From NCBI GenBank assembly GCA_030524545.1, contig JAUNGM010000012.1:55706-119705 (forward strand): DNA of 64,000 nucleotides, read 5' to 3'. The DNA is from Eubacteriales bacterium. GTDB lineage: Bacteria; Bacillota; Clostridia; Lachnospirales; Lachnospiraceae. Positions 1-64,000 of this stretch are shown here, piece after piece (the first letter of the stretch is position 1; the number at the start of each line of letters is the position of its first letter). The position numbers and the translations under genes are program-made. The notes under the pieces are model-generated. The model saw only the letters and a list, made by a program, of their open reading frames with translations. It made no database searches and had not been told where the DNA came from.

Positions 1-1863
1 TCATGGCTGGAGGGCATCTACAATTATGCGGTTACGGTCATGAACCCGGATAAGGTGTTCCTGGGGATGCCCGCCTACGGCTGGAACTGGCAGATTTATG
101 ATACACCGGAGAACCTGGGCAAAACGTACCGGGGAACCTCCAACACTTACTATGCGGCAAAATACTGGATGACCGGGAAATACAACTTCACAGACGATGC
201 TCCACCACAGCCCTTCATCCCCATCGTGGCCTATTGGGATGACTATGACAAAGTTCCTTATGCCTTCCCCCATGTCTATGATTACATGGAGGGTGCGGAC
301 GCGGCGGAGTACAGCTATCCGCAGATGAGCGGAACCTATAACCGCAGGCGTTACCTGACTGCCTATGGCAAGCAGCAGAATACGGAGTTTGGCACGGTCT
401 ATGTGGATAAAAGCGGCGGATCGCCGGACAGCTATTCCGGCATTGTGGCCGTTTCTGATTCTATTGCTACGCTTGGGGATGGCGGGAGCGCCACCTACAG
501 TTTTTCAGTGAATACAGCGGGAACCTATGATGTCGCGGTGCGCTTGTGCTATCCTTTTTGGGATAAGAACGGTATTTACATTTCCATTGATGGGGCAACA
601 AAGCACTTCACGGAAAGCCGCCTGTGGTGGCCGTACTGGAGGACCACCTTCTGGTCGGCGCTGGCAAAGGGCATTTCCCTTTCTGCCGGGACGCACACCA
701 TCACCATTTCTGTGGATGTGAAGGGCGTGCAGTTTTATGGGTTCCGTGTCTGTTCGGCATTTTCAGAAGCCCCGTCCGCAGGAGAAGCAGTCTACACGCT
801 TGCTCCGAGGCAGTTTAAGGATGTGAACGGAAACATGGTGGGGCCGGACCGGGGCTTTAAGCTGACGCTTGAGATGCTCCGCAGGAAGCCGGACTCGGCG
901 CTCATCTGGTATGAGGACTTCCGGGACGAGAACCCTCTGCCGGACAGCTACTGGACAACGCTCTCCGGCAAGTGGGAGGTCTGGCGGGAGTCCAGTTTTG
1001 CATCCCGGCCTTATTCGCAGCTTGAAGGCAGCGGACAGCTTGCATGGAACTATGGAAGTTTTACGGATATCCATTTAAGGGCGAGGCTTGCGTTCCCGTC
1101 CACCGGAAGCGGAAAAGCGGGTGTGTTCTGCGGCAATCTTTTCTGCTGTCTGAACTATGATACGCAGCGGGTGGAACTGTATAACGGTTCCACCCTGCTT
1201 GGCAGCTACAGTACGGAGATCAGCAGGACTTCCAGTGCGAACCTTCGCAGTAATCCGAATATGTACACGATTGAAATGCGTATCCGGGGAAATCGGGTGC
1301 GTGTCTATTCCGGTGCGTCTTACACCCTGCGGTTTACGGCAACAGTCAGCGGCTTCTCTGGCGGCTATGCAGGATACCGTTCTGACAATACAACCATCTG
1401 CGAACTTCTGCGCCTGGGCGATGCCTGGACCTATGAACCGTATGAGCGGTTCGATGTGGAGATGCCGGATGGCACCTCTGCCAGCTTTGGAAGAATCGCA
1501 CGGAGTAACTGCACCTGGGATGAGGAGTTCCAGGTGTTCACGCTGACTGCCGATGTGGAGGAAACCGCAACCCGGAGTGAGAGCATCTCCCTGGATTATG
1601 ATTTCTTCCATTCCAGTCTGCTGGCGTTGTCCTGCGGCGGCAACTACACGGCAAAGATCATACCGAGGGACATCAACATCTGGATTTCAAGGCTGTTCCT
1701 CGGTGATGCAGACGGTTTCTCCATCCTTTATTATCAGGATGTGGATTCCCTTGTCTATTGGGCGAACCAGGCGGCATACCGCTGGAAGCTCCGGGGGATG
1801 TGTATGTGGTCACTCGGACAGGAGGATATGCGGCTGTGGGAGTGGCTCCCCAAACAGATCTGA
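1..1863 (+). CDS. Prophage GH18-like tail/lysis hydrolase, 5' end outside the window
   Basis: The reading frame is open from base 1, so the gene starts upstream; 620 residues are visible. The first ~40 residues resemble a late strand of a glycoside hydrolase family 18 barrel (MNPDKVFLGMPAYGW). The last ~50 residues look like the final barrel strands of the same fold (LYYQDVDSLVYW, then LRGMCMWSLGQED and a closing LWEWL). Between them lie a beta-rich, carbohydrate-binding-like module (about visible residues 150-255) and a concanavalin-like module (about 300-480). The barrel therefore appears to carry large insertions. GH18 proteins in phage tails usually act on cell-wall glycan or surface polysaccharide; that role here is inferred from the family and from the holin and endolysin genes that follow. 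The catalytic DxxDxDxE strand lies outside the window, so activity cannot be judged. Confidence 0.7.
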   Translation, partial: SWLEGIYNYAVTVMNPDKVFLGMPAYGWNWQIYDTPENLGKTYRGTSNTYYAAKYWMTGKYNFTDDAPPQPFIPIVAYWDDYDKVPYAFPHVYDYMEGADAAEYSYPQMSGTYNRRRYLTAYGKQQNTEFGTVYVDKSGGSPDSYSGIVAVSDSIATLGDGGSATYSFSVNTAGTYDVAVRLCYPFWDKNGIYISIDGATKHFTESRLWWPYWRTTFWSALAKGISLSAGTHTITISVDVKGVQFYGFRVCSAFSEAPSAGEAVYTLAPRQFKDVNGNMVGPDRGFKLTLEMLRRKPDSALIWYEDFRDENPLPDSYWTTLSGKWEVWRESSFASRPYSQLEGSGQLAWNYGSFTDIHLRARLAFPSTGSGKAGVFCGNLFCCLNYDTQRVELYNGSTLLGSYSTEISRTSSANLRSNPNMYTIEMRIRGNRVRVYSGASYTLRFTATVSGFSGGYAGYRSDNTTICELLRLGDAWTYEPYERFDVEMPDGTSASFGRIARSNCTWDEEFQVFTLTADVEETATRSESISLDYDFFHSSLLALSCGGNYTAKIIPRDINIWISRLFLGDADGFSILYYQDVDSLVYWANQAAYRWKLRGMCMWSLGQEDMRLWEWLPKQI

Positions 1864-1864
1864 T

Positions 1865-1890
1865 AGGGGAAAAGATACACAATTTCCCCT
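1865..1890 (+). terminator. Weak hairpin after the tail gene
   Basis: Eight-base arms (1865-1872 and 1883-1890) form an inverted repeat just past the stop codon. No T-run follows, so this is at best a weak or factor-assisted terminator. Confidence 0.3.
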
Positions 1891-1997
1891 GCGGATATTT
1901 GTGCAGCTTATGCTCCGAATTAACTTGATAATATGTACTTTTAGAGCGAATATGTGTACTACCGAAAGGGAAAACACCAAAAACGGAGGATACGGCA

Positions 1998-2369
1998 ATG
2001 ACAAGATTTGAACGGGAGATCAGCGGAAGCTTGGGGGCTTTTTGGAAGAAGAACGCAGAGGAAGAAGTAAAAAAGGCAGTGGCGCAGGCAGAGAAAGACG
2101 CCACGGTCGAGGCGGACGGAGCTATTAAGTGGAACAGCAACGGACGCTACCTGATGGATGACTTCTGTGAAAAGCTGGAATACGCAGGCTACGATTTTAG
2201 CAGGGATGCTACCGCAAAGAAACGTGACGCGCAGAATGAGGAGAGTCTTGCAGAATACCGCAGGAACTATAAGGGACTCAGTGCAGAGGAACTTGCGGAG
2301 GCAAGGGCGGCATTCGGGGAAGGAACCACAATAGTCAATGTGCTGACCGGGGATAAGACGGTACTTTAA
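1998..2369 (+). CDS. Small hypothetical prophage protein
   Basis: A 123-residue hydrophilic protein with a GGAGG ribosome binding site 8 bases before the ATG. The first half is rich in Lys, Glu and Ala and probably helical. The middle (WNSNGRYLMDDFCEKLEYAGYDFS) looks like a short folded segment. I do not recognise the family. It sits between the tail hydrolase and the holin, followed by its own terminator, so it is probably a late structural or accessory phage protein. Confidence 0.6.
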   Translation: MTRFEREISGSLGAFWKKNAEEEVKKAVAQAEKDATVEADGAIKWNSNGRYLMDDFCEKLEYAGYDFSRDATAKKRDAQNEESLAEYRRNYKGLSAEELAEARAAFGEGTTIVNVLTGDKTVL

Positions 2370-2404
2370 AAAGCACAGAACAATTTCATATTTTCAGGAA
2401 ACAG

Positions 2405-2434
2405 GCGATTGCTCAGACGGGCAGTCGCTTTTTT
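2405..2434 (+). terminator. Intrinsic terminator before the holin gene
   Basis: Stem GCGATTGC (2405-2412) pairs with GCAGTCGC (2421-2428) through one G-T pair and is followed by six T residues. Confidence 0.7.
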
Positions 2435-2467
2435 CATACACAAATTTAAGAAACGGAGGATTTCAAC

Positions 2468-2896
2468 ATGAAGGAATTTTGGAACACGATTCAACTCATC
2501 TTTACGGCTGTCGGCGGGTGGCTTGGCTACTTCCTGGGCGGCTGTGACGGCCTGCTGATTGCGCTGGTGGTATTTGCGGTGGTGGACTACATCACGGGTG
2601 TGATGTGTGCCGTTGCCGACAAGGAACTGTCCAGCGAGGTGGGCTTTAAGGGCATCTGCCGGAAGGTGCTGATCTTCATTCTGGTGGGGATCGCAAACAT
2701 CCTGGATGTCCAGGTCATTGGAACCGGCAGCATCCTCCGGACGGCGGTCATTTTCTTTTATCTCTCCAATGAAGGCGTGTCCCTTCTGGAGAATGCGGGG
2801 CATCTTGGTCTGCCGATTCCGGAGAAGTTAAAGCTCGTTCTGGAGCAGCTCCATGACCGGGCGGAAACAGAAAACGACAATAAGGAGGACGAGTAA
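2468..2896 (+). CDS. Phage holin, TcdE/Cph1-like family
   Basis: A 142-residue membrane protein that matches the holin_4 type (toxin secretion/phage lysis holin). Hydrophobic segments lie at about residues 10-28, 30-50 and 68-95, followed by the family's SNEGVSLLENAG stretch and a charged C-terminal tail. Holins form lesions in the cytoplasmic membrane at a set time so the endolysin can reach the wall. The ATG follows an AACGGAGGA ribosome binding site, and the endolysin starts 2 bases after this stop codon, so the two form a classical lysis cassette. Confidence 0.85.
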   Translation: MKEFWNTIQLIFTAVGGWLGYFLGGCDGLLIALVVFAVVDYITGVMCAVADKELSSEVGFKGICRKVLIFILVGIANILDVQVIGTGSILRTAVIFFYLSNEGVSLLENAGHLGLPIPEKLKLVLEQLHDRAETENDNKEDE

Positions 2897-2898
2897 TC

Positions 2899-4524
2899 AT
2901 GAAACTGGTAGAATCGATCTTAACGAAAAATCCCTGCTACACTGCAGGGAGAAAAATCACGGTCAAAGGGCTGATGCTCCATTCCGTAGGCTGTCCGCAG
3001 CCGAAGGCATCCGTTTTTATCAACTCATGGAACAGCGCAAGCTATACAGCTGCCTGTGTCCACGGCTTTATTGACGGCAACGATGGTACAGTGTATCAGA
3101 CGCTCCCGTGGAACCATCGTGGTTGGCACTGCGGTTCTGGCAGCAAGGGCAGCGGCAACAATACCCATATCGGGGTGGAGATGTGCGAGCCTGCGTGTAT
3201 CAAGTACACAAGCGGGGCAAACTTTACCTGCTCCGATACCGCTACAGCAAAGGCAGTGGCAAAGCGCACCTATGAAGCGGCTGTTGAATTATTTGCCATG
3301 CTGTGCAAGCAGTATGGACTTGATCCGACCGCAGATGGTGTGATTTTAAGCCACAGTGAGGGTTATAAGCGGGGCATTGCTTCTAATCACGCAGACCCGG
3401 AGCATTTATGGAACGGGCTTGGTATGGGCTATACGATGGATAGTTTCCGCAAGGCGGTCAAGGCGGCTATGGAGGGCAGTTCCTCCGGCGCCACTTCTTC
3501 CGGGAACACACAGGCCACGGAGTTTGCCGGTCTGACGGAGGAGCAGGTCATTGCGAAAGTAGGACCGCTGTGTACCGCAGACCAGAAGAAAAGCGGCATC
3601 CTCGCTTCCATTTCCCTGGCACAGTTCATTCTGGAGAGCGGATATGGGAAATCGGAACTGGCACAGAAGGCCAATAACTGCTTTGGCATGAAGAAGTCCC
3701 TGTCCGGGAATACCTGGGGCGGTTCCACCTGGGACGGCACTTCGGTGTATACGAAGGAAACACAGGAGCAGAATGCGGATGGCTCCTACACGACCGTGAC
3801 CGCAGATTTCCGCAAGTACGCCTGTGTGGAAGATTCCATTGCAGACCACAGCGCCTATCTGCTTGGTGCAAAGAACGGAAGCAAGCTGCGTTATGACGGC
3901 ATTTCCGGCATGACGGATTATAAGGCGGTGGCACAGCTTATCAAGGATGGCGGGTATGCGACCTCGTTGACTTATGTGGAGGGGCTCTGTTCCATTATTG
4001 AGAAGTGGAAATTGACACAGTATGATGTCGTTTCCGATACGGCATCCGCAGGAACGGGAACCGTTACAAGTTTTCCTGCGGTTCCGTTTTTGGTTAAGGT
4101 TATCGTGTCCGATCTGAATTACCGTGACCAGCCGTCTATGGATGGAGCGGTAAAGGGGCAGACGGGTAAAGGAACCTTTACCATTACAAATCTGTCCGGC
4201 AGTTGGGGCTATCTCAAATCCGGCGCAGGATGGATTTACCTCGGCAATCCCGCCTACTGCACGGTTTGCAGTACGGTGACAGACAGCGGCACATCTGGCA
4301 ACGGTATGACCAATGCGGATGTGCCGTTTTTGGTTAAGGTCAGCATTACTGATCTGAATATCAGAACCGGAGCAGGAACGAACTATGCCAAGACCGGGAG
4401 ATATACCGGAGTTGGCGTGTTCACGATTACAGAGGTCAAGTCCGGCACAGGCTCCACCCTCGGATGGGGTAAGTTAAAGAGCGGTGCAGGCTGGATTTCG
4501 CTTGATTACTGCACAAAGGTGTAA
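2899..4524 (+). CDS. Modular endolysin: amidase, glucosaminidase and two SH3 domains
   Basis: A 541-residue lysin. Residues ~20-165 are an N-acetylmuramoyl-L-alanine amidase of the amidase_2 type, with likely zinc ligand His28 in LMLHSVG and a second histidine region near SNHADPEHLW. Residues ~205-355 resemble the mannosyl-glycoprotein endo-beta-N-acetylglucosaminidase family (ILASISLAQFILESGYG, NNCFGMK). Two bacterial SH3 repeats, at ~380-455 and ~465-541, begin with near-identical VPFLVKV segments and would bind the wall. No signal peptide is visible, in keeping with holin-dependent release. Two catalytic domains for different peptidoglycan bonds in one lysin are common in clostridial phages. 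Confidence 0.9.
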   Translation: MKLVESILTKNPCYTAGRKITVKGLMLHSVGCPQPKASVFINSWNSASYTAACVHGFIDGNDGTVYQTLPWNHRGWHCGSGSKGSGNNTHIGVEMCEPACIKYTSGANFTCSDTATAKAVAKRTYEAAVELFAMLCKQYGLDPTADGVILSHSEGYKRGIASNHADPEHLWNGLGMGYTMDSFRKAVKAAMEGSSSGATSSGNTQATEFAGLTEEQVIAKVGPLCTADQKKSGILASISLAQFILESGYGKSELAQKANNCFGMKKSLSGNTWGGSTWDGTSVYTKETQEQNADGSYTTVTADFRKYACVEDSIADHSAYLLGAKNGSKLRYDGISGMTDYKAVAQLIKDGGYATSLTYVEGLCSIIEKWKLTQYDVVSDTASAGTGTVTSFPAVPFLVKVIVSDLNYRDQPSMDGAVKGQTGKGTFTITNLSGSWGYLKSGAGWIYLGNPAYCTVCSTVTDSGTSGNGMTNADVPFLVKVSITDLNIRTGAGTNYAKTGRYTGVGVFTITEVKSGTGSTLGWGKLKSGAGWISLDYCTKV

Positions 4525-4545
4525 CTGAATATCTGTTGTAACGGC

Positions 4546-4591
4546 AATGCCCACGGAAGTCACAAAGACCTCCGTGGGCATTATTTTTTTT
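4546..4591 (+). terminator. Strong terminator after the endolysin
   Basis: Twelve-base perfect arms (4546-4557 and 4571-4582) are followed by TATTTTTTTT. The element closes the lysis cassette and faces the converging small gene at 4615-4899. Confidence 0.9.
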
Positions 4592-4614
4592 GCCTTCAAT
4601 CTAATGCTCATAAA

Positions 4615-4899
4615 TTATGATGCGAAGTGTGACGGACTAAAAAGCAGTTCCCGGCAGTCGGAAAATCCGAGTATGTAAGCAAGCACTCCGTAGCGGCTGC
4701 CGATGGCATTCTGTTCACTGACATAATGGTCAATCAAATCCATGACTTCCTTTGACAAGTGCATGGCGTCCAGCCGTTCAGAGTATTCGTTGGACTTCTT
4801 GCTGATTGCCTGGTATTCTTCGTCCGCCATCACAATTTCGTTCATGACCTCATTCAGCCGAAGGTCCATGAGCTGGTACAGCACAGAATTTTTATCCAT
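4615..4899 (-). CDS. Small hypothetical prophage protein
   Basis: A 94-residue protein on the minus strand. The ATG at 4899 is chosen because a GGAGGAATTTC ribosome binding site precedes it; the nine upstream in-frame codons lack one. The sequence is predicted helical (LYQLMDLRLNEVMNEI, then a coil-prone KKSNEYSERLDAMH) with a C-terminal hydrophobic patch. I do not recognise the family with certainty. It is the only leftward gene in the prophage part, which suggests separate control. Confidence 0.6.
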   Translation of the reverse strand: MDKNSVLYQLMDLRLNEVMNEIVMADEEYQAISKKSNEYSERLDAMHLSKEVMDLIDHYVSEQNAIGSRYGVLAYILGFSDCRELLFSPSHFAS

Positions 4900-5079
4900 G
4901 AAATTCCTCCTTTCGTAGCTGGTCATATTACCCCGGAATTAGAAGAATAGCAACTTAAAAATCAGCAGATATCGAAAGTTATAATTATTTGGATGCCGCA
5001 CAGCTTGCTCTGTGGAATTTTTGTTTGCATACCCCCTCAAAACGCCAATGAAATCTCCGTATGTTGAGGAGGTGGTCAC

Positions 5080-5307
5080 ATGGCAAATGAACATTCTGTT
5101 GCAGAAAACGGCAAAACGATAGTGCCGATTAACGAAAAATATATGCTGACCATAAAAGAGGCATCGGAGTATTTCAATATTGGAGTGAAAAAGATGCGGC
5201 GTCTGGCAGAGGATAATCTCGGTCGATTTGCGGTTTACAGCGGAAACCGCTATCTCATAATACGCACAAAATTTGAGAAATTTATCGAGGAATCTTCTGC
5301 GGTCTAA
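5080..5307 (+). CDS. Excisionase-like winged-helix protein, copy 1
   Basis: A 75-residue protein with a MerR/excisionase-type winged helix: the LTIKEASEYFNIG recognition-helix segment followed by a wing ending in GNRYLIIRTKFEKF. This is the pattern of Tn916-type Xis proteins, which bend DNA to direct the integrase toward excision. A GAGGAGGTGG ribosome binding site precedes the ATG. It is clearly paralogous to the next gene; about half of the residues are identical. Confidence 0.75.
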   Translation: MANEHSVAENGKTIVPINEKYMLTIKEASEYFNIGVKKMRRLAEDNLGRFAVYSGNRYLIIRTKFEKFIEESSAV

Positions 5308-5360
5308 TTTCTCTTTATTTGCCGTGAGTAGTTGACTTTTCGGGGCTTTAGAGTGATATA

Positions 5361-5408
5361 TGTCATGACCTAAAAAGGTCGAAAAACCGGGAAAAGGAGG
5401 CCATGACA
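5361..5408 (+). promoter_or_regulatory. Leader hairpin over the start of the second excisionase gene
   Basis: TGTCATGACC (5361-5370) pairs with GGCCATGACA (5399-5408) with one mismatch, and an inner GACC/GGTC stem lies at 5367-5380. The outer arm runs from the end of the AGGAGG site (5395-5400) to the first base of the start codon at 5408. If it forms in the mRNA, it could hide the initiation site. Confidence 0.35.
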
Positions 5409-5653
5409 TGAAGGAAACAAACCGGGTGGCAGGCAGCGGAAAGACCGCAATTCCGATCAGTGAAAAGTATATGCTGACTATAAAAGAGGCGTCAGAATAT
5501 TTCAACATTGGAATCAAAAACATGAGGAAAATGGCGGAGCAGAACACTGGAGCCTATGCCATCTTTTTAGGAAACCGTTATCTGATTGTCCGTAAAAAAT
5601 TTGAAGAATACATGGATTCATTGACTATGGGAGAGGAGGAAGATACAGAATGA
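5408..5653 (+). CDS. Excisionase-like winged-helix protein, copy 2
   Basis: An 81-residue paralogue of the preceding gene. It has the same YMLTIKEASEYFNIG core and GNRYLIVRKKFEEY wing, with a longer acidic C-terminus. The gene overlaps the next one by 4 bases (ATGA), so translation is probably coupled. Its leader carries an inverted repeat that spans the ribosome binding site. Two adjacent Xis paralogues suggest either duplication or a division of labour between directionality and transcription control. Confidence 0.75.
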   Translation: MKETNRVAGSGKTAIPISEKYMLTIKEASEYFNIGIKNMRKMAEQNTGAYAIFLGNRYLIVRKKFEEYMDSLTMGEEEDTE

Positions 5654-5859
5654 AGAGACCATCAGCCGAGCAGAAGGATATTCTGAACCAGGAGGAGGCG
5701 ATTGTATATTTCGGACTCAGCAGGAGAAAGTTTTACAAACTGTTAAAAGAGGGAAAGAACATCCCTTTCATGGCGATGTACGGCAGCCGCAGGCTGATCA
5801 TCCGTACCGAATTTGCAAAATATTTGGAAAAGCATCCAGAACTAAGGAGGAGGGCATAA
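5650..5859 (+). CDS. Excisionase-like winged-helix protein, copy 3
   Basis: A 69-residue, more divergent member of the same fold: ILNQEEAIVYFGLSRRKFYKLL is the helix-turn-helix part and YGSRRLIIRTEFAKYL the wing. The gene overlaps copy 2 by 4 bases, and its stop codon directly abuts the ATG of the integrase, so copies 2 and 3 and the integrase form one translationally coupled unit. As the copy next to the integrase, it is the best candidate for the true excisionase. Confidence 0.75.
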   Translation: MKRPSAEQKDILNQEEAIVYFGLSRRKFYKLLKEGKNIPFMAMYGSRRLIIRTEFAKYLEKHPELRRRA

Positions 5860-7134
5860 ATGGCAAAGAGACCAGGCAACCGACGTGATTCCAAGCACCG
5901 GGTTCTCCGCCGGGGAGAATCCATCCGGGCGGATGGGAAATACCAGTTCAAATATCACGTTAATGGAAAACCGCACTTTGTGTACAGTTGGCGGCTGGAG
6001 CCTACGGATAAACTTCCGTCCGGAAAGAAACCATGCCTTTCACTGCGGGAATTGGAAAAGCAGATCGGTTACGATCTGGACACGCAGATGGACCCCGTTG
6101 GCAAGAACATTACAGTGATGGAATTGGTGGAGCGCTACCTTAGAACCAAAACGGGAGTAAGGGATAGTACCCGCGCAGGTTGCAGAACCGTGCAGCGCAC
6201 ATTAGAAAAGGAACCTTTCGGCGGAAAGAAAATATCTCAAGTAAAGGTATCCGATGCAAAGCTGTTTCTGATAAAGCTACAGAGTGACGGCAAAGGATAC
6301 AGCTCTATTCATTCCATCCGAGGCGTGTTGAGGCCTGCCTTCCAGATGGCGGTGGATGACGATGTTCTGCACAAGAACCCGTTTGGTTTTGAACTGGCTA
6401 CGGTAATTGTCAACGACAGTGTAACAAGAGAGGCCATTACCAAAGAGCAGATGCGGAAGTTCCTGAAATTCATCCATGATGATAATGTCTATTGCAAGTA
6501 TTATGAGGTTGTCTACATTCTGTTTCATACGGGAATGCGAATTTCGGAATTCTGTGGCCTGACGCTTAAGGATATTGATTTGGAGAACCGAATCATCAAT
6601 ATCGACCATCAGTTGCTCAGAACATCAGAAATGAAGTATGTGATTGAAGCCACAAAGACAAATGCCGGAACGAGGAAGCTGCCTATGACGGAAGATGTAT
6701 TCCGGTGCTTTCAGGCAATCATTGAGGATCGAGAGAAACCGAGATTTGAGAAGATGGTGGATGGGCATACGGGATTCCTTTTCACAGATAAGGACGGAAT
6801 GCCCCTGGTGGCGATGCATTGGGAACACCGCTTTAATCACATGGTCAAGCGGTACAATGACATCTACCGGGTGCAGATTCCAAACATCACTCCCCACGTC
6901 TGCCGCCACACCTACTGCAGCAACATGGCGAAGTCAGGAATGAATCCAAAGACGCTCCAATACCTGATGGGGCATTCGGACATCGGCGTGACGCTGAATA
7001 CTTACACGCATCTTGGTTTGGAGGATGCTGCGGATGAATTGAAGCGGATGGAGGAGCTGGCAGATGCCAGAAAAGAATTGGAGAAGGTCAAAGGAGAGAA
7101 TCCAGTTTCGCAGAAAATGTTCCGGGCAATTTAA
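5860..7134 (+). CDS. int: Tyrosine recombinase (Tn916-type integrase)
   Basis: A 424-residue site-specific recombinase for prophage integration and excision. Residues ~1-75 are a basic, aromatic arm-type DNA-binding domain (YQFKYHVNGKPHFVYSW). Residues ~85-175 are the SAM-like core-binding domain. Residues ~190-405 are the catalytic domain, with the first arginine in HTGMRISEFCGL, the HxxR box in PHVCRHTYCSNMA, the next histidine in LMGHSDIGVT and the nucleophilic tyrosine in NTYTHLG. All catalytic positions are present, so the enzyme should be active. It starts directly after the third excisionase-like gene. Its downstream side is the likely prophage end. Confidence 0.92.
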   Translation: MAKRPGNRRDSKHRVLRRGESIRADGKYQFKYHVNGKPHFVYSWRLEPTDKLPSGKKPCLSLRELEKQIGYDLDTQMDPVGKNITVMELVERYLRTKTGVRDSTRAGCRTVQRTLEKEPFGGKKISQVKVSDAKLFLIKLQSDGKGYSSIHSIRGVLRPAFQMAVDDDVLHKNPFGFELATVIVNDSVTREAITKEQMRKFLKFIHDDNVYCKYYEVVYILFHTGMRISEFCGLTLKDIDLENRIINIDHQLLRTSEMKYVIEATKTNAGTRKLPMTEDVFRCFQAIIEDREKPRFEKMVDGHTGFLFTDKDGMPLVAMHWEHRFNHMVKRYNDIYRVQIPNITPHVCRHTYCSNMAKSGMNPKTLQYLMGHSDIGVTLNTYTHLGLEDAADELKRMEELADARKELEKVKGENPVSQKMFRAI

Positions 7135-7160
7135 TAATTTAATATAGAAAGAACACAATG

Positions 7161-7187
7161 GCGCTCTGCTTCGGCAGGGCGTTTTTT
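7161..7187 (+). terminator. Terminator after the integrase
   Basis: CGCTCTGC (7162-7169) and GCAGGGCG (7174-7181) form a stem with a TTCG loop, followed by six T residues. Confidence 0.85.
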
Positions 7188-7258
7188 CTACATTCCCACT
7201 CCCAAAATCCAGCAACCTATGGTAGAATAATCGCAGTAGTAAAACACCCTTGTTCTTA

Positions 7259-7382
7259 CTACGTTTTGACTACGTTTCATGTCCTCAACTTGCCCCGTTT
7301 TGCCGCATTTTGCTTATTCTGTGACAAATTTAACAATCTCAGAGCAAAATTTATGGTCGGCAAATCGCGGCAAACCGGGGCA
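7259..7382 (+). other. Candidate prophage attachment and junction region
   Basis: The space between the integrase terminator and the first host-type gene holds two direct repeats CTACGTTT (7259-7266 and 7270-7277), 11 bp apart, as expected for integrase arm sites. It also holds an imperfect 23-base inverted repeat (7291-7313 and 7360-7382, built on TGCCCCGTTTTGCCG). The prophage's other end lies outside the window, so the core att repeat cannot be identified. Confidence 0.35.
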
Positions 7383-7412
7383 GAACACGGCATTTTAGGA
7401 GGATTTTCGTTT

Positions 7413-7883
7413 ATGATAAAAGTATTATTTGTTTGCCACGGCAACATTTGTAGAAGCACCATGTGCCAGAGTGTATTCTCCCACATGGTTAATCAGCAGA
7501 AACTCACAGATCAATTTTACATTGACTCTGCAGCTACCAGCAGAGAGGAGATTGGTAACCCACCCCATTACGGTACAGTGGGAAAACTGCGGCAGGTGGG
7601 GATTCCTGTGATTCCCCACCGTGCGGTACAGATGACGAAGCAGGATTATAAGGAGTATGACTATCTCATAGGGATGGATTCCGCGAATATCCGGAATATG
7701 ACCAGGATTGCAGGCGGAGACCCGGAGGGAAAGATTCATAAGCTGCTGACGTTTGCCGGGAAGGGAAGAGATGTAGCAGATCCGTGGTATACCGGAGATT
7801 TTGATGTCACATACTCTGATGTGGTGGAAGGCTGCGAGGGATTTTTGCGGTATTTGAGAGAACGTGGAGAAATCTGGAAATAG
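7413..7883 (+). CDS. Low-molecular-weight protein tyrosine phosphatase
   Basis: A 156-residue enzyme of the LMW-PTP family. The P-loop VCHGNICRST gives the Cx5R signature with nucleophile Cys8 and Arg14, and the C-terminal ADPWYTGDF supplies the general acid aspartate. It should hydrolyse phosphotyrosine on proteins. The ATG at 7413 has a TAGGAGG site 10 bases upstream; the longer open frame upstream runs through the inverted repeats and is not used. It stands alone between two terminators next to the prophage junction, so it is probably the first host gene. Confidence 0.9.
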   Translation: MIKVLFVCHGNICRSTMCQSVFSHMVNQQKLTDQFYIDSAATSREEIGNPPHYGTVGKLRQVGIPVIPHRAVQMTKQDYKEYDYLIGMDSANIRNMTRIAGGDPEGKIHKLLTFAGKGRDVADPWYTGDFDVTYSDVVEGCEGFLRYLRERGEIWK

Positions 7884-7956
7884 ACGCAGAATTTGTCGAA
7901 CGTTTTTTATTTACAAAAGCATATCGCTGTTCTATACTTAGAACACAGCAACTCAA

Positions 7957-7982
7957 AGGGGAGCGTCTGCTCCCTCTTTTTT
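7957..7982 (+). terminator. Terminator after the phosphatase gene
   Basis: GGGAGC and GCTCCC form a stem around a GTCT loop (7959-7974), followed closely by six T residues (7977-7982). Confidence 0.85.
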
Positions 7983-8064
7983 CCGGATACCCTGTTGGGC
8001 ACGGATCTAGGAAGTATCTCAGGCATTCGCCTGCAACGATTCACATCAATGAAAGGAATTTTAT

Positions 8065-8991
8065 ATGGAAAAAGACTATGAAGCTTTTACGGAAGAACTT
8101 CGGCAGGCTCTCGTTACGGTAACCGGGTATCAGGAGAGCAGGATTTACTTTAAGAAAGAGGAAGATTATCCTCAAACCTCAGGGGACAGGATCTTTGTTG
8201 AGTGCGGAGAAGGGGAGAACTCCCGGGAGGTTTGCGGGCTTTATGTTCGGGAATTGTATGAGTGTTATCTGAATGGGACAACGATTGAGGAGATAGTGCA
8301 GCGCACACTTGTAGATCTGGAACGGATGAAGGAATCCGGTATTTTGGAGAAAGCAGGGGATCTGGATGACTACGAAAAAATTAAATCGGATTTGTTTATA
8401 CGTCTTTTAAATCTGGAGAGGAATAGAAAAGAGCTGAAAAATGGCGTCTATCGGGTGGTAGGAGATATTGCCCTGGTTCTTTACATGCGAATGGGGCATT
8501 TTGAAGGAGTTTTATCCAGCTTTAAAATTCGTCGGGATATGTTGGAGAGATGGAATCAGGACAGTGAAGAAGTATTTGATAAGGCGCTTCTGAATACGTA
8601 TCTGCTTACACCGCCGCGGATTTTCAAATGGGAGAAGCTGGTTTTTGACGCAGATTATACGGGAGATAATTTTATGAATATACTGTCCGATTTTCCTCTC
8701 AAAAAAGATTCTATGGGAAATTGTTTAAGTACCACAGAGCGGACAAATGGTGCGGTTGCCGTTTTCCTGCCGGGGGTTGCCGAGCGCTTGGGGAATCTTA
8801 TGGGAAGCGGGTTCTATATGGTATTTACAAGCATCCATGAGGTAATGATCCATCATGACAAAAAGGTGAAAGTAGAAGAACTGAGAGGGGTTCTGAAGGA
8901 GACATTGAAGGAAGCGACTCCGGAAGAAGATTTTTTAACATTGAATATCTATCATTATGATAGGGAGACAGGCAGGGTTACCTGGGAGTGA
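8065..8991 (+). CDS. DUF5688-like protein of unknown function
   Basis: A 308-residue soluble protein with no signal peptide or membrane segment. The layout matches proteins annotated DUF5688 in Lachnospiraceae: an N-terminal region with YVRELYECYLNGTTIEEI, a central LLNLERNRKELKNGVYR segment, then a C-terminal domain with LLNTYLLTPPRIFKW. Members are often multicopy in gut clostridia and their function is unknown. A weak GAAAGGA site precedes the ATG. The gene is monocistronic, with no functional hint from its neighbours. Confidence 0.75.
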   Translation: MEKDYEAFTEELRQALVTVTGYQESRIYFKKEEDYPQTSGDRIFVECGEGENSREVCGLYVRELYECYLNGTTIEEIVQRTLVDLERMKESGILEKAGDLDDYEKIKSDLFIRLLNLERNRKELKNGVYRVVGDIALVLYMRMGHFEGVLSSFKIRRDMLERWNQDSEEVFDKALLNTYLLTPPRIFKWEKLVFDADYTGDNFMNILSDFPLKKDSMGNCLSTTERTNGAVAVFLPGVAERLGNLMGSGFYMVFTSIHEVMIHHDKKVKVEELRGVLKETLKEATPEEDFLTLNIYHYDRETGRVTWE

Positions 8992-9069
8992 AATGCCCGG
9001 GTTTTGCTGTCAACTGCTTGAAAAACGCATATAATATACAGGAAGAATATTATATAAGGAGTCGTAGTT

Positions 9070-9837
9070 GTGCCGGAATATAAGATTATGTTGGACGCTG
9101 GACACGGCGGTACAGATCCTGGAGCAGTATATGAAGGACGTCAGGAAAAAGATGATACTTTGCGGCTGATGCTGGCTGTAGGGGAAATTCTGGCGGATAA
9201 TGGGATTGATGTGGCTTATACGAGAACGACAGACGTATATCAGACACCTTTTGAAAAAGCAACGCTTGCCAATGAATCCGGAGCAGATTTTTTTATCTCC
9301 TTTCACAGGAACAGCAGCCCGAGGGCGAATCAGTACAATGGGGTGGAGGTTCTGCTCTATGATAAAAGCGGTATCAAATATGAGATGGCGGAGAATATCC
9401 TGGGAGCAATGGGAGAACTGGGCTTTCGGGAAATTGGAGTAAAAGAACGTCCGGGGCTTGTGGTTCTGCGCAGAACAAAAATGCCCGCACTACTTCTGGA
9501 AATCGGATTTATCAATTCAGATGTGGACAATCAGATACATGATGAAAAATTCGAAGAAGTCGCAGAAGGTATTGCAGGGGCGATTTTAGGGACTCTAAGT
9601 GAAAATGAAATCGAAGGTCCGACTTACTACCGTGTTCAGACAGGTCTTTTTCGAAACCGGGAGAATGCTGACCGTATGCTGTATCAGTTGACAGATAAAG
9701 GCTATCCGGCCTTTTTACTCTACCAGGATGGTCTGTATAAAGTACAGGTGGGAGCATTTCTGCAGTTTGGGAATGCCGTGAATATGGAACAGAGGCTGCG
9801 CGATGACGGATACAGCACCTTGATCGTAACCAGATAA
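9070..9837 (+). CDS. N-acetylmuramoyl-L-alanine amidase (amidase_3) with SPOR domain
   Basis: A 255-residue protein. Residues 1-175 are an amidase_3 zinc hydrolase with metal ligands His12 in LDAGHGG, an acidic residue near QEKDD and the histidine of SFHRN; the catalytic glutamate is in LLLEIGFI. Residues ~182-255 form a SPOR-type domain (YYRVQTGLFRNRENADRM and VQVGAFLQFGNA) that binds denuded septal glycan. The GTG at 9070 is used because the catalytic fold begins at residue 4 and an AAGGAGT site lies upstream. There is no signal peptide or membrane segment, which is unusual for an enzyme whose substrate is outside the membrane. It may be exported by another route or released on lysis. Confidence 0.88.
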   Translation: MPEYKIMLDAGHGGTDPGAVYEGRQEKDDTLRLMLAVGEILADNGIDVAYTRTTDVYQTPFEKATLANESGADFFISFHRNSSPRANQYNGVEVLLYDKSGIKYEMAENILGAMGELGFREIGVKERPGLVVLRRTKMPALLLEIGFINSDVDNQIHDEKFEEVAEGIAGAILGTLSENEIEGPTYYRVQTGLFRNRENADRMLYQLTDKGYPAFLLYQDGLYKVQVGAFLQFGNAVNMEQRLRDDGYSTLIVTR

Positions 9838-9867
9838 AAAGGCATAGAGAAAACAGGAACCGTACAG

Positions 9868-9904
9868 AAAAGGACTGGATTTACAGGATGAATCCAGCCT
9901 TTTC
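9868..9904 (+). terminator. Terminator after the amidase gene
   Basis: Near-perfect arms (9868-9881 and 9891-9904) around a nine-base loop end in CCTTTTCC. The T-run is short, so strength is moderate. Confidence 0.65.
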
Positions 9905-10017
9905 CTGTGCGTTCAAGTATATGATAGAAATGTCCGGTGGACGTTTGGGGAATGGTGTGTTATGATAGGCAAAGGAAAGGAGGCCGGTTTAACCGGCTCA
10001 TATAACAGGGGGAAGAG

Positions 10018-10602
10018 ATGTACGAAGAATTCTTAGAGAATGCGGAAAATTTTATTTTTGTGGAGGACAGGCCGGAGAAAGCAGATATTATTTTTGTCCC
10101 GGGTAACGGCTATCCGCAGATGGCAGAGAATGCCGCTGCTTTATATAGAAGCGGCTTTGCTCCGTATATACTGCCAAGCGGAAGATACAGTATTGTAACA
10201 GGAAAGTTTTCCGGAGTTCTTTCAAGGCAGGATGTTTATAGAGGAGAATATGGGACAGAATATGAGTTTTTGCGTGATGTACTTTTGAAAAACGGAGTTC
10301 CGGGAAATGCGGTTCTTAAGGAAGACCAGGCAACTTTCACCTATGAGAATGCGAAGTTTTCCAGAAAAGTGACAGACAGGGCAGGTATTCGGGTCAGAAC
10401 GGCCATTTTATGCTGTAAAACATATCATGCCAGGAGATCTTTGATGTATTATCAGACGGTATATCCGGAGACGCAGTTTTTTGTATGCCCTTCCTGCGTA
10501 GACTCCATCAGCAGGGAAAACTGGAGAGACAGCCTGGAGGGAAGGCAGGCGGTAAGCGGGGAAATTTCGAGGATTCTCATGCAGTTTCCTTTGATGCTTT
10601 GA
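10018..10602 (+). CDS. YdcF-like (DUF218) protein
   Basis: A 194-residue protein of the YdcF/DUF218 family, which has a Rossmann-like fold and includes proteins linked to envelope metabolism. Family signs are ADIIFVPGNGYPQMAENAAALY at the first strand, ILPSGRYS, the GTEYEFLRDVLLKNGVP helix, the ENAKFSRKV segment and the CKTYHARRSLMYY strand-helix pair. No signal peptide or membrane segment is present. A GGGGGAAG ribosome binding site precedes the ATG. Substrate unknown. Confidence 0.8.
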   Translation: MYEEFLENAENFIFVEDRPEKADIIFVPGNGYPQMAENAAALYRSGFAPYILPSGRYSIVTGKFSGVLSRQDVYRGEYGTEYEFLRDVLLKNGVPGNAVLKEDQATFTYENAKFSRKVTDRAGIRVRTAILCCKTYHARRSLMYYQTVYPETQFFVCPSCVDSISRENWRDSLEGRQAVSGEISRILMQFPLML

Positions 10603-10686
10603 ATCGGGAGATAGCCGAAAGGATTTTATGAGGAACAAAGAGGAACTTTCGCCGGAGTTTTCTTTTGCATGCCCGGTAACGGAAAT

Positions 10687-10722
10687 CAGCCAGACATCCT
10701 ATGAAAAGGGGATATCTGGCTG
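10687..10722. terminator. Hairpin between converging genes
   Basis: Thirteen-base arms (10687-10699 and 10710-10722) with one mismatch lie between the YdcF-like gene and the converging CNNM-type gene. It probably acts on both strands, although T-runs are poor. Confidence 0.55.
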
Positions 10723-10739
10723 TTATCTATTTCTGATTA

Positions 10740-12017
10740 TTACTGAAGTTCATCGGGCTCCTTTTGGGGAAGCCAGATATGAACAAGTTCAATCCGGTTT
10801 TTATCAATATTATCCACCACAATGCGGATGCCGCTGTCCGTTGTTACAGACTGGCCGTGAACAGGCAGGCAGTCTAACTGTTCAATAATGTAGCCGCCAA
10901 TGGAATCGTATTCTTCCGAATCAAGATGAATCTGAAGAACTTCGTTAATATCGTCCAGCTTGGCGGAGCCAAGGGCCGTATATTCAATGCCCGGCTGGAT
11001 TTCTTTGATAGGCTCCTCTTCATCTTCATCATATTCGTCGCGGATTTCACCTACAATTTCTTCCAGCAGGTCTTCGAGAGTGACAAGGCCTGCGGTTGCA
11101 CCGTATTCATCAAGCACGATCGCCAGATTGACGGAGGCTTTTCGCATTTCAATCATCAGGTCAGCAGTTGCTTTATGTTCATAAGTAAAGTATGGCTCCC
11201 GGAGAATCTCCCGGATGGAAAAAGGCTTTTCTTTCGGATAGAGCAGAAGATCCTTGACATTGATGATACCAATGACATTATCCGTATTATCCTCATAAAC
11301 CGGGAAACGGGTATGCATATCCTCGCGGAAAATATCCATCAGTTCTTCATAAGTAGCAGAGATGCTGATAAAGGTCATGTCGATTCGCGGAATCATAACA
11401 TCTTTGGCAGCAGAGTCCCCGAAATCGAACACGTTATAGATCATCTGCTTTTCTTCGCTTTCAATTACACCGTCTTCCTGACCGACATTTACCAAAGTTC
11501 TCAGTTCGTGCTCGGTCATGGTATTGCGCTTGGCATCAGGATCGACTCTGAGCAGCATCATGATGACGTTTGACATCTTTCCTATAAGATATACGACAGG
11601 GGTAAGGATGATCATCAAAAAGTAGATTATCCGCGCATAGGAAAGGGAAAGCTTCTCTGAATGGATGGAGGCAAGAGTCTTCGGGGTAATTTCTCCGAAA
11701 AGCAGGATGACTAATGTAAGAAGTCCGGTTGCGGCACCTACATAGACATTTCCAAGTACCTTGATCGTCAGTGTAGTCATCAGAGAGGATGCAGCCATAT
11801 TGACAATATTGTTTCCAATTAAAATTGTACTGAGCATCTTGCCGGAATCGGAAATCACCTTATCCAGTATGATGGCTCGTTTGTTGCCCTGTTCTACCAG
11901 GGACTGGACACGTATCCTGTTTACAGTGGTCATAGATGTCTCGGCAGATGAAAAGAATGCGGAGAGCAATACCATAACCAGAATCGAAACCGCTTGTATA
12001 GGAACACTTGAGTCCAA
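10740..12017 (-). CDS. CNNM/CBS-domain membrane protein (hemolysin family, CorC-like)
   Basis: A 425-residue inner-membrane protein. Residues ~1-180 are the CNNM/DUF21 domain with four hydrophobic segments (SAFFSSAETSMTTVNRIR is the conserved first loop). Residues ~195-320 hold two CBS domains (MIPRIDMTFI, then RFPVYEDNTDNVIGI). The C-terminus is a CorC/HlyC domain. Family members take part in Mg2+ efflux or homeostasis; the hemolysin label is historical. The start is TTG at 12017, because an AAGGAGT site lies 10 bases before it; the ATG 57 bases upstream lacks a site and adds a non-conserved extension. Confidence 0.88.
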   Translation of the reverse strand: MDSSVPIQAVSILVMVLLSAFFSSAETSMTTVNRIRVQSLVEQGNKRAIILDKVISDSGKMLSTILIGNNIVNMAASSLMTTLTIKVLGNVYVGAATGLLTLVILLFGEITPKTLASIHSEKLSLSYARIIYFLMIILTPVVYLIGKMSNVIMMLLRVDPDAKRNTMTEHELRTLVNVGQEDGVIESEEKQMIYNVFDFGDSAAKDVMIPRIDMTFISISATYEELMDIFREDMHTRFPVYEDNTDNVIGIINVKDLLLYPKEKPFSIREILREPYFTYEHKATADLMIEMRKASVNLAIVLDEYGATAGLVTLEDLLEEIVGEIRDEYDEDEEEPIKEIQPGIEYTALGSAKLDDINEVLQIHLDSEEYDSIGGYIIEQLDCLPVHGQSVTTDSGIRIVVDNIDKNRIELVHIWLPQKEPDELQ

Positions 12018-12193
12018 AATTTTATTCACTCCTTTTTTATATAAAATTGTATTAAAATAGGTATATAAATCCAACTATACAGGAAATTTCGGATAATTGC
12101 AAGTTAAAAAAAGATAATTTAGGGGGTGTCCAAATGTGGAAGAGTATGATATGATATTTTTTGTCAAAATATGAAAATAATTGTTACGAAATA

Positions 12194-12222
12194 TTTACAA
12201 AAGATTAAAACTTTGATATACT
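12194..12222 (+). promoter_or_regulatory. Sigma-A-type promoter for the wall-anchored protein
   Basis: TTTACA (12194-12199), a 17-base spacer and TATACT (12217-12222). It lies in the 312-base gap 12018-12329, which otherwise holds AT-rich sequence that probably includes the divergent promoter of the CNNM gene. The leader to the start codon is about 100 bases. Confidence 0.75.
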
Positions 12223-12329
12223 AACATACAAAAGATGAGGATTCAGTGATTGTCTGCTGATATAGGCTGAGGTCACTGTAGAGAATAGATATACGAGCGT
12301 TGTTTAAGAGAGTCGGCAGAGGTGTAAGA

Positions 12330-14075
12330 ATGACGAATATGAAAAAGAAGATGAAAAAAACTTGCAGAAAAAATGTGAAATGGATGGCTGCAGCCGCCCT
12401 TACGGCAGCATTATTGAGCGGACAGGTGATGCCTGCCGTTGCTGCCGGCAGCAGTACCGTGGTTGAAGTTAGTTCGATTTTTCCGGAAAATATAACAATA
12501 GAGTCCCCGGTTCCCCTTTCTGAGATTTCACTTCCCAAGAGTGAATACGGAAAGCTTTCCTGGGCAGATGATTCCCTGGTTCCTTCTAAGAGGTCAGAGG
12601 CTTTTGAAGTTGTTTTCCGTCCGTCAGAATCTTTTGATCTGTCAAGGATTGACGGTTGGGATGGCGAGTCAGAGAAGATTACAGGTTATGTGACTGTAGT
12701 CGTAAGCAGTATCGCGCAGCCTGCGGAAGAAGATTATACAGGATATGAGGAGCCTGCGGATATAGCACCGGAGACGGGGGAAGAATCCGCAGTCCAGGAG
12801 GCAGAAGCCCCCAATCCTGAAGAAGCAGCAGAGCCTGAAGCTGTACCGGAGGAATCCGGAACTGCGGAAAACTCGGGTAACGACCAACAGGAAACGGAGC
12901 TTACTCCGGATGCAGATGGTGAGGGAGAGACGCAGGAGATTTCAGATGAAGAGACTGCTCCAAATGTAAATGACGAGGAGATATCCTCAGAAGTTCCGGG
13001 TGAAGAAACGGATGATGAAACGGCTTCGGAGTCAGAGGAAGCGGATCAGGATAAGGAACAGCCGTCAGAGACGGATGAATCTGGTGAAGGGACGGATGAT
13101 GCCGGAGAGGTCGATGACGGACTGGCTGGAGAGCCGGATGTGTCAGAAAATCCGGATGTCACAGAAAATCCGGAAGACCAGGAGAATCCGGATGATCAGG
13201 CAAACCCGGATATTACAGAAGCCCCGGATAATATTTTTGACCGGGAAGAAGAGGTAAAGGATGAGCGTCCTGTAACCGCAGAGGAGAATCTTACGGAAGA
13301 GGAGATGCAGCAGTGCGCAGTGGAAAACCATAGCTGCGATGGAATCTCTGTTTCCGGCATTAATCTTCCCTGGTATGTACAATTCCGTGCTACCAGCGGA
13401 GAAAGCTATGAATTTACCAATGAGTCCAGTGCCAGCATTTTCCGGTCCTATGAATTTGAACTTTGGGATCTGAAAAACAATACGGAATATGAAATCCCGG
13501 ATGGAGAATACATAAGTGTCACGATTCCTGTGAAAGAAGGATATGAATATACGATTGAGCATCTGCTGGACAATGGTGCTACAGAAACTATTATTCCAAG
13601 TGTGGAAGGAAGCACTATGGTCTTCAGCACCCATTCCTTCAGTCCGTTTGGCATTGCCGGAAGCAAGCCGCTGGTAGGCGGAAATGTAGCAGAGAACACG
13701 TATTTAACACCGACGCCGACAGCGGTACCGACGAAAGCTCCTGCAGGAACAACTGCGAACGACCCGTCCAATAATCATACAAACACGAATAATACCAATA
13801 CAAACAGCAATACCGGAAGTAATCCAGCCGGAGGTAATACTGAAATACAGAATTCAGCCGGAACCGATAACAGTTCTTCCGGTACCGGCTCATCCGGCAG
13901 CGGAGATACGAATAGCAGCAGCCTGAGCAGTACAAGTTCTCAGGGACAGAACAGTACCTCCACAAAAGCCGTAAAGACCGGAGACGATACCCGGATTCTT
14001 CCGTTTGTGATTCTTGTTGCGGCGGCAGTAGTGATTATTGCGGCAGTCCTGTTTTTGAAAAGAAAGAAGAAATAG
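12330..14075 (+). CDS. Acidic wall-anchored surface protein with KTGD sorting signal
   Basis: A 581-residue exported protein. A lysine-rich n-region and the hydrophobic stretch WMAAAALTAALLSGQVMPAVA form the signal peptide. Residues ~125-320 are very rich in Glu, Asp and Pro, with short NPD repeats. Residues ~330-455 look globular (NLPWYVQFRATSG, GYEYTIEHLLDNG). A Thr/Pro then Ser/Asn/Thr-rich linker follows. The C-terminus is AVKTGDDTR, a hydrophobic helix and KRKKK: a sortase-type signal of the KTGD form common in Lachnospiraceae, not canonical LPxTG. The ATG at 12330 has a GAGGTG site; the ATG at 12300 has none. The globular part may be an adhesive or binding domain, but I do not recognise it. 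Confidence 0.82.
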   Translation: MTNMKKKMKKTCRKNVKWMAAAALTAALLSGQVMPAVAAGSSTVVEVSSIFPENITIESPVPLSEISLPKSEYGKLSWADDSLVPSKRSEAFEVVFRPSESFDLSRIDGWDGESEKITGYVTVVVSSIAQPAEEDYTGYEEPADIAPETGEESAVQEAEAPNPEEAAEPEAVPEESGTAENSGNDQQETELTPDADGEGETQEISDEETAPNVNDEEISSEVPGEETDDETASESEEADQDKEQPSETDESGEGTDDAGEVDDGLAGEPDVSENPDVTENPEDQENPDDQANPDITEAPDNIFDREEEVKDERPVTAEENLTEEEMQQCAVENHSCDGISVSGINLPWYVQFRATSGESYEFTNESSASIFRSYEFELWDLKNNTEYEIPDGEYISVTIPVKEGYEYTIEHLLDNGATETIIPSVEGSTMVFSTHSFSPFGIAGSKPLVGGNVAENTYLTPTPTAVPTKAPAGTTANDPSNNHTNTNNTNTNSNTGSNPAGGNTEIQNSAGTDNSSSGTGSSGSGDTNSSSLSSTSSQGQNSTSTKAVKTGDDTRILPFVILVAAAVVIIAAVLFLKRKKK

Positions 14076-14118
14076 ACAGAATGGCAAGAATAGAATAACC
14101 AAGGAATAAGTAGATCGG

Positions 14119-14152
14119 CCCTCCCATATACTGAAATGGGAGGGTTGTTTTT
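14119..14152 (+). terminator. Terminator whose 3' arm carries the next gene's ribosome binding site
   Basis: CCCTCCCAT (14119-14127) pairs perfectly with ATGGGAGGG (14136-14144), followed by TTGTTTTT (14145-14152). The next start codon is at 14153, and GGGAGGG in the 3' arm is the only ribosome binding site available to it, so the stem both ends upstream transcription and masks initiation. Confidence 0.8.
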
Positions 14153-14503
14153 ATGAAAGTAAAAGCTGTTCTGAAATCTCTTTTATTTGCCTATGCCCTG
14201 ACAGGCCTTTTTCTTTTGCTGTTGGCGTTCCTTCTGTTTAAATTTGATCTGGGGGAAGCGCCGGTAACAGCAGGCATTATTGCGGTTTATGTTATCTCCT
14301 GTCTGATGGGAGGTTTTCTGGCAGGCAAACTTGTGCGGAAAGACAAATATCTATGGGGTGTACTGGTGGGACTGAGCTATTTCGTTCTGCTGATCACGGT
14401 TTCTTTTGCAGTGCAGGGAAAATGGGATATGTCGCTGCAGCATGCGGCTACCACTTTCTGCATGTGTCTGGGAGGCGGGGCATTGGGTGGGATGCTGTCT
14501 TAA
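14153..14503 (+). CDS. TIGR04086-like four-helix membrane protein
   Basis: A 116-residue protein with four hydrophobic segments (about residues 8-30, 38-62, 68-92 and 98-114) and small-residue-rich turns such as GGFLAGKLVRKDK and GGGALGGML. It matches the TIGR04086 family of clostridial membrane proteins, often encoded beside the SCIFF peptide as here. Function is unknown. The start codon follows directly on a terminator hairpin that contains its ribosome binding site. Confidence 0.75.
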   Translation: MKVKAVLKSLLFAYALTGLFLLLLAFLLFKFDLGEAPVTAGIIAVYVISCLMGGFLAGKLVRKDKYLWGVLVGLSYFVLLITVSFAVQGKWDMSLQHAATTFCMCLGGGALGGMLS

Positions 14504-14541
14504 AGTGAAATAAAAAAATACTTTCAAAATGAAAAGTTTTA

Positions 14542-14550
14542 TGCTATACT
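14542..14550 (+). promoter_or_regulatory. Extended -10 promoter of scfA
   Basis: TGC-TATACT (14542-14550) lies 37 bases before the SCIFF start codon. The -35 position (14522-14527, TTTCAA) is poor, so recognition probably relies on the extended -10. Confidence 0.65.
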
Positions 14551-14586
14551 ATGCGAAGACATATTATACATAAGGAGGATACCTCA

Positions 14587-14727
14587 ATGGAACATATTAA
14601 AACATTAAATACAAAGAACTTACAGAACACTGTGAAAAAAGGCGGATGCGGCGAATGTCAGACCTCTTGCCAGTCTGCTTGCAAGACTTCCTGTACAGTA
14701 GGAAACCAGAGCTGCGAGCACAAATAA
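14587..14727 (+). CDS. scfA: SCIFF six-cysteine ribosomal peptide precursor
   Basis: A 46-residue peptide with six cysteines (21, 24, 28, 32, 36, 43), matching the SCIFF family (six cysteines in forty-five residues), which is nearly universal in Clostridia. The N-terminal half (MEHIKTLNTKNLQNTVKKGG) is the conserved leader bound by the maturase's recognition domain. In studied examples the maturase makes a thioether link from a Cys to a Thr in the core; Thr27, Thr34 and Thr37 are available here. The biological role of mature SCIFF is unknown. A TAAGGAGGATACCTCA site precedes the ATG. The gene has its own promoter and terminator, so it is expected to be made in excess over scfB. Confidence 0.95.
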   Translation: MEHIKTLNTKNLQNTVKKGGCGECQTSCQSACKTSCTVGNQSCEHK

Positions 14728-14745
14728 GAGCCGCTCTGTATGAAC

Positions 14746-14781
14746 GATAAGCAGCGGGTTATCTGATCCGCTGCTTATTCT
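14746..14781 (+). terminator. Terminator or attenuator between scfA and scfB
   Basis: ATAAGCAGCGG (within 14746-14757) pairs with CCGCTGCTTAT (14768-14778), followed by TCTTATG. The weak T-run suggests partial read-through into scfB. Confidence 0.65.
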
Positions 14782-14877
14782 TATGTTGCCGGGCATACGT
14801 AAGTGACAGTACAACGAATTTTCCTTACGTCTGCCGGGCATCCGGAGGATAAAAATACAGGAAAGGATTTCAGAAAT

Positions 14878-16242
14878 ATGAGTCTGATTCACAGATATCA
14901 GAGCAATGGCTATAACATCGTGCTGGACATCAATAGCGGCTGCATTCATCTCGTGGATGAAGTTACTTATGAGGTCCTCCCGTATCTTGAAACAGAGGAA
15001 TCTCCTGAAACGGTCATCGGGAAACTGAAAGACCGTTTCCCAAAAGAAGCGATTGAAACTTCCATTCAGGAATGCCAAAAGCTTCAGGAAGAGGGAATGC
15101 TCTTTACCAGAGATATTTACGAGAATGCCATTGAAGAATTTACAAAAAATCGTCAGACAGTTGTAAAGGCGTTATGTCTGCATATTGCCCACGACTGTAA
15201 TCTGGCGTGCCGTTATTGTTTTGCGGAAGAAGGCGAGTATCACGGAAGAAGGGCACTGATGTCCTTTGAAGTGGGGAAAAAAGCGCTGGACTTTCTCATT
15301 GCCAATTCCGGCAGCAGGAGAAACCTGGAAGTGGACTTTTTCGGCGGAGAACCGCTGATGAACTGGCAGGTGGTAAAGGATCTGGTGAAATACGGAAGAG
15401 AGCAGGAGAAGCTTCATAATAAGAGGTTCCGTTTTACTCTGACAACAAACGGGGTTCTTTTAAATGATGAGGTAATGGAATTCTGCAACAAAGAGATGGG
15501 CAATGTGGTATTAAGTGTAGACGGACGTAAGGAAGTCCATGATTTTATGCGCCCGTTCCGCAAGGGAGCAGGAAGCTACGATTTGATCATGCCGAAGTTT
15601 CAGAAGTTTGCGGATTCCAGAAACCAGGATAAATATTATGTGAGGGGAACCTTTACCCATCATAATCTGGATTTCTCCAAGGATGTCCTGCATCTTGCAG
15701 ATCTTGGATTCAAACAGATTTCCGTGGAGCCGGTAGTGGCAGCAGAAGAAGAGGATTACGCCATTCGGGAAGAGGATATTCCGAAGATCATGGAAGAATA
15801 TGATGCACTGGCAAAAGAAATGATTGTCCGTGAAAAGGCCGGAAAGGGTTTTAATTTCTTCCACTTTATGATTGATCTGACAGGCGGTCCCTGTGTCTAT
15901 AAGCGTCTGTCCGGCTGCGGCTCGGGAACGGAGTATCTGGCTGTCACACCATGGGGCGATTTTTATCCCTGTCATCAGTTTGTGGGAGAAGAAAGGTACC
16001 TCATGGGAAATGTGGACGAGGGGATTACCCGTCCGGAAATCCGGGAAGAATTTTCCGGATGTAATGTTTATACAAAAGAGTCCTGCAGGGATTGCTTTGC
16101 AAGATTCTACTGCAGCGGCGGATGCGCTGCCAATGCTTATCATTTCCAGGGAGATGTTAAGGGAAATTATGAAATCGGATGCGAACTCCAGAGGAAGCGT
16201 GTGGAGTGCGCCATCATGATAAAAGCCGCTCTTGCGGACTAA
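14878..16242 (+). CDS. scfB: SCIFF maturase, radical SAM thioether synthase
   Basis: A 454-residue radical SAM peptide maturase. Residues ~1-85 form the PqqD-like RRE domain that binds the leader (NIVLDINSGCIHLVDEVTYEVL). The radical SAM cluster motif is CNLACRYC (Cys107, Cys111, Cys114). The C-terminal SPASM region supplies auxiliary Fe-S ligands, including those in SGCGSGTEY, GDFYPCHQF and the SCRDCFARFYCSGGC run. It cleaves SAM to a deoxyadenosyl radical and forms thioether crosslinks in SCIFF. The ATG at 14878 has a GGAAAGGA site and gives the usual family length; the upstream ATG at 14803 adds 25 unconserved residues. secD/secF follows 41 bases later, a common order in clostridia. Confidence 0.95.
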   Translation: MSLIHRYQSNGYNIVLDINSGCIHLVDEVTYEVLPYLETEESPETVIGKLKDRFPKEAIETSIQECQKLQEEGMLFTRDIYENAIEEFTKNRQTVVKALCLHIAHDCNLACRYCFAEEGEYHGRRALMSFEVGKKALDFLIANSGSRRNLEVDFFGGEPLMNWQVVKDLVKYGREQEKLHNKRFRFTLTTNGVLLNDEVMEFCNKEMGNVVLSVDGRKEVHDFMRPFRKGAGSYDLIMPKFQKFADSRNQDKYYVRGTFTHHNLDFSKDVLHLADLGFKQISVEPVVAAEEEDYAIREEDIPKIMEEYDALAKEMIVREKAGKGFNFFHFMIDLTGGPCVYKRLSGCGSGTEYLAVTPWGDFYPCHQFVGEERYLMGNVDEGITRPEIREEFSGCNVYTKESCRDCFARFYCSGGCAANAYHFQGDVKGNYEIGCELQRKRVECAIMIKAALAD

Positions 16243-16283
16243 GCAATATTTTATAAGCAGTAAGCTTAAGAAGGGAAAAGAAA

Positions 16284-18713
16284 ATGAAGAAAAACAGAGG
16301 AGTCATAGTATTGCTTCTGACTGCCGTTCTTACTGTATTTCTGTGCTATACAGCAGCCGTAGGTTTCGGCCCGACCGGTACAGGTTCAGCTAAGAATATT
16401 CATACAGGTCTTGATCTGTCCGGCGGTGTCAGCATTACTTATCAGACAAAGGAAAGCAACCCAAGCAGCGAAGATATGTCCGATACAATCTACAAGCTGC
16501 AGAAACGTGTGGAACAGTACAGTACGGAAGCACAGGTATATCAGGAAGGGGACAACCGTATTAACGTGGAAATTCCCGGAGTGACAGATGCCAATGCCAT
16601 TCTTGCGGAACTGGGGCAGCCCGGTTCTCTGTACTTTATTGATCAGACGGACGATGATGGAAATCAGAACTTCACCACTGGCGACAGTGAGAGCGGATAT
16701 GTACTCAGCAGAACTCTGGATGAAATCCGTGAAGCCGGTTCTGTCGTGCTGGAAGGTACGGATGTTGCAGACGCATCAGGCGGTGCGATTCAGAACTCTA
16801 ATAACAGCTCCAGGGAATATGTGGTATCCCTGACCCTTACGGATGAGGGAAAAGAAAAATTTGCTGAAGTAACAGAGGCAAATGTGGGTAAACCAATAGC
16901 AATCGTATATGACAACGAGGTCTTAAGCGCTCCAAAAGTAAATGAAGCAATCACCGGCGGACAGGCCCAGATCAGCGGTATGTCAAGTGTGGAAGAAGCA
17001 CAGAATCTGGCATCCTATATCCGGATCGGTTCCCTGAGCCTGGAACTGGAAGAGCTTCGTTCCAGTGTCGTAGCTGCACAGCTTGGAGAGGAAGCAATTG
17101 CGACCAGTGTAAAAGCAGCAGCCATCGGTCTTGTAATTGTGATTCTGTTTATGATCATTGCATACCGTGTGCCTGGCCTTGTTGCAGGTATCGCACTGAT
17201 TCTTTATACAGCACTCATACTGATCACTCTTAATGCCTTTGATATTACCCTTACGCTTCCGGGTATTGCAGGTATCATTCTGGGCATCGGTATGGCTGTG
17301 GATGCCAATGTTATTATTTATGCACGAATCCGAGAGGAAATCACTGCAGGAAGCTCCGTGCGCAATGCTATCCGGGGCGGATTCCAGAAGGCATTCAGTG
17401 CGATTTTTGATGGAAATATCACTACCCTGATCGCAGCAGTTGTACTGATGTGGCTTGGTTCCGGTACAGTAAAGGGCTTTGCTTATACGCTGGCACTCGG
17501 TATCGTGATATCCATGTTTACCTCACTTGTGGTCTCCAGACTTGTTGTAAATGCTCTTTATGCAGTAGGTATTCACGACGAGAAATTCTACGGCAGAGCT
17601 AAAGAGAGAAAATTTGTTGATTTTGTCGGCAAGCGTAAAGTATTTTTTATCATTTCCATTGTACTGATCCTGTGCGGACCGGTTGCTATGCTGATCCACA
17701 GCCAGTCAGAAGGTAAAGCGCTGAATTACAGTCTCGAATTTTCCGGCGGTACTTCTACCAATGTGACATTCAATGAAGAGATGGACATCAAGGAGATTGA
17801 CTCCGAAGTGACTCCTCTTGTGGAAGAGGTAACCGGAGATAAGAATGTTCAGCCTACGAAGGTTGTGGGAACCAATCAGGTCATCATTAAGACCCGTGCC
17901 CTGAATCTTGACGAGCGTGAAGCTCTCAACAAAGCGCTGGTTGATAAGTTTGATGTAGATGAAAGCCTGATCTCGGCAGAGAGTATATCCTCTACCGTAA
18001 GTTCTGAAATGCGTAAAGATGCAGTTGTAGCTGTGATCGTGGCAACAATCTTCATGCTCCTTTACATCTGGTTCCGTTTCAAAGATATTCGTTTTGCAGG
18101 AAGTGCGGTTTTGGCGCTCCTTCATGATGTGCTGGTAGTGCTGGCTTTCTATGCAATTGCAAGAGTGTCTGTAGGTAATACATTTATTGCCTGTATGCTG
18201 ACGATCGTTGGTTACTCCATCAACGCAACTATCGTTATTTTTGACCGTATCCGTGAGAACCTCCACGGAAGCAGCCGAACAGAGAATCTGGAAGAAATCG
18301 TAAATGCAAGTATCACAGAGACGTTGACAAGAAGTATCTATACTTCCTTTACAACCTTTGTTATGGTAGCGATCCTCTTTATCATGGGGGTATCCTCCAT
18401 CCGTGAATTTGCTTTGCCTCTGATGGTAGGTATTATCTGCGGTGCATATTCTTCCGTATGCATTACCGGTGCACTGTGGCTGGTATTTAAGAGAAAATTC
18501 CCTGGCGGTGTAAAACCTGCGGCAGCAGTAGCCGCTCCTAAACCTGCAGCGCCGAAAACAGTAAAAACTACTGCGAAAAAGACAGGCGGAGCTGAGACAG
18601 TCAAAAAGGATCCGGCTCAGCCGAAGAAGAAAAACCGCAAGAGGGTAGCTGAACGTCTTGCAGCTGCGGAAGCAGCGGAAAAAGAATCGGCAGAAAATAA
18701 ATCCGAACAGTAG
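16284..18713 (+). CDS. secDF: Protein translocase subunit SecDF (fused)
   Basis: An 809-residue fusion of SecD (about residues 1-425) and SecF (about 440-745), each with six membrane segments. SecD signs include GLDLSGGVSITYQ near the N-terminus, the P1 extracytoplasmic region, and GIGMAVDANVIIYARIREE. SecF has SLEFSGGTSTNVTF and GYSINATIVIFDRIRENL. The protein uses the proton gradient to pull secreted proteins through SecYEG. A hydrophilic, Ala/Lys/Pro-rich tail (~745-809) extends into the cytoplasm and is unusually long. The short gap after scfB suggests co-transcription. Confidence 0.95.
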   Translation: MKKNRGVIVLLLTAVLTVFLCYTAAVGFGPTGTGSAKNIHTGLDLSGGVSITYQTKESNPSSEDMSDTIYKLQKRVEQYSTEAQVYQEGDNRINVEIPGVTDANAILAELGQPGSLYFIDQTDDDGNQNFTTGDSESGYVLSRTLDEIREAGSVVLEGTDVADASGGAIQNSNNSSREYVVSLTLTDEGKEKFAEVTEANVGKPIAIVYDNEVLSAPKVNEAITGGQAQISGMSSVEEAQNLASYIRIGSLSLELEELRSSVVAAQLGEEAIATSVKAAAIGLVIVILFMIIAYRVPGLVAGIALILYTALILITLNAFDITLTLPGIAGIILGIGMAVDANVIIYARIREEITAGSSVRNAIRGGFQKAFSAIFDGNITTLIAAVVLMWLGSGTVKGFAYTLALGIVISMFTSLVVSRLVVNALYAVGIHDEKFYGRAKERKFVDFVGKRKVFFIISIVLILCGPVAMLIHSQSEGKALNYSLEFSGGTSTNVTFNEEMDIKEIDSEVTPLVEEVTGDKNVQPTKVVGTNQVIIKTRALNLDEREALNKALVDKFDVDESLISAESISSTVSSEMRKDAVVAVIVATIFMLLYIWFRFKDIRFAGSAVLALLHDVLVVLAFYAIARVSVGNTFIACMLTIVGYSINATIVIFDRIRENLHGSSRTENLEEIVNASITETLTRSIYTSFTTFVMVAILFIMGVSSIREFALPLMVGIICGAYSSVCITGALWLVFKRKFPGGVKPAAAVAAPKPAAPKTVKTTAKKTGGAETVKKDPAQPKKKNRKRVAERLAAAEAAEKESAENKSEQ

Positions 18714-18790
18714 TCCGGACAGTAAATAAGGGCAGATGCCGCCAAGGGAAACCTCCTCCGGAGCTTTCCTTCGGATGCATGCAACCAATG

Positions 18791-18823
18791 ATCCCGGGAC
18801 AGGAGAAGAACCTGCCCCGGGAT
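18791..18823 (+). terminator. Hairpin after secDF
   Basis: ATCCCGGGACAGG (18791-18803) pairs with CCTGCCCCGGGAT (18811-18823) with one mismatch. Only GTTTGT follows, so it is a weak terminator or an mRNA-stabilising stem before recJ. Confidence 0.5.
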
Positions 18824-18878
18824 GTTTGTATACAGAAGAACAAGATAAAAGAGCAGAATCGAGAGGAAACAGTAATTT

Positions 18879-20591
18879 ATGGAAAAATGGGTAGTAACTG
18901 CCAAGCGGGCAGACTTTCAGGAAATCGGAAAGACGTTCGGAATCGACCCTGTCATTGCCCGCCTGATACGGAACCGTGATGTGGAGGGATTGGAAAATAT
19001 CCGTACATATCTTCATGGCACAATAGAAGAGCTGCCGTCCCCATGGAGGCTGAAAGATATGGAAAAGGCAGCAGATATATTGACAGAGAAGATCCGGGGG
19101 AAGAAAAAAATTCGGATCATCGGAGACTATGACATTGACGGTGTCACATCCACATATATCCTGATTAAAAGCCTGCGTTGTCTTGGGGCAGAGGCAGATA
19201 CCTACATACCGGACAGAATCACGGATGGCTACGGGATGCACAAGCAGCTGATCCTTCAGGCAGAGGCAGATGGAATAGACACTATCGTAACGTGCGATAA
19301 TGGAATTGCGGCTTCCGGTGAAATTGCCCTTGCCAAAGCGAAAGGGATGACGGTTATTGTAACGGACCATCATGAAATCCCGTATGAGGATAAGGAAGGA
19401 AAACGCATTTTTAAAATTCCGCCTGCAGATGCGGTGATCAATCCCAAACAGCCGGACTGCCCTTATCCGTCGAAAAATATCTGCGGGGCCGTTGTGGCAT
19501 GGAAGCTTGTCTGGGCATTGTACGAAAAATTCGGGCTTTCTAAAAGCTCAGCTTTGGAATTCCTGGAATTTGCCGCAATTGCTACCGTGGGAGATGTTAT
19601 GGATCTGCAGGGAGAAAACAGGATCATTGTAAAAGAGGGGCTGAGACACCTGCCCAATACCTCTAATCCGGGGCTTAGAGCACTGATCCGGGCAAATGGG
19701 CTGGAAGGGGGCAGGATTTCCGCGTATCATATAGGATTTGTACTTGGCCCGTGCATCAATGCAAGCGGAAGGCTGGATACTGCATCACGTTCGCTGGCAT
19801 TGTTTCTTGCAGGAGATGCAGATACGGCCGCACGTCTGGCAGGAGATCTGACAGCATTGAACCAGAGCAGAAAAGCTCTTACAGAACAGGGAAAAGAGAA
19901 GGCTGTGACTCTGGTGGAGACAACGGATATGGGAAACGACAGGGTGCTCGTTGTGTATCTGCCGGAATGCCATGAGAGCCTGGCGGGAATCATTGCCGGC
20001 AGGCTCAGGGAGAAATACAATAAACCCGCATTTGTCCTGACAAAGGGGGAAGAAGGAGTCAAAGGCAGCGGACGTTCCATTGAAGCCTATTTTATGTATG
20101 AGGAACTGGTGAAATGCGCTGATCTTCTGGAAAAATTCGGGGGTCATCCCATGGCGGCCGGCCTTTCCTTAAAAGAAGAGAATATAGAACATTTTCGCAG
20201 GCGGTTGAACGAAAACTGTACACTGACAGAAGACGATTTAACCCCGAAGGTGGTGATTGATGTACCGATGCCTCTTGCCTATGCAGACAGGAATCTGGTG
20301 GAACAGATTTCACTGCTTGAGCCTTTTGGCAAGGGAAATACAAAGCCATTGTTTGCAGAAAAAGGACTTCGTGTTTTAGGCCTGCGTATTTTTGGAAAGA
20401 ATCATAATGTAGCGAAGATGCAGCTCCTTGACGCCAGGGGAAATGTGACTGATGCCGTATACTTTGGAGAAGCAGAAGAATTTAAAGCATTTGCTGACGG
20501 GAAGGAATCTATTTCCGTGACGTATTATCCGGAGATAAACAGCTACCAGGGCAGGGAAACCCTTCAGGCTGTTATACGAAATTACTGCTAA
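18879..20591 (+). CDS. recJ: Single-stranded-DNA-specific exonuclease RecJ
   Basis: A 570-residue 5'-3' single-strand DNA exonuclease of the DHH phosphoesterase family, used in recombination and mismatch or base-excision repair. The metal-binding motifs are clear: GDYDIDGVTS (motif I), VTCDNGIAA (motif II), VTDHHEIP (DHH motif III) and a following DAVINP. The DHHA1 domain includes GSGRSIEAYFMYEEL and FGGHPMAAGLSL. The C-terminal OB-like domain ends at VIRNYC. The length is typical of clostridial RecJ. It begins the conserved recJ-apt-rsh order. Confidence 0.95.
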   Translation: MEKWVVTAKRADFQEIGKTFGIDPVIARLIRNRDVEGLENIRTYLHGTIEELPSPWRLKDMEKAADILTEKIRGKKKIRIIGDYDIDGVTSTYILIKSLRCLGAEADTYIPDRITDGYGMHKQLILQAEADGIDTIVTCDNGIAASGEIALAKAKGMTVIVTDHHEIPYEDKEGKRIFKIPPADAVINPKQPDCPYPSKNICGAVVAWKLVWALYEKFGLSKSSALEFLEFAAIATVGDVMDLQGENRIIVKEGLRHLPNTSNPGLRALIRANGLEGGRISAYHIGFVLGPCINASGRLDTASRSLALFLAGDADTAARLAGDLTALNQSRKALTEQGKEKAVTLVETTDMGNDRVLVVYLPECHESLAGIIAGRLREKYNKPAFVLTKGEEGVKGSGRSIEAYFMYEELVKCADLLEKFGGHPMAAGLSLKEENIEHFRRRLNENCTLTEDDLTPKVVIDVPMPLAYADRNLVEQISLLEPFGKGNTKPLFAEKGLRVLGLRIFGKNHNVAKMQLLDARGNVTDAVYFGEAEEFKAFADGKESISVTYYPEINSYQGRETLQAVIRNYC

Positions 20592-20656
20592 AAATGGCGG
20601 AGCCTGTCCGTATTTTGCTGAAAATGCCGGATTTGGGCGAGGGGTGTCAGTTTTCA

Positions 20657-20685
20657 TTGATTCTGAAAAAAAAAGGTGATATACT
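20657..20685 (+). promoter_or_regulatory. Promoter of apt
   Basis: TTGATT (20657-20662), 17-base spacer, TATACT (20680-20685), 50 bases before the apt start codon. It lets apt and rsh be expressed apart from recJ. Confidence 0.7.
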
Positions 20686-20734
20686 TATAAAGAAAATTTT
20701 TTCTGAAAGCAGTGTAAAGAGTGGAGGATTCATG

Positions 20735-21259
20735 ATGAAGAAGATTGAAGAGTATGTAAGAAGTATTCCGGATTTTCCGGAACCAGGTATTATTTTTCGT
20801 GATGTCACTAGCATTTTGCAGGATGCCGACGGGCTGAAGCTGGCGATCGACTCCATGCAGGACTGTTTGAAAGATGTAGACGTAGATGTGATCGTAGGTG
20901 CGGAATCCAGAGGATTTATTTTCGGAATGCCCATTGCCTATAATCTTCATAAACCATTTGTACTGGTGCGTAAGGCAGGCAAGCTTCCCTGTGAAACCAT
21001 TCAAAGGAGCTATGATCTGGAGTACGGTACAGCGACTATTGAAATGCATAAGGATTCCATCCGTCCGGGACAGAAGGTTGTGATCATTGATGATCTTATC
21101 GCTACGGGCGGTACCATTGAAGCAGCTGCTAAAATGGTGGAAGAACTGGGAGGAGAAGTCGTTAAGATTGTGTTCCTTATGGAACTGGCAGGATTAAAGG
21201 GCCGCGAAAAGCTTGCGGACTATGACGTGGAATCCGTGATCAGTTACGACGGCAAATAA
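20735..21259 (+). CDS. apt: Adenine phosphoribosyltransferase
   Basis: A 174-residue purine salvage enzyme that makes AMP from adenine and PRPP in the cytoplasm. The PRPP-binding motif is VVIIDDLIATGGT, and the family signs PDFPEPGIIFRDVTS and GAESRGFIFG are intact. Of two adjacent in-frame ATGs, 20735 is chosen because it lies 7 bases from GGAGG and gives the usual length; 20732 is too close. Next to rsh, it links purine nucleotide pools to the stringent response, an order conserved across Firmicutes. Confidence 0.95.
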   Translation: MKKIEEYVRSIPDFPEPGIIFRDVTSILQDADGLKLAIDSMQDCLKDVDVDVIVGAESRGFIFGMPIAYNLHKPFVLVRKAGKLPCETIQRSYDLEYGTATIEMHKDSIRPGQKVVIIDDLIATGGTIEAAAKMVEELGGEVVKIVFLMELAGLKGREKLADYDVESVISYDGK

Positions 21260-21360
21260 GCAGGCGAGTGGCGAACGGATAGGGGAAGTGAAACGTTGGT
21301 TTTGTTGCTGATCGCGGAGTGAACAGCGGCACATTTTGTATCAGGCAGGTAGAAGAGAGT

Positions 21361-23691
21361 ATGGCAGATAAAAAACTAAAATCAAGTCAGGATCAGACTT
21401 CGAGGGAAGCAGAGCAGGCGAAACTGGAGTCTGTTAAAAGAGCAGATGCAGCCGTAAAATGCATGAATGATTTTACAAGTCCGGAGGTTCTGTACCAGGA
21501 ACTGATAAAAAGCGTAAAGAAATATCATCCGTCCACGGACATTTCCATGATACAGAAGGCATATGAAGTTGCCAGTGAGGCCCACAAGGATCAGAAGAGA
21601 AAGTCAGGAGAACCATATATTATTCATCCGCTTTGTGTAGCTATTATACTGGCAGATCTGGAACTGGACAAAGAGACAATCGTAGCAGGGCTTTTACATG
21701 ATGCTGTAGAAGATACCTGGATGACATATGAAGAGGTGGAGAAGGAATTCGGTTCAGAAGTGGCACTTCTGGTTGACGGAGTTACCAAGCTGGGACAGTT
21801 ATCCTATTCTGCAGATAAAGTAGAGGTTCAGGCAGAGAATCTGAGGAAGATGTTCCTTGCAATGGCCAAGGATATCCGTGTGATTCTGATCAAGCTGGCT
21901 GACCGTCTTCACAATATGCGTACACTTCAGTACATGCGTCCGGAGAAGCAGCAGGAGAAGGCAAGGGAAACGATGGATATCTATGCTCCTATTGCCCAGC
22001 GTCTCGGTATTTCTAAGATTAAGATTGAACTGGATGACCTGTCCCTGAAGTATCTGAAACCGGATGTATACTACGATCTGGTAGAAAAGGTGGCACTTCG
22101 AAAGAGTGTCCGCGAGGCGTTTGTGGACAGCATCGTGCAGCAGGTGAAGAAACATATGGAGGATGCCGGGATCAAGGCTCAGGTTGACGGGCGTATCAAG
22201 CACTTCTTCAGTATATATAAGAAGATGGTCAATCAGGACAAGACTATTGATCAGATTTATGATCTGTTTGCAGTGCGTATCCTTGTGGATACGGTGAAGG
22301 ACTGCTATGCGGCTCTTGGTGTCATCCATGAAATGTATAAGCCGATTCCTGGCAGATTTAAGGATTATATCGCAATGCCTAAGCCGAACATGTACCAGTC
22401 CCTTCATACGACACTGATCGGACCTAACGGGCAGCCTTTTGAGATCCAGATTCGTACGTTTGAAATGCATAAGACAGCAGAATACGGTATCGCAGCCCAT
22501 TGGAAATACAAGGAATCCTCTGACGGCAAGGCGCCTGTAGGCAAGAGCGAGGAGGAGAAGCTGAACTGGCTGCGTCAGATTCTGGAATGGCAGAGGGATA
22601 TGTCTGATAACAAGGAGTTTATGAGCCTGTTGAAGAATGACCTGGATCTGTTCGCTGACAATGTTTATTGTTTTACCCCTCAGGGAGATGTAAAGACCCT
22701 TCCCAATGGTTCTACCCCCATTGACTTTGCGTACTGTGTCCACAGTGCCGTAGGCAACAAGATGGTAGGTGCCAGAGTCAACGGCAAGCTGGTTCCCATT
22801 GAGTATCAGATTAAGAATGGCGACAGGATTGAGATTATCACTTCCCAGAATTCCCAGGGTCCAAGCCGTGACTGGCTGAAACTGGTGAAGAGTACGCAGG
22901 CGAAGAATAAGATCAACCAGTGGTTTAAGAAGGAACTGAAGGAAGACAATATTTTAAGAGGCAAGGAAATGCTGACCCAGTATGCCAGGAGTAAGGGATA
23001 TAAGATCAGCATTTATACGAAGACACAGTATCTGGAAGCAGTGATGCATAAGTATGGCTTCCGCGACTGGGAGTCAGTTCTGGCAGCCATCGGACACGGC
23101 GGCCTGAAAGAAGGCCAGGTCTTTAACAAGCTGATGGAGGCCTATGAAAAAGAAAATAAGAAGAATCTGACAGATGAACAGGTCCTGGAAGCTGCAAATG
23201 AAAATCAGGAGAAGCTCCATATTGCCAAGAGTAAGAGCGGTATTGTGGTAAAAGGGATTCATGATGTGGCAGTCCGCTTTTCCAAATGCTGCAGTCCCAT
23301 CCCCGGAGATGAGATTGTGGGCTTTGTCACAAGAGGAAGAGGAATTACCATCCACCGTACGGATTGCGTCAATGTGCTGAGTATGTCGGAGATTGACAGA
23401 ACCCGTCTGATCGAGGCGGAATGGCAGCAGCCGGATACAAAGGTGGCAGAGAAATACATGGTAGAGATTCAGGTTTATGCCAACAACCGTACGGGTCTGC
23501 TGGTAGACCTGTCCAGGATTTTTACGGAGCGAAAGATTGATGTGCGCAGCGTGAACAGCCGCACAAACAAGCAGGAAAAGGCGACAGTCTCCATGAGCTT
23601 TGAAGTAAAAAGCAAGGAAGAACTTCAAAATCTTTTTGAAAAGATCCGTCAGGTAGAAAGCGTCATTGATGTGGAGCGTACCAAAGGCTGA
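21361..23691 (+). CDS. Bifunctional (p)ppGpp synthetase/hydrolase (Rel/SpoT homologue)
   Basis: A 776-residue long RSH protein. The N-terminal HD hydrolase domain has HPLCVAIILADLELD, LLHDAVEDT and the LIKLADRLHNMRT box. The synthetase domain has RFKDYIAMPKPNMYQSLHTT and the EIQIRTFEMH strand. TGS (VYCFTPQGDV), zinc-finger-like (RFSKCCSPIPGD) and C-terminal ACT domains follow. Intact motifs in both catalytic domains predict synthesis and hydrolysis of the alarmone. The ATG at 21361 follows an AGAAGAGAG site; the ATG at 21319 has none. Usually named rel or relA in Firmicutes. Confidence 0.95.
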   Translation: MADKKLKSSQDQTSREAEQAKLESVKRADAAVKCMNDFTSPEVLYQELIKSVKKYHPSTDISMIQKAYEVASEAHKDQKRKSGEPYIIHPLCVAIILADLELDKETIVAGLLHDAVEDTWMTYEEVEKEFGSEVALLVDGVTKLGQLSYSADKVEVQAENLRKMFLAMAKDIRVILIKLADRLHNMRTLQYMRPEKQQEKARETMDIYAPIAQRLGISKIKIELDDLSLKYLKPDVYYDLVEKVALRKSVREAFVDSIVQQVKKHMEDAGIKAQVDGRIKHFFSIYKKMVNQDKTIDQIYDLFAVRILVDTVKDCYAALGVIHEMYKPIPGRFKDYIAMPKPNMYQSLHTTLIGPNGQPFEIQIRTFEMHKTAEYGIAAHWKYKESSDGKAPVGKSEEEKLNWLRQILEWQRDMSDNKEFMSLLKNDLDLFADNVYCFTPQGDVKTLPNGSTPIDFAYCVHSAVGNKMVGARVNGKLVPIEYQIKNGDRIEIITSQNSQGPSRDWLKLVKSTQAKNKINQWFKKELKEDNILRGKEMLTQYARSKGYKISIYTKTQYLEAVMHKYGFRDWESVLAAIGHGGLKEGQVFNKLMEAYEKENKKNLTDEQVLEAANENQEKLHIAKSKSGIVVKGIHDVAVRFSKCCSPIPGDEIVGFVTRGRGITIHRTDCVNVLSMSEIDRTRLIEAEWQQPDTKVAEKYMVEIQVYANNRTGLLVDLSRIFTERKIDVRSVNSRTNKQEKATVSMSFEVKSKEELQNLFEKIRQVESVIDVERTKG

Positions 23692-23703
23692 GAAGGAGTA
23701 TCT

Positions 23704-24333
23704 ATGGCAAAGTTAGAACTACAGAAATGCATACTTGGCAGTGTTTTTACCAACTGCTACTTTTTAAAAAATAAAGAAACGGGAGAAATGCTGATCATAG
23801 ACCCGGCGGACTGTGCGGATAAGATTGCGCAGAAAGTTATGGATATGGGCGGCAAGCCTGTGGGAATCCTTTTGACTCATGGGCATTTTGATCATATCAT
23901 GGCTGTGGAAAGGGTGAAGGAACAGTATGGAATCCCGGTCTATGCCTGTCGTGCAGAAGCTCAGATGCTGAAGGAACCTTCTATGAATATGTCCGCATAT
24001 TATGGAGGCGGATGTTCCATTACGCCGGATATTTTGCTGGATGACCTGCAGGTATTTGAGGCTGCCGGATTTTCTCTCCGGATGATACACACACCGGGAC
24101 ATACCCCCGGGAGCTGCTGCTATTATCTGAAAGATGAAGGGGCTCTTTTCAGCGGTGATACACTGTTTTACGGTTCTGTGGGCAGAACGGATTTTCCTGG
24201 CGGAAGCACAGCGGAAATCGTTCGAAGCCTTCATAAACTGGTGGATTCCCTGCCGGAGGACACGGAGGTTTATCCGGGGCATGATGCTTCCACGACCATA
24301 GGTTATGAAAAGAGGTATAATCCATTTGTGTAA
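23704..24333 (+). CDS. Metallo-beta-lactamase-fold hydrolase (glyoxalase II-like)
   Basis: A 209-residue cytoplasmic hydrolase. The metal-binding HGHFDH motif lies near residue 60, with further ligands in HTPGHTPGSC, the SGDTLFYGSVGRTD aspartate and the C-terminal PGHDASTTIG histidine. It resembles the YcbL/glyoxalase II branch, which hydrolyses thioesters, but the substrate is not known. In many Firmicutes dtd follows rel; here this hydrolase takes that position, 12 bases after rsh. It overlaps the hemZ start, implying coupled translation. Confidence 0.88.
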   Translation: MAKLELQKCILGSVFTNCYFLKNKETGEMLIIDPADCADKIAQKVMDMGGKPVGILLTHGHFDHIMAVERVKEQYGIPVYACRAEAQMLKEPSMNMSAYYGGGCSITPDILLDDLQVFEAAGFSLRMIHTPGHTPGSCCYYLKDEGALFSGDTLFYGSVGRTDFPGGSTAEIVRSLHKLVDSLPEDTEVYPGHDASTTIGYEKRYNPFV

Positions 24334-25873
24334 AATCCAGATTCTGTTTTTGGACAGAGAATTTGAACATGATGTATATGAATTAATAAAGGCGTTTTAC
24401 CCGGAAGCAGAGTTCCGTATTTCTTATGAAGAGGAAGAAGAGGAATGCGGAACTGTGTTCCGGGTGGAACGGACAGAGGATGGCTTCCAGATTAAATATA
24501 AAAACGAAGAGCACCGGGGCGTGGTTCATGCCGCTGTGATAGAAGGGCAATCTGCGGATGCCCTTATTTCTTGTATCAGCCATAACGGGAAACCAGGCTC
24601 TGCGGAGCGTACAGGCAGGCGTACACAGGAAGAAATGGAGCTTCGCAAACAAAATAAAGACGCGGTAAAATATGCTCTTTATCGGATATTGGTGAAGATG
24701 ACAGGCAGAACCCTTCCATGGGGAAATCTGACAGGCATCCGTCCGGCCAAGCTTGCCATGGGGTTGATCGAATCCGGCATGAAAAACACGGAAGCAGCAA
24801 AAGAAATGCGGGATCGCTATCTGGTAAGCCCACAGAAAGCCGCTCTTGCGATCACTATTGCCAACAGGGAACGTGAAATCCTGAAGAACATTGACTACGA
24901 GAACGGATATAGCCTTTACATCGGTATTCCGTTCTGTCCAAGCATCTGTCTTTATTGTTCCTTCAGCTCCTACCCGCTGAAGCAATGGAAATCAAAGGTG
25001 GATCTCTATCTGGATGCTCTTTGCAGGGAAATTCAGGCGGTATCTGCGATGATGAAGGGAAAGAAGCTGGATACGATCTATATTGGAGGCGGAACACCAA
25101 CCACACTGGAACCGGAGCAGCTGGTAAGGCTTCTGGATTCTGTGGGAGAGTCTTTCGGCTATGACGGGCTGGAAGAGTTTACGGTGGAAGCCGGACGTCC
25201 TGACAGCATTACAGGAGAAAAGCTGAAAGCTATGTGCAAATTTCCTGTAAGCCGTATCTCAGTGAACCCGCAGACCATGAACCAGGTAACATTGGATATC
25301 ATCGGGCGGAAGCATACGGTGGAACAGACGAAAAACGCGTTTGCTCTTGCACGGGAATGCGGATATGACAATATTAATATGGATCTGATCGTGGGACTTC
25401 CGGGGGAAGATATCTCTATGGTGCAGAATACGCTGAATGAAGTGCGCCGCCTTGGACCGGACAGCCTGACTGTCCATTCCCTGGCAGTAAAGCGTGCTGC
25501 AAGGCTGAATATGTTCCGGGATCAGTACCAGGAAATGACCTTTGAAAACAATCAGGAGATCATGGATCTTACCATGAGAACTGCCTACGAGATGGAAATG
25601 GGCCCGTATTATTTATACAGACAAAAAAATATGAAGGGAAATTTTGAAAATGTAGGCTATGCAAAGGTTGACAAAGCCGGAATTTACAATATACTGATTA
25701 TGGAGGAAAAACAGCCCATCATAGCCCTTGGGGCCGGTGGTTCCTCCAAGCTGGTCTTTGAACGCGGAAAAAGGATCGAGCGGGTGGAAAATGTAAAAGA
25801 TGTTTCCAATTATATTACCCGGATCGATGAAATGATTGAAAGAAAACGGGCAGGCATTGAAGCCTGGCTGTGA
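24326..25873 (+). CDS. hemZ: Coproporphyrinogen dehydrogenase-like radical SAM protein HemZ
   Basis: A radical SAM protein of the HemZ branch of the HemN family, about 515 residues. The N-terminal ~150 residues are the HemZ-specific domain. The cluster motif is PFCPSICLYCSF (CxxxCxxC), followed by YIGGGTPTT and the NMDLIVGLPGE strand typical of HemN-like enzymes. HemN-type enzymes oxidise coproporphyrinogen III without oxygen; some clostridial HemZ proteins lie outside a complete haem pathway, so the reaction here is unproven. The TTG at 24326 is preferred because AGAGGT lies 9 bases upstream; an ATG at 24305 is possible. It overlaps the preceding gene. Confidence 0.85.
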   Translation: MCKIQILFLDREFEHDVYELIKAFYPEAEFRISYEEEEEECGTVFRVERTEDGFQIKYKNEEHRGVVHAAVIEGQSADALISCISHNGKPGSAERTGRRTQEEMELRKQNKDAVKYALYRILVKMTGRTLPWGNLTGIRPAKLAMGLIESGMKNTEAAKEMRDRYLVSPQKAALAITIANREREILKNIDYENGYSLYIGIPFCPSICLYCSFSSYPLKQWKSKVDLYLDALCREIQAVSAMMKGKKLDTIYIGGGTPTTLEPEQLVRLLDSVGESFGYDGLEEFTVEAGRPDSITGEKLKAMCKFPVSRISVNPQTMNQVTLDIIGRKHTVEQTKNAFALARECGYDNINMDLIVGLPGEDISMVQNTLNEVRRLGPDSLTVHSLAVKRAARLNMFRDQYQEMTFENNQEIMDLTMRTAYEMEMGPYYLYRQKNMKGNFENVGYAKVDKAGIYNILIMEEKQPIIALGAGGSSKLVFERGKRIERVENVKDVSNYITRIDEMIERKRAGIEAWL

Positions 25874-25888
25874 CGGGAGGTGTACCCT

Positions 25889-26452
25889 TTGGGTGCGGCA
25901 TATAGAAGAGCTTCGGATAATCCTGAGAGGATTCTGGAATTTGACTTATCCACAGAATTGAATCACGGGATGGCAGTCAGTAATCTGGCGTATGCCGTTG
26001 CTGCGCAGCTTGGACTTGAGCACAATCTGTGCTATGAACTGGCCATTGCCGGTATGCTTCATGATATCGGCAAACTGAAACTGACGTGTTACATCAACGG
26101 ACAGGAGAGCAATCCTCTGGTCATAGAGGAACTGAAATTTGTCCGGATGCATCCCATGCTTGGATATGAAGAATTGAAGGATCAGGGATATTCGGATTTT
26201 ATTCTGGAAAGTATTCTTTATCATCACGAAAACTATGACGGAAGCGGCTATCCTTCCAATAAAGCGGGAGATGATATTCCTATTGGGGCAAGGATTCTGA
26301 GAGTATGCGATGTTTTTTCCGCGTTGAGCTCAGACCGTCCCTACAGGAAGGCATTTGATAAAGAGACCGTTATGGAACTGATGATTGATGAAGTGAAGAA
26401 TTTTGATATGGATGTATTTATTGCTTTTCAAAAGGTAGTGCACAATACATAA
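25889..26452 (+). CDS. HD-GYP-type phosphohydrolase
   Basis: About 187 residues of stand-alone HD-GYP fold. The metal-binding pair is in GMLHDIGKLKL, further ligands are in VRMHPMLGYE, and the signature HHENYDGSGYP is intact. Proteins with this signature usually degrade cyclic di-GMP or related dinucleotides; no sensory domain is present. A CGGGAGG site at 25874-25880 supports the TTG start at 25889 over the GTG at 25880. The gene begins 15 bases after hemZ and ends 22 bases before hisS, so it is in the same operon. Confidence 0.85.
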   Translation: MGAAYRRASDNPERILEFDLSTELNHGMAVSNLAYAVAAQLGLEHNLCYELAIAGMLHDIGKLKLTCYINGQESNPLVIEELKFVRMHPMLGYEELKDQGYSDFILESILYHHENYDGSGYPSNKAGDDIPIGARILRVCDVFSALSSDRPYRKAFDKETVMELMIDEVKNFDMDVFIAFQKVVHNT

Positions 26453-26474
26453 CAGAAAATACTAGGAGGTTCAT

Positions 26475-27731
26475 ATGGCATTGAAGAAAAAGCCGGTAAC
26501 CGGCATGAAGGATATTTTACCAAAGGAAATGGAAATCCGCAATTATGTGATGAACATGATCCGCGAAACATATAAAACCTTTGGATTCTGCGCAATTGAG
26601 ACACCGTGCGTAGAGCATATCGAAAATCTCTGCAGCAAACAGGGCGGAGAAAATGAAAAACTGATCTTTAAAATTTTGAAGCGGGGAGAAAAGCTGAAGC
26701 TGGAAAGTGCACAGGGCGAGGCGGATCTTGTGGATTCCGGTCTTCGTTATGACCTGACTGTTCCTCTTTCCAGATACTATTCCAATAATTCCAATGAGCT
26801 TCCGTCTCCTTTTAAGGCTTTGCAGATGGGGAATGTCTGGAGAGCGGATCGCCCGCAGAGGGGCCGTTTCCGCCAGTTTATGCAGTGCGACATTGATATC
26901 CTGGGAGAGCCGACCTACCTTGCGGAGATTGAGCTGGTACTTGCTACCACGACGCTGCTTGGCAAACTTGATTTCCATAATTTTACCATCCGCATTAATG
27001 ACCGTAAGATCTTAAAAGCAATGGCACAGTACAGCGGATTTCCTGAAGAGAGCTTTGACACCGTATTTATCATTCTGGATAAGATGGATAAGATCGGCCT
27101 GGAAGGCGTTGCCGGCGAGCTGGAAGAGGAAGGCTTTTCCAAAGAAAGCATCGAGACCTATCTTGGCATGTTTAAGGAAATCACCTCCGATATTGAGGGC
27201 GTCCGCTACTGCAAAGAAAAATTGAAAGACGTTATGGAGCCCAGGGTTGCAGAAGATCTGGAAACGATTATCTCTACGGTAGAGGCTGTAAAGACTGCAG
27301 ACTTTAAGATGTCCTTTGACCCGACGCTGGTGCGTGGTATGTCCTATTATACAGGCCCGATCTTTGAGATTGCGATGGATGAATTCGGCGGTTCTGTCGG
27401 CGGCGGCGGACGTTATGATGAAATGATCGGTAAATTTACAGGAAACAATACAAGTGCCTGCGGATTTTCCATTGGATTTGAGCGTATTGTCATGCTGCTT
27501 CTGGAAAGAGGCTATGAAGTACCGGCAGCCAACGGCAAAAAAGCATATCTCATCGAAAAAAACATGCCTGCGGATAAGCTTCTGACCATCCTGAAACAGG
27601 CAGAGGAAGAACGGAAGAATGGGACTCAGGTAAACATTTCCATTATGAAGAAAAACAAGAAATTCCAGAAGGACCAGATGGCTGCAGAGGGCTATACGGA
27701 ATTTGTGGAATTTTTCAGAGACAGAATATAG
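26475..27731 (+). CDS. hisS: Histidyl-tRNA synthetase
   Basis: A 418-residue class II aminoacyl-tRNA synthetase. Motif 2 is visible as GNVWRADRPQRGRFRQFMQCD, the histidine-specific loop as LVRGMSYYTGPIFEI, and motif 3 as CGFSIGFERIVMLL. The C-terminal ~90 residues are the anticodon-binding domain. The ATG has a CTAGGAGGT site. It is followed by aspS, the usual clostridial pair. No T-box leader is present in the 22-base gap. Confidence 0.95.
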   Translation: MALKKKPVTGMKDILPKEMEIRNYVMNMIRETYKTFGFCAIETPCVEHIENLCSKQGGENEKLIFKILKRGEKLKLESAQGEADLVDSGLRYDLTVPLSRYYSNNSNELPSPFKALQMGNVWRADRPQRGRFRQFMQCDIDILGEPTYLAEIELVLATTTLLGKLDFHNFTIRINDRKILKAMAQYSGFPEESFDTVFIILDKMDKIGLEGVAGELEEEGFSKESIETYLGMFKEITSDIEGVRYCKEKLKDVMEPRVAEDLETIISTVEAVKTADFKMSFDPTLVRGMSYYTGPIFEIAMDEFGGSVGGGGRYDEMIGKFTGNNTSACGFSIGFERIVMLLLERGYEVPAANGKKAYLIEKNMPADKLLTILKQAEEERKNGTQVNISIMKKNKKFQKDQMAAEGYTEFVEFFRDRI

Positions 27732-27761
27732 AATGAGAGAGAAAGAAAAGAGGAGACAATC

Positions 27762-29567
27762 ATGGCTGAAAGTATGCAAGGACTGCACAGAACATGCCGC
27801 TGTGCGGAAGTAACCACGGAAATGACCGGAAATGAAGTAACCCTGATGGGTTGGGTACAGAAGGCCCGCAACAAAGGTGGAATCATCTTTGTGGATCTCA
27901 GGGACCGGTCAGGAATCATGCAGCTGATTTTTGAGAACGGAAGCATTGATGAAGAAGGCTTCGAAAAAGCCGGCAAATTAAGAAGTGAATTTGTTATTGC
28001 TGTTACAGGTGTTGTTGAGAAGCGTGGCGGCGCAGTGAATGAGAATCTGGCAACAGGAGAGATCGAGCTTCGCGTAAAGAGTCTCCGCGTACTGGCAGAA
28101 TCCGAAGTTCCGCCGTTCCCCATTGAGGAGAACAGCAAGACAAAGGATGAAATCCGCCTGAAATACCGTTATCTGGACTTAAGAAGACCGGATCTGCAGA
28201 GAAATCTGATGATGAAGAGCAGGGTAGCCATGCTTACCAGACAGTTTTTTGCAAAGGAAGGCTTTCTGGAGATTGAGACGCCGATGCTGGGCAAGAGCAC
28301 TCCGGAGGGTGCAAGGGACTATCTCGTTCCGTCCCGTGTGCATCCGGGATGTTTCTATGGACTGCCCCAGTCTCCGCAGCTTTACAAACAGCTTTTGATG
28401 TGCTCCGGTTATGACCGCTACATCCAGATTGCCCGTTGTTTCCGTGACGAGGATTTACGAGCAGACCGTCAGCCGGAATTTACGCAGATTGATATGGAGC
28501 TTTCCTTTGTGGATGTAGATGATGTCATTGATGTGAATGAAAGATATCTGGCATATCTGTTTAAGGAAGTTCTGGATGTGGACGTGCAGCTTCCGATTCA
28601 GAGAATCACCTGGCAGGAAGCCATGGATCGTTTCGGATCAGACAAGCCGGATATGCGTTTCGGCATGGAACTGCATGATGTCAGTGAAGCAGTGAAGGAC
28701 TGCGGTTTTGCAGTATTTAAAGGTGCACTGGAAAACGGCGGAAGTGTCCGTGGTATCAATGCAGAGGGACAGGGCGCAATGCCGCGTAAGAAGATTGACA
28801 AGCTGGTGGAATTTGCCAAAGGCTACGGTGCCAAAGGTCTGGCATATATTGCCATTGCAGAAGATGGAACACGAAAATCATCCTTTGCAAAGTTTATGAC
28901 GGAAGAAGAGATGGATGCTCTTGTACAGGCAATGGAAGGCAAGCCGGGAGACCTGCTTCTCTTTGCGGCAGATAAGAATAAAGTAGTTTATGACGTACTC
29001 GGTGCTCTTCGTCTGGAACTGGCAAAGCAGATGGAGCTTCTGGATAAAAATGAATTCCGCTTTGTATGGGTAACAGAATTCCCGCTTCTGGAGTGGAACG
29101 AAGAAGAAAACCGCTTCACAGCAATGCATCATCCGTTTACCATGCTGATGGACGAGGATCTCCCTCTTCTGGATACGGATCCGGGTAAGGTTCGCGCCAA
29201 AGCTTATGACATTGTTTTGAATGGAAATGAGATTGGCGGCGGAAGCGTCAGAATCCATCAGAATGATATTCAGGAAAGAATGTTTGAGAAGCTTGGATTT
29301 ACCAAAGAAGCTGCATACGAGCAGTTCGGATTTCTGCTGAATGCGTTCAAATATGGGGTTCCGCCTCATGCAGGTCTGGCTTACGGCCTGGATCGTCTTG
29401 TCATGCTCATGGCAAAGGCAGATACTATCCGTGACGTGATCGCGTTCCCGAAGGTGAAAGATGCCTCCTGTCTGATGACCCAGTCTCCGAGCCGTGTCAG
29501 CGAAGATCAGCTGGAAGAACTGAGCCTGGCTGTGGAAGAAGAGAAGGCTGAGACAGAGAATAAATAA
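27762..29567 (+). CDS. aspS: Aspartyl-tRNA synthetase
   Basis: A 601-residue bacterial-type class II synthetase. The N-terminal OB-fold anticodon-binding domain includes VTLMGWVQKARNKGG. Motif 2 is CFRDEDLRADRQPEFTQID. The GAD insertion domain occupies the middle. Motif 3 is GLAYGLDRLVMLMA. It charges tRNA-Asp in the cytoplasm. It lies 30 bases after hisS with a GAGGAGA site, and ends the recJ-to-aspS housekeeping block. Confidence 0.96.
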   Translation: MAESMQGLHRTCRCAEVTTEMTGNEVTLMGWVQKARNKGGIIFVDLRDRSGIMQLIFENGSIDEEGFEKAGKLRSEFVIAVTGVVEKRGGAVNENLATGEIELRVKSLRVLAESEVPPFPIEENSKTKDEIRLKYRYLDLRRPDLQRNLMMKSRVAMLTRQFFAKEGFLEIETPMLGKSTPEGARDYLVPSRVHPGCFYGLPQSPQLYKQLLMCSGYDRYIQIARCFRDEDLRADRQPEFTQIDMELSFVDVDDVIDVNERYLAYLFKEVLDVDVQLPIQRITWQEAMDRFGSDKPDMRFGMELHDVSEAVKDCGFAVFKGALENGGSVRGINAEGQGAMPRKKIDKLVEFAKGYGAKGLAYIAIAEDGTRKSSFAKFMTEEEMDALVQAMEGKPGDLLLFAADKNKVVYDVLGALRLELAKQMELLDKNEFRFVWVTEFPLLEWNEEENRFTAMHHPFTMLMDEDLPLLDTDPGKVRAKAYDIVLNGNEIGGGSVRIHQNDIQERMFEKLGFTKEAAYEQFGFLLNAFKYGVPPHAGLAYGLDRLVMLMAKADTIRDVIAFPKVKDASCLMTQSPSRVSEDQLEELSLAVEEEKAETENK

Positions 29568-29590
29568 AAAATAGCTGAGAGGATGAAAAG

Positions 29591-29616
29591 CTGCAGCCCG
29601 TGTATACGGGCTGCAG
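29591..29616 (+). terminator. Hairpin between aspS and the TSUP gene
   Basis: CTGCAGCCCGT (29591-29601) pairs perfectly with ACGGGCTGCAG (29606-29616) around GTAT. No T-run follows and the next start lies 15 bases away, so it may reduce read-through or mask the next ribosome binding site. Confidence 0.5.
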
Positions 29617-29631
29617 TTATGAGGAGGAATT

Positions 29632-30390
29632 ATGGAACTCACATTACAGACATTTTTAATCGTTTGTCCATTGGTATTTTTAGGTGGGTTCGTGGATGCA
29701 GTTGCAGGCGGAGGTGGTTTGATTGCCCTGCCTGCATATTTATTGGCCGGGGTACCCATGCATAATGCGATCGCGACCAATAAACTTTCGTCTGCGACAG
29801 GAACAGTCTTTTCCACCATCCGGCTGTGCAAAAATAAATTCGTAGACTGGGGACTTGCCGTTCCATGTGTTTCCATGGCTCTTCTTGGTTCTTACATAGG
29901 AGCAAACCTGGCACTCCTGGCAAGTGACCGGCTGCTGAAGATGATGTTGATTCCGGTACTTCCCATTGTTGCATTTTATGTTTTAAAGAAAAAGGATCTG
30001 GATCACGATGGAGAGGTGACAATTTCCAGACGCAGACAGTGGGTAATTTGCGGGATCTCTTCTCTTATTGTGGGGTGTTATGATGGATTCTATGGTCCCG
30101 GAACCGGGACATTTCTACTGCTCCTTTATACAGGACTGGGGAAACTGCATGTGAGAGAAGCTTCCGGCAATATGAAGCTTGCCAATCTGTCGTCCAATGT
30201 AGCTGCAATGGTGGTATTTCTTTTCAGTGGAAAGATTCTGTATCCATTGGGACTGGCAGCCGCGGTTTTTTCCATAGCAGGACATTATACCGGAGCAGGC
30301 ATGGTTATGAAGAATGGCAGTAAAATTGTCAGGCCGGTAATTCTTATTGTGATTACGCTGCTGTTCATTAAAATTATAGCTGATTTTTGA
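29632..30390 (+). CDS. TauE/SafE-family membrane transporter
   Basis: A 252-residue integral membrane protein of the TSUP (sulfite exporter TauE/SafE) family with about eight hydrophobic segments. The repeat signature is visible in both halves: GGFVDAVAGGGGLIALPAYLL near the N-terminus and YDGFYGPGTGTFLLLLY in the second half. Family members move sulfite, sulfonates or related anions; nothing here fixes the substrate. A GAGGAGGAATT site precedes the ATG. Confidence 0.88.
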   Translation: MELTLQTFLIVCPLVFLGGFVDAVAGGGGLIALPAYLLAGVPMHNAIATNKLSSATGTVFSTIRLCKNKFVDWGLAVPCVSMALLGSYIGANLALLASDRLLKMMLIPVLPIVAFYVLKKKDLDHDGEVTISRRRQWVICGISSLIVGCYDGFYGPGTGTFLLLLYTGLGKLHVREASGNMKLANLSSNVAAMVVFLFSGKILYPLGLAAAVFSIAGHYTGAGMVMKNGSKIVRPVILIVITLLFIKIIADF

Positions 30391-30418
30391 ATTCCCTGAA
30401 TTAGGAAGTCCGCCGGGC

Positions 30419-30445
30419 GGACAATGCCGTTTTCGGCAATTGTCC
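30419..30445. terminator. Bidirectional hairpin between converging genes
   Basis: GGACAATGCCG (30419-30429) and CGGCAATTGTCC (30434-30445) form a stem around TTTT. A second palindrome, GTCCGCCGGGCGGAC, sits just upstream and could form an alternative stem. The neighbours converge here. Confidence 0.6.
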
Positions 30446-30477
30446 ATCACGACGGACTATTTGTATAATGAACCATC

Positions 30478-31614
30478 TCATTCATCATAGTCGGAATCTT
30501 CATCCTCAACGGGCGAGGTAGCAAGTGGACCAAAAATTGCATTGCCCAGATCATGATTGTCATCCTCCAGCTTCCAGGACACTCCGTCATTGACAAGCTG
30601 GAAAGTGGCAGTAGCAGTCTTGACAGCAGTGCTGTCTTCAATATTTTCAAGAAGAAGTTCATAAGATTTCTGATAACGCTTCTGGGAACCGTCAATGACA
30701 GCGTCCGGTGAAGCCAGATATTCATCCAGCTCTTTTTGGTAATCGTTCAGAATGGCATCGCTGTCAAAGGTGGTGATTTCCGTTTCAATGATTGCGGTAT
30801 ATCCACTTACCGTGCATTCTCTGACTTCATAGTTGAAATTTTTATGTACCTGTTCTACAAGAGCTGTAGCAAGGGCACTTTTTGCAGGGTCAGATGCATT
30901 CAGGATGTCTTCAATGCCCAGATAATTGCTCATTTCATTTGTATCCATGTTTTTGAGGGTTTTCAGATAGATGCCCAGGGTATCCTCTGGTGAGAGGGTA
31001 TCACTATCGGACAGATAAGTCATAAGACCGCCGACAAGGTCATTCTCCAGGGAATGAGTCCGTTTTATCTCCCAAACTTCTTCTTCATCACCGGTATTTT
31101 TTAGCTGCATGGTGCAGTTGTTTTCTATCGTATCATACTCATTATTCTTCAGAAGTTCATTCAGAATCAGATAACGTTCTTCAAGGGAATCGATAGATTC
31201 TTCGGTGCTTTGGGAACCTGAAGCAGCGGCCGCCAGAATTTCCTTCTCCAACTGGGCTTTTGCATAGTCCGCAGATAAGGTCTGTGCGTCTATGGTAGTA
31301 AGACGGAGGGTGGCAGTTGCTGTCCGGGTATCACTGTCGACGTCGATATCCAGAATTTTGTAATTAAAATTTTGGAAGAAGAGAGAAAATACTTCCTGTA
31401 TTTCTGAGGAAAGCTCTGTCTCTTCGGATGCGTCGGGAAATAGTTCTTTATAGGAAATATACTTTTGTGCCGTTTCAGAATCCAGATTTTTGAGCAAATC
31501 CAGTTCACCTGTAATTGCCTTTTCTACCTGTGTTTTATCCAGGTGGGAACAGCCCAGACCAGTGAGGGCCAGGATAAACAGAAGAATCGGCAATAAACGT
31601 TTTGCTGTCTTCAT
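30478..31614 (-). CDS. Lipoprotein with two tandem copies of one domain
   Basis: A 378-residue exported lipoprotein. The signal peptide ends in LTGLGC, with Cys22 as the lipid-modified residue. Residues ~25-195 and ~205-365 are two diverged copies of the same alpha/beta unit: each has an NFNY strand, a conserved TA-rich strand, a long YxK/YQKEL helix and a closing VW/VSWK strand. This is the pattern of DUF5105-type lipoproteins found in Firmicutes, of unknown function. The C-terminal tail is acidic. The gene faces away from the efflux operon with its promoter in the shared gap 31615-31870. Confidence 0.75.
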   Translation of the reverse strand: MKTAKRLLPILLFILALTGLGCSHLDKTQVEKAITGELDLLKNLDSETAQKYISYKELFPDASEETELSSEIQEVFSLFFQNFNYKILDIDVDSDTRTATATLRLTTIDAQTLSADYAKAQLEKEILAAAASGSQSTEESIDSLEERYLILNELLKNNEYDTIENNCTMQLKNTGDEEEVWEIKRTHSLENDLVGGLMTYLSDSDTLSPEDTLGIYLKTLKNMDTNEMSNYLGIEDILNASDPAKSALATALVEQVHKNFNYEVRECTVSGYTAIIETEITTFDSDAILNDYQKELDEYLASPDAVIDGSQKRYQKSYELLLENIEDSTAVKTATATFQLVNDGVSWKLEDDNHDLGNAIFGPLATSPVEDEDSDYDE

Positions 31615-31773
31615 ACGGTTTCTTTCCTTTCCAAGTTATTCCAGCCTATTTTACCAGATATTTCATAAAAAGTCAAAATTGGCTTAAAATTATACGGATT
31701 TTATAAAAAAAACATGAATTTTTTGTGAAAAGTGAACTGATTTGCCTGGGGACTTTTCTTTTTACGTGTAATC

Positions 31774-31782
31774 TGCTATGAT
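31774..31782 (+). promoter_or_regulatory. Extended -10 promoter of the efflux operon
   Basis: TGC-TATGAT (31774-31782) in an AT-rich stretch. The -35 region is weak. It lies about 90 bases before the first adaptor gene, with a terminator-like hairpin in between. Confidence 0.5.
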
Positions 31783-31821
31783 ATGTTATGATATGAAAGT
31801 GAAAAAAGCCAGGCATACGAT

Positions 31822-31846
31822 AAAAAACGTCCGGTGGACGTTTTTT
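31822..31846 (+). promoter_or_regulatory. Terminator-like hairpin in the leader of the efflux operon
   Basis: AAAAAACGTCC (31822-31832) pairs perfectly with GGACGTTTTTT (31836-31846) around GGT. The GC stem followed by six T residues is an intrinsic terminator shape placed between promoter and first gene, which suggests attenuation. The core GTCCGGTGGAC also occurs at 9932-9942. Confidence 0.55.
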
Positions 31847-31870
31847 GAGTTAGCATGATTGGAGGAAACT

Positions 31871-33403
31871 ATGAAGAAACGTATTTTGGCCGTGGGAGTG
31901 GTTCTTGTGGCAGTCGGCGCGGCCGGGGGTTTTGGATGGTACTATTTTAACGGCAGTGGAGCCGTATCGTCCGATGATACGGCCGTATATGTATCGGAGG
32001 TCAGCACGATTACAGGAGCTGTTTCCGGTGTTACCAATCGGTATGCAGGAGTGGTAGAACCACAGGAAACGGTAGAAGTAAATATTGAAGGAAGCCGTAA
32101 AGTCAAGGCTGTAAATGTAAAAACAGGCCAGGAGGTCAAGCAGGGCCAGCTTTTATTTGAATATGATCTGACAAGTATCCAGGAGGATCTGCAGCAGGCC
32201 AAGCTGGATCTGGACAGATTGAAAAATGAGGCTCTCAGTCTCACAGACCAGATCGCTACTCTGGAAAAAGAGAAGAAGCAGGCCACAAAGGATAATCAGC
32301 TTTCCTATACCATTGAGATCGAAACAAATAAGATGAATCTGAAAAAAAACGAATATGATCAGAAGAGTAAGGAAGCAGAAATCCAGAAGCTGCAGAATGC
32401 GACGGGAAATACGGAGGTCCGCAGCGAGATTGACGGTATCATTCAGAAAATCGATACCTCTAAGATGACAACAGAGGATGGAGACGTGCTGGATGAAGGC
32501 TATACGGATGATTCCATGACTTCTTCGAATGGTGAGAGCAATGCCTTCATTACGATCCTGAGTACAGGTGCTTATCGAGTGAAAGGGCAGGTGAATGAGC
32601 TGGAGGCCCAGTCTTTGATTGAAGGAGATCCGATCATCGTGCGTTCCCGTCTGGATGAAAATCAGATTTGGCGGGGAACTCTGGGAACTGTGGACAGAGA
32701 TAACGCAGTGAATGACAGCAACAGCAGCATGTATTGGGGAATGATGGATACCGGAGATTCACAAACAACATCCAGTACATATCCTTTCTATGTAAATCTG
32801 GACTCTTCCGACGGCCTGATGCTGGGACAGCATGTGTATATTGAGCGTGATAACGGACAGGAAGATAAAAAGGATGGCTTATGGCTGAGTGAGTTCTATA
32901 TTGTGGACGCTGATTCGGAAGATCCCTATGTCTGGGCAGCAGGTGATAATGATAAGCTGGAAAAGCGTGTCCTGATCCTTGGGAATTACGACGGTGATCT
33001 TGGAGAATACGAGATTGTTGACGGTCTGACTTTGAAGGATTACATTGCTTATCCGGCAGAAAACCTTGAGGAAGGCATGATGACCAGCACGAGTGAATCC
33101 GCTCTTATGAATATGGAACTTCCTGAGTCGTCAGAGGATGCACTCACCATGGAAGGCCTGGAAGGTGCGGAATGGACAGATAATATGGAAGGCGAAATCA
33201 TTGAGGATCCGGAGGGTGAGATTATTGAAGACCCGGATGGGGAGTATACGGATGTGCTTCCGGAGGGTGATGTTATGATCGAATCGGAAGGAGAGGATAT
33301 TCCTTTTGAGGAGGATCTGGTGCCTGTAGATGGCGGGGAGAACTTCGATGATACTGTGCCGGAGGAAGAAATCACGGTGGATGATGCGGAGGATTTGGAA
33401 TGA
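31871..33403 (+). CDS. HlyD/RND-type membrane-fusion adaptor, first of two
   Basis: A 510-residue adaptor for an ABC exporter. A single N-terminal membrane segment (ILAVGVVLVAVGAAGGFGWYYF) is followed by a split biotinyl-lipoyl domain (VNIEGSRKVKAVNVKTGQEV and later SEIDGIIQKIDTS), a coiled-coil hairpin at ~100-180 and a beta-barrel region. The last ~75 residues are strongly acidic with a repeated GEIIEDPxGE motif. Gram-positive relatives (YknX type) work with MacB-like pumps. The ATG at 31871 has GGAGG 5 bases upstream. The stop overlaps the ATPase start by 4 bases. Confidence 0.88.
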   Translation: MKKRILAVGVVLVAVGAAGGFGWYYFNGSGAVSSDDTAVYVSEVSTITGAVSGVTNRYAGVVEPQETVEVNIEGSRKVKAVNVKTGQEVKQGQLLFEYDLTSIQEDLQQAKLDLDRLKNEALSLTDQIATLEKEKKQATKDNQLSYTIEIETNKMNLKKNEYDQKSKEAEIQKLQNATGNTEVRSEIDGIIQKIDTSKMTTEDGDVLDEGYTDDSMTSSNGESNAFITILSTGAYRVKGQVNELEAQSLIEGDPIIVRSRLDENQIWRGTLGTVDRDNAVNDSNSSMYWGMMDTGDSQTTSSTYPFYVNLDSSDGLMLGQHVYIERDNGQEDKKDGLWLSEFYIVDADSEDPYVWAAGDNDKLEKRVLILGNYDGDLGEYEIVDGLTLKDYIAYPAENLEEGMMTSTSESALMNMELPESSEDALTMEGLEGAEWTDNMEGEIIEDPEGEIIEDPDGEYTDVLPEGDVMIESEGEDIPFEEDLVPVDGGENFDDTVPEEEITVDDAEDLE

Positions 33404-34080
33404 TTCTGGAACTGAAGGGGATTTATAAGAATTACCAGCAGGGAAAAATGACCGTTCCTGTATTGAAGGATGTGAATTTTTCCATGGAGGAGGGGGAATA
33501 TGTGGCAATCATGGGACCGTCCGGCTCAGGGAAATCAACACTGATGAATATCATCGGATGTCTTGACCAGGCAACGGACGGCTCCTTTAAGCTGGATGGG
33601 CAGGATATCGGCAAATGTTCTGAAAATGAAATGTCCGATATCCGTCTCCACAAAATCGGCTTTGTGTTCCAAAGTTTTCATCTGCTTCCAAGGCAGAGCG
33701 CCCTTTCCAATGTGGAAATGCCGCTGAATTATGCCAGAGTCCCCAAAAAGGAACGCAGGGCCAAGGCGCTGAAAGCGCTGGATCGAGTTGGTCTTTCAGA
33801 CAGGGTGAATTTTCGTCCGAACCAGTTATCGGGCGGACAGATGCAGCGTGTGGCCATAGCCAGGGCAATTGTAAACAATCCCAAGCTGCTTTTGGCAGAT
33901 GAGCCTACCGGAGCACTGGACAGTAAATCCGGAGCACAGGTCATGGAACTTTTTAAAGCTCTCAATGAGGAAGGTGTGACGGTACTGATGATTACTCATG
34001 ATCCTGAGATTGCAGCTCATGCCAAACGAGTAGTTATGATCCGTGACGGAGAGCTGAAGGAGAAAGAGGTGAAGCCATGA
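33400..34080 (+). CDS. ABC transporter ATPase, MacB/LolD type
   Basis: A 226-residue ATPase that powers a MacB-like exporter. Walker A is GPSGSGKST (Gly39 to Thr47), the signature is LSGGQMQRVAIARA, Walker B is LLLADEPTGALD, and the switch histidine is in MITHDPE. The N-terminal pattern (EGEYVAIMGPSGSGKSTLMNIIGCLD) is typical of the LolD/MacB/YknY branch. It overlaps both neighbours by 4 bases, so the four-gene set is translated as a coupled unit. Confidence 0.95.
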   Translation: MILELKGIYKNYQQGKMTVPVLKDVNFSMEEGEYVAIMGPSGSGKSTLMNIIGCLDQATDGSFKLDGQDIGKCSENEMSDIRLHKIGFVFQSFHLLPRQSALSNVEMPLNYARVPKKERRAKALKALDRVGLSDRVNFRPNQLSGGQMQRVAIARAIVNNPKLLLADEPTGALDSKSGAQVMELFKALNEEGVTVLMITHDPEIAAHAKRVVMIRDGELKEKEVKP

Positions 34081-36089
34081 GCCGGATAAAAAAGGTCATT
34101 GCCGGAGTAGTGGTGACCGCATTAATTGCAGGTGCAGCATCCGGAGGGGCCATGTATATAAAGAAGTCCAATGAAAAAGAGGTTTTGGTTGTCAGCGTGT
34201 CAAGCCTTGCCAGCGACTTTTACAGCCAGGATACTTATCTGGACGGCAGTGTGACCACCAATATTTCCCAGAATGTGACAGTGGATAAGGATATGGTAAT
34301 TCAGGATGTGCCCGTCCAAAAGGGCGACAGTGTAAAGAAAGGGGACACCCTGATTACCTTTGATATGACTCTTGTGGAGATGGAACTGAATATTGCTAGG
34401 CTGAAACGACAGCAGTTGGAGCAGGATTTAAATAAAGCGGTAAACCGTCTGAAAAGCCTTCAGAACGGAGGGCCGATCGTGGAGGAGGATGATACTCTTC
34501 CAAGAAGCAGTAATGACGATCTGACCAGTACAGGGGAAGACGATGAGGTATCGGCAGCCGGATGGCAGGGGAATTATCTTGCTGCAGCCATTAAGCCGGC
34601 CATGCTTGCTGCAGCAATGGAAAATATCTTCTCGGATGATGCATCAGATAATCCGGGAAACGAGGTTTTGCAGTCAGCGGAAATACCTGATGTTAGAGAG
34701 GAAAATCCGGATGTGGATATGCCGGAGGCTGACGGCCAGCCGGACAGCAGTGATGGAATGGATTTGGATTCAGGTGAAGGTTTCAGTTCTGACAGCGACT
34801 TCAGCGCCGGTGACGGTTCCGGAAACGGATTTATTTCCGGAGAAAATGATCCGCCTAAGGCAACTCCTACTCCCACGCCTAAACCGGACAGTGGTATAGA
34901 TTATTTCGATTTCTTTACCTCAGAAGATGACTCGGGTTTTCATGACGGCAGCCCTGTATTTTATGATAAATTGGATGGAGATTCAATCCCTTATACAGGA
35001 AGGGGAAGTGAGGAAGAGCCTTATATATTTCTATGCAGTGCCGCTACGGGCAAAATTTCCGTAACAGGGGAATTCCTGAATCTGATGGCAGGATTCAGCA
35101 AAGACGGTACAAGGGTTCTGAATGAGAAAGGGTTCTGGTATCAGTTGGAATTTCATGAGAGAGATACGATCACAAACTTTGAAGACCGGACAGAGTCTTG
35201 TATCGGGTACTATCTTATTGATGGAACTCTGCTGGGAAGTCCGGCAGAGGGACTGGCAGAGGTGGAGTTTACGGTGGATGATGCTACCAAGTACGAGGAT
35301 GAAAACCCGGAAGATCCGGGAGACTCTGAAAATCCTGGTTCGAATAATGGTTCTGTTCTTACAAGGGCAGAGGCCATCAAACAGCAGCAGAACAAGATTG
35401 CAAGCCTGAAACTGGACATTCAGGAGAGTGATATCAATATTGCAAAGCTGGAAAAGAAGGTTCAGAAGCAAGTGGTCTATAGTAAGATCGATGGCATTGT
35501 AGCTTATGTGGGAGATTCTCTGACGGGCACCTCTTCAGGAAATGCGTTTCTTGTTGTAAAGAGCAAGGATGGCTACTATGTGAAGGGCTCGGTCAGCGAG
35601 CTTCTTCTGGATGAGGTGAAAGAGGGTACTCTTTTAAACTGCAACAGTTATGAGAACGGCAGTTTTGAGGCAGAAGTAGTAGACGTTTCCGAATATCCGA
35701 CAACATCTAATAATTACTATTATGGAGAAGGAAATCCAAATGTTTCCTATTATACATATAGTGCGATGGTAACGGATGACAGCGTGAAGCTTTCTGATCA
35801 GGACTGGCTGAATATCACCTTGAAAAACCAGGTTTCAGGAGCCGGCAGCTTTGTTCTGGATAAAGCATTTGTCCGAACAGAGAATGGCGTAAGCTATGTA
35901 TATAAGGATGATAATGGCGTCCTGAAGAAACAGATTCTTCAGGTGGGCGGCAATGTGAATGGCGGCTATAGTGTTCTGATCAAAGGCGGTCTTACAAAAG
36001 ACGATAGGATTGCTTTTCCGTACGGCAAGACTGCTCAGGAAGGTGTCAAGACCCGAGAAGGAACACTTGATGAGCTATACGGGTATTAA
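34077..36089 (+). CDS. Second membrane-fusion adaptor with a large insertion
   Basis: A 670-residue HlyD-like adaptor, much longer than the usual 350-450. Residues 1-30 hold the membrane anchor. The first lipoyl half (DMVIQDVPVQKGDSVKKGDTL) and a coiled-coil helix (MELNIARLKRQQLEQDL) come next. Then an insertion of about 300 residues follows: acidic low-complexity sequence, a TPTPTPKP stretch and a compact predicted domain (EEPYIFLCSAATGKISVTGEF). The returning helix (QNKIASLKLDIQESDINIAKL) and second lipoyl half (YSKIDGIVAYVGDSLTG) resume the fold at ~440. So the insertion sits at the hairpin tip. It overlaps the ATPase gene by 4 bases. Confidence 0.85.
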   Translation: MSRIKKVIAGVVVTALIAGAASGGAMYIKKSNEKEVLVVSVSSLASDFYSQDTYLDGSVTTNISQNVTVDKDMVIQDVPVQKGDSVKKGDTLITFDMTLVEMELNIARLKRQQLEQDLNKAVNRLKSLQNGGPIVEEDDTLPRSSNDDLTSTGEDDEVSAAGWQGNYLAAAIKPAMLAAAMENIFSDDASDNPGNEVLQSAEIPDVREENPDVDMPEADGQPDSSDGMDLDSGEGFSSDSDFSAGDGSGNGFISGENDPPKATPTPTPKPDSGIDYFDFFTSEDDSGFHDGSPVFYDKLDGDSIPYTGRGSEEEPYIFLCSAATGKISVTGEFLNLMAGFSKDGTRVLNEKGFWYQLEFHERDTITNFEDRTESCIGYYLIDGTLLGSPAEGLAEVEFTVDDATKYEDENPEDPGDSENPGSNNGSVLTRAEAIKQQQNKIASLKLDIQESDINIAKLEKKVQKQVVYSKIDGIVAYVGDSLTGTSSGNAFLVVKSKDGYYVKGSVSELLLDEVKEGTLLNCNSYENGSFEAEVVDVSEYPTTSNNYYYGEGNPNVSYYTYSAMVTDDSVKLSDQDWLNITLKNQVSGAGSFVLDKAFVRTENGVSYVYKDDNGVLKKQILQVGGNVNGGYSVLIKGGLTKDDRIAFPYGKTAQEGVKTREGTLDELYGY

Positions 36090-36104
36090 AGGAGGCGGGA
36101 ATAC

Positions 36105-37373
36105 ATGCTTGAGAATATAAGATTATCATTTCAGGGAATCTGGTCCCACAAAATGCGTTCCTTCCTGACAATGCTCGGTATTATTATCGGAATTGCATCG
36201 ATCATTGCGATTGTGTCCACAATTAAAGGAACCAGCGAGCAGATTAAAGAGGATCTGATCGGTTCCGGGAATAATACGGTAAACATCAGTTTGTATTATG
36301 GAGATAATACGTATGATACGGATTATGGAATGGGAAGCTCCAATCCGCCTATTCTGACAACAGACCAAAAAGAAGAGGTATTGGAACTGGAGAATGTGGA
36401 AAATGCAACCTTCTTTTACAGCCGTTCCTATTCCAGTAATATTTATTATCAGAATACCACATTCCAGGGCGGGAAGGTTTACGGAATTGACACAAATTTT
36501 CTGGAGACCTGCGGTTATACGGTTCGGTCCGGCAGGGGATTTGTCCAGAAGGATTATGATGAACTGCATAAAGTAGCATTGGTAGACAGCAGTGCGGCAG
36601 AAAATCTTTTTTCCGGGGAGGATCCGGTAGGAAAAATTGTTGAAATCGGTTCCGAACCATTTACAATCATTGGTGTTGTGCAGCAGGATGAAGATTATCT
36701 GCCCAATATCGATGATATATCCCAGTTTTACGAATATTATCAGACCGTAATGGGATCTGTGATGATTCCGTCCAGATGCTGGCCGATGGTATTCAAGTTT
36801 GATGAGCCGGAAAACGCGATCATCCGTGCCGATTCTACAGACAGCATGAGTACGGCGGGAAATGCAGCAGCTAAGGTCTTGAACCAGTATATAAGCAGCG
36901 GATCAAATTCTGACAGCACCACCCAATATGAATATCGGGCAGATGATGTCATGGAACGTGTAAAGAATCTTCAGAAGCTCAGTGAGAGCACCAATCAGCA
37001 GTTGCTTTGGATCGCCAGCATCTCCCTTCTGGTAGGGGGCATTGGAGTTATGAACATCATGCTTGTTTCCGTAACAGAACGAACAAGTGAGATAGGCCTG
37101 AAAAAAGCTATTGGAGCAAGGAAAAAGACGATTCTGATCCAGTTTTTAACGGAGGCGTCGGTACTTACCAGTATTGGCGGAGTAATCGGTGTTGTATCCG
37201 GTATTGCACTTTCCAAAGTGGTGTCGAGGCTGTCCGGGTCACCGACAGCCATCAGTGTTCCTGCAATCATCGGCTCCGTATTATTTTCTATGCTGATCGG
37301 AGTAATCTTTGGCCTGCTGCCTTCCGTAAAGGCGGCAAACCTGAATCCGATTGATGCATTGCGCAGTGAATAA
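36105..37373 (+). CDS. MacB/FtsX-type ABC permease
   Basis: A 422-residue exporter permease. Membrane segment 1 (SFLTMLGIIIGIASIIAIV) is followed by a large extracytoplasmic MacB_PCD domain (~45-280) with the conserved ALVDSSAAENLF segment, then three C-terminal segments with LLVGGIGVMNIMLVSVTERTSEIGLKKAIGA, the FtsX signature. With the ATPase and two adaptors upstream it should form a mechanotransmission-type exporter for peptides, antibiotics or lipids; the substrate is unknown. AAAGGAGGCGGG is its ribosome binding site. Confidence 0.93.
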   Translation: MLENIRLSFQGIWSHKMRSFLTMLGIIIGIASIIAIVSTIKGTSEQIKEDLIGSGNNTVNISLYYGDNTYDTDYGMGSSNPPILTTDQKEEVLELENVENATFFYSRSYSSNIYYQNTTFQGGKVYGIDTNFLETCGYTVRSGRGFVQKDYDELHKVALVDSSAAENLFSGEDPVGKIVEIGSEPFTIIGVVQQDEDYLPNIDDISQFYEYYQTVMGSVMIPSRCWPMVFKFDEPENAIIRADSTDSMSTAGNAAAKVLNQYISSGSNSDSTTQYEYRADDVMERVKNLQKLSESTNQQLLWIASISLLVGGIGVMNIMLVSVTERTSEIGLKKAIGARKKTILIQFLTEASVLTSIGGVIGVVSGIALSKVVSRLSGSPTAISVPAIIGSVLFSMLIGVIFGLLPSVKAANLNPIDALRSE

Positions 37374-37397
37374 AATACGTACGATTCAATTGCACAA

Positions 37398-37431
37398 AAG
37401 AGGATTTTGCCGAAAAGGGCAGAATCCTCTT
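37398..37431. terminator. Bidirectional terminator
   Basis: AAGAGGATTTTGCC (37398-37411) pairs with GGCAGAATCCTCTT (37418-37431) with one mismatch. It separates the converging permease and sensor kinase genes, with T-rich flanks on both strands. Confidence 0.8.
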
Positions 37432-37434
37432 ATT

Positions 37435-38721
37435 TTATCTATGGGGATATTTGGGAAGACGAATCAGGAAAACAGCACCTCCTCCCGGGGCATCCTTTAC
37501 CTGAATTGTCCCGCTGTGAAGCTGAACGATTTCTTTGGCAATACACAGGCCGAGGCCAAAGTGCTGTTTGTCATTTCTGGAGGTATCGGCACGGTAGAAG
37601 CGAAGGAAGATGGATTCCCTGGACTCATCAGGGATGCCGGGGCCATTATCTGCCACAGACAGAAAAACATTTTTGTCATTCTGCTCCAGTGCCAGGGTAA
37701 TACAGCCCTGGGACGGAACATAGCTTAAAGCATTGTCCATGAGAATGCTGAGAACCTGGGAAATTCTTGCTGCATCACAGAGACAGGGTTCCACATGCTC
37801 TTCCGGCAGCAGGACATCCAGATGGAGCATTTTCCTGCGGGCCAGGGGTTCATATTTTTCGTATGTTTCCAGCATCAGGGTGTCCAGTTCGCAGGGCGCG
37901 GTTACCAGGCTCCAGGAGTGGTTATCCGCATTAGCCAGAGAGAGCATATCGTTGATGAGGCGTCCCATACGGCTGCTTTCTTTTTTGATGATCTCTGTAA
38001 AGTGCGGAGCTTCTGCTGACGGGGCCTTTTCCATGGCGGAGATGCTGGACTGTATTACTGCAAGGGGAGAACGAAGTTCGTGGGAGGCAGAGGCAATAAA
38101 CTCTGTCTGCTGCTTCCGGCTTTCTTCCAGGGGGCGGATCATCTTTCTGGTAAAGAACCAGGAAAAGGCAGCCAGAGCCAGGACTGCGATCAGCACAGCA
38201 CAGCCGAATGCCAGACGCTGCTGATAGATCTGGATTTTCAAAGGCTCCAGAGGATAGAGAATCTCCAGGGAGAGGACACCGTTTACCCTGGGAATCAGCG
38301 CAGTACAGGCATAAAAATCACGGGTTTCAAATACAGTGCTTTTTGTAACCTGGGAAACACTTTTCAGGTTTTCCAGGTCCAGCCCGTAAGTGTCTTTGGA
38401 TATTTCCGCTGCTGTTATCAAAGAATCCGGCGATTCCCCGGAAGGATTCAATTTTTCGAAGAACAGAGGCTTTCCATTGTCTTTGATTTCCATCCGGATA
38501 CCGTATGCATTGCAGACCTGAAGGATCCACTGATGGGAGATAAGGCTCTGCCCTTCCAGGTGAGTGATGCAGGAAGAGGCATTGTTGGCAAAAGCCGTAT
38601 AGCTGTTTTGCCTGGTGCCGGATTCCGCAATAAAAAGGCAGGCAAGTGTCATGGCAATGAGAATCGTGCCTGTGATCAGCGTGGAAAAGATCGTCATTTG
38701 TATATGAAGCTTTCGAAACAT
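37435..38721 (-). CDS. Sensor histidine kinase
   Basis: A 428-residue membrane kinase. Membrane segments at ~10-32 and ~170-192 frame an extracytoplasmic sensor of about 135 residues. A HisKA domain carries SASHELRSPL with phospho-accepting His214. The HATPase_c domain has MDNALSYV (N box), VADNGPGIP (G1) and FGLGLCIAKEIV (G2). AGGAGG lies 7 bases from the ATG. No regulator gene is adjacent: the nearest one, on the same strand, is 2.6 kb further on (41358-42023), with the solute-binding protein gene between them. The kinase is divergent from that gene. Confidence 0.93.
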   Translation of the reverse strand: MFRKLHIQMTIFSTLITGTILIAMTLACLFIAESGTRQNSYTAFANNASSCITHLEGQSLISHQWILQVCNAYGIRMEIKDNGKPLFFEKLNPSGESPDSLITAAEISKDTYGLDLENLKSVSQVTKSTVFETRDFYACTALIPRVNGVLSLEILYPLEPLKIQIYQQRLAFGCAVLIAVLALAAFSWFFTRKMIRPLEESRKQQTEFIASASHELRSPLAVIQSSISAMEKAPSAEAPHFTEIIKKESSRMGRLINDMLSLANADNHSWSLVTAPCELDTLMLETYEKYEPLARRKMLHLDVLLPEEHVEPCLCDAARISQVLSILMDNALSYVPSQGCITLALEQNDKNVFLSVADNGPGIPDESRESIFLRFYRADTSRNDKQHFGLGLCIAKEIVQLHSGTIQVKDAPGGGAVFLIRLPKYPHR

Positions 38722-38747
38722 AAAAATTCCTCCTTATCAATGTCAAT

Positions 38748-38756
38748 ATCATAGCA
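38748..38756 (-). promoter_or_regulatory. Extended -10 promoter of the sensor kinase
   Basis: On the minus strand TGC-TATGAT ends about 27 bases before the kinase start codon. The -35 position is poor. Confidence 0.5.
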
Positions 38757-38809
38757 TATCATTCTGGAAAGTACCTCTAAAAAAGAAAAAAGTTTTCGGT
38801 TTTTATTTT

Positions 38810-38842
38810 TTAGAGAAATTTTAGAGATAAGGCTGGTATCAT
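38810..38842 (+). promoter_or_regulatory. Response-regulator-type direct repeats and promoter of the solute-binding protein
   Basis: TTAGAGA occurs at 38810-38816 and 38821-38827 (11-base period, one helical turn), followed by TGG-TATCAT (extended -10, 38834-38842). The second repeat starts 16 bases before the hexamer and replaces the -35 box. This is the standard geometry for an OmpR/PhoB-type activator. Confidence 0.65.
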
Positions 38843-38874
38843 ATGAGAAAATCAAGAAAGACGGAGGTAATCCA

Positions 38875-41226
38875 ATGAGAGGATATAAGAGATTAAAAAA
38901 GGGGATCGTTGTGACGACCGCAGTAAGTCTTGCGGCCGGAGGCAGCCTGTTTTTTGCAGGATGCGGAGAAAAGAAGGCGGAATCTGACAGCGTTGCAGCA
39001 GGGGACACCGTTGAAATGGAAGAAGCCGGAGAAGAAAAGGCTATGGGAAGGTATCTGGAATCAGAGCTTACCCTTCCGGAGGACTGCTGTATGTCCGATG
39101 GACTGGAATTTCTGGAGGATGGAACTTTGCGCTACAGCTTCCGGAATTCGGTATATGAGAATATGTACGCAGATTCCAAGGATAATGGGGAAACCTGGGG
39201 AGAACCGGTATCCATTGTAAAGCTTTTGAATTTTACCACGGATGCGTTTCAGATTGATAGTATGAAGCTTAATAAAGATGGAGGGATTTTTGTTCATGCT
39301 GTAGAGTATACCGATGAGAATTATGAGGATTATGTAACACATAATTATTACATTGACAAGGATGGAAATATCAGTGATCTGAACCTGGACTTTCTGGAGG
39401 GTACCTACCTTTGGGGAGGAATGGAATTTACGGAGGAAGGAACTCTCCTTCTGGGAGTGATGGGAAAAGGGATTGCAGAGATCAGCCTGGAGGACGGAAG
39501 CGTCCAAAAATGGTTTGAAGAGGGCGGAACGGCACAGTGGTTCGGGCTTGCCGGAAAGAATCTGATTGTAAATGTGGACGGAAGCCTCCATTATTATGAT
39601 CTGGAGACCGGCAAGCCGTTGGAAGATGAGGAAGCGCTTAGCCAGCAGATCGTCTCAAATGAGAAGAATCAGTACCGCAATGTCACCAGCTCCTGGACGA
39701 TCCTGTTTCTTTCGGGAGATGAAAAGGACAGTGTATTTTATGTAGATGATACGGGTATGTACCGGTATGCTTTCGGCGGCAGTGTGGTAGAACAGATCAT
39801 TGATGGAAAATTGAATTCCATTGGCTCTCCGGATACCGGATTTGTTGATATGGTAAAGGACAGTCAGGGAAGATTCTATCTGGCCGTACAGGATGGAGAA
39901 GGTGCTGCGAAGCTCCTGCAGTTTGAGTATTCCAAGGATGTGGCCGCGGTTCCGGATACGGAGCTGAAAGTCTATTCCCTCAGGGAGAACAGTTTCATGC
40001 GCCAGGCTGCTGCAGTCTTTCAGAAAAAGTATCCGGATATTTATCTGAATCTGGAAACCGGTATGTCCGGCGAGGATGCTATTACCATGACAGATGCTCT
40101 GAAGACCCTGAATACGGAAATCATGGCAGGGAAAGGACCGGATATTCTGGTTCTGGACGGTGTTCCGGAGGATACCTATATTGAAAAGGGAATGCTGGAG
40201 GATTTAAGCGGTATCCTGGAAAAGGTCAATGAAACAGATGGATTATTGGAGAATATTTATCAGCCTTATCAGGGAGAGGACGGAAGTGTTTATTCCATGC
40301 CGCTTCGATTTGCCATTCCGATTATTGCAGGGCATACGGAGGATCTTGATAAGATCCATGACCTGCAGACGCTTGCAGATGTGATCGAGGAAAATAAAGA
40401 AAACTATGATTCCTATAAGATGTCCGCTTCGCTCTGCAGTGCTCCGACAATGCTGCTTCGGAGTCTGGCGCGTGTCAGTGCAGGAGCCTGGATAAAGGAG
40501 GACGGTACACTGGATGAGGCTGCCGTTTCCGATTACCTTTCCCAGGCATACAGAATGTATCAGCCAACCCGGGAAATCATGAAGGAACTTTTGGGCGACC
40601 AGTATGATGAAATGGATGCTCAGTGGGCGGTAGACAATACCAGACTATATTTGTCAGACTCTATGCTTTTGGACGATACCTATCAGTTGGGCTTGGGCGA
40701 GGTATTTTCTTCGTATACTCTTTCTGAACTGTATTCCACAGAGGGTGTCGATTCTACCATAACACATAAAATCTGGAACGGGCAGGAAGAAAATTGCTTT
40801 ATCCCCATACAGTCTGTAGGGATTTCTTCCAAAGCGGCAGAAAAGGAAGCAGCGGAATTGTTTGCGGAGTTTCTATTCAGTCAGGAAGGACAGCGGATCG
40901 GTACAGAGGGGCTGCCGGTGAACAAAGCTGTTTACGAAGATGTGGATTACTGGAAGAAGGGTGAGTCAGACGAGATACTTTACACAAGCTCTTACGGCCG
41001 AAGCGATACAGGAGAAATGATGACATTTGAAACCCGTCAGGCGCCGGATGAGGAAATTGTCCGTATGCAGGAATTAGGAAAAACACTGGATAAGCCGTCG
41101 GATGTGAATGAATTTATCCTTTCCGCAGTCGCAGACAACGGAAAACGATATTTGAACGATGAGATTTCCCTTGATGAAGCAGTCAAAGCAATCATTCAGG
41201 AGGTAAATCTGTATCTGTCGGAATAA
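38875..41226 (+). CDS. Solute-binding lipoprotein with propeller-like N-terminal domain
   Basis: A 783-residue exported lipoprotein. The signal peptide ends in FFAGC with Cys30 lipid-modified. Residues ~55-355 look like a beta-propeller: an exact Asp-box S-x-D-x-G-x-T-W at residues 101-108 and repeated strands such as DSQGRFYLAV. Residues ~365-783 are an ABC extracellular solute-binding domain of the sugar/oligosaccharide type (AAAVFQKKYPDIYLNLETG, GKGPDILVLDG, FAEFLFSQEGQRI). Usual binding proteins are 400-550 residues, so the propeller is an extra module. Its promoter has paired TTAGAGA repeats shared with the permease operon at 42214. Confidence 0.8.
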   Translation: MRGYKRLKKGIVVTTAVSLAAGGSLFFAGCGEKKAESDSVAAGDTVEMEEAGEEKAMGRYLESELTLPEDCCMSDGLEFLEDGTLRYSFRNSVYENMYADSKDNGETWGEPVSIVKLLNFTTDAFQIDSMKLNKDGGIFVHAVEYTDENYEDYVTHNYYIDKDGNISDLNLDFLEGTYLWGGMEFTEEGTLLLGVMGKGIAEISLEDGSVQKWFEEGGTAQWFGLAGKNLIVNVDGSLHYYDLETGKPLEDEEALSQQIVSNEKNQYRNVTSSWTILFLSGDEKDSVFYVDDTGMYRYAFGGSVVEQIIDGKLNSIGSPDTGFVDMVKDSQGRFYLAVQDGEGAAKLLQFEYSKDVAAVPDTELKVYSLRENSFMRQAAAVFQKKYPDIYLNLETGMSGEDAITMTDALKTLNTEIMAGKGPDILVLDGVPEDTYIEKGMLEDLSGILEKVNETDGLLENIYQPYQGEDGSVYSMPLRFAIPIIAGHTEDLDKIHDLQTLADVIEENKENYDSYKMSASLCSAPTMLLRSLARVSAGAWIKEDGTLDEAAVSDYLSQAYRMYQPTREIMKELLGDQYDEMDAQWAVDNTRLYLSDSMLLDDTYQLGLGEVFSSYTLSELYSTEGVDSTITHKIWNGQEENCFIPIQSVGISSKAAEKEAAELFAEFLFSQEGQRIGTEGLPVNKAVYEDVDYWKKGESDEILYTSSYGRSDTGEMMTFETRQAPDEEIVRMQELGKTLDKPSDVNEFILSAVADNGKRYLNDEISLDEAVKAIIQEVNLYLSE

Positions 41227-41280
41227 AAAGGCTTTCGATATATAGAAACTTGTAATAAAAGATCATATAGAATATAAGAA

Positions 41281-41351
41281 ATAAAAACTGCCGGGCGGCA
41301 TATGCGATCACATCATGAGATTATCATGTTCAGCCGTCTGGCAGTTTTTAT
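41281..41351. terminator. Bidirectional terminator
   Basis: Nineteen-base arms (41281-41299 and 41333-41351) built on ATAAAAACTGCC pair with few mismatches and have A-rich and T-rich ends, so the hairpin ends transcription in both directions between the converging binding-protein and response-regulator genes. Confidence 0.85.
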
Positions 41352-41357
41352 ATATTT

Positions 41358-42023
41358 TTAAAGCTGATAGCCGATTCCGCGGATCGTTTTGACAGTCAGG
41401 GTGCTGCCTACGGTTTTCAGCCTTCTTCGGAGAAAGTGGATGTAGTTATCCAGGTTTCCCTCCTCCACATCACTGTCCAGTCCCCAGACCCTGTTGATCA
41501 GAACAGAACGTGTCAATGTCTGCCCGGGGTTTCGCAGAAAGACTTCCAGAAGATCTCCTTCACGTTTGGAAAGCGTGCATTCGTTTGCGCCGCAGGATAG
41601 ATGTTTAGTCTCCGGGTCATAAGTGATATCCTTCATAGTCAGGAAGGAGGAGCCTTCCCATTTGCCTGGGCGGCGCATAAGGCAGCGGATACGGGCATAA
41701 AGTTCCTCAAAGGCAAATGGTTTTACCATATAATCGTCCGCACCGCAGTCCAGGCCGGTAATCTTATCATTCAGATCGCCAAGTGCGGTAAGGAAGATTA
41801 CAGGTGTTGTTACATGGCCTTTGCGGGCTTCCCGGAGAACCGTTACCCCATCCATGGAAGGGAGCATCCGGTCAAGGATCACCAGGTCATGAAGATTTTC
41901 CTGCATAAAATACAGCCCTTCTTCCCCGTCATGGCAGACATCTACGGTAAAGTCCTCTTTTTCCAGCCGGTATTTTAGGGTTTCGCACAGTTCTTTATCA
42001 TCTTCTATAAGCAGAATTTTCAA
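41358..42023 (-). CDS. OmpR-family response regulator
   Basis: A 221-residue regulator. The receiver domain has the acidic pair Asp8-Asp9, phospho-acceptor Asp51 (VILDRMLPSMDG), the switch threonine in FLTALGD and the lysine of YMVKPF. The C-terminal winged helix has the transactivation and recognition pattern (LTRSVLINRVWG, LDNYIHFLRRRL, IRGIGYQL). The start is TTG at 42023, with GAAGGA 6 bases upstream; no ATG fits. OmpR-type regulators bind as dimers to direct repeats about 11 bases apart, exactly what is seen at the two transporter promoters nearby. The gene is divergent from the permease operon. Confidence 0.93.
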   Translation of the reverse strand: MKILLIEDDKELCETLKYRLEKEDFTVDVCHDGEEGLYFMQENLHDLVILDRMLPSMDGVTVLREARKGHVTTPVIFLTALGDLNDKITGLDCGADDYMVKPFAFEELYARIRCLMRRPGKWEGSSFLTMKDITYDPETKHLSCGANECTLSKREGDLLEVFLRNPGQTLTRSVLINRVWGLDSDVEEGNLDNYIHFLRRRLKTVGSTLTVKTIRGIGYQL

Positions 42024-42144
42024 TAGGATTCCTTCTTTCTAAAATCATACGGTAAGTTTTTGGGAACAAAATCATGTCTATTGTAACATAACCATCCTGA
42101 AAAAGCTGTAACATTTTTATCACTGCTGTTATCTTTTACTCAGC

Positions 42145-42177
42145 TTAGAGATTATTTAGAGATTACTATGCTATTCT
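42145..42177 (+). promoter_or_regulatory. Response-regulator-type direct repeats and promoter of the permease operon
   Basis: TTAGAGA at 42145-42151 and 42156-42162 with 11-base period, then TGC-TATTCT (extended -10, 42169-42177). The second repeat again starts 16 bases before the hexamer, the same arrangement as at 38810-38842. It lies in the divergent gap between the response regulator and the first permease. Confidence 0.65.
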
Positions 42178-42213
42178 TCTGTCAGGAAAAAGCAAATGAC
42201 AATGGAGGAATTT

Positions 42214-43059
42214 ATGAGAAAACGCAAAGAAGCCGTAAAAGCCCTGTTCTTTATCCTGCCGAGCTTTCTGGGAGTATGTTTGTTCTGGGTCGTTCCTTAT
42301 CTGGATGTGATCAGGCGCTCCTTTTTCAGTGCGGTGAGCGGGGAATTTACAGGCATCAAAAATTATCAGACAATATTTGGGAACCAGGCGTTCCGTCTTG
42401 CAGCGTCCAATACCCTGCGTTTTTTCTGCGTCTGCATCCCCATCCTGGTGGCATTGTCCCTTCTGGTGGCAGTCCTTCTTTCCAGAGAGCAGAGGAACCT
42501 TCAATTGAAAAAGAGCCTTTTTCTTCTTCCAATGGCCATCCCGGTAGCTTCCGTTGTGCTTTTGTGGAAGCTGCTTTTTCACAGCCAGGGACTTTTGAAT
42601 CATCTTCTGTCCCTGATTTCTGTGAAAGGGGTGGACTGGATGAATACAAAAGCATCTTTTGGAGTGCTGATCATCAGCTATCTCTGGAGAAACCTGGGAT
42701 ATGATGTGGTTTTGTGGGCAGCAGGAATCTCCGGCATTCCGCAGTCTCTCTATGATGCGGCGAAGGTAGACGGGGCAGGGGAATGGATGTGCTTTCGGAA
42801 GATCACCATGCCGAATCTGATGGGCTCATTATTTACGATCGTGGTTCTTTCCCTTCTGAATGGATTTAAGGTGTTTCGGGAGGCGTATCTCGTAGCAGGA
42901 GATTATCCTCAGCAGGATATGTATCTTTTACAGCATCTGCTTAATAACTGGTACCGTGACCTGGCGCTGGATAAAATGGCTGCGGCTGCGGTGGTAACGG
43001 GAATGATGATCATGCTGCTGATCCTGGCTTTGCAGAAAGCCTGGGCAAGGGAGGAATAG
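42214..43059 (+). CDS. ABC sugar-type permease, MalF/UgpA-like
   Basis: A 281-residue permease with six membrane segments. The cytoplasmic coupling loop is DAAKVDGAGEWMCFRKITMP, the EAA-type motif of importers. The first segment begins ALFFILPSFLGVCLFWVVPY. The ATG at 42214 has TGGAGG 5 bases upstream; an ATG at 42196 is less well placed. It pairs with the next gene as the two permease halves, and the binding protein is the separate gene at 38875. No ATPase is encoded here, so a shared MsmK-type ATPase is inferred. Confidence 0.88.
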   Translation: MRKRKEAVKALFFILPSFLGVCLFWVVPYLDVIRRSFFSAVSGEFTGIKNYQTIFGNQAFRLAASNTLRFFCVCIPILVALSLLVAVLLSREQRNLQLKKSLFLLPMAIPVASVVLLWKLLFHSQGLLNHLLSLISVKGVDWMNTKASFGVLIISYLWRNLGYDVVLWAAGISGIPQSLYDAAKVDGAGEWMCFRKITMPNLMGSLFTIVVLSLLNGFKVFREAYLVAGDYPQQDMYLLQHLLNNWYRDLALDKMAAAAVVTGMMIMLLILALQKAWAREE

Positions 43060-43062
43060 CTT

Positions 43063-43899
43063 ATGAAGAAAATCATGTCCGGACTTCTCTGGATACTGGC
43101 ATTGATTTTTGTATTTCCTGTAGTGTTTCTTTTTACCGGGTCTATTACAGGAAACCTGGAATTGAAAGAGCTGATCGGTCCGGTTCTTGGAAACGGTGGA
43201 GGATATGCATCCTGGAAGCTGTTTCCCATGTATCCTACCCTTAAATCCTATGTAGAGCTATTGATCGACACGCCCGGATTTTTTGTGATGCTGTGGAATT
43301 CTGTCAGAATCGTGACCGGTGTGCTTGCAGGGCAGCTTCTGGTGGGAGTACCGGCGGCCTGGGGGCTTGCCAGGTTCCGTTTTCCCTTTCGAAAGACGGT
43401 ATTTACCATTTATATAGCCCTGATGATGATGCCTTTCCAGGTCATGATGCTGAGTAACTATCTGGTACTGGATAGGCTGGGGCTTTTGGATACTCTGGCA
43501 GGAATTATATTGCCTGCGGTATTTTCCACATTTCCGGTATTTATCATGTACCGTTTTTTTGCCGGGCTGCCGGAGGCTTTGATGGAATCGGCGAGGCTTG
43601 ACGGAGCAGGAGAGCTGATGATCTTCTGGAAAATAGGCATTCCCCTTGGTTCCCCGGGTGTAATATCAGCCATGATATTAGGGTTTCTGGAATACTGGAA
43701 TCTTCTGGAACAGCCGATGGCATTTTTAAAAACAAAAGAGCTGTGGCCTCTGTCGCTTTTTCTTCCCGGAATCAGCATGGAGCAGGCAGGTGCTGCCTTC
43801 GCGGCATCTGCAGTTGTCCTGTTTCCGGCCCTGATGGTGTTTCTGGCAGGTCAGGATTATCTGGAGCAGGGGATCATATCCACGGCAGTTAAGGAGTAG
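43063..43899 (+). CDS. ABC sugar-type permease, MalG/UgpE-like
   Basis: A 278-residue permease partner. The EAA motif is ESARLDGAGELMIFWKIGIPLG, and six hydrophobic segments are visible. GGGAGGAATAGCTT precedes the ATG, 3 bases after the first permease stops. Family members import sugars or oligosaccharides with a lipoprotein-binding partner. The unusual point is that a HlyD-type adaptor gene follows 5 bases later in the same operon. Confidence 0.88.
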   Translation: MKKIMSGLLWILALIFVFPVVFLFTGSITGNLELKELIGPVLGNGGGYASWKLFPMYPTLKSYVELLIDTPGFFVMLWNSVRIVTGVLAGQLLVGVPAAWGLARFRFPFRKTVFTIYIALMMMPFQVMMLSNYLVLDRLGLLDTLAGIILPAVFSTFPVFIMYRFFAGLPEALMESARLDGAGELMIFWKIGIPLGSPGVISAMILGFLEYWNLLEQPMAFLKTKELWPLSLFLPGISMEQAGAAFAASAVVLFPALMVFLAGQDYLEQGIISTAVKE

Positions 43900-43904
43900 A
43901 AGTC

Positions 43905-45245
43905 ATGAAACGAAAAAGATTTATTAAATGGCTGGGGCTTTTCTTCGGGGCCATGCTTGTGTTTACCGTATTATCGAGGGCAGCAGATTCCATGAATACG
44001 GCAAGAGTAAGGGTGAGCAGAATGCAGAACCAGATTATTACCCACAAAGTAAGGGGAAGCGGAAAAGTAGAGGGAACCAGGGAGCTGGCTGTTTTCGCAG
44101 AAGACGGACAGAGGGTGGAGCAGATCCTTGTGAAGGAAGGACAGTCCGTAAAAAAGGATCAGACACTTTTGAAACTGTCACTGGATGTCCTTCTGGAGAG
44201 CGTGGAGAAAAAAGAAGATGAACTGGAGGAACTGAACCTGAGAGTTCAGGATCTGAAGAGTGCGGATTCCGTAAACCAGACAAAAAGATCTATGGAACTC
44301 TCACGCGCGCAGACAAATTATAATATTGCCGCCGGAAACGGGGATTACAATGTCCAGGCTGCTCAGAACGAATTAAATCTGGCAAGGCAAAGACTGGATG
44401 ATTATTACGATTCCCTGGGCTTTACCAGTGAGCCTGGAACCAGTGCGGAGGAACAGGCTCTTCAGGATGATATACGGGCAAAGCAGGAAGCGCTGAATCA
44501 GGCGGTCATGAATCGGAATCAGGCTGTCCTGGAAGCACAGAGGGGAATTGAGGATGCCAGTCTTGGGGAAGCTACGGACGGCAGTCTCAAGAATACGCAG
44601 AGACAGATCGAAACAGTACAGAAGGAGCTTGCTAAACTGCAGGAGATTCTGGAACACCAGGGAGAGATCAAAGCGCCCGCAGACGGCGTGATCAAATCCG
44701 TTTCGGTTGTTACAGGAGGGCAGACAGGGCAAGATGCGGCGATGGTGTTGTATGAGCTTTCCGGAGAACTTCGTATGACAGCGTCAGTTTCGGAGGATGA
44801 CATGAAATATGTGGAAATTGGCGGGAATGCAGAGGTCAAGGGCAGCAGCGGGACTGAGTCGGTGGATGCCAGGATTGAGTCTGTGAGCGAGGACAATACG
44901 GACCCCGATATACGGATCCTGACTCTTGTGCTTCCGGAAGATAGTCTATCTATCGGAGAATCGGCGGAATTTACCATCAGCAGGGATGAAGGTCCGTATA
45001 ATACCTGTATTCCGTTAAGTGCCCTGTACGGAGAGAACGGGAAAGAGTATGTTCTGGTGATGGATACCCAGGATTCCGTTTTGGGAGAGGTACAGGTGCT
45101 TCGTAAGGTATCCGTGACCGTACAGGACAAAAATGACAGCAGCGCAGCGCTGGCACCCGGCGCCCTGGCCGGAGACCAGCAGGTTGTCACGGAAGCGGAC
45201 CGCTCTGTAGAGGAGGGCAGCCGTGTCAGGCTGCAGGAGTCATGA
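43905..45245 (+). CDS. HlyD/RND-type adaptor co-transcribed with importer permeases
   Basis: A 446-residue adaptor. N-terminal membrane segment (WLGLFFGAMLVFTVLS), first lipoyl half (VFAEDGQRVEQILVKEGQSVKKDQTL), long coiled-coil hairpin (~95-245, with QTNYNIAAGNGDYNVQAAQNELNLARQRL), second lipoyl half (IKAPADGVIKSVSVVTGGQTGQD) and beta-barrel. Adaptors of this type partner exporters, not importers. Its stop overlaps the start of the MacB-like gene by 4 bases, so these two are a coupled pair attached to the two permease genes. Confidence 0.87.
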   Translation: MKRKRFIKWLGLFFGAMLVFTVLSRAADSMNTARVRVSRMQNQIITHKVRGSGKVEGTRELAVFAEDGQRVEQILVKEGQSVKKDQTLLKLSLDVLLESVEKKEDELEELNLRVQDLKSADSVNQTKRSMELSRAQTNYNIAAGNGDYNVQAAQNELNLARQRLDDYYDSLGFTSEPGTSAEEQALQDDIRAKQEALNQAVMNRNQAVLEAQRGIEDASLGEATDGSLKNTQRQIETVQKELAKLQEILEHQGEIKAPADGVIKSVSVVTGGQTGQDAAMVLYELSGELRMTASVSEDDMKYVEIGGNAEVKGSSGTESVDARIESVSEDNTDPDIRILTLVLPEDSLSIGESAEFTISRDEGPYNTCIPLSALYGENGKEYVLVMDTQDSVLGEVQVLRKVSVTVQDKNDSSAALAPGALAGDQQVVTEADRSVEEGSRVRLQES

Positions 45246-46309
45246 AAAGAGCCATGGGCAGTCTTTGGAAGCATGAAACAGAAAACTCTCTTCCGGTTCC
45301 GGTGCGGTGCAGTCCGGCAAAAGGAAAAAAGTGTCCGGGGACAGTTCTGGTGCTTATCCTGGCAATACTTTGTTACGGAGGCTGCCTTGAGCGCTGCGGG
45401 AGCATACAGAGAAACTCTTCCGTATGTATTGTGCTGGCGGATCATTCGCCGGACAGAGCCGAGGTAAGTGAGATTCTCCGTGACCAAAAGGAAAATGGAA
45501 AAACAGAAGAAATCTGTTTCTATAGAGAAGCAGGGCTTGTGACAGCAAAAGAACCGTCTTTTGGAAGGCAGGCAAAAGCTCTTTTGGCTGATGTGCAGGG
45601 GAATGCCGCTGCTTTTGACTGGTGTATCCGGGGTTTTTCCGAGGACGATCGGGAAGGATGTATCATTGATAAAAAAACAGCAGAGGATTTGTTCGGAAGT
45701 ATACAGGCAGAGGGTAGAGAACTTCAGGTTCATGAGAAACGGTATCAGGTGCGGAGCGTAGTCAGCTGGAAACAGCCTTTGATCCTGATACGCAGTGAAG
45801 ACCGGGAGGCAGTATACGGCAGAATTTACTTTGATTGTGAGGAAGGGAACAGGACAGATCGTGCCAATCAGTTTTTGATGCGGTATGGATTAAGCGGGAT
45901 ACAGGCAGACGGAAGCATTTTTGCAGCAGCGGCAGGGGTATCAGTGCTGCTTTTGCCGATGGCGATTTTCCTTAGGCTGTTTGCCTTTGCAGAAGAGCAG
46001 AGAAGAGGTGCGGAAAGTAAGAAAGAAGGATGGATATGGACGGCGGGAGCTTCACTCATGCTGGCTGTTTTGGTGTGTGTTGGGTGGAAATATTTTGCGA
46101 TACCGTCAGATTGGCTGCCGGGAAAATGGTCGGATTTTTCCTTTTGGTCAAGGCGGATCGCGGAAGAAAAAGAGAAGAATATGTATTTTCTGATGCTGTC
46201 ACGGACAGCGGGAGAAACGGAAATGTTATATTACGCGGTGTCTGCGGCTTTTCGAGGCGTGTTGTCCGTTGTATTCTATTTATGGTGGATTATTTTACGA
46301 AAAAAATGA
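45242..46309 (+). CDS. MacB/FtsX-like membrane protein, divergent
   Basis: A 355-residue membrane protein. One segment near residues 33-53 is followed by an extracytoplasmic region of ~170 residues with a MacB_PCD-like CIIDKKTAEDLFGSIQ stretch. Three segments follow at ~220-245, ~265-285 and ~330-352. This is the topology of MacB/FtsX permeases, but the conserved FtsX signature (GIGVMNIMLVSV-type) is missing and the sequence is strongly diverged. I infer a degenerate or specialised MacB relative that works with the preceding adaptor. The fourth segment is followed only by RKK at the end. Confidence 0.6.
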   Translation: MKRAMGSLWKHETENSLPVPVRCSPAKGKKCPGTVLVLILAILCYGGCLERCGSIQRNSSVCIVLADHSPDRAEVSEILRDQKENGKTEEICFYREAGLVTAKEPSFGRQAKALLADVQGNAAAFDWCIRGFSEDDREGCIIDKKTAEDLFGSIQAEGRELQVHEKRYQVRSVVSWKQPLILIRSEDREAVYGRIYFDCEEGNRTDRANQFLMRYGLSGIQADGSIFAAAAGVSVLLLPMAIFLRLFAFAEEQRRGAESKKEGWIWTAGASLMLAVLVCVGWKYFAIPSDWLPGKWSDFSFWSRRIAEEKEKNMYFLMLSRTAGETEMLYYAVSAAFRGVLSVVFYLWWIILRKK

Positions 46310-46357
46310 AAAGTTTTAAAATAAATCACAAAAAGGTAGAAGATGGATAAGATTATA

Positions 46358-46366
46358 TGGTATAAT
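46358..46366 (+). promoter_or_regulatory. Extended -10 promoter of ptsI
   Basis: TGG-TATAAT (46358-46366), 63 bases before the start codon. There is no good -35 hexamer; the perfect hexamer with TGG suffices. Confidence 0.7.
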
Positions 46367-46429
46367 ACACACTATCGATAGAGACTGTTATACAGACAGC
46401 AATATATGCAGGATGGAGGATAAAACTAT

Positions 46430-48046
46430 ATGAAAGTGTTAGAAGGAAAATCCGTTTTTTCCGGAATCTCAATCGGTAAGATTTCCATACTTCAGAAAAT
46501 GGACACCAGCGTAAAACGTGTTCATATCGATGATACAGCAGCGGAAATCGCGCGTGTAGAAGAAGCAAAAGGAAAAGCTGTAGCACAGCTGCAGAAGCTG
46601 TATGACAAGGCACTTCAGGAGGTCGGAGAATCCGGAGCTGCTATTTTTGAAGTACATCAGATGATGCTGGATGATGATGATTATCTGGATTCTATTCACA
46701 ACATCATCGAGAACGAGAATGTAAATGCAGAATATGCAGTAGCTACTACGGGTGATAATTTTTCTGCAATGTTTGCTGCAATGGATGATGATTATATGAG
46801 AGCAAGAGCTGCAGATATTAAAGATATTTCCGATCGTCTGGTACGTGTTCTTTCCGGATTTGGCGACGGCGGACTGGATGCCGAGGAACCTGTGATCGTA
46901 GTTGCAGAGGATCTGGCTCCAAGTGAAACCGTACAGCTGGATAAGAGCAAGGTGCTTGCATTTGTTACAAGAAAAGGTTCTTCCAATTCCCATACGGCGA
47001 TCCTTGCAAGAACCATGAATATTCCTGCGCTGATCAACATTGAGTATGACGAAAGCATGAACGGACAGATGGCGATCGTAGACGGCAGGAGCGGTTCCCT
47101 GATCGTTGATCCGGATGAAGAGACTCTGAAGAAATTCCAGGATATGAGAGATGAGGAGCTTCGTCAGAGAGCGATGCTCAAGGAGTTGAAAGGCAAGAAG
47201 ACAGAGACCAGGAGCGGCAGGAGCCTTCACCTGTATGCCAACATCGGAAGTGTTGGAGACGTTGCCAATGTGCTTGCCAATGATGCAGAGGGAATCGGTC
47301 TTTTCAGAAGTGAATTTATCTATCTGGAAAAGGATAACTATCCTACTGAGGAAGAGCAGTTCCAGATTTACAAGACAGTTGCACAGAATATGGCAGGCAA
47401 GAAGGTCATCATCCGTACGCTGGACATCGGTGCTGATAAACAGATTGATTATTTCCAGATGGAGCATGAGGAGAATCCGGCTATGGGGTATCGTGCGATC
47501 CGTATCTGCCTGGATCGTCCGGAAGTATTTAAAACACAGCTCCGTGCACTGTTCCGTGCAAGTATGTTCGGCACTATTTCCATTATGTACCCGATGATCA
47601 TTTCCGTTAAGGAAGTGCAGCAGATCAAGGCCATTGTTGAGGAAGTGAAGAATGAACTTACAGAGCAGGGAATTCCGTTCAGGGATGATGTGGAGCAGGG
47701 TATCATGATTGAGACTCCGGCTGCTGTTATGATCAGCGACCTCCTTGCAAAAGAAGTGGATTTCTTCAGCATCGGTACCAACGATCTGACTCAGTACACG
47801 CTGGCAATTGACCGTCAGAATGCAAAACTGGACAACATTTATGATTCCCATCATGAAGCAGTTCTCCGTATGATTCAGATGGTGGTTGACAATGCACATA
47901 AGGAAGGAAAATGGGCAGGTATCTGCGGCGAACTCGGTGCGGACACTACACTGACAGAGCGTTTTGTAGAAATGGGCCTGGACGAGTTGTCTGTATCTCC
48001 GACGTTTGTGCTTCCGGTTCGTAAGATCATCCGTGATATGGATTAG
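46430..48046 (+). CDS. ptsI: Phosphoenolpyruvate-protein phosphotransferase (PTS enzyme I)
   Basis: A 538-residue cytoplasmic enzyme I that passes phosphate from PEP to HPr. The active-site histidine is His188 in KGSSNSHTAILART. The PEP-binding domain shows GIGLFRSEFIYL, IIRTLDIGADKQ, NPAMGYRAIRI and the C-terminal cysteine in GICGELGAD. The length is slightly under the usual 570. A TGGAGG site precedes the ATG. ptsH is not nearby, so HPr is encoded elsewhere. Confidence 0.96.
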   Translation: MKVLEGKSVFSGISIGKISILQKMDTSVKRVHIDDTAAEIARVEEAKGKAVAQLQKLYDKALQEVGESGAAIFEVHQMMLDDDDYLDSIHNIIENENVNAEYAVATTGDNFSAMFAAMDDDYMRARAADIKDISDRLVRVLSGFGDGGLDAEEPVIVVAEDLAPSETVQLDKSKVLAFVTRKGSSNSHTAILARTMNIPALINIEYDESMNGQMAIVDGRSGSLIVDPDEETLKKFQDMRDEELRQRAMLKELKGKKTETRSGRSLHLYANIGSVGDVANVLANDAEGIGLFRSEFIYLEKDNYPTEEEQFQIYKTVAQNMAGKKVIIRTLDIGADKQIDYFQMEHEENPAMGYRAIRICLDRPEVFKTQLRALFRASMFGTISIMYPMIISVKEVQQIKAIVEEVKNELTEQGIPFRDDVEQGIMIETPAAVMISDLLAKEVDFFSIGTNDLTQYTLAIDRQNAKLDNIYDSHHEAVLRMIQMVVDNAHKEGKWAGICGELGADTTLTERFVEMGLDELSVSPTFVLPVRKIIRDMD

Positions 48047-48077
48047 AGCGAGTAGATAGTCCAATGGGTTAATTGAT

Positions 48078-48125
48078 AAAGAGCGCTGTTGTGCAGAAGA
48101 TTTTCTACACAGCAGCGCTCTTTTT
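48078..48125. terminator. Bidirectional terminator after ptsI
   Basis: Arms of about 20 bases built on AAAGAGCGCTG and CAGCGCTCTTTTT pair with two mismatches. It lies between the converging ptsI and LUD genes. Confidence 0.88.
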
Positions 48126-48133
48126 GAGAAAAA

Positions 48134-48769
48134 TCAAAATCCAAGTTTTTCTCCGCAGAGAACTACTTTGATCCTGCCGGGAACGCGGGAATATCTGGTC
48201 ACAAGAATCTGACTGCAAATACAGTCAGGACTCAGACAGTCACCGCAGACACCGGTCTTGGCGCATGGGGTCTTAACGCCTACGCGGATGGCGTTCGGCG
48301 GAGAGGCCAGGGTACGGATGCGGTTTACAGCATCTTCCACACTGGCACACATTTTATCCATGCTTGCAAGAACGATCACATGGGCAGGTCCATGGGCAAT
48401 GCAGGCTACACGATTGCTTGCACCGTCAATGTTTACAAGAATTCCGTCCCTGGTGAATGCGTTTGTGCTGGTGAGGAAATAGTCCGCACAAACGATCTTT
48501 CCGTATAATGCGCGTGCTTCTTCAGAAGTTTTGGCAGATTTTCGGTCAATCACTTCATAATTGCCCTGACAGACTGCGTCAAAGACTCCGGCCTCTGCCA
48601 TGGATTCTGATCCGCCCCAGGTTACGCTGGAACCTTCCGGAATCAGAGAAAGGACTTTTTCTTTTGCTTCCGCGGCTGTTGCGCAGTAGCAGGCTTCCAT
48701 TCCGTGTTTGGCAAAGGCCTTGCCAAGAGCTGCAGCAGCGAGTTCGTAACTATCTGTTTGAAAAGACAT
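48134..48769 (-). CDS. LUD-domain (LutC/YkgG-like) protein
   Basis: A 211-residue single-domain protein of the LUD superfamily (lactate utilisation, DUF162). Family signs are SSVTWGGSESMAEAG, TSTNAFTRDGILVNIDG and GPAHVIVLASMDKMCAS. The C-terminus has a cysteine cluster, ACAKTG-type then GDCLSPDCICSQI, that could bind a metal or Fe-S cluster. In B. subtilis LutC acts with LutA and LutB; no such partners are here, so its reaction is unknown. The ATG at 48769 has AGGAGGA upstream; the ATG at 48823 adds 18 residues without support. Confidence 0.85.
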   Translation of the reverse strand: MSFQTDSYELAAAALGKAFAKHGMEACYCATAAEAKEKVLSLIPEGSSVTWGGSESMAEAGVFDAVCQGNYEVIDRKSAKTSEEARALYGKIVCADYFLTSTNAFTRDGILVNIDGASNRVACIAHGPAHVIVLASMDKMCASVEDAVNRIRTLASPPNAIRVGVKTPCAKTGVCGDCLSPDCICSQILVTRYSRVPGRIKVVLCGEKLGF

Positions 48770-48855
48770 ATGTATGCTCCTCCTTATTCGAAAAATATAA
48801 CAAGATTTTATCATGTGTTTCAAAAAATTATATCATATCACTTTCACATTTTCAA

Positions 48856-48884
48856 TTGAGATACCGTTCAAAATATGATACACT
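48856..48884 (+). promoter_or_regulatory. Promoter of the DegV gene
   Basis: TTGAGA (48856-48861), 17-base spacer, TGA-TACACT (hexamer 48879-48884). Confidence 0.65.
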
Positions 48885-48961
48885 ACAAAAGAAAAACAGT
48901 AAGTAATCTAATTTATCAAAAGTTAAATCAGAATAGAAATCGAATTAAGGAGAAATCAACT

Positions 48962-49831
48962 ATGGGAAAAATTGCCATTGTGACAGACAGCAACAGCGGC
49001 ATAACACAGGATCAGGGAAGGGCGCTTGGGATTTCAGTCATTCCGATGCCTTTTTACATTAATGAAAAGATGTACCTGGAGGGAGTGACCCTTACCCAGG
49101 AAGAGTTTTACAAACGTCTTACTAAGAATGAACCGATTTCCACTTCTCAGCCAAGTCCCGGAGAGGTATGCGGATTATGGGACAACCTTCTGAAAGAATA
49201 TGATGAGATCGTTCATATTCCCATGTCCAGCGGGTTAAGCGCATCCTGTGAGACTGCCATGGGCCTTGCACAGGATTATGACGGCAGAGTGCAGGTAGTG
49301 AATAACCAGAGAATTTCCGTTACCCAGCGCCAGTCCGTTCTGGATGCAATTGAACTGGTCAGAGCAGGGAAGAGTGCTGCAGAGATTAAAAAGATCCTGG
49401 AAGATGAGAAATTTGAATCGAGTATTTATATTACACTGGAAACCCTGAAATACCTGAAACGCGGTGGAAGGATTACGCCGGCTGCCGCAGCAATCGGAAC
49501 GGTTCTGAATCTGAAGCCGGTTCTGCAGATTCAGGGCGAGAAGCTGGATGCCTATTCCAAAGTCAGAGGCAAGAAGCAGGCGAAACGTGTCATGATGAAG
49601 GCCATGAAGGAAGATATGGAGAAACGCTTTGCCAAATATGTGGAAAAAGGGGAAATGTGTCTGGAGCTGGCTTACAGCGGAAGCAGCGAGGAAGTGGAAG
49701 AATTTAAGAAAGAAGTCCAGGAGGTTTTCCCCGGCTTTGACATCCATGTGGATCCCCTGTCTCTGAGTGTGGCCTGCCATATCGGTGACGGTGCGATTGC
49801 GATCGCCTGTGCGAAAAAGGTTACGGTATAG
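48962..49831 (+). CDS. DegV family fatty-acid-binding protein
   Basis: A 289-residue DegV (FakB-like) protein. The N-terminal IAIVTDSNSGITQ and the ligand-binding TSQPSPGEVCGLWDNLL and IPMSSGLSASCETA segments are intact, as is the C-terminal HIGDGAIAIAC. Such proteins present fatty acids to the FakA kinase. The ATG at 48962 follows an AAGGAGAAATCAACT site; the longer frame upstream is not used. FakA is not nearby. Confidence 0.9.
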   Translation: MGKIAIVTDSNSGITQDQGRALGISVIPMPFYINEKMYLEGVTLTQEEFYKRLTKNEPISTSQPSPGEVCGLWDNLLKEYDEIVHIPMSSGLSASCETAMGLAQDYDGRVQVVNNQRISVTQRQSVLDAIELVRAGKSAAEIKKILEDEKFESSIYITLETLKYLKRGGRITPAAAAIGTVLNLKPVLQIQGEKLDAYSKVRGKKQAKRVMMKAMKEDMEKRFAKYVEKGEMCLELAYSGSSEEVEEFKKEVQEVFPGFDIHVDPLSLSVACHIGDGAIAIACAKKVTV

Positions 49832-49934
49832 TCAGGCACTGTAAGCCTGGATAATAAGGATGCCGGGCATAAATAAGGATACCTGGTATGAATGAAAAAA
49901 AGTTTGAAATAAATATTGAGGAGCCAACAAGAAC

Positions 49935-51701
49935 ATGAAGAAACTTATGGAACAGATGGCGGAGGAACTTTCCGCTGCATTTGAAAAAGCAGGATACGAT
50001 CCATCCTATGGAAGAGTTACGGTTTCCAACCGTCCGGATTTATGTGAATTCCAGTGCAATGGAGCTATGGCAGGAGCAAAAGCCTACAAAAAAGCTCCGT
50101 TCATGATCGCTGATGATGTAGTAGCAAACCTTGGGGAGAGCCGTGTATTTTCCATGGCAGAGGTGGTGAAGCCCGGATTTATCAATCTGAAGGTAAAAGA
50201 AGAGTTTCTGGCAGATTATCTGGAAGAAATGTCCGGAGATGAGAAGCTGTCCGTTGCTGAGGCAGAAACTCCGAAGACGATTATTATCGACTATGGCGGC
50301 CCGAATGTGGCGAAGCCTCTCCATGTAGGACATCTTCGTTCTGCGATCATTGGTGAGAGTGTAAAGAGAATCGGAAGATATGTAGGGCATAAGGTGATCG
50401 GAGACGTACATCTGGGCGACTGGGGACTCCAGATGGGATTGATCATCACGGAATTGAAGCACCGCAGCCCGGAACTTGTTTACTTTGATGAAAACTATAC
50501 AGGAGAATATCCGTCAGAAGCACCGTTTACCATCAGCGAACTGGAAGAAATTTATCCATGTGCCAGCGGCAGATCCAAGACGGATGAGGAATACCGCAAC
50601 GAAGCCCTGGAAGCCACACATCTCCTGCAGCAGGGAAACCGCGGCTATATGGCATTATGGAATCACATTATGCAGGTTTCGGTGACAGACCTGAAGAGAA
50701 ACTATGAAAATCTGAACGTTTCTTTTGACCTCTGGAAAAAGGAATCAGATGCCCAGCCGTATATTCCGGATATGGTGGCTAAGATGAAGGAACAGGGCTT
50801 TGCTTATGAAGATCAGGGTGCTCTTGTAGTGGACGTGAAGGAAGAGAGTGATACGAAGGAAATTCCTCCATGTATGCTGCTGAAATCTGATGGTGCGTCA
50901 TTGTATACCACCACAGATCTTGCGACGATCGTGGAGCGTGTAAAGCTCTTTGACCCGGACGAGATTCTTTATGTTGTAGACAAGCGTCAGGAACTTCATT
51001 TCATTCAGGTATTCCGCTGTGCAAGAAAGACCGGACTTGTAAAGGATGAGACTAAGCTGTCGTTCCTTGGATTCGGTACCATGAATGGTAAGGATGGCAA
51101 GCCGTTTAAAACAAGAGACGGCGGTGTTATGCGCCTGGAAAACCTCATTGCGGACATCAATGAAGAAATGTACCGCAAGATTGTAGAAAACAGAAGTGTA
51201 AAAGATAAAGATGCGGATGAAACTGCAAAAATTGTCGGGCTGTCTGCGATTAAATACGGGGATCTGTCCAACCAGGCGACTAAGGATTATATTTTTGATG
51301 TAGACCGCTTTACTTCTTTTGAGGGAAATACCGGCCCGTACATCCTTTATACGATTGTCAGAATCAAATCTATCCTGAACCGTTATATGGAAGAGGGCGG
51401 AGATGTGGATGCAGGAAGAATCCTTTCCGCAGTGAATGAGAGTGAAAAGAACCTGATGCTGCAGCTTACCGGATTTGCCGCAACCGTAGAAAGTGCCTTT
51501 GAGGAAAAAGCGCCGCATAAGATTTGCGCATATATTTATGAAGTATCGAATGCCTTTAATAGTTTCTATCATGAAACCAAGATTCTCAGTGAAGAGAATC
51601 AGGCGCAGAAAGAGTCCTTTATCCGTCTTCTGGTGCTGACCAGACGAGTTCTGGAAACGAGCATTGACCTCCTGGGCTTCTCTGCTCCGGAGAGGATGTA
51701 A
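49935..51701 (+). CDS. argS: Arginyl-tRNA synthetase
   Basis: A 588-residue class I synthetase. The HIGH-like motif is GGPNVAKPLHVGHLRSAIIG, and the KMSK position is replaced by GKDGKPFKTRDGGV, as in many ArgRS. The DALR anticodon-binding domain has NTGPYILYTIVRIKSIL and the C-terminal LLGFSAPERM. The N-terminal Add1 domain carries GYDPSYGRVTVSNRPD. GAGGAG lies upstream of the ATG. No T-box leader was seen in the 103-base gap, which contains short GCC-rich palindromes. Confidence 0.96.
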   Translation: MKKLMEQMAEELSAAFEKAGYDPSYGRVTVSNRPDLCEFQCNGAMAGAKAYKKAPFMIADDVVANLGESRVFSMAEVVKPGFINLKVKEEFLADYLEEMSGDEKLSVAEAETPKTIIIDYGGPNVAKPLHVGHLRSAIIGESVKRIGRYVGHKVIGDVHLGDWGLQMGLIITELKHRSPELVYFDENYTGEYPSEAPFTISELEEIYPCASGRSKTDEEYRNEALEATHLLQQGNRGYMALWNHIMQVSVTDLKRNYENLNVSFDLWKKESDAQPYIPDMVAKMKEQGFAYEDQGALVVDVKEESDTKEIPPCMLLKSDGASLYTTTDLATIVERVKLFDPDEILYVVDKRQELHFIQVFRCARKTGLVKDETKLSFLGFGTMNGKDGKPFKTRDGGVMRLENLIADINEEMYRKIVENRSVKDKDADETAKIVGLSAIKYGDLSNQATKDYIFDVDRFTSFEGNTGPYILYTIVRIKSILNRYMEEGGDVDAGRILSAVNESEKNLMLQLTGFAATVESAFEEKAPHKICAYIYEVSNAFNSFYHETKILSEENQAQKESFIRLLVLTRRVLETSIDLLGFSAPERM

Positions 51702-51738
51702 TAAGCAAAGAAGGAAAGGTTAGTCAGAATCATTGCCG

Positions 51739-51784
51739 GCTGCCGTACAAGTGATTGAAAGATCACAAGTGCGGCAGCTTTTTT
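51739..51784 (+). terminator. Intrinsic terminator of argS
   Basis: GCTGCCGTACAAGTGAT (51739-51755) pairs with ATCACAAGTGCGGCAGC (51762-51778) with several mismatches near the middle, followed by TTTTTT. Confidence 0.85.
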
Positions 51785-51824
51785 ATGATATAGGAAAGTT
51801 ATCACTTTCCTATATCATAAAAAA
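51779..51824. repeat. Long perfect palindrome abutting the argS terminator
   Basis: Perfect 21-base arms (51779-51799 and 51804-51824) around TATC. The arm begins with the T-run of the argS terminator, and the right side ends in six A residues. On the minus strand it would act as a second terminator. Confidence 0.75.
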
Positions 51825-51950
51825 GCACTTCGTGCAATGATGCGCACTCGCACGAGAGGAAAATATTGCTTTGCAATCGTGCTCGGCGCGGCAAAAATGT
51901 GCTTCTTTGGAAGAAATGGAAACCGCGAGGATGTGCGAAGCACATTTTTG
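51825..51950. repeat. Compact cluster of small hairpins (possible mobile palindromic element)
   Basis: GCACTTCGTGC (51825-51835), ATTGC-TTT-GCAAT, and a 14-base inverted repeat CAAAAATGTGCTTC (51892-51905) / GAAGCACATTTTTG (51937-51950) enclosing a smaller CTTCTTTGGAAG stem. There is no credible coding sequence. The dense folding resembles palindromic intergenic elements scattered in clostridial genomes; no second copy was recognised in the window. Confidence 0.5.
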
Positions 51951-51964
51951 TTATGATACGCAGG

Positions 51965-51998
51965 ATAAATCTAAAAAAAGAATAAATCTAAAAAAAGA
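51965..51998. repeat. Two exact 17-base tandem repeats
   Basis: ATAAATCTAAAAAAAGA occurs twice head to tail (51965-51981, 51982-51998), just upstream of the promoter of the kinase gene. The gap 51702-52217 (516 bases) contains no gene. Confidence 0.8.
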
Positions 51999-52019
51999 AG
52001 TGCATTTCAGAGCAATATG

Positions 52020-52028
52020 TGCTATACT
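52020..52028 (+). promoter_or_regulatory. Extended -10 promoter of the kinase gene
   Basis: TGC-TATACT (52020-52028) with no clear -35 hexamer, giving a leader of about 185 bases to the chosen start codon. Confidence 0.5.
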
Positions 52029-52217
52029 TATTAATACATTCTTTGTATCTGCCGTATTTTGAACGGCAGATTATTTCCCGGTATTTTTATCTATTTTGTT
52101 TGGACGAAAGGCTTCCGTATGAGGGCATCCGGAGGATTCTTTTGTGTATCTTTTTTCAGTTTCAGAAAAGTGTTTCCGTGTATGATTGTGATTTTTCAGA
52201 AAACAGGAAATGGAGGG

Positions 52218-53501
52218 ATGGTAATCAGTCTTATTGGAATAGTTTTAAAAGGACGATACTGTTTAGTCGAGCAGATTGGACAGGGCGGGGAAGGACGGCT
52301 TTATCTGGCAAGAGATCTGGAATTGGGGAAACTCTGGGCAGTGAAGGAACTCCCTCTGGAACGGAAGCGGGAGGCCAGGCTGATGCGGCTTTTGGAACAT
52401 CCTTCTCTGCCAAAAATGACGGATTATACAGAACGGGGAGAGTTCTGTTATCTTGTGATGGAATTTATCAGAGGAAAATCTCTGAAGACATGGATTGAGT
52501 CCGGCCGTATATTTTCACTTGAAGAAATCATGAGGATCGGCATAGAGGCGGCAGAGGTTCTTTCCTATCTCCATACACAGAAGCCACCGGTATATTACGG
52601 AGACTTAAAACCGGACAATCTTATGCTGACAGAGCAGGGACAGCTTTATCTGGTAGATTTGGGGAGTGCGGTATGGGGATATTCAGACAAACAGCGGATT
52701 TGTCAGGGAACGGTGGGATATGCGGCACCGGAGCAATTTGACGGCAGGGTGCATGCGGGAAGTGATGTTTATGCATTGGGCAGGACCTTATCCAATCTTT
52801 GCGGGAAGCATAAAATCAGATATGTTATGACCCATCTGAGACTTGGTGTACTGCTGCGGAATTGCTGCAGAAAGGAAGAGAAACACCGATATCAGGATAT
52901 GCACACTGTACAGAAGCAGATGGAAGCAGTGCTGGATGAATGCAGGCACAGGAAAAAATGGCTTTGGGTGTGTGTGCCTTTGCCTGCATTGCTGCTTGCA
53001 GGTGCTCTTTGGATTACAAGTGAGTCGGAAACGCAGAGTTTGGAAGAGTGTCTGACAACTATTACACAAGAATATTACAGGGAGGAATTTCTGGAAGGTG
53101 CTTCAGCAGAAAGAAAGGAAATATGCCGAAATGCAGAAAAAGAATTGCAGATCCTGCTGAAAAAGTATCCGGATAAGGAGTATCAGAGGAAGCTTCTTCT
53201 TTTGCTGGCATTAAACGGGGAACTGCAGGGAGAAGCAGAACGGGCAGCAGTGTATTATGAACAGATTCTTTTATATGATATGGAGTTTGGTGAAGCATAT
53301 GGACAGTACGGGTTGTTTTTGTGCAGACAGGGGCAGCAGGAAGAAAGTCTGCGCCTTTGGAAGCGGTATAATCGTGTTATTAAGAGCGTAGAGGAAATGG
53401 ATACAAAAACGCGGAGTTTATGGGAGGAAACGCTGAATGAGTATGAAGATGAAGAGAAAGAAGATACCCGTGAAACCGGAAAAACAAAGAAAAAGGAATA
53501 A
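52218..53501 (+). CDS. Membrane Ser/Thr protein kinase with C-terminal TPR-like region
   Basis: A 427-residue kinase of the bacterial Hanks type. The glycine-rich loop is IGQGGEG, the ATP lysine is Lys43 (AVKEL), the catalytic loop is YYGDLKPDN, and the metal-binding loop is DLG in VDLGSAV instead of DFG. An APE-like AAPEQFDG is present. One membrane segment (WLWVCVPLPALLLAGALWI) follows at about 250-270, then an extracytoplasmic helical, TPR-like region. The start is uncertain: ATG 52218 fits the kinase fold but lies directly on its GGAGGG, and the frame is open to 52059. It overlaps the next gene by 65 bases. Confidence 0.82.
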   Translation: MVISLIGIVLKGRYCLVEQIGQGGEGRLYLARDLELGKLWAVKELPLERKREARLMRLLEHPSLPKMTDYTERGEFCYLVMEFIRGKSLKTWIESGRIFSLEEIMRIGIEAAEVLSYLHTQKPPVYYGDLKPDNLMLTEQGQLYLVDLGSAVWGYSDKQRICQGTVGYAAPEQFDGRVHAGSDVYALGRTLSNLCGKHKIRYVMTHLRLGVLLRNCCRKEEKHRYQDMHTVQKQMEAVLDECRHRKKWLWVCVPLPALLLAGALWITSESETQSLEECLTTITQEYYREEFLEGASAERKEICRNAEKELQILLKKYPDKEYQRKLLLLLALNGELQGEAERAAVYYEQILLYDMEFGEAYGQYGLFLCRQGQQEESLRLWKRYNRVIKSVEEMDTKTRSLWEETLNEYEDEEKEDTRETGKTKKKE

Positions 53502-54477
53502 GTGCAGGGGAATCATGATTTTTCTGGCGGCACTTTTGGGAATGAAGATTCCGGCAAATGGAATGGAGATGGGAGGCTTTGATATTTCTGTGGGAGAAGG
53601 AGAAATAGAGGATTTTCCGTCAGAATGGCAGGAGGATTCCGGTTGGGAGCCGGAACTGCTGGGAGGTTTATCCGGAGATTCTCCCGGGGAAGAAAGTACA
53701 CAGAGCCAATGGGAGCAGGAGAAAGTATTTGAAGAGGAGATGTGGAATACCCCTGAGAATTTTGATGATATTTCAAGAGAGACACAGGAGCAGCAGTCTC
53801 CTCCGCCTGATGGGCAGCAGGAGATCATTCAGGAAAACAGTCAGGGAAATACAATGGAAAGCCTGCAAAATGAGAGTATGGAGGAAGATGTGTATGACAA
53901 AGGAATGGAAGAAAGCACTGAGGAAAATAACCGGCAGAATGACCTGACAGGGAATACCGGCCCAAATTTGGAGAATTTTCCAAAGGAAAACCGGAAGACG
54001 GATGCTGCGCTGAGAGAAGAAATAAAAGAACTAACAAACATTCCGACGGAAATACCGACTCAAACACCGACTCATACACCAACCCCGGTTCCAACTAAAA
54101 CCCCGGTGTCAAAACCGTCTCAAACTCTGACAGAAAGTGCCGCCCCAGTTTCAAACGTGCTCGAAGGATTACCGACACCAGTCCCTGTATTGGATTTTTT
54201 TCAGCGAAAATCAGATGTTTTACCAGAGAAAGAGGAGCTTTGTATTTTTTATCTGGAAGAGAGTGTCAGTCCCTGTGATGTACCGCAGTTTAGAATTACA
54301 TCCAATTGTCCTGTGCAGATTCTGTCAGTCAGGATAAATAAAAGGGAATGTCTCTGGCACTGGAGGGAGGATCTGCTGGTACTGGAATGTCCTGCACAAA
54401 ATAAAGAAAACAGCATAGAGCTGATTGCTTTCTATGAAGCAGGCGGGGATATGAGTGCGGTTTTCCAAAATAGCTAA
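53437..54477 (+). CDS. Exported acidic Thr/Pro-rich protein paired with the kinase
   Basis: A 346-residue protein of unknown family. A very basic N-terminus and a hydrophobic stretch (CRGIMIFLAALLGMKI) resemble a signal peptide or anchor. Residues ~50-195 are Glu/Gln/Asn/Ser-rich and disordered. Residues ~200-235 are a Thr/Pro repeat (IPTEIPTQTPTHTPTPVPTK). The last ~110 residues form a predicted small beta domain with four cysteines (LCIFYLEESVSPCDVPQF). GGGAGG lies 9 bases before ATG 53437, which also supplies the basic region. A later ATG at 53515 has a weaker site. The 65-base overlap with the kinase points to shared function, perhaps as substrate or sensor partner. Confidence 0.65.
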   Translation: MSMKMKRKKIPVKPEKQRKRNKCRGIMIFLAALLGMKIPANGMEMGGFDISVGEGEIEDFPSEWQEDSGWEPELLGGLSGDSPGEESTQSQWEQEKVFEEEMWNTPENFDDISRETQEQQSPPPDGQQEIIQENSQGNTMESLQNESMEEDVYDKGMEESTEENNRQNDLTGNTGPNLENFPKENRKTDAALREEIKELTNIPTEIPTQTPTHTPTPVPTKTPVSKPSQTLTESAAPVSNVLEGLPTPVPVLDFFQRKSDVLPEKEELCIFYLEESVSPCDVPQFRITSNCPVQILSVRINKRECLWHWREDLLVLECPAQNKENSIELIAFYEAGGDMSAVFQNS

Positions 54478-54521
54478 GGTATTTTCCGTGAATTCAGATA
54501 AGGTTTTCCTCCTGAATTTCG

Positions 54522-54550
54522 TAGACTGAATGAGGAAAGCATGTTATAAT
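54522..54550 (+). promoter_or_regulatory. Promoter of the HAD phosphatase gene
   Basis: TAGACT (54522-54527), 17-base spacer, TGT-TATAAT (hexamer 54545-54550). Confidence 0.7.
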
Positions 54551-54613
54551 AACCGGAACACATAAAAAGCAGGATAGATGATTTCCATATTTTATGGAAG
54601 ACCGGAGGAATTT

Positions 54614-55261
54614 ATGTACAAAGCTATTTTATTTGATTTAGACGGGACGATTACGGAATCAGGAGAGGGGATCACCAGATCCGTACAATACGCACTGGAA
54701 AAAATAGGCAAACCCGAGCCGAATCTGGAAAAGCTGAGAGTTTTTGTGGGTCCCCCTTTACTGGAACAGTTTATGAAACATGCAGATTTAGATGAGGAAA
54801 CGGGAAAACAGGCCGTGGCCTTTTACCGGGAACGCTATAATGAGACAGGCATCTATGAGAATCGCGTGTATCCGGGTATCCCGGAGCTTCTCGGAGAACT
54901 TCGGAGAAAGGGCTATCTTCTTGCTGTGGCATCCTCCAAGCCGGAGCATTACGTGAAGCATATTCTGGATTACTTTCATTTAACGGAATACTTTCATGAG
55001 ATTGTGGGAAGTGAAATGAACGGAAACAGAACGAAAAAATCACAGGTCATTGAGGAGGCATTGATGCGTATGGGCCTTTCCGGGCACAGGAATCAGGTGC
55101 TGATGGTGGGAGATAAGGAGCATGATGTGTTTGGAGCCAGAGAGGCGGGAATTGCGTGTGTGGCCGTTTCTTATGGATACGGCTCAATGGAAGAACTTCA
55201 AAATGCGCATCCTCTTCGGATTGTAGATTCTGTACAAGAACTGCTTCATTTTTTCGACTGA
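54614..55261 (+). CDS. HAD-family phosphatase (phosphoglycolate phosphatase-like)
   Basis: A 215-residue HAD hydrolase. Motif I is LFDLDGTITESGEG, motif II is VASSKPEHY, the motif III lysine lies in NRTKKSQVIEE, and motif IV is MVGDKEHDVFGAREAG. The helical cap at ~16-85 places it with PGP/Gph and PpaX-like enzymes. Substrate unknown. The ATG at 54614 follows a GGAGGAATTT site; the frame upstream is not used. Confidence 0.9.
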   Translation: MYKAILFDLDGTITESGEGITRSVQYALEKIGKPEPNLEKLRVFVGPPLLEQFMKHADLDEETGKQAVAFYRERYNETGIYENRVYPGIPELLGELRRKGYLLAVASSKPEHYVKHILDYFHLTEYFHEIVGSEMNGNRTKKSQVIEEALMRMGLSGHRNQVLMVGDKEHDVFGAREAGIACVAVSYGYGSMEELQNAHPLRIVDSVQELLHFFD

Positions 55262-55284
55262 GCCCTCTGCGCAGACAGAGTTGT

Positions 55285-56091
55285 ATGCTCCCGTTGTGGA
55301 GGGTTTTGTATCCCATGGGAATTCATTTTGGAATTACGCAGATTGTAAGCAGTTTTGCCCTGCTGATGATACGCTGGTATGGGCAAGGTATGGATACCTA
55401 CTATAACTGTTCAATTTTGCTGATCGGTATTTCGGGAATGCTGACTGTGATTCCTGTCCTGTATCTATACAGGCGGGACAGGGCCGCGAGAGTTACAGGA
55501 GGTTTGGTTGCCGTACCCGGCACCGGAAGAGGAAACGCTGGAAATTATCTGCTGCTACTGCTTATGGGAGCTGCCATGGCACAGTTCGGTAATCTGATCG
55601 TAGCTTTTATCCAGTTATTTCTGCAGTCTACTGCTTATCAGGATTCTTTTTCAAAGATTACGGAAGGGAAAAATCTGCCGGAGATGATCTACTGGATAGG
55701 GATTGTAGCTCCTGTAGCGGAAGAGGCTGTTTTCCGGTGGCTCATTTATCTGAGACTGAGAGATTATTTCAGAGTACCTGTATCAGTAATCCTATCCGCA
55801 CTGCTTTTTGGGATTTACCATGGAAATGTGGTACAGTTTATCTATGCCACATTGCTTGGATGTTTGTTTGCATACTTTATGGAGATGACAGGCAGCCTGT
55901 ATGCTTCCGTGCTGCTCCATATCGGAGCGAATGTCTGGTCGCTGGTATATTCGGAGCTGGGACTATGGCTGCTGCAGACATCAGCAATAGGCGTGCTGAC
56001 CGGAATCAATTTCCTGCTGCTGGCAGTGCTGTTTGCGGGAGGAAGATACTTTACGCGGCTTGGAAAAATGAGGAATGCAAGATGGATTTAA
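55285..56091 (+). CDS. CPBP-family intramembrane metalloprotease
   Basis: A 268-residue membrane protein of the CPBP (CAAX protease and bacteriocin-processing) family with about seven hydrophobic segments. The catalytic motifs are EEAVFRWLIY (EExxxR), FGIYHGNV (FxxxH) and HIGANVW. Such proteins cleave peptides within the membrane, in self-immunity or prenyl-protein processing; the substrate is unknown. The start ATG at 55285 gives a natural N-terminus (MLPLWRVLYPMG); an ATG at 55315 with GGAGGG 11 bases upstream is an alternative. The frame open to 55156 overlaps the HAD gene and is not credible. Confidence 0.85.
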   Translation: MLPLWRVLYPMGIHFGITQIVSSFALLMIRWYGQGMDTYYNCSILLIGISGMLTVIPVLYLYRRDRAARVTGGLVAVPGTGRGNAGNYLLLLLMGAAMAQFGNLIVAFIQLFLQSTAYQDSFSKITEGKNLPEMIYWIGIVAPVAEEAVFRWLIYLRLRDYFRVPVSVILSALLFGIYHGNVVQFIYATLLGCLFAYFMEMTGSLYASVLLHIGANVWSLVYSELGLWLLQTSAIGVLTGINFLLLAVLFAGGRYFTRLGKMRNARWI

Positions 56092-56155
56092 TTAAATAAA
56101 AATCATGATACAATGCGAGAAACTGTTTTGGAAACAGGAAACCATTTTGGGGGAC

Positions 56156-56212
56156 TTGACAAAGCAGTTTCTTTTTGATACGATTATACCACACCCCGGA
56201 GGGGTGTATACG
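56156..56212 (+). promoter_or_regulatory. Promoter and probable CsoR operator of the copper operon
   Basis: TTGACA (56156-56161), 17-base spacer and a TACGAT-like -10 (56179-56184). Directly downstream is the inverted repeat ACACCCC-GGA-GGGGTGT (56191-56207), flanked by TATACC and ATAC. C/G-tract palindromes of this kind are bound by CsoR repressors, and the position over the transcription start fits repression. Confidence 0.65.
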
Positions 56213-56272
56213 AAACGAGTTACCTGCCTGATAAACGCAGAGAGCATATATTTAGAAGAAAGGAAGCAGCCT

Positions 56273-56536
56273 ATGAAAGCAGAGAAACAGAAGATCACAC
56301 GGCTTTTGAAAACGGCCAGGGGCCAGATGGACGGAATCTTACGTATGGTAGAAGAAGACCGGTATTGTATAGATATTTCTCAGCAGCTTATGGCTACGGA
56401 AGCCATTTTAAATAAAGTCAATAAGGAAATCCTGACCGCACATCTGAAAAATTGTGTCTGTCATGCAGAAACAGAGCTGGAAAAGGAAGAAAAGATTGAT
56501 GAACTGGTATCCATGCTTGGTAAGATCATGAAATAG
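56273..56536 (+). CDS. csoR: CsoR/FrmR-family metal-sensing repressor
   Basis: An 87-residue all-helical repressor. The copper-site triad is Cys32 (RYCIDISQQL), His57 and Cys61 (AHLKNCV). The N-terminal TRLLKTARGQMDGILRM is the DNA-binding helix pattern. Cu(I) binding would release DNA and free the promoter of this gene and copA downstream. The ATG at 56273 is preceded by AGAAAGGAAG. The open frame upstream to 56105 runs through the operator and is not used. Family members can sense formaldehyde or sulfide; the copA neighbour favours copper. Confidence 0.9.
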   Translation: MKAEKQKITRLLKTARGQMDGILRMVEEDRYCIDISQQLMATEAILNKVNKEILTAHLKNCVCHAETELEKEEKIDELVSMLGKIMK

Positions 56537-56547
56537 TTTTCTGCAGG

Positions 56548-56653
56548 GGAAATAGCTAAAGGCCATACCATTATTGCGGCAGTAAATGCCGCAAGAGATA
56601 GGAAATAGCCAGAGACTATACCATTATTGCGGCAGTAAATGCCGCAAAAAATT
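56548..56653 (+). repeat. Two 53-base tandem repeats with hairpins in the csoR-copA gap
   Basis: Units 56548-56600 and 56601-56653 share GGAAATAGC and a 30-base identical stretch (56565-56594 and 56618-56647). Each unit contains TTGCGGCA-GTAAA-TGCCGCAA, an 8-base-arm hairpin. The second unit ends at the copA ribosome binding site. Confidence 0.8.
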
Positions 56654-56675
56654 AGGAAAGGAGTCCGAATAAGAT

Positions 56676-59255
56676 ATGAAGGAAAAATTTGATGTAACAG
56701 GAATGACCTGTTCCGCGTGCTCTTCCAGAGTAGAAAAGTGTGTTTCCAAATTAAACGGGATACAGAAGGTCAGTGTGAATCTGCTGACTAACAGTATGCA
56801 GGTAGAATTTGATGAGCAGACTTTGAGCGAGAGACAGATCATAGATGCGGTTGTGAAGGCCGGATATGGAGCAAGCCCAAAGACGGAGCATACTTCCGCT
56901 GCTGTACCGCAGGCCGGAACCGCGGCTGTAAGAGGGGAGAACCCTGCAGAAAAAGAAATGAAGAATATGAAGATGCGGTTGATCGTATCTTTTGTATTTC
57001 TGATTCCTCTGATGTATGTGACAATGGGACACATGGTGGGATTGTCTCTTCCGTCATTTCTGGATGGAGTGGAGAATGGAGTAAGCTTTGCGTTTACACA
57101 GCTTCTTTTGTGCCTGCCGATCATTTATGTGAATCGGAAATACTACAGCAAAGGATTTCAGACGCTTTTCCATCTGGCGCCAAATATGGACAGCCTGATC
57201 GCGATTGGTTCCTGTGCATCTCTGGTATATGGAATCTTTGCAATCTACCGGATGAGCTATGGGCTTGGACATGGGGATATGGAACTGGTGCACCGCTATT
57301 ACCATGATCTTTACTTTGAGTCCGCAGCCATGATTCTGGCACTCATTACCGTAGGAAAATATCTGGAAGCACGTTCCAAGGGAAAAACAAGTGAAGCAAT
57401 TACCAAACTTCTGGATCTTGCCCCCAAGACGGCCGTAGTTGAGAGGGGCGGAAAAGAAGCAGAAATTCCTGTGGAACAGGTGCAGGCAGGGGACATTGTT
57501 GTGGTTCGCCCGGGAAGCAGCATTCCCGTAGACGGGTTTATCATTGAAGGAAGTACCAGTGTGGATGAAGCGGCTATTACAGGGGAAAGTATTCCTGTGC
57601 ATAAGCAGGTAAATGATACGGTCATTGCTGCGACAATGAATAAGACCGGATTTATTCGATTTAAAGCTACAAGAGTCGGGGATGATACTACCTTTTCCCA
57701 GATCATCCGTCTGGTGGAGGAAGCCAGCTCCAGTAAAGCGCCGATTGCTAAAATCGCGGATAAGATCGCAGGGGTATTTGTTCCGACAGTGATTTCTATT
57801 GCAATCGTGACAGCAATTGTGTGGCTTCTGTCCGGGGCAACCTTTGAGTTCGCTCTTTCCTGTGCAATCAGCGTGCTTGTGATTTCCTGCCCCTGTGCCC
57901 TTGGGCTTGCAACCCCTGTGGCGATTATGGTGGGTACCGGAAAAGGTGCGGAAAACGGCATTTTGATCAAATCCGGGGAAGCACTGGAAATGGCACATAA
58001 TGTGCAGAGCGTCGTTCTGGATAAGACAGGCACGATCACCCAGGGAAAACCGGTTGTAACAGATGTGGAAACGGAACTGCCTGTGAAAAGGTTCCTGTCC
58101 ATTGCAGCAGGGCTTGAGTCAAAAAGCGAGCACCCGCTTGCAGAAGCAATTCTGGATTTTACGAAAAAACAGAAGATTTCCCAGGCAGCAGTTGCAGATT
58201 TTGCTTCCGTGCCGGGAAGAGGTGTGAAGGGAAAAATAGACGGAGTATGGTATTTTGCCGGAAACAGGCGTATGATGGAGGAACAAGGGATTTCCCTGGC
58301 AAAGTATGAGGAGAGACTGAATGCTCTGGCTGATGAGGGCAAAACACCGATGCTGTTTGGCAATGAGAAAGAGATTCTTGGAATCCTGTCCGTTGCAGAT
58401 GTGGTGAAGCCTACCAGCAGGGAGGCCATCCGTCAGCTGAAGGAGCAGGGCATCGAGGTTGTCATGCTTACCGGTGACAATAAGAGGACTGCAGAGGCTA
58501 TCCGCAGACAGTTGGAAATAGATACGGTCATTGCAGAAGTTCTTCCTCAGGATAAGGAGCGTGAGATCGCGAAGCTTCAGGAGCAGGGGAAAAAGGTTGC
58601 TATGATCGGTGACGGCATTAATGATGCTCCTGCGCTTGCAAGGGCAGATGTTGGTATGGCCATTGGCGCAGGTACCGATGTTGCGATTGAGAGCGCAGAC
58701 GTGGTTCTGATGAAGAGCGATCTGCTGGATGCAGTGACAGCAATCCGGCTTAGCAAGGCGGTGATACGGAATATTAAACAGAATCTGTTCTGGGCGTTTT
58801 TCTATAATACGCTGGGCATTCCGGTGGCAGCAGGCGTCTTTTATCATGCGTTTGGGCTGAAGCTGAATCCGATGATCGGAGCGGCAGCCATGAGTATGAG
58901 CAGTATTTTTGTAGTAACGAATGCGCTGCGGCTGAAGAGATTTCAGGTATCGGAGGCGGGAAGCCAGAAGGAAGATACTGATGTTGCAGTGGTTCAGGAA
59001 GCAATGCTTCAAAGCAGTGAAATAGATACAAATAAGGAAAATCAGGAGGTAAGGAAAATGATTACAATGAAGATCAATGGAATGATGTGCCCGCACTGCC
59101 AGGCAGCAGTAAAGAAAGCTCTGGAGGCTTTTGACGGAGTGACTGCAGATGTAAATCTGGAGGATAAGGCAGCGTATATTACCGGAGATGCTGATGTGGA
59201 GGCTCTGAAGAAGGCTGTGACAGATGCAGGGTATGAGGTTGTTGGCGTAGAGTAA
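56676..59255 (+). CDS. copA: Copper-exporting P1B-type ATPase with fused C-terminal CopZ-like domain
   Basis: An 859-residue Cu(I) exporter in the cytoplasmic membrane. The N-terminal heavy-metal domain has GMTCSAC (Cys12, Cys15). The transport motif is Cys405-Pro-Cys407 in SCPCALGLATP. The phosphorylation motif is Asp449 in DKTGTITQGKP, the actuator motif is TGES (302-305), and the hinge is GDGINDAP (645-652). Eight membrane segments are expected. Residues ~795-859 are a second heavy-metal domain with MMCPHC, joined by a hydrophilic linker. C-terminal placement of such a domain is uncommon. An AGGAGGT site and ATG occur in frame just before it. Two cysteine-bearing domains and the CsoR neighbour argue for copper. 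Confidence 0.95.
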   Translation: MKEKFDVTGMTCSACSSRVEKCVSKLNGIQKVSVNLLTNSMQVEFDEQTLSERQIIDAVVKAGYGASPKTEHTSAAVPQAGTAAVRGENPAEKEMKNMKMRLIVSFVFLIPLMYVTMGHMVGLSLPSFLDGVENGVSFAFTQLLLCLPIIYVNRKYYSKGFQTLFHLAPNMDSLIAIGSCASLVYGIFAIYRMSYGLGHGDMELVHRYYHDLYFESAAMILALITVGKYLEARSKGKTSEAITKLLDLAPKTAVVERGGKEAEIPVEQVQAGDIVVVRPGSSIPVDGFIIEGSTSVDEAAITGESIPVHKQVNDTVIAATMNKTGFIRFKATRVGDDTTFSQIIRLVEEASSSKAPIAKIADKIAGVFVPTVISIAIVTAIVWLLSGATFEFALSCAISVLVISCPCALGLATPVAIMVGTGKGAENGILIKSGEALEMAHNVQSVVLDKTGTITQGKPVVTDVETELPVKRFLSIAAGLESKSEHPLAEAILDFTKKQKISQAAVADFASVPGRGVKGKIDGVWYFAGNRRMMEEQGISLAKYEERLNALADEGKTPMLFGNEKEILGILSVADVVKPTSREAIRQLKEQGIEVVMLTGDNKRTAEAIRRQLEIDTVIAEVLPQDKEREIAKLQEQGKKVAMIGDGINDAPALARADVGMAIGAGTDVAIESADVVLMKSDLLDAVTAIRLSKAVIRNIKQNLFWAFFYNTLGIPVAAGVFYHAFGLKLNPMIGAAAMSMSSIFVVTNALRLKRFQVSEAGSQKEDTDVAVVQEAMLQSSEIDTNKENQEVRKMITMKINGMMCPHCQAAVKKALEAFDGVTADVNLEDKAAYITGDADVEALKKAVTDAGYEVVGVE
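59058..59255 (+). CDS. Possible internal translation product: free CopZ-like copper chaperone
   Basis: ATG at 59058 is in frame with copA (codon 795) and is preceded by AGGAGGT (59044-59050) at 7-base spacing, an optimal ribosome binding site. Translation from it would give a 65-residue protein (MITMKINGMMCPHCQAAV) with the single metal-binding MxCxxC motif and length of stand-alone CopZ chaperones. The same domain could therefore be made both fused to the pump and free. This is inferred from sequence only. Confidence 0.4.
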   Translation: MITMKINGMMCPHCQAAVKKALEAFDGVTADVNLEDKAAYITGDADVEALKKAVTDAGYEVVGVE

Positions 59256-59278
59256 ATGGCAGATTAAGAAAAAGTGCG

Positions 59279-59356
59279 GCCCCTGGCTGCCGGATGTCCG
59301 GATGGAACTGCGGTTTCGAAGTTTCATACGGAGATATCCGGCAGTCAGGGGCTTTT
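59279..59356 (+). terminator. Terminator of the copper operon
   Basis: Seventeen-base arms (59279-59295 and 59336-59352) with two mismatches, followed by TTTT. Confidence 0.75.
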
Positions 59357-59397
59357 CCGTATTCAGACGGTTTTATAAAGATTTTAGTCTTTTCTTC

Positions 59398-59453
59398 TTG
59401 TAAAGTATGAATGGTCATGGTAGAATAAGTGTATTAAAACTATTAATACACTT
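59398..59453 (+). promoter_or_regulatory. Promoter and GntR-type operator
   Basis: TTGTAA (59398-59403), 17-base spacer and TGG-TAGAAT (hexamer 59421-59426). Directly downstream are perfect 11-base arms AAGTGTATTAA (59427-59437) and TTAATACACTT (59443-59453) around AACTA, covering the transcription start. This is the expected operator for the GntR repressor encoded next. Confidence 0.75.
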
Positions 59454-59496
59454 AATACGTGACCAGGAAGCGGAATAGAGCAGAAAGGAGAACCCT

Positions 59497-59955
59497 ATGA
59501 TTATTCTGGATTATCAGGATTGGCGTCCATTGTATGAACAGATCACCGAGAAATTCCGGATGCTGATTCTGCGGGGGGCGATACCGCCGGGAGAGCGGAT
59601 GCCGTCGGTGCGGCAGCTTGCTGCAGAGCTGGCAATCAATCCTAATACGATTCAGCGGGCATACATGGAGCTGGAACAGGAAGGATTGATCTATCCTGTA
59701 AAGGGAAGAGGGAATTTTGTTGCGGATGCGGAGCAGATTCGGAGAAAAAGCCTGAAGGATTATGAGGAGGAGCTGAAGGCAGTGGTTTATAAAGGGCTGG
59801 AGCTCGGCCTTGAAGAGGAGGAACTGCTGTATATTGTCAGCGGCTGCTGTAAAGTGCGGGACAAAGGCGAAAAGAATTCCCGAATATCTTCCGGTAACAT
59901 GCTACAGAAGGATGCGGAGAAGGAGATAGGGAATAAGGAGGAGGGGAAAGAATGA
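59497..59955 (+). CDS. GntR-family regulator (YtrA type)
   Basis: A 152-residue regulator. The winged helix is PLYEQITEKFRMLILRGAIPPGERMPSVRQLAAELAINPNTIQRAYMELEQEGLI, split here only for reference as the family core. The short C-terminal helix region lacks a ligand domain, as in YtrA-type members. These usually repress the ABC genes that follow and respond to wall-active agents. AGAAAGGAGAA precedes the ATG, and the stop overlaps the ATPase start by 4 bases. Confidence 0.92.
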   Translation: MIILDYQDWRPLYEQITEKFRMLILRGAIPPGERMPSVRQLAAELAINPNTIQRAYMELEQEGLIYPVKGRGNFVADAEQIRRKSLKDYEEELKAVVYKGLELGLEEEELLYIVSGCCKVRDKGEKNSRISSGNMLQKDAEKEIGNKEEGKE

Positions 59956-60854
59956 TCGATATTAAGGATTGCAGTAAAGCGTTTGATAAGATTCAGGCTG
60001 TAAATCATGTTTCCCTGGACATTGGGGAGAGGGAAGTCTTTGGCCTGGTGGGAAGTAATGGTGCCGGAAAGAGTACCCTGCTTCGGATGACTGCCGGAAT
60101 CATAAAGCCTGATGAAGGCATGATCACAGTTGATACGCTGCCCGTATACGATAATGAGGAAGCGAAGGAAAAACTGTTTTACATTTCCGATGACAGTTAT
60201 TTCCCTCCAAATTATACACCGGAGGATGTGCTGCGTTTTTACAGGAATTATTATCCGTCCTTTGATATCCGGCGTTTTTATAAAATGATGGATGACTTTC
60301 ATTTAGACCGGAAGCGTAAGATCAATACCTTTTCCAAGGGAATGAAAAAACAGCTTCTGGTCATACTGGGAATCAGTGCAGGCACCAAATATCTGCTTTG
60401 TGATGAAACATTCGACGGGCTGGATCCTGTGATGCGCCAGGCTGTAAAAAGCCTGTTTGCTTCCGAGATCATGAACAGAGAGCTGACACCTGTGATCGCA
60501 TCGCATAATCTGCGGGAACTGGAGGATATCTGCGATCATGTGGGCTTGCTGCATCAGGGAGGAATCCTGCTTTCCAGAGATTTGGAGGACATGAAATTCC
60601 ATATTCATAAAATTCAGTGTGTTCTGACCGATAAGGAAAAGGAGAAGGAGCTGGAGAAAGAACTGGAGGTACTGAAGATTCAGAGGCAGGGATCCCTGCT
60701 TTTGATCACGGCAAGAGGAACCAGACTGGAAATTCTGAACAGAGTCCGGTCTAAAAATCCACTGTTCTGTGAAGTGATTCCCCTTTCTCTGGAAGAGATA
60801 TTTATCAGTGAAACGGAGGTGGCTGGTTATGAAATCCAAAATTTACTCGTCTGA
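59952..60854 (+). CDS. ABC transporter ATPase (YtrB/BcrA-like)
   Basis: A 300-residue ATPase. Walker A is GSNGAGKST (34-42). The signature is FSKGMKKQ in place of LSGGQ, and Walker B is LLCDETFDGLDP in place of LLDEPTNGLDP; both variants occur in the YtrB/BcrA branch. The switch histidine is in IASHNLRELEDI. The C-terminal ~80 residues are the extra domain of this branch. It partners the membrane protein at 60829, whose start overlaps this gene by 26 bases. Confidence 0.92.
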   Translation: MIDIKDCSKAFDKIQAVNHVSLDIGEREVFGLVGSNGAGKSTLLRMTAGIIKPDEGMITVDTLPVYDNEEAKEKLFYISDDSYFPPNYTPEDVLRFYRNYYPSFDIRRFYKMMDDFHLDRKRKINTFSKGMKKQLLVILGISAGTKYLLCDETFDGLDPVMRQAVKSLFASEIMNRELTPVIASHNLRELEDICDHVGLLHQGGILLSRDLEDMKFHIHKIQCVLTDKEKEKELEKELEVLKIQRQGSLLLITARGTRLEILNRVRSKNPLFCEVIPLSLEEIFISETEVAGYEIQNLLV

Positions 60855-63033
60855 TCATATAAAATCCTCGTCAAAGGGGCAGATCTGGATTCCGTCTTTC
60901 TTAATGTTGGGATTTTTTATGGTATTTCCTGTGATGGAGCTTATGATGCTCGGCAACTGGTTTGGAACAGAAGGCCTGAGTACGGAAAGTATCCGGTTGC
61001 TTTATGAGGCGCTCTGGACAGATGGATTTATGGCGGTGGGCTTTGTTATGGCCGCCCTGGCGGCTGCAGTGAACGCAGTCAGCAGCTTCTGGTATCTGTA
61101 TTCCTCACGGAAGATTGATTTCTACCACAGTCTTCCGGTGAAACGTTCCGCGATGTTCTGGCATAAGGCGTTTATCGGGATTCTGTATTATCTGATTCCC
61201 TATGTGATAATGGAATTTCTGGCAGTATGTATAGGTGCGCTTCGTGGCTTCTTCAGCCTGAAAATTGTGGGAATGGCTCTGCTCATGTTTCTGATGCATA
61301 TTCTTTTGTATCTGATGATTTATTTCAGTGTGGTGCTGGTAATCTGCGTAACAGGGAATATGATGATGGGAATGCTCTGCCTTGGCGGCCTGTATCTGTA
61401 TGGACCGGTACTGGGGTGCCTTCTCTACTATTACAGAAGTATGTTTTATGATACCTCCTATAGGCTTGCCACATATGGATTTTTGAAATTCCTGGATACC
61501 TATGCATCGCCCTATCTTTTGGGAGATGCCTTTCTGGAAGCGTATTCCGGAGGAGATTATTTCGGTATGCTGGTAATTTTGCTGGCTGTAACAGGCGTGC
61601 TCGGACTTTTGTCTTATATGGCGTATATCAAACGGCCGTCCGAAAGTGCCGGAAAGTCTATTGTCTATTCCTGGATCGGCGTAGTGGTGAAGTTCATGGT
61701 AGTCATACCCTGCGGACTTGGAACAGGTTTTATTTTCCAACTGCTGCAGTATCGTGAGTCCCAGAGTGGATGGTGGATCTTCGGTATGGTGCTTGGAACC
61801 ATTCTTTCCCATGGAATCATAGAAGTTATGTACCAGATGGATTTCCGCAAATTTGTGTCAAAGAAACATCATCTTGTGCTGGCTGGAGTTATGGTAGCGG
61901 TATGTGCGGTAATCTATCGGGGAGATCTTCTTCATTTTGACTCTTATATTCCGGAACAGGAAGAGCTTGCTGCCCTTAATATTGACTTCAGCCGTGTGAA
62001 TTGGGAAGGGAATTATCCGGTCATTGAGAATAAGGATGGGACCTATTGGGCAATTGATTCCTGGAACAGTGAGAAAGCTGCAATAACAAAAGAGGGCGGA
62101 GTGGGCACGGAAACATGGAAGATCCTGGAGGAGATTGTTGCTGCGCAGGAAAGAGAGAATCAGGAAGATAACGCAGCATTTGAGACAGGGAAAACGACTT
62201 CAAAAATACCGATGAAGTATACATTAAAATCCGGCCGGGAGATTTACAGAGAATATAGAGTAACAACAGAAAATCTGTATGCCCTCCGAAAATCTCTGTA
62301 TGAGGAGGGAAGATTAAAAGAATATACCTTTTCCTTTTTAGACATAGAAGCAGACTATCTGAAAGATGTACAGTGCATTTTTAGCAATGGAGACGCCTAC
62401 AGCCTGTTTCAGAATGATTCCCTGAAGTACAGAGAGCTTTTGGATGCACTGCGCGCGGATCTGGAAGAGGCATCTTCCGAGGATTTTCTTGACCAGCCAT
62501 TGGCAAAGCTTTGGCTGGAGTATAAGCTTTCGTCTCCGCCGGATCCCATTTCGGTGAGACATACAGGTTCACAGGTCTGGTACGGCTATTATGACGGATC
62601 TGTCTTTGTATATCCGACTTTCCGAAGGACTCTTGCAATTTTGGAGGAAACGGGTTATCCTATGAGCATGGATGAAATAGAAGTAGATGATGTGGAGATC
62701 ATTTACTATAATAAAGAGAATTATGACCTCGCATCCGTACCTGTTACCTATCAGAAGAAAGAAGAAATTGAGGCGCTGAAGAAAGCATTGATTTCGCCTT
62801 CTCTCCAATGCTACTGGATGGATTACGAGAGCAGTATTGAGATTACGGTGAATAGCGGGCAGGCTTCGAATTCGAGGGACAGATGTATGGTGATGCGAAG
62901 CGACCTGATTCCGGATTTTGTGAAGGAAATGTATAAAAAAATGGACGAGGGTCTGATTGATCTGGAGCCGGAAACGCTGCCGGAAGCGGAAACAGATGTG
63001 TATGCTTTGGAAACCGGGGCCGGTGACGAGTGA
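60829..63033 (+). CDS. ABC-2-type permease with large C-terminal extracytoplasmic domain
   Basis: A 734-residue permease. Residues ~25-360 hold about eight to ten hydrophobic segments (MVFPVMELMMLGNWFG, then FYHSLPVKRSAMFWHK, a motif of this permease group). Residues ~370-734 are a soluble region without obvious membrane segments, with YPVIENKDGTYWAID and a long beta-rich stretch; it resembles proteins annotated DUF6449 but the match is not certain. The C-terminus is acidic. The ATG at 60829 has GGAGGT 8 bases upstream; the ATG at 60808 has none. The operon layout (GntR, ATPase, permease) suggests export of or resistance to peptide-type compounds. Confidence 0.85.
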   Translation: MKSKIYSSDHIKSSSKGQIWIPSFLMLGFFMVFPVMELMMLGNWFGTEGLSTESIRLLYEALWTDGFMAVGFVMAALAAAVNAVSSFWYLYSSRKIDFYHSLPVKRSAMFWHKAFIGILYYLIPYVIMEFLAVCIGALRGFFSLKIVGMALLMFLMHILLYLMIYFSVVLVICVTGNMMMGMLCLGGLYLYGPVLGCLLYYYRSMFYDTSYRLATYGFLKFLDTYASPYLLGDAFLEAYSGGDYFGMLVILLAVTGVLGLLSYMAYIKRPSESAGKSIVYSWIGVVVKFMVVIPCGLGTGFIFQLLQYRESQSGWWIFGMVLGTILSHGIIEVMYQMDFRKFVSKKHHLVLAGVMVAVCAVIYRGDLLHFDSYIPEQEELAALNIDFSRVNWEGNYPVIENKDGTYWAIDSWNSEKAAITKEGGVGTETWKILEEIVAAQERENQEDNAAFETGKTTSKIPMKYTLKSGREIYREYRVTTENLYALRKSLYEEGRLKEYTFSFLDIEADYLKDVQCIFSNGDAYSLFQNDSLKYRELLDALRADLEEASSEDFLDQPLAKLWLEYKLSSPPDPISVRHTGSQVWYGYYDGSVFVYPTFRRTLAILEETGYPMSMDEIEVDDVEIIYYNKENYDLASVPVTYQKKEEIEALKKALISPSLQCYWMDYESSIEITVNSGQASNSRDRCMVMRSDLIPDFVKEMYKKMDEGLIDLEPETLPEAETDVYALETGAGDE

Positions 63034-63059
63034 GATTTTAGAGGACAGGCGGTTGAAGG

Positions 63060-63860
63060 ATGGCAAAGGCAGTGAGACTTGATAAATTTCTGGCAGATGC
63101 AGGTGCAGGAACCAGAAGCGAAGTAAAAAAATTCATACAGAAGGGACAAGTGCAGATTAATGGAGAAACTGTGCGGCGGCCGGAACAGAAGATTGAGCCG
63201 GATGGAGAAACAGTTACGCTTTTCGGTGAGGTGATCGGTGCTGCAGCAGAATTTGAGTATTTTCTTCTGCACAAACCAGCCGGGTGCGTCAGTGCCACAG
63301 AGGATGCCCGCGACAAAACAGTGATGGAATATGTTCCCTCTAAAAGAAAGGGGCTCTTTCCTGTAGGACGTCTGGATAAGGATACGGAGGGACTGCTTTT
63401 GATCACAGATGACGGCGCCTTGGCTCATGAACTGCTTTCACCTAAAAAGCATGTTGCGAAAACATATTTTGCAAAGGTGAGCGGCATTGCTGCGGAGGAT
63501 GACGTGAAGGCGATGGAGCGGGGCGTGGATATCGGGGAAGAGAAGCTGACGCTCCCGGCCAGAATGGAAATCCTTCGAACTGTACAGGATGGCTGCGCTG
63601 AGAACCCGGAAAATGCGGGGGAGTTTCTGACTGCGCCGTACAGTGAGATCCTTCTGACAATCTGCGAGGGGAAATTTCATCAGGTAAAGCGGATGATGGA
63701 GGCAGTAGGGAAAAAGGTGCTTTATTTGAAGCGTATTTCCATGGGGCCGCTGACACTTCCGGATACCCTGGAAAAGGGGCAGTGCCGTCCATTGACAGAG
63801 GATGAAATCATGGCTCTGAAGAGTACCGGAAAAACCCCGGAAGACAAACCATACCGATAG
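63060..63860 (+). CDS. rRNA pseudouridine synthase, RsuA/RluB family
   Basis: A 266-residue RNA-modifying enzyme. The N-terminal S4 domain is VRLDKFLADAGAGTRSEVKKFIQKGQV. The catalytic motif is VGRLDKDTEGLLLITDDG with its nucleophilic aspartate, and ICEGKFHQVKRMMEAVGKKVLYLKR is the RsuA-family strand. It isomerises a uridine in 16S or 23S rRNA; the exact site cannot be told from the sequence. It starts 26 bases after the permease stop. Confidence 0.92.
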   Translation: MAKAVRLDKFLADAGAGTRSEVKKFIQKGQVQINGETVRRPEQKIEPDGETVTLFGEVIGAAAEFEYFLLHKPAGCVSATEDARDKTVMEYVPSKRKGLFPVGRLDKDTEGLLLITDDGALAHELLSPKKHVAKTYFAKVSGIAAEDDVKAMERGVDIGEEKLTLPARMEILRTVQDGCAENPENAGEFLTAPYSEILLTICEGKFHQVKRMMEAVGKKVLYLKRISMGPLTLPDTLEKGQCRPLTEDEIMALKSTGKTPEDKPYR

Positions 63861-64000
63861 CCATGCCGAGAATACGGAAACACTGTTACCATTCACAGCT
63901 ACTGCTGAGATATACACTAAAAAAGAATGCAGGATGATAGATTAAACGGTAGTGTAAAATAGTTTGTGTTTCTGGTAAAAAATGGCTCCTTTTTGGTAAG
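63861..64000. other. Right-hand end, no gene recognised
   Basis: 140 bases with no convincing start codon plus ribosome binding site. AT-rich, with no complete hairpin terminator seen. Confidence 0.5.

Follow-up and report, generated by a model that had tools for sequence, protein, structure and literature searches.

Conserved linkage of CUT1-type ABC permeases with an HlyD-type adaptor and a MacB-like membrane protein in Lachnospiraceae

The importer-like and exporter-like genes between positions 37435 and 46309 of the window (the whole 64,000-nucleotide stretch of Lachnospiraceae DNA analyzed here) are supported as one conserved unit, as the first-pass annotation had suspected, and they stand under a common regulator box. 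The gene set is carried by many Lachnospiraceae, mostly gut bacteria. Judging from sequence, we lean toward reading it as a CUT1-class (MalFGK-type) ABC importer with an oligosaccharide/glycan-like ligand, which would be equipped with an outer HlyD adaptor and, in most cases, a MacB-derived protein that lacks an ATPase, and would be run by a dedicated two-component system. An HlyD adaptor or a MacB fold is normally taken to indicate export or mechanotransmission, whereas in Lachnospiraceae both regularly accompany importer genes, and an efflux annotation of the adaptor and MacB-like genes would mislead.

Gene content of the locus and candidate ligands

All seven genes are confirmed within this interval (Table 1). 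As first described, a lipoprotein gene and a P1-P2-HLY-MAC operon are accompanied by a minus-strand kinase and regulator, and none of the seven genes encodes an ATPase. The P1 frame is open from 42196, the position of its first ATG, and the start chosen by the earlier reader (42214) fits, as GGAGG directly precedes it. P1 and P2 are 3 bases apart, P2 and HLY 5, and HLY and MAC overlap by 4; this spacing makes a single transcript likely. A scan for sigma-70-like promoters gave no signal (13 sites versus 11.9 in shuffles), the N-terminal ~200 residues of HK have no Pfam match, and a plasmid search returned one partial match, covering 43% of the query.

Table 1. Genes and regulator boxes of the locus, in positions of the window.
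Feature	Position	Strand	Remarks
HK, sensor histidine kinase	37435..38721	-	HisKA + HATPase_c
Response-regulator box before SBP, TTAGAGAAATTTTAGAGA	38810..38827	+	TATCAT (-10-like) 9 bases on
SBP, lipoprotein	38875..41226	+	modeled beta-propeller + CUT1-type solute-binding domain
RR, OmpR/PhoB-type response regulator	41358..42023	-	TTG start
Response-regulator box before P1, TTAGAGATTATTTAGAGA	42145..42162	+	TATTCT (-10-like) 9 bases on
P1, MalF-type permease	42214..43059	+	EAA-type loop (here DAA)
P2, MalG-type permease	43063..43899	+	EAA-type loop (here ESA)
HLY, HlyD/MacA-type adaptor	43905..45245	+	N-terminal hydrophobic segment
MAC, membrane protein	45242..46309	+	MacB-type extracellular domain; no FtsX match

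The label of solute-binding lipoprotein holds for one part of SBP: matches to solute-binding families (SBP_bac_8, E=5e-14; SBP_bac_1, E=5e-10) cover just residues ~370-700, and SBP_bac_1 is matched in 35 of 37 members of the family. The N-terminal half is instead modeled as a beta-propeller (residues ~57-357) ahead of a CUT1-type solute-binding domain (~362-783), the propeller call being based on the strand pattern and on matches in a viral library. In Foldseek searches, the best 50 PDB rows for the model are matches of the solute-binding or maltose-binding-protein type, with CbpC, YesO and other oligosaccharide- or sugar-binding proteins in the top rows for the solute-binding half. The protein ends in NLYLSE, with Y780 and E783 invariant in the 37 members. 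No related description of a propeller fused to a solute-binding protein was found among the literature matches listed.

The genes adjacent to or within the cassettes (n=38, comprising 6 others and 32 of the 35 genes that directly follow MAC, with L176, L177 and L239 left out) bear on the nature of the ligand. Sugar-degrading enzymes are not regular neighbors: GH31 appears in 2/38 and lacto-N-biose phosphorylase in 1/38, with 25 of 60 families listed. A VanY-type carboxypeptidase is matched in 3/38, its gene separating HLY from MAC in L071 and following MAC directly in L173 and L088, and a cell-wall ligand would fit these neighbors instead.

Conservation of the gene set and its regulator box

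Among 39 loci recruited by MAC alone (from 41 matches in 299 family genomes, those in the own genome not counted, with G136:C69 and G298:C26 left out), HLY lies immediately 5' of MAC in 38, the strict order P1-P2-HLY-MAC is kept in 36, SBP is linked in 36, and both RR and HK are near MAC in 31. The first-pass annotation had proposed to give up the idea of a single system should the adaptor and MacB-like genes be unlinked from the permeases in other species, and the strict order in these 36 loci bears out the linkage. A second set was recruited by SBP and consists of the best 79 of 352 matches. When at least 5.5 kb of sequence is available downstream (68 loci), HLY follows in 62, P1, P2 and HLY together in 60, and MAC in 47. 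The two sets overlap, in that 9 loci of the SBP set have SBPs identical to those of the MAC set (L169 equals L071, for example), and the gene labels come from models built on the same kind of loci, at a threshold of 40 bits. HLY is not labeled downstream on the SBP strand in six of these 68 loci (L167, L170, L199, L231, L219 and L235); the operon of L167 is divergent from SBP, and the genomes of L170, L199 and L231 carry HLY at another site (L172, L073 and L221, respectively). The system is also observed in four distant loci from other classes of the same phylum. Of the five transporter families whose co-occurrence was first envisaged as a check, MAC is not universal.

The usual gene order across relatives is <HK<RR >SBP>P1>P2>HLY>MAC. 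The split arrangement of kinase and regulator, which the first-pass annotation had proposed to look for in other genomes, recurs in only 1 of 119 annotated regions (L168), while RR and HK are adjacent on the same strand in 30/40 and 61/79 regions. Relative to the window, the SBP-RR block is flipped in L167; an invertible switch was considered for this swap and dropped because the two belong to different species.

Promoters of the system are marked by a box with the consensus TTAGAGA-N4-TTAGAGA, followed 9 bases on by a -10 element. Its exact form is present at two sites in the own genome (4.34 Mb), one preceding SBP and one preceding P1. When up to 3 mismatches are allowed, 74 of 103 relatives have it upstream of SBP, compared to 3.5 expected from simple base shuffles. 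Boxes with at most 1 mismatch number 117; for 104 of them the next labeled gene on the same strand belongs to the system (RR in 35 cases), and 102 are followed by TANNNT at a distance of exactly 9 bases. Two boxes that were counted as preceding HK sit 744 and 3429 bases away. The box also accompanies P1 (or P2) when it is apart from SBP, exactly in the window, L085, L262 and L167, and with one mismatch in L084 and two in L073. The kinases and regulators close by in the four distant loci reach just 114-173 bits against the family models, and the two-component pair therefore looks replaceable. The possibility that an efflux remnant lies beside a sugar importer by chance, which the interleaving of the system with minus-strand genes in the window might suggest, is very improbable given that the order is kept in tens of diverged loci, including those of other classes of the phylum, and that one box is common to the system.

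The motor, HLY and MAC

P1 and P2 are BPD_transp_1 permeases with EAA-type, ATPase-docking loops, which are conserved in 114 P1 rows and 109 P2 rows. The own genome has a single OB_MalK ATPase, away from the locus; it is not wholly isolated, as P1-like permeases lie ~6 and ~13 kb from it, among 30 P1-like places in this genome at E<1e-10 (P1 included). Between SBP and MAC, the MAC-recruited regions contain no ATPase label except for a MalK-type gene beside P2 in L076, while all four distant loci have a MalK-type ATPase inside the operon. Together with a MAC in which no coupling domain is detected, the docking loops, the lone MalK-type ATPase and the in-operon MalK genes of the distant loci indicate that the motor is probably of the importer type. 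Of the two motors originally suggested, we favor a shared MsmK-type ATPase as the candidate, and the neighboring efflux ATPase (33400-34080) is unlikely: the MacB-type pump to which it belongs lies next to the system in just three places (the window and, among the annotated regions, L167 and L168), no regulator box is found for the pump in the window even when 2 mismatches are allowed, MAC has no FtsX match, and the in-operon ATPases are MalK-type.

HLY scores 35 bits against HlyD_3 (cut-off of 22.2) and is the best HlyD_3 match of the whole genome; its match to RND_mfp (E=7e-20) is below the family cut-off, and that to MacA (5nik) is weak (E=0.0089). MAC, at 355 residues, is modeled with the MacB/YknZ extracellular fold and about four membrane helices, two of which (225-256 and 260-284) are joined by a linker of 3 residues. 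The models draw on 37 and 40 sequences. Residues P293, S297, D298 and F299 are conserved, and the family consensus contains the motif PxDxIPxxWSDFxFW. The earlier description of MAC as MacB-like stands for this modeled fold, although the MacB_PCD match is weak (E=0.0027, 18.4 bits, below the cut-off of 27) and the 31 FtsX matches of the genome do not include MAC. At E<=0.01, FtsX (PF02687) is matched in 0/40 MAC members and MacB_PCD in 30/40. The EIGxxxAxGA-type motif of the neighboring MacB is likewise missing from the 40 members, but this is a weak test, as only 4 of 19 comparison ORFs, some of them truncated, have the motif, and we therefore place weight on the Pfam count. MAC thus shows no FtsX-type membrane domain with a coupling helix, and no MacB-type ATPase of its own is found, whether as a fusion or as a gene of the operon. 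At class level, the full-length MAC profile matches 149 of 391 genomes, 4 of them above 200 bits, and most of the rows listed cover the MacB_PCD signature only; because this profile is swamped by ordinary MacBs, the C-terminal part of MAC was used as the query.

In 16 loci, HLY is present and MAC is absent, and 14 of these keep both RR and HK. The split has an SH-aLRT support of 68 in a quick, midpoint-rooted tree that leaves out three of the MAC-less loci (L226, L230 and L234, where P1 and P2 are not adjacent or P2 is unlabeled). As the distant loci have MAC, we infer that one group lost MAC and kept HLY, rather than MAC having been gained, and that HLY is core and MAC accessory.

These observations bear on two further readings. 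An exporter or mechanotransmission assembly, with HLY-MAC working outside the membrane and driven by P1/P2-MsmK or the efflux ATPase, is improbable. HlyD and MacB-type folds are otherwise parts of such machines, as described in PMC5985334, and a MacB-type pump does adjoin the system in three regions; its lack of a box in the window, the missing FtsX domain and (more weakly) coupling motif, the MalK-type ATPases of the distant operons and the loci without MAC all argue in the other direction. A transporter-type sensor like BceAB-BceS is less improbable, though still unlikely: SBP, P1/P2, HLY and MAC would detect a cell-wall fragment, glycopeptide or peptide and set the kinase, with uptake secondary. 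The dedicated two-component pair near most MAC loci, the boxes before RR, the VanY-type neighbors and an extracellular fold that MAC and BceB have in common at low similarity are consistent with such a sensor, as is the co-evolution of BceAB with its kinase (PMC5985334). Yet MAC, the BceB-like part, is absent from loci that mostly retain the pair, the kinases and regulators of the distant loci are poor matches to the family models, and P1 and P2 keep importer ATPase loops.

Proposed function and comparison with known systems

In the importer that we favor, the propeller/SBP lipoprotein would bind the ligand, which would enter via P1/P2, powered by a MalK/MsmK-type ATPase encoded elsewhere. HLY on the outer face would act as a scaffold or wall-crossing collar holding or feeding the lipoprotein(s). 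MAC, where present, would serve HLY as a platform, in the way that MacB carries MacA. HK would sense the ligand or the state of the transporter, and phosphorylated RR would switch on SBP and P1-MAC, as well as its own promoter in many relatives. More tentatively, and with some doubt on our part, HLY may span the Gram-positive wall as an inward conduit or docking tube of an ABC importer, with the ATPase-stripped MacB fold as its platform. To our knowledge, an importer with HLY has no tested precedent. Loci with HLY and no MAC, distant operons with a MalK-type ATPase and separated units that keep the box are natural experiments, with which the role of an adaptor that has neither an outer membrane nor a pump can be asked directly.

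No description of an importer combined with an HlyD adaptor and a MacB-like protein was found in the literature, in keeping with the initial impression that no named system has this composition; the part examined of a R. gnavus transcriptome (PMC11581127) lists SBP and permease genes and no HlyD. The closest likeness on the importer side is to CUT1 carbohydrate importers with a shared MsmK/MsmX ATPase (PMC7658222, PMC4519317): the SBP fold, the two BPD_transp_1 permeases with EAA-type loops, the operon without an ATPase and the one MalK-type ATPase elsewhere in the genome are alike. Unlike these importers, the system has HLY downstream in 62/68 and MAC in 47/68 loci, a propeller fused to SBP and an OmpR-type two-component system. 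With the type VII ABC systems MacAB, YknWXYZ and Spr0693-0695 (PMC5985334, PMC4887032 and PMC5768738), it shares an adaptor of the HlyD/MacA type and, behind it in gene order, a membrane protein whose MacB-type extracellular domain comes after the first helix. It differs in having no MacB-type ATPase gene and no FtsX match, and in its linkage and shared regulation with CUT1 permeases and SBP. Like BceAB-BceRS (PMC5985334), it combines a MacB-type extracellular fold with a dedicated two-component system. In contrast to the ten helices of BceB, MAC has about four, no BceA-type ATPase lies beside it, and an adaptor and importer parts are added. In Mce/Mla lipid importers, a tube or ring on the outer side is joined to the ABC importer. 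The likeness to them is in idea only, and the permease and adaptor families differ; if HLY is indeed a conduit, export machinery would have been recruited for uptake in a similar manner from unrelated parts.

Gene content and conservation of the locus

All seven genes that the first-pass annotation had assigned to a hybrid transporter locus were confirmed, coordinates included, and its description of a unit without an ATPase gene holds. The genes for the two permeases (P1, P2), the HlyD/MacA-type adaptor (HLY) and the protein with a MacB-type extracellular domain (MAC) follow one another at distances of 3 and 5 bases and then with an overlap of 4 bases (ATGA), and this tight packing makes a single transcript likely. 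The solute-binding lipoprotein (SBP) and response regulator (RR) genes are convergent, as are those of the sensor kinase (HK) and the upstream MacB, with a terminator-like hairpin of 14 pairs between the latter two. A PTS enzyme I-like gene, judged by eye, begins about 120 bases after MAC and is probably a separate unit.

Coordinates of the features discussed (window positions unless a locus in another genome, L-number, or a contig is named)
Feature	Location	Strand	Remark
MacB-type pump operon	31859-37373		neighbour
Hairpin	37398-37431
HK	37435-38721	-	sensor kinase
SBP	38875-41226	+	lipoprotein
RR	41358-42023	-	response regulator
P1	42214-43059	+	MalF/MalG-type permease
P2	43063-43899	+	MalF/MalG-type permease
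HLY	43905-45245	+	adaptor
MAC	45242-46309	+	membrane protein
PTS enzyme I-like gene	46430-48046
Putative regulator box, one mismatch	G000:C35:52335 (L113)		own genome
Truncated SBP-like frame	L070:13500-14537		beside intact SBP
VanY-type gene	L071:8107-8817		between HLY and MAC
VanY-type gene	L173:16170-16898		directly 3' of MAC
VanY-type gene	L088:9832-10551		directly 3' of MAC

In profile searches of 299 family genomes, relatives of SBP occur in 82, many as partial matches only, and those of MAC in 37, own genome counted. Beyond the own genome there are 41 MAC loci, and our counts cover 39 of them; one SBP-only locus was added to this set. HLY lies directly 5' of MAC in 38/39 loci, the exception being L071, where one gene intervenes. 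On the same strand and at most seven genes from MAC we find HLY and P2 in all 39 loci, P1 in 38 and SBP in 36. The strict order P1-P2-HLY-MAC is kept in 36/39 and SBP-P1-P2-HLY-MAC in 33/39; RR and HK are near 31, and 20 have the complete strict arrangement, with HK and RR divergent from SBP-P1-P2-HLY-MAC.

When named genomes were searched with the SBP profile, 352 relatives were recovered; 79 loci were retained, chiefly from Lachnospiraceae and Eubacteriales MAGs, with hosts including Robinsoniella peoriensis, Murimonas intestini, Diplocloster agilis and Sporofaciens musculi. Where at least 5.5 kb of downstream sequence was available (68 loci), HLY follows in 62, P1, P2 and HLY together in 60, and MAC in 47. 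The S. musculi locus (L217) is on a record labelled plasmid, which raises the possibility of a mobile system. Tandem SBP genes occur in several other loci (L078, L214, L240), and L070 has a second, truncated SBP-like frame.

Adaptor, MAC and the ATPase

In 16 loci, SBP, P1 and HLY are present and MAC is absent after HLY; 14 of these keep both RR and HK. A MAC profile search of their genomes gave no match above 43.1 bits. Three have matches of 21-43 bits, a level common to ordinary MacBs and distant MACs, so that a far MAC relative elsewhere is possible; clear members score 176-306 bits. On the P1+P2 tree (102 rows), the 13 MAC-less rows represent one change versus 12.5 in shuffles (branch support 68, or 95 for a 12-row sub-branch), and MAC is short in their neighbourhood (297 aa in L100, 278 aa in L107). 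HLY is the top HlyD_3 match of the own genome. The sole other match is a short broken frame with no P1-like place within 80 kb of it, although this adaptor count is an underestimate because the model failed on both adaptors of the neighbouring pump. Gene content thus points to HLY as core and MAC as optional. An export role is less likely than a sensing one, since MAC has no detectable coupling domain and can be lost.

The EAA-type loops of both permeases are conserved. P1 (114 rows) never varies at G, A and a later P, and has E or D at the E position in 113 rows; P2 (109 rows) never varies at G and A, and has E or D at the E position throughout. The own genome encodes one OB_MalK ATPase, with no strong CUT1 permease in the 12 kb around it. 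The same contig carries P1-like permeases at distances of about 6 and 13 kb, the nearer adjoining another ABC ATPase, and the genome has 30 P1-like places at E<1e-10, P1 counted. A single MalK-type ATPase against many permease loci resembles the shared-ATPase arrangement described for MsmX/MsmK (PMC7658222).

To sidestep the MacB signature, a profile was built from the C-terminal part of MAC; across the phylum it matched 5 of 398 genomes, including three from other classes. The four distant loci in these genomes all read P1-P2-HLY-MAC-MalK-type ATPase-SBP, and their SBPs (459-498 aa) leave no space for a propeller. A MalK-type gene also lies beside P2 in L076 and 1.4 kb 5' of SBP, on the same strand, in L105. 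These genes argue that complete versions of the system have an importer motor rather than a MacB-type one. Three distant Clostridia loci (L164, L165, L166) have P2-HLY-MAC-like genes (MAC 43-51 bits; P1 in L164 and L166) and an additional SBP-like gene behind MAC, and are possible intermediate forms of the module.

Regulator box and gene order

The sequence TTAGAGA-N4-TTAGAGA, an 11-base direct repeat, precedes both SBP and P1, and such spacing is expected for an OmpR-type regulator. In the 4.34 Mb own genome these are its only two exact occurrences. One place has one mismatch, before a different kinase/regulator gene pair, and 15 have two; the reversed pattern, used as control, gave 82 places at up to two mismatches, so only exact matches count there. 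Of 70 RR/SBP divergent regions, 42 contain a 7-mer repeated exactly with period 11, versus 2.2 in shuffles, the commonest 7-mer being TTAGAGA (39/70). Upstream of SBP in 103 regions, the box (up to three mismatches) shares the strand of SBP in 74 and lies on the opposite one in 50, with 3.5 expected per strand. There are 117 distinct boxes that have no more than one mismatch, and the gene that comes next on their strand is SBP (63), RR (35), P1 (4), HK (2) or unlabelled (13). TANNNT follows exactly 9 bases 3' of 102 of these boxes, as expected if the regulator replaces a -35 element. Where P1 or P2 is separated from SBP the box is kept, exactly in the window, L085, L262 and L167, with one mismatch in L084 and two in L073. 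The SBP and P1 promoters would accordingly belong to one regulon marked by this putative box. The neighbouring pump operon, encoding an HlyD-type protein (514 aa), a MacB-type ATPase, a second HlyD-type protein (670 aa) and a MacB, and so having two adaptors, has no box in the window; a similar pump adjoins the system in L167 and L168.

The split kinase/regulator order, which the first-pass annotation took as a feature of the system, did not generalize: the interleaved HK-SBP-RR order recurs in 1/119 regions, L168 from Candidatus Blautia intestinigallinarum, whose permease operon (L262) is on another contig. RR and HK sit side by side on the same strand in 30/40 and 61/79 regions of the two sets. 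The SBP-RR block is inverted in L167, the window's nearest relative on the permease tree, and L071, L084 and L085 are shuffled otherwise. It follows that the split is local. In one genome the operon is divided between two contigs, SBP-P1-SBP with RR-HK (L073) versus P2-HLY-MAC (L074); the latter lies behind a putative glycyl-radical enzyme and activase, by appearance, and its P2 has a two-mismatch box.

Interpretation and comparison with known systems

On the most cautious view this is a CUT1-class importer, the ligand probably being glycans, that is fitted with an HlyD-based outer sub-assembly and regulated by a two-component system of its own. We infer each of the ligand, the transport direction, the HK signal and a contact between HLY and P1/P2 or SBP. 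The main rival is a BceAB-like sensing role, which is raised slightly by VanY-type D-Ala-D-Ala carboxypeptidase genes within or behind three cassettes (E about 1e-35; 3 of 38 flank genes scanned), as these hint at cell-wall material.

Each part of the proposed importer belongs to a known family; as far as we searched the literature, the combination, conserved order, regulator box and propeller-SBP have no description. Two defining features of MacAB-type systems are lacking here, whereas the tested features of CUT1 importers are present save for an ATPase within the locus, and we therefore file the system as a variant of the CUT1 importer.
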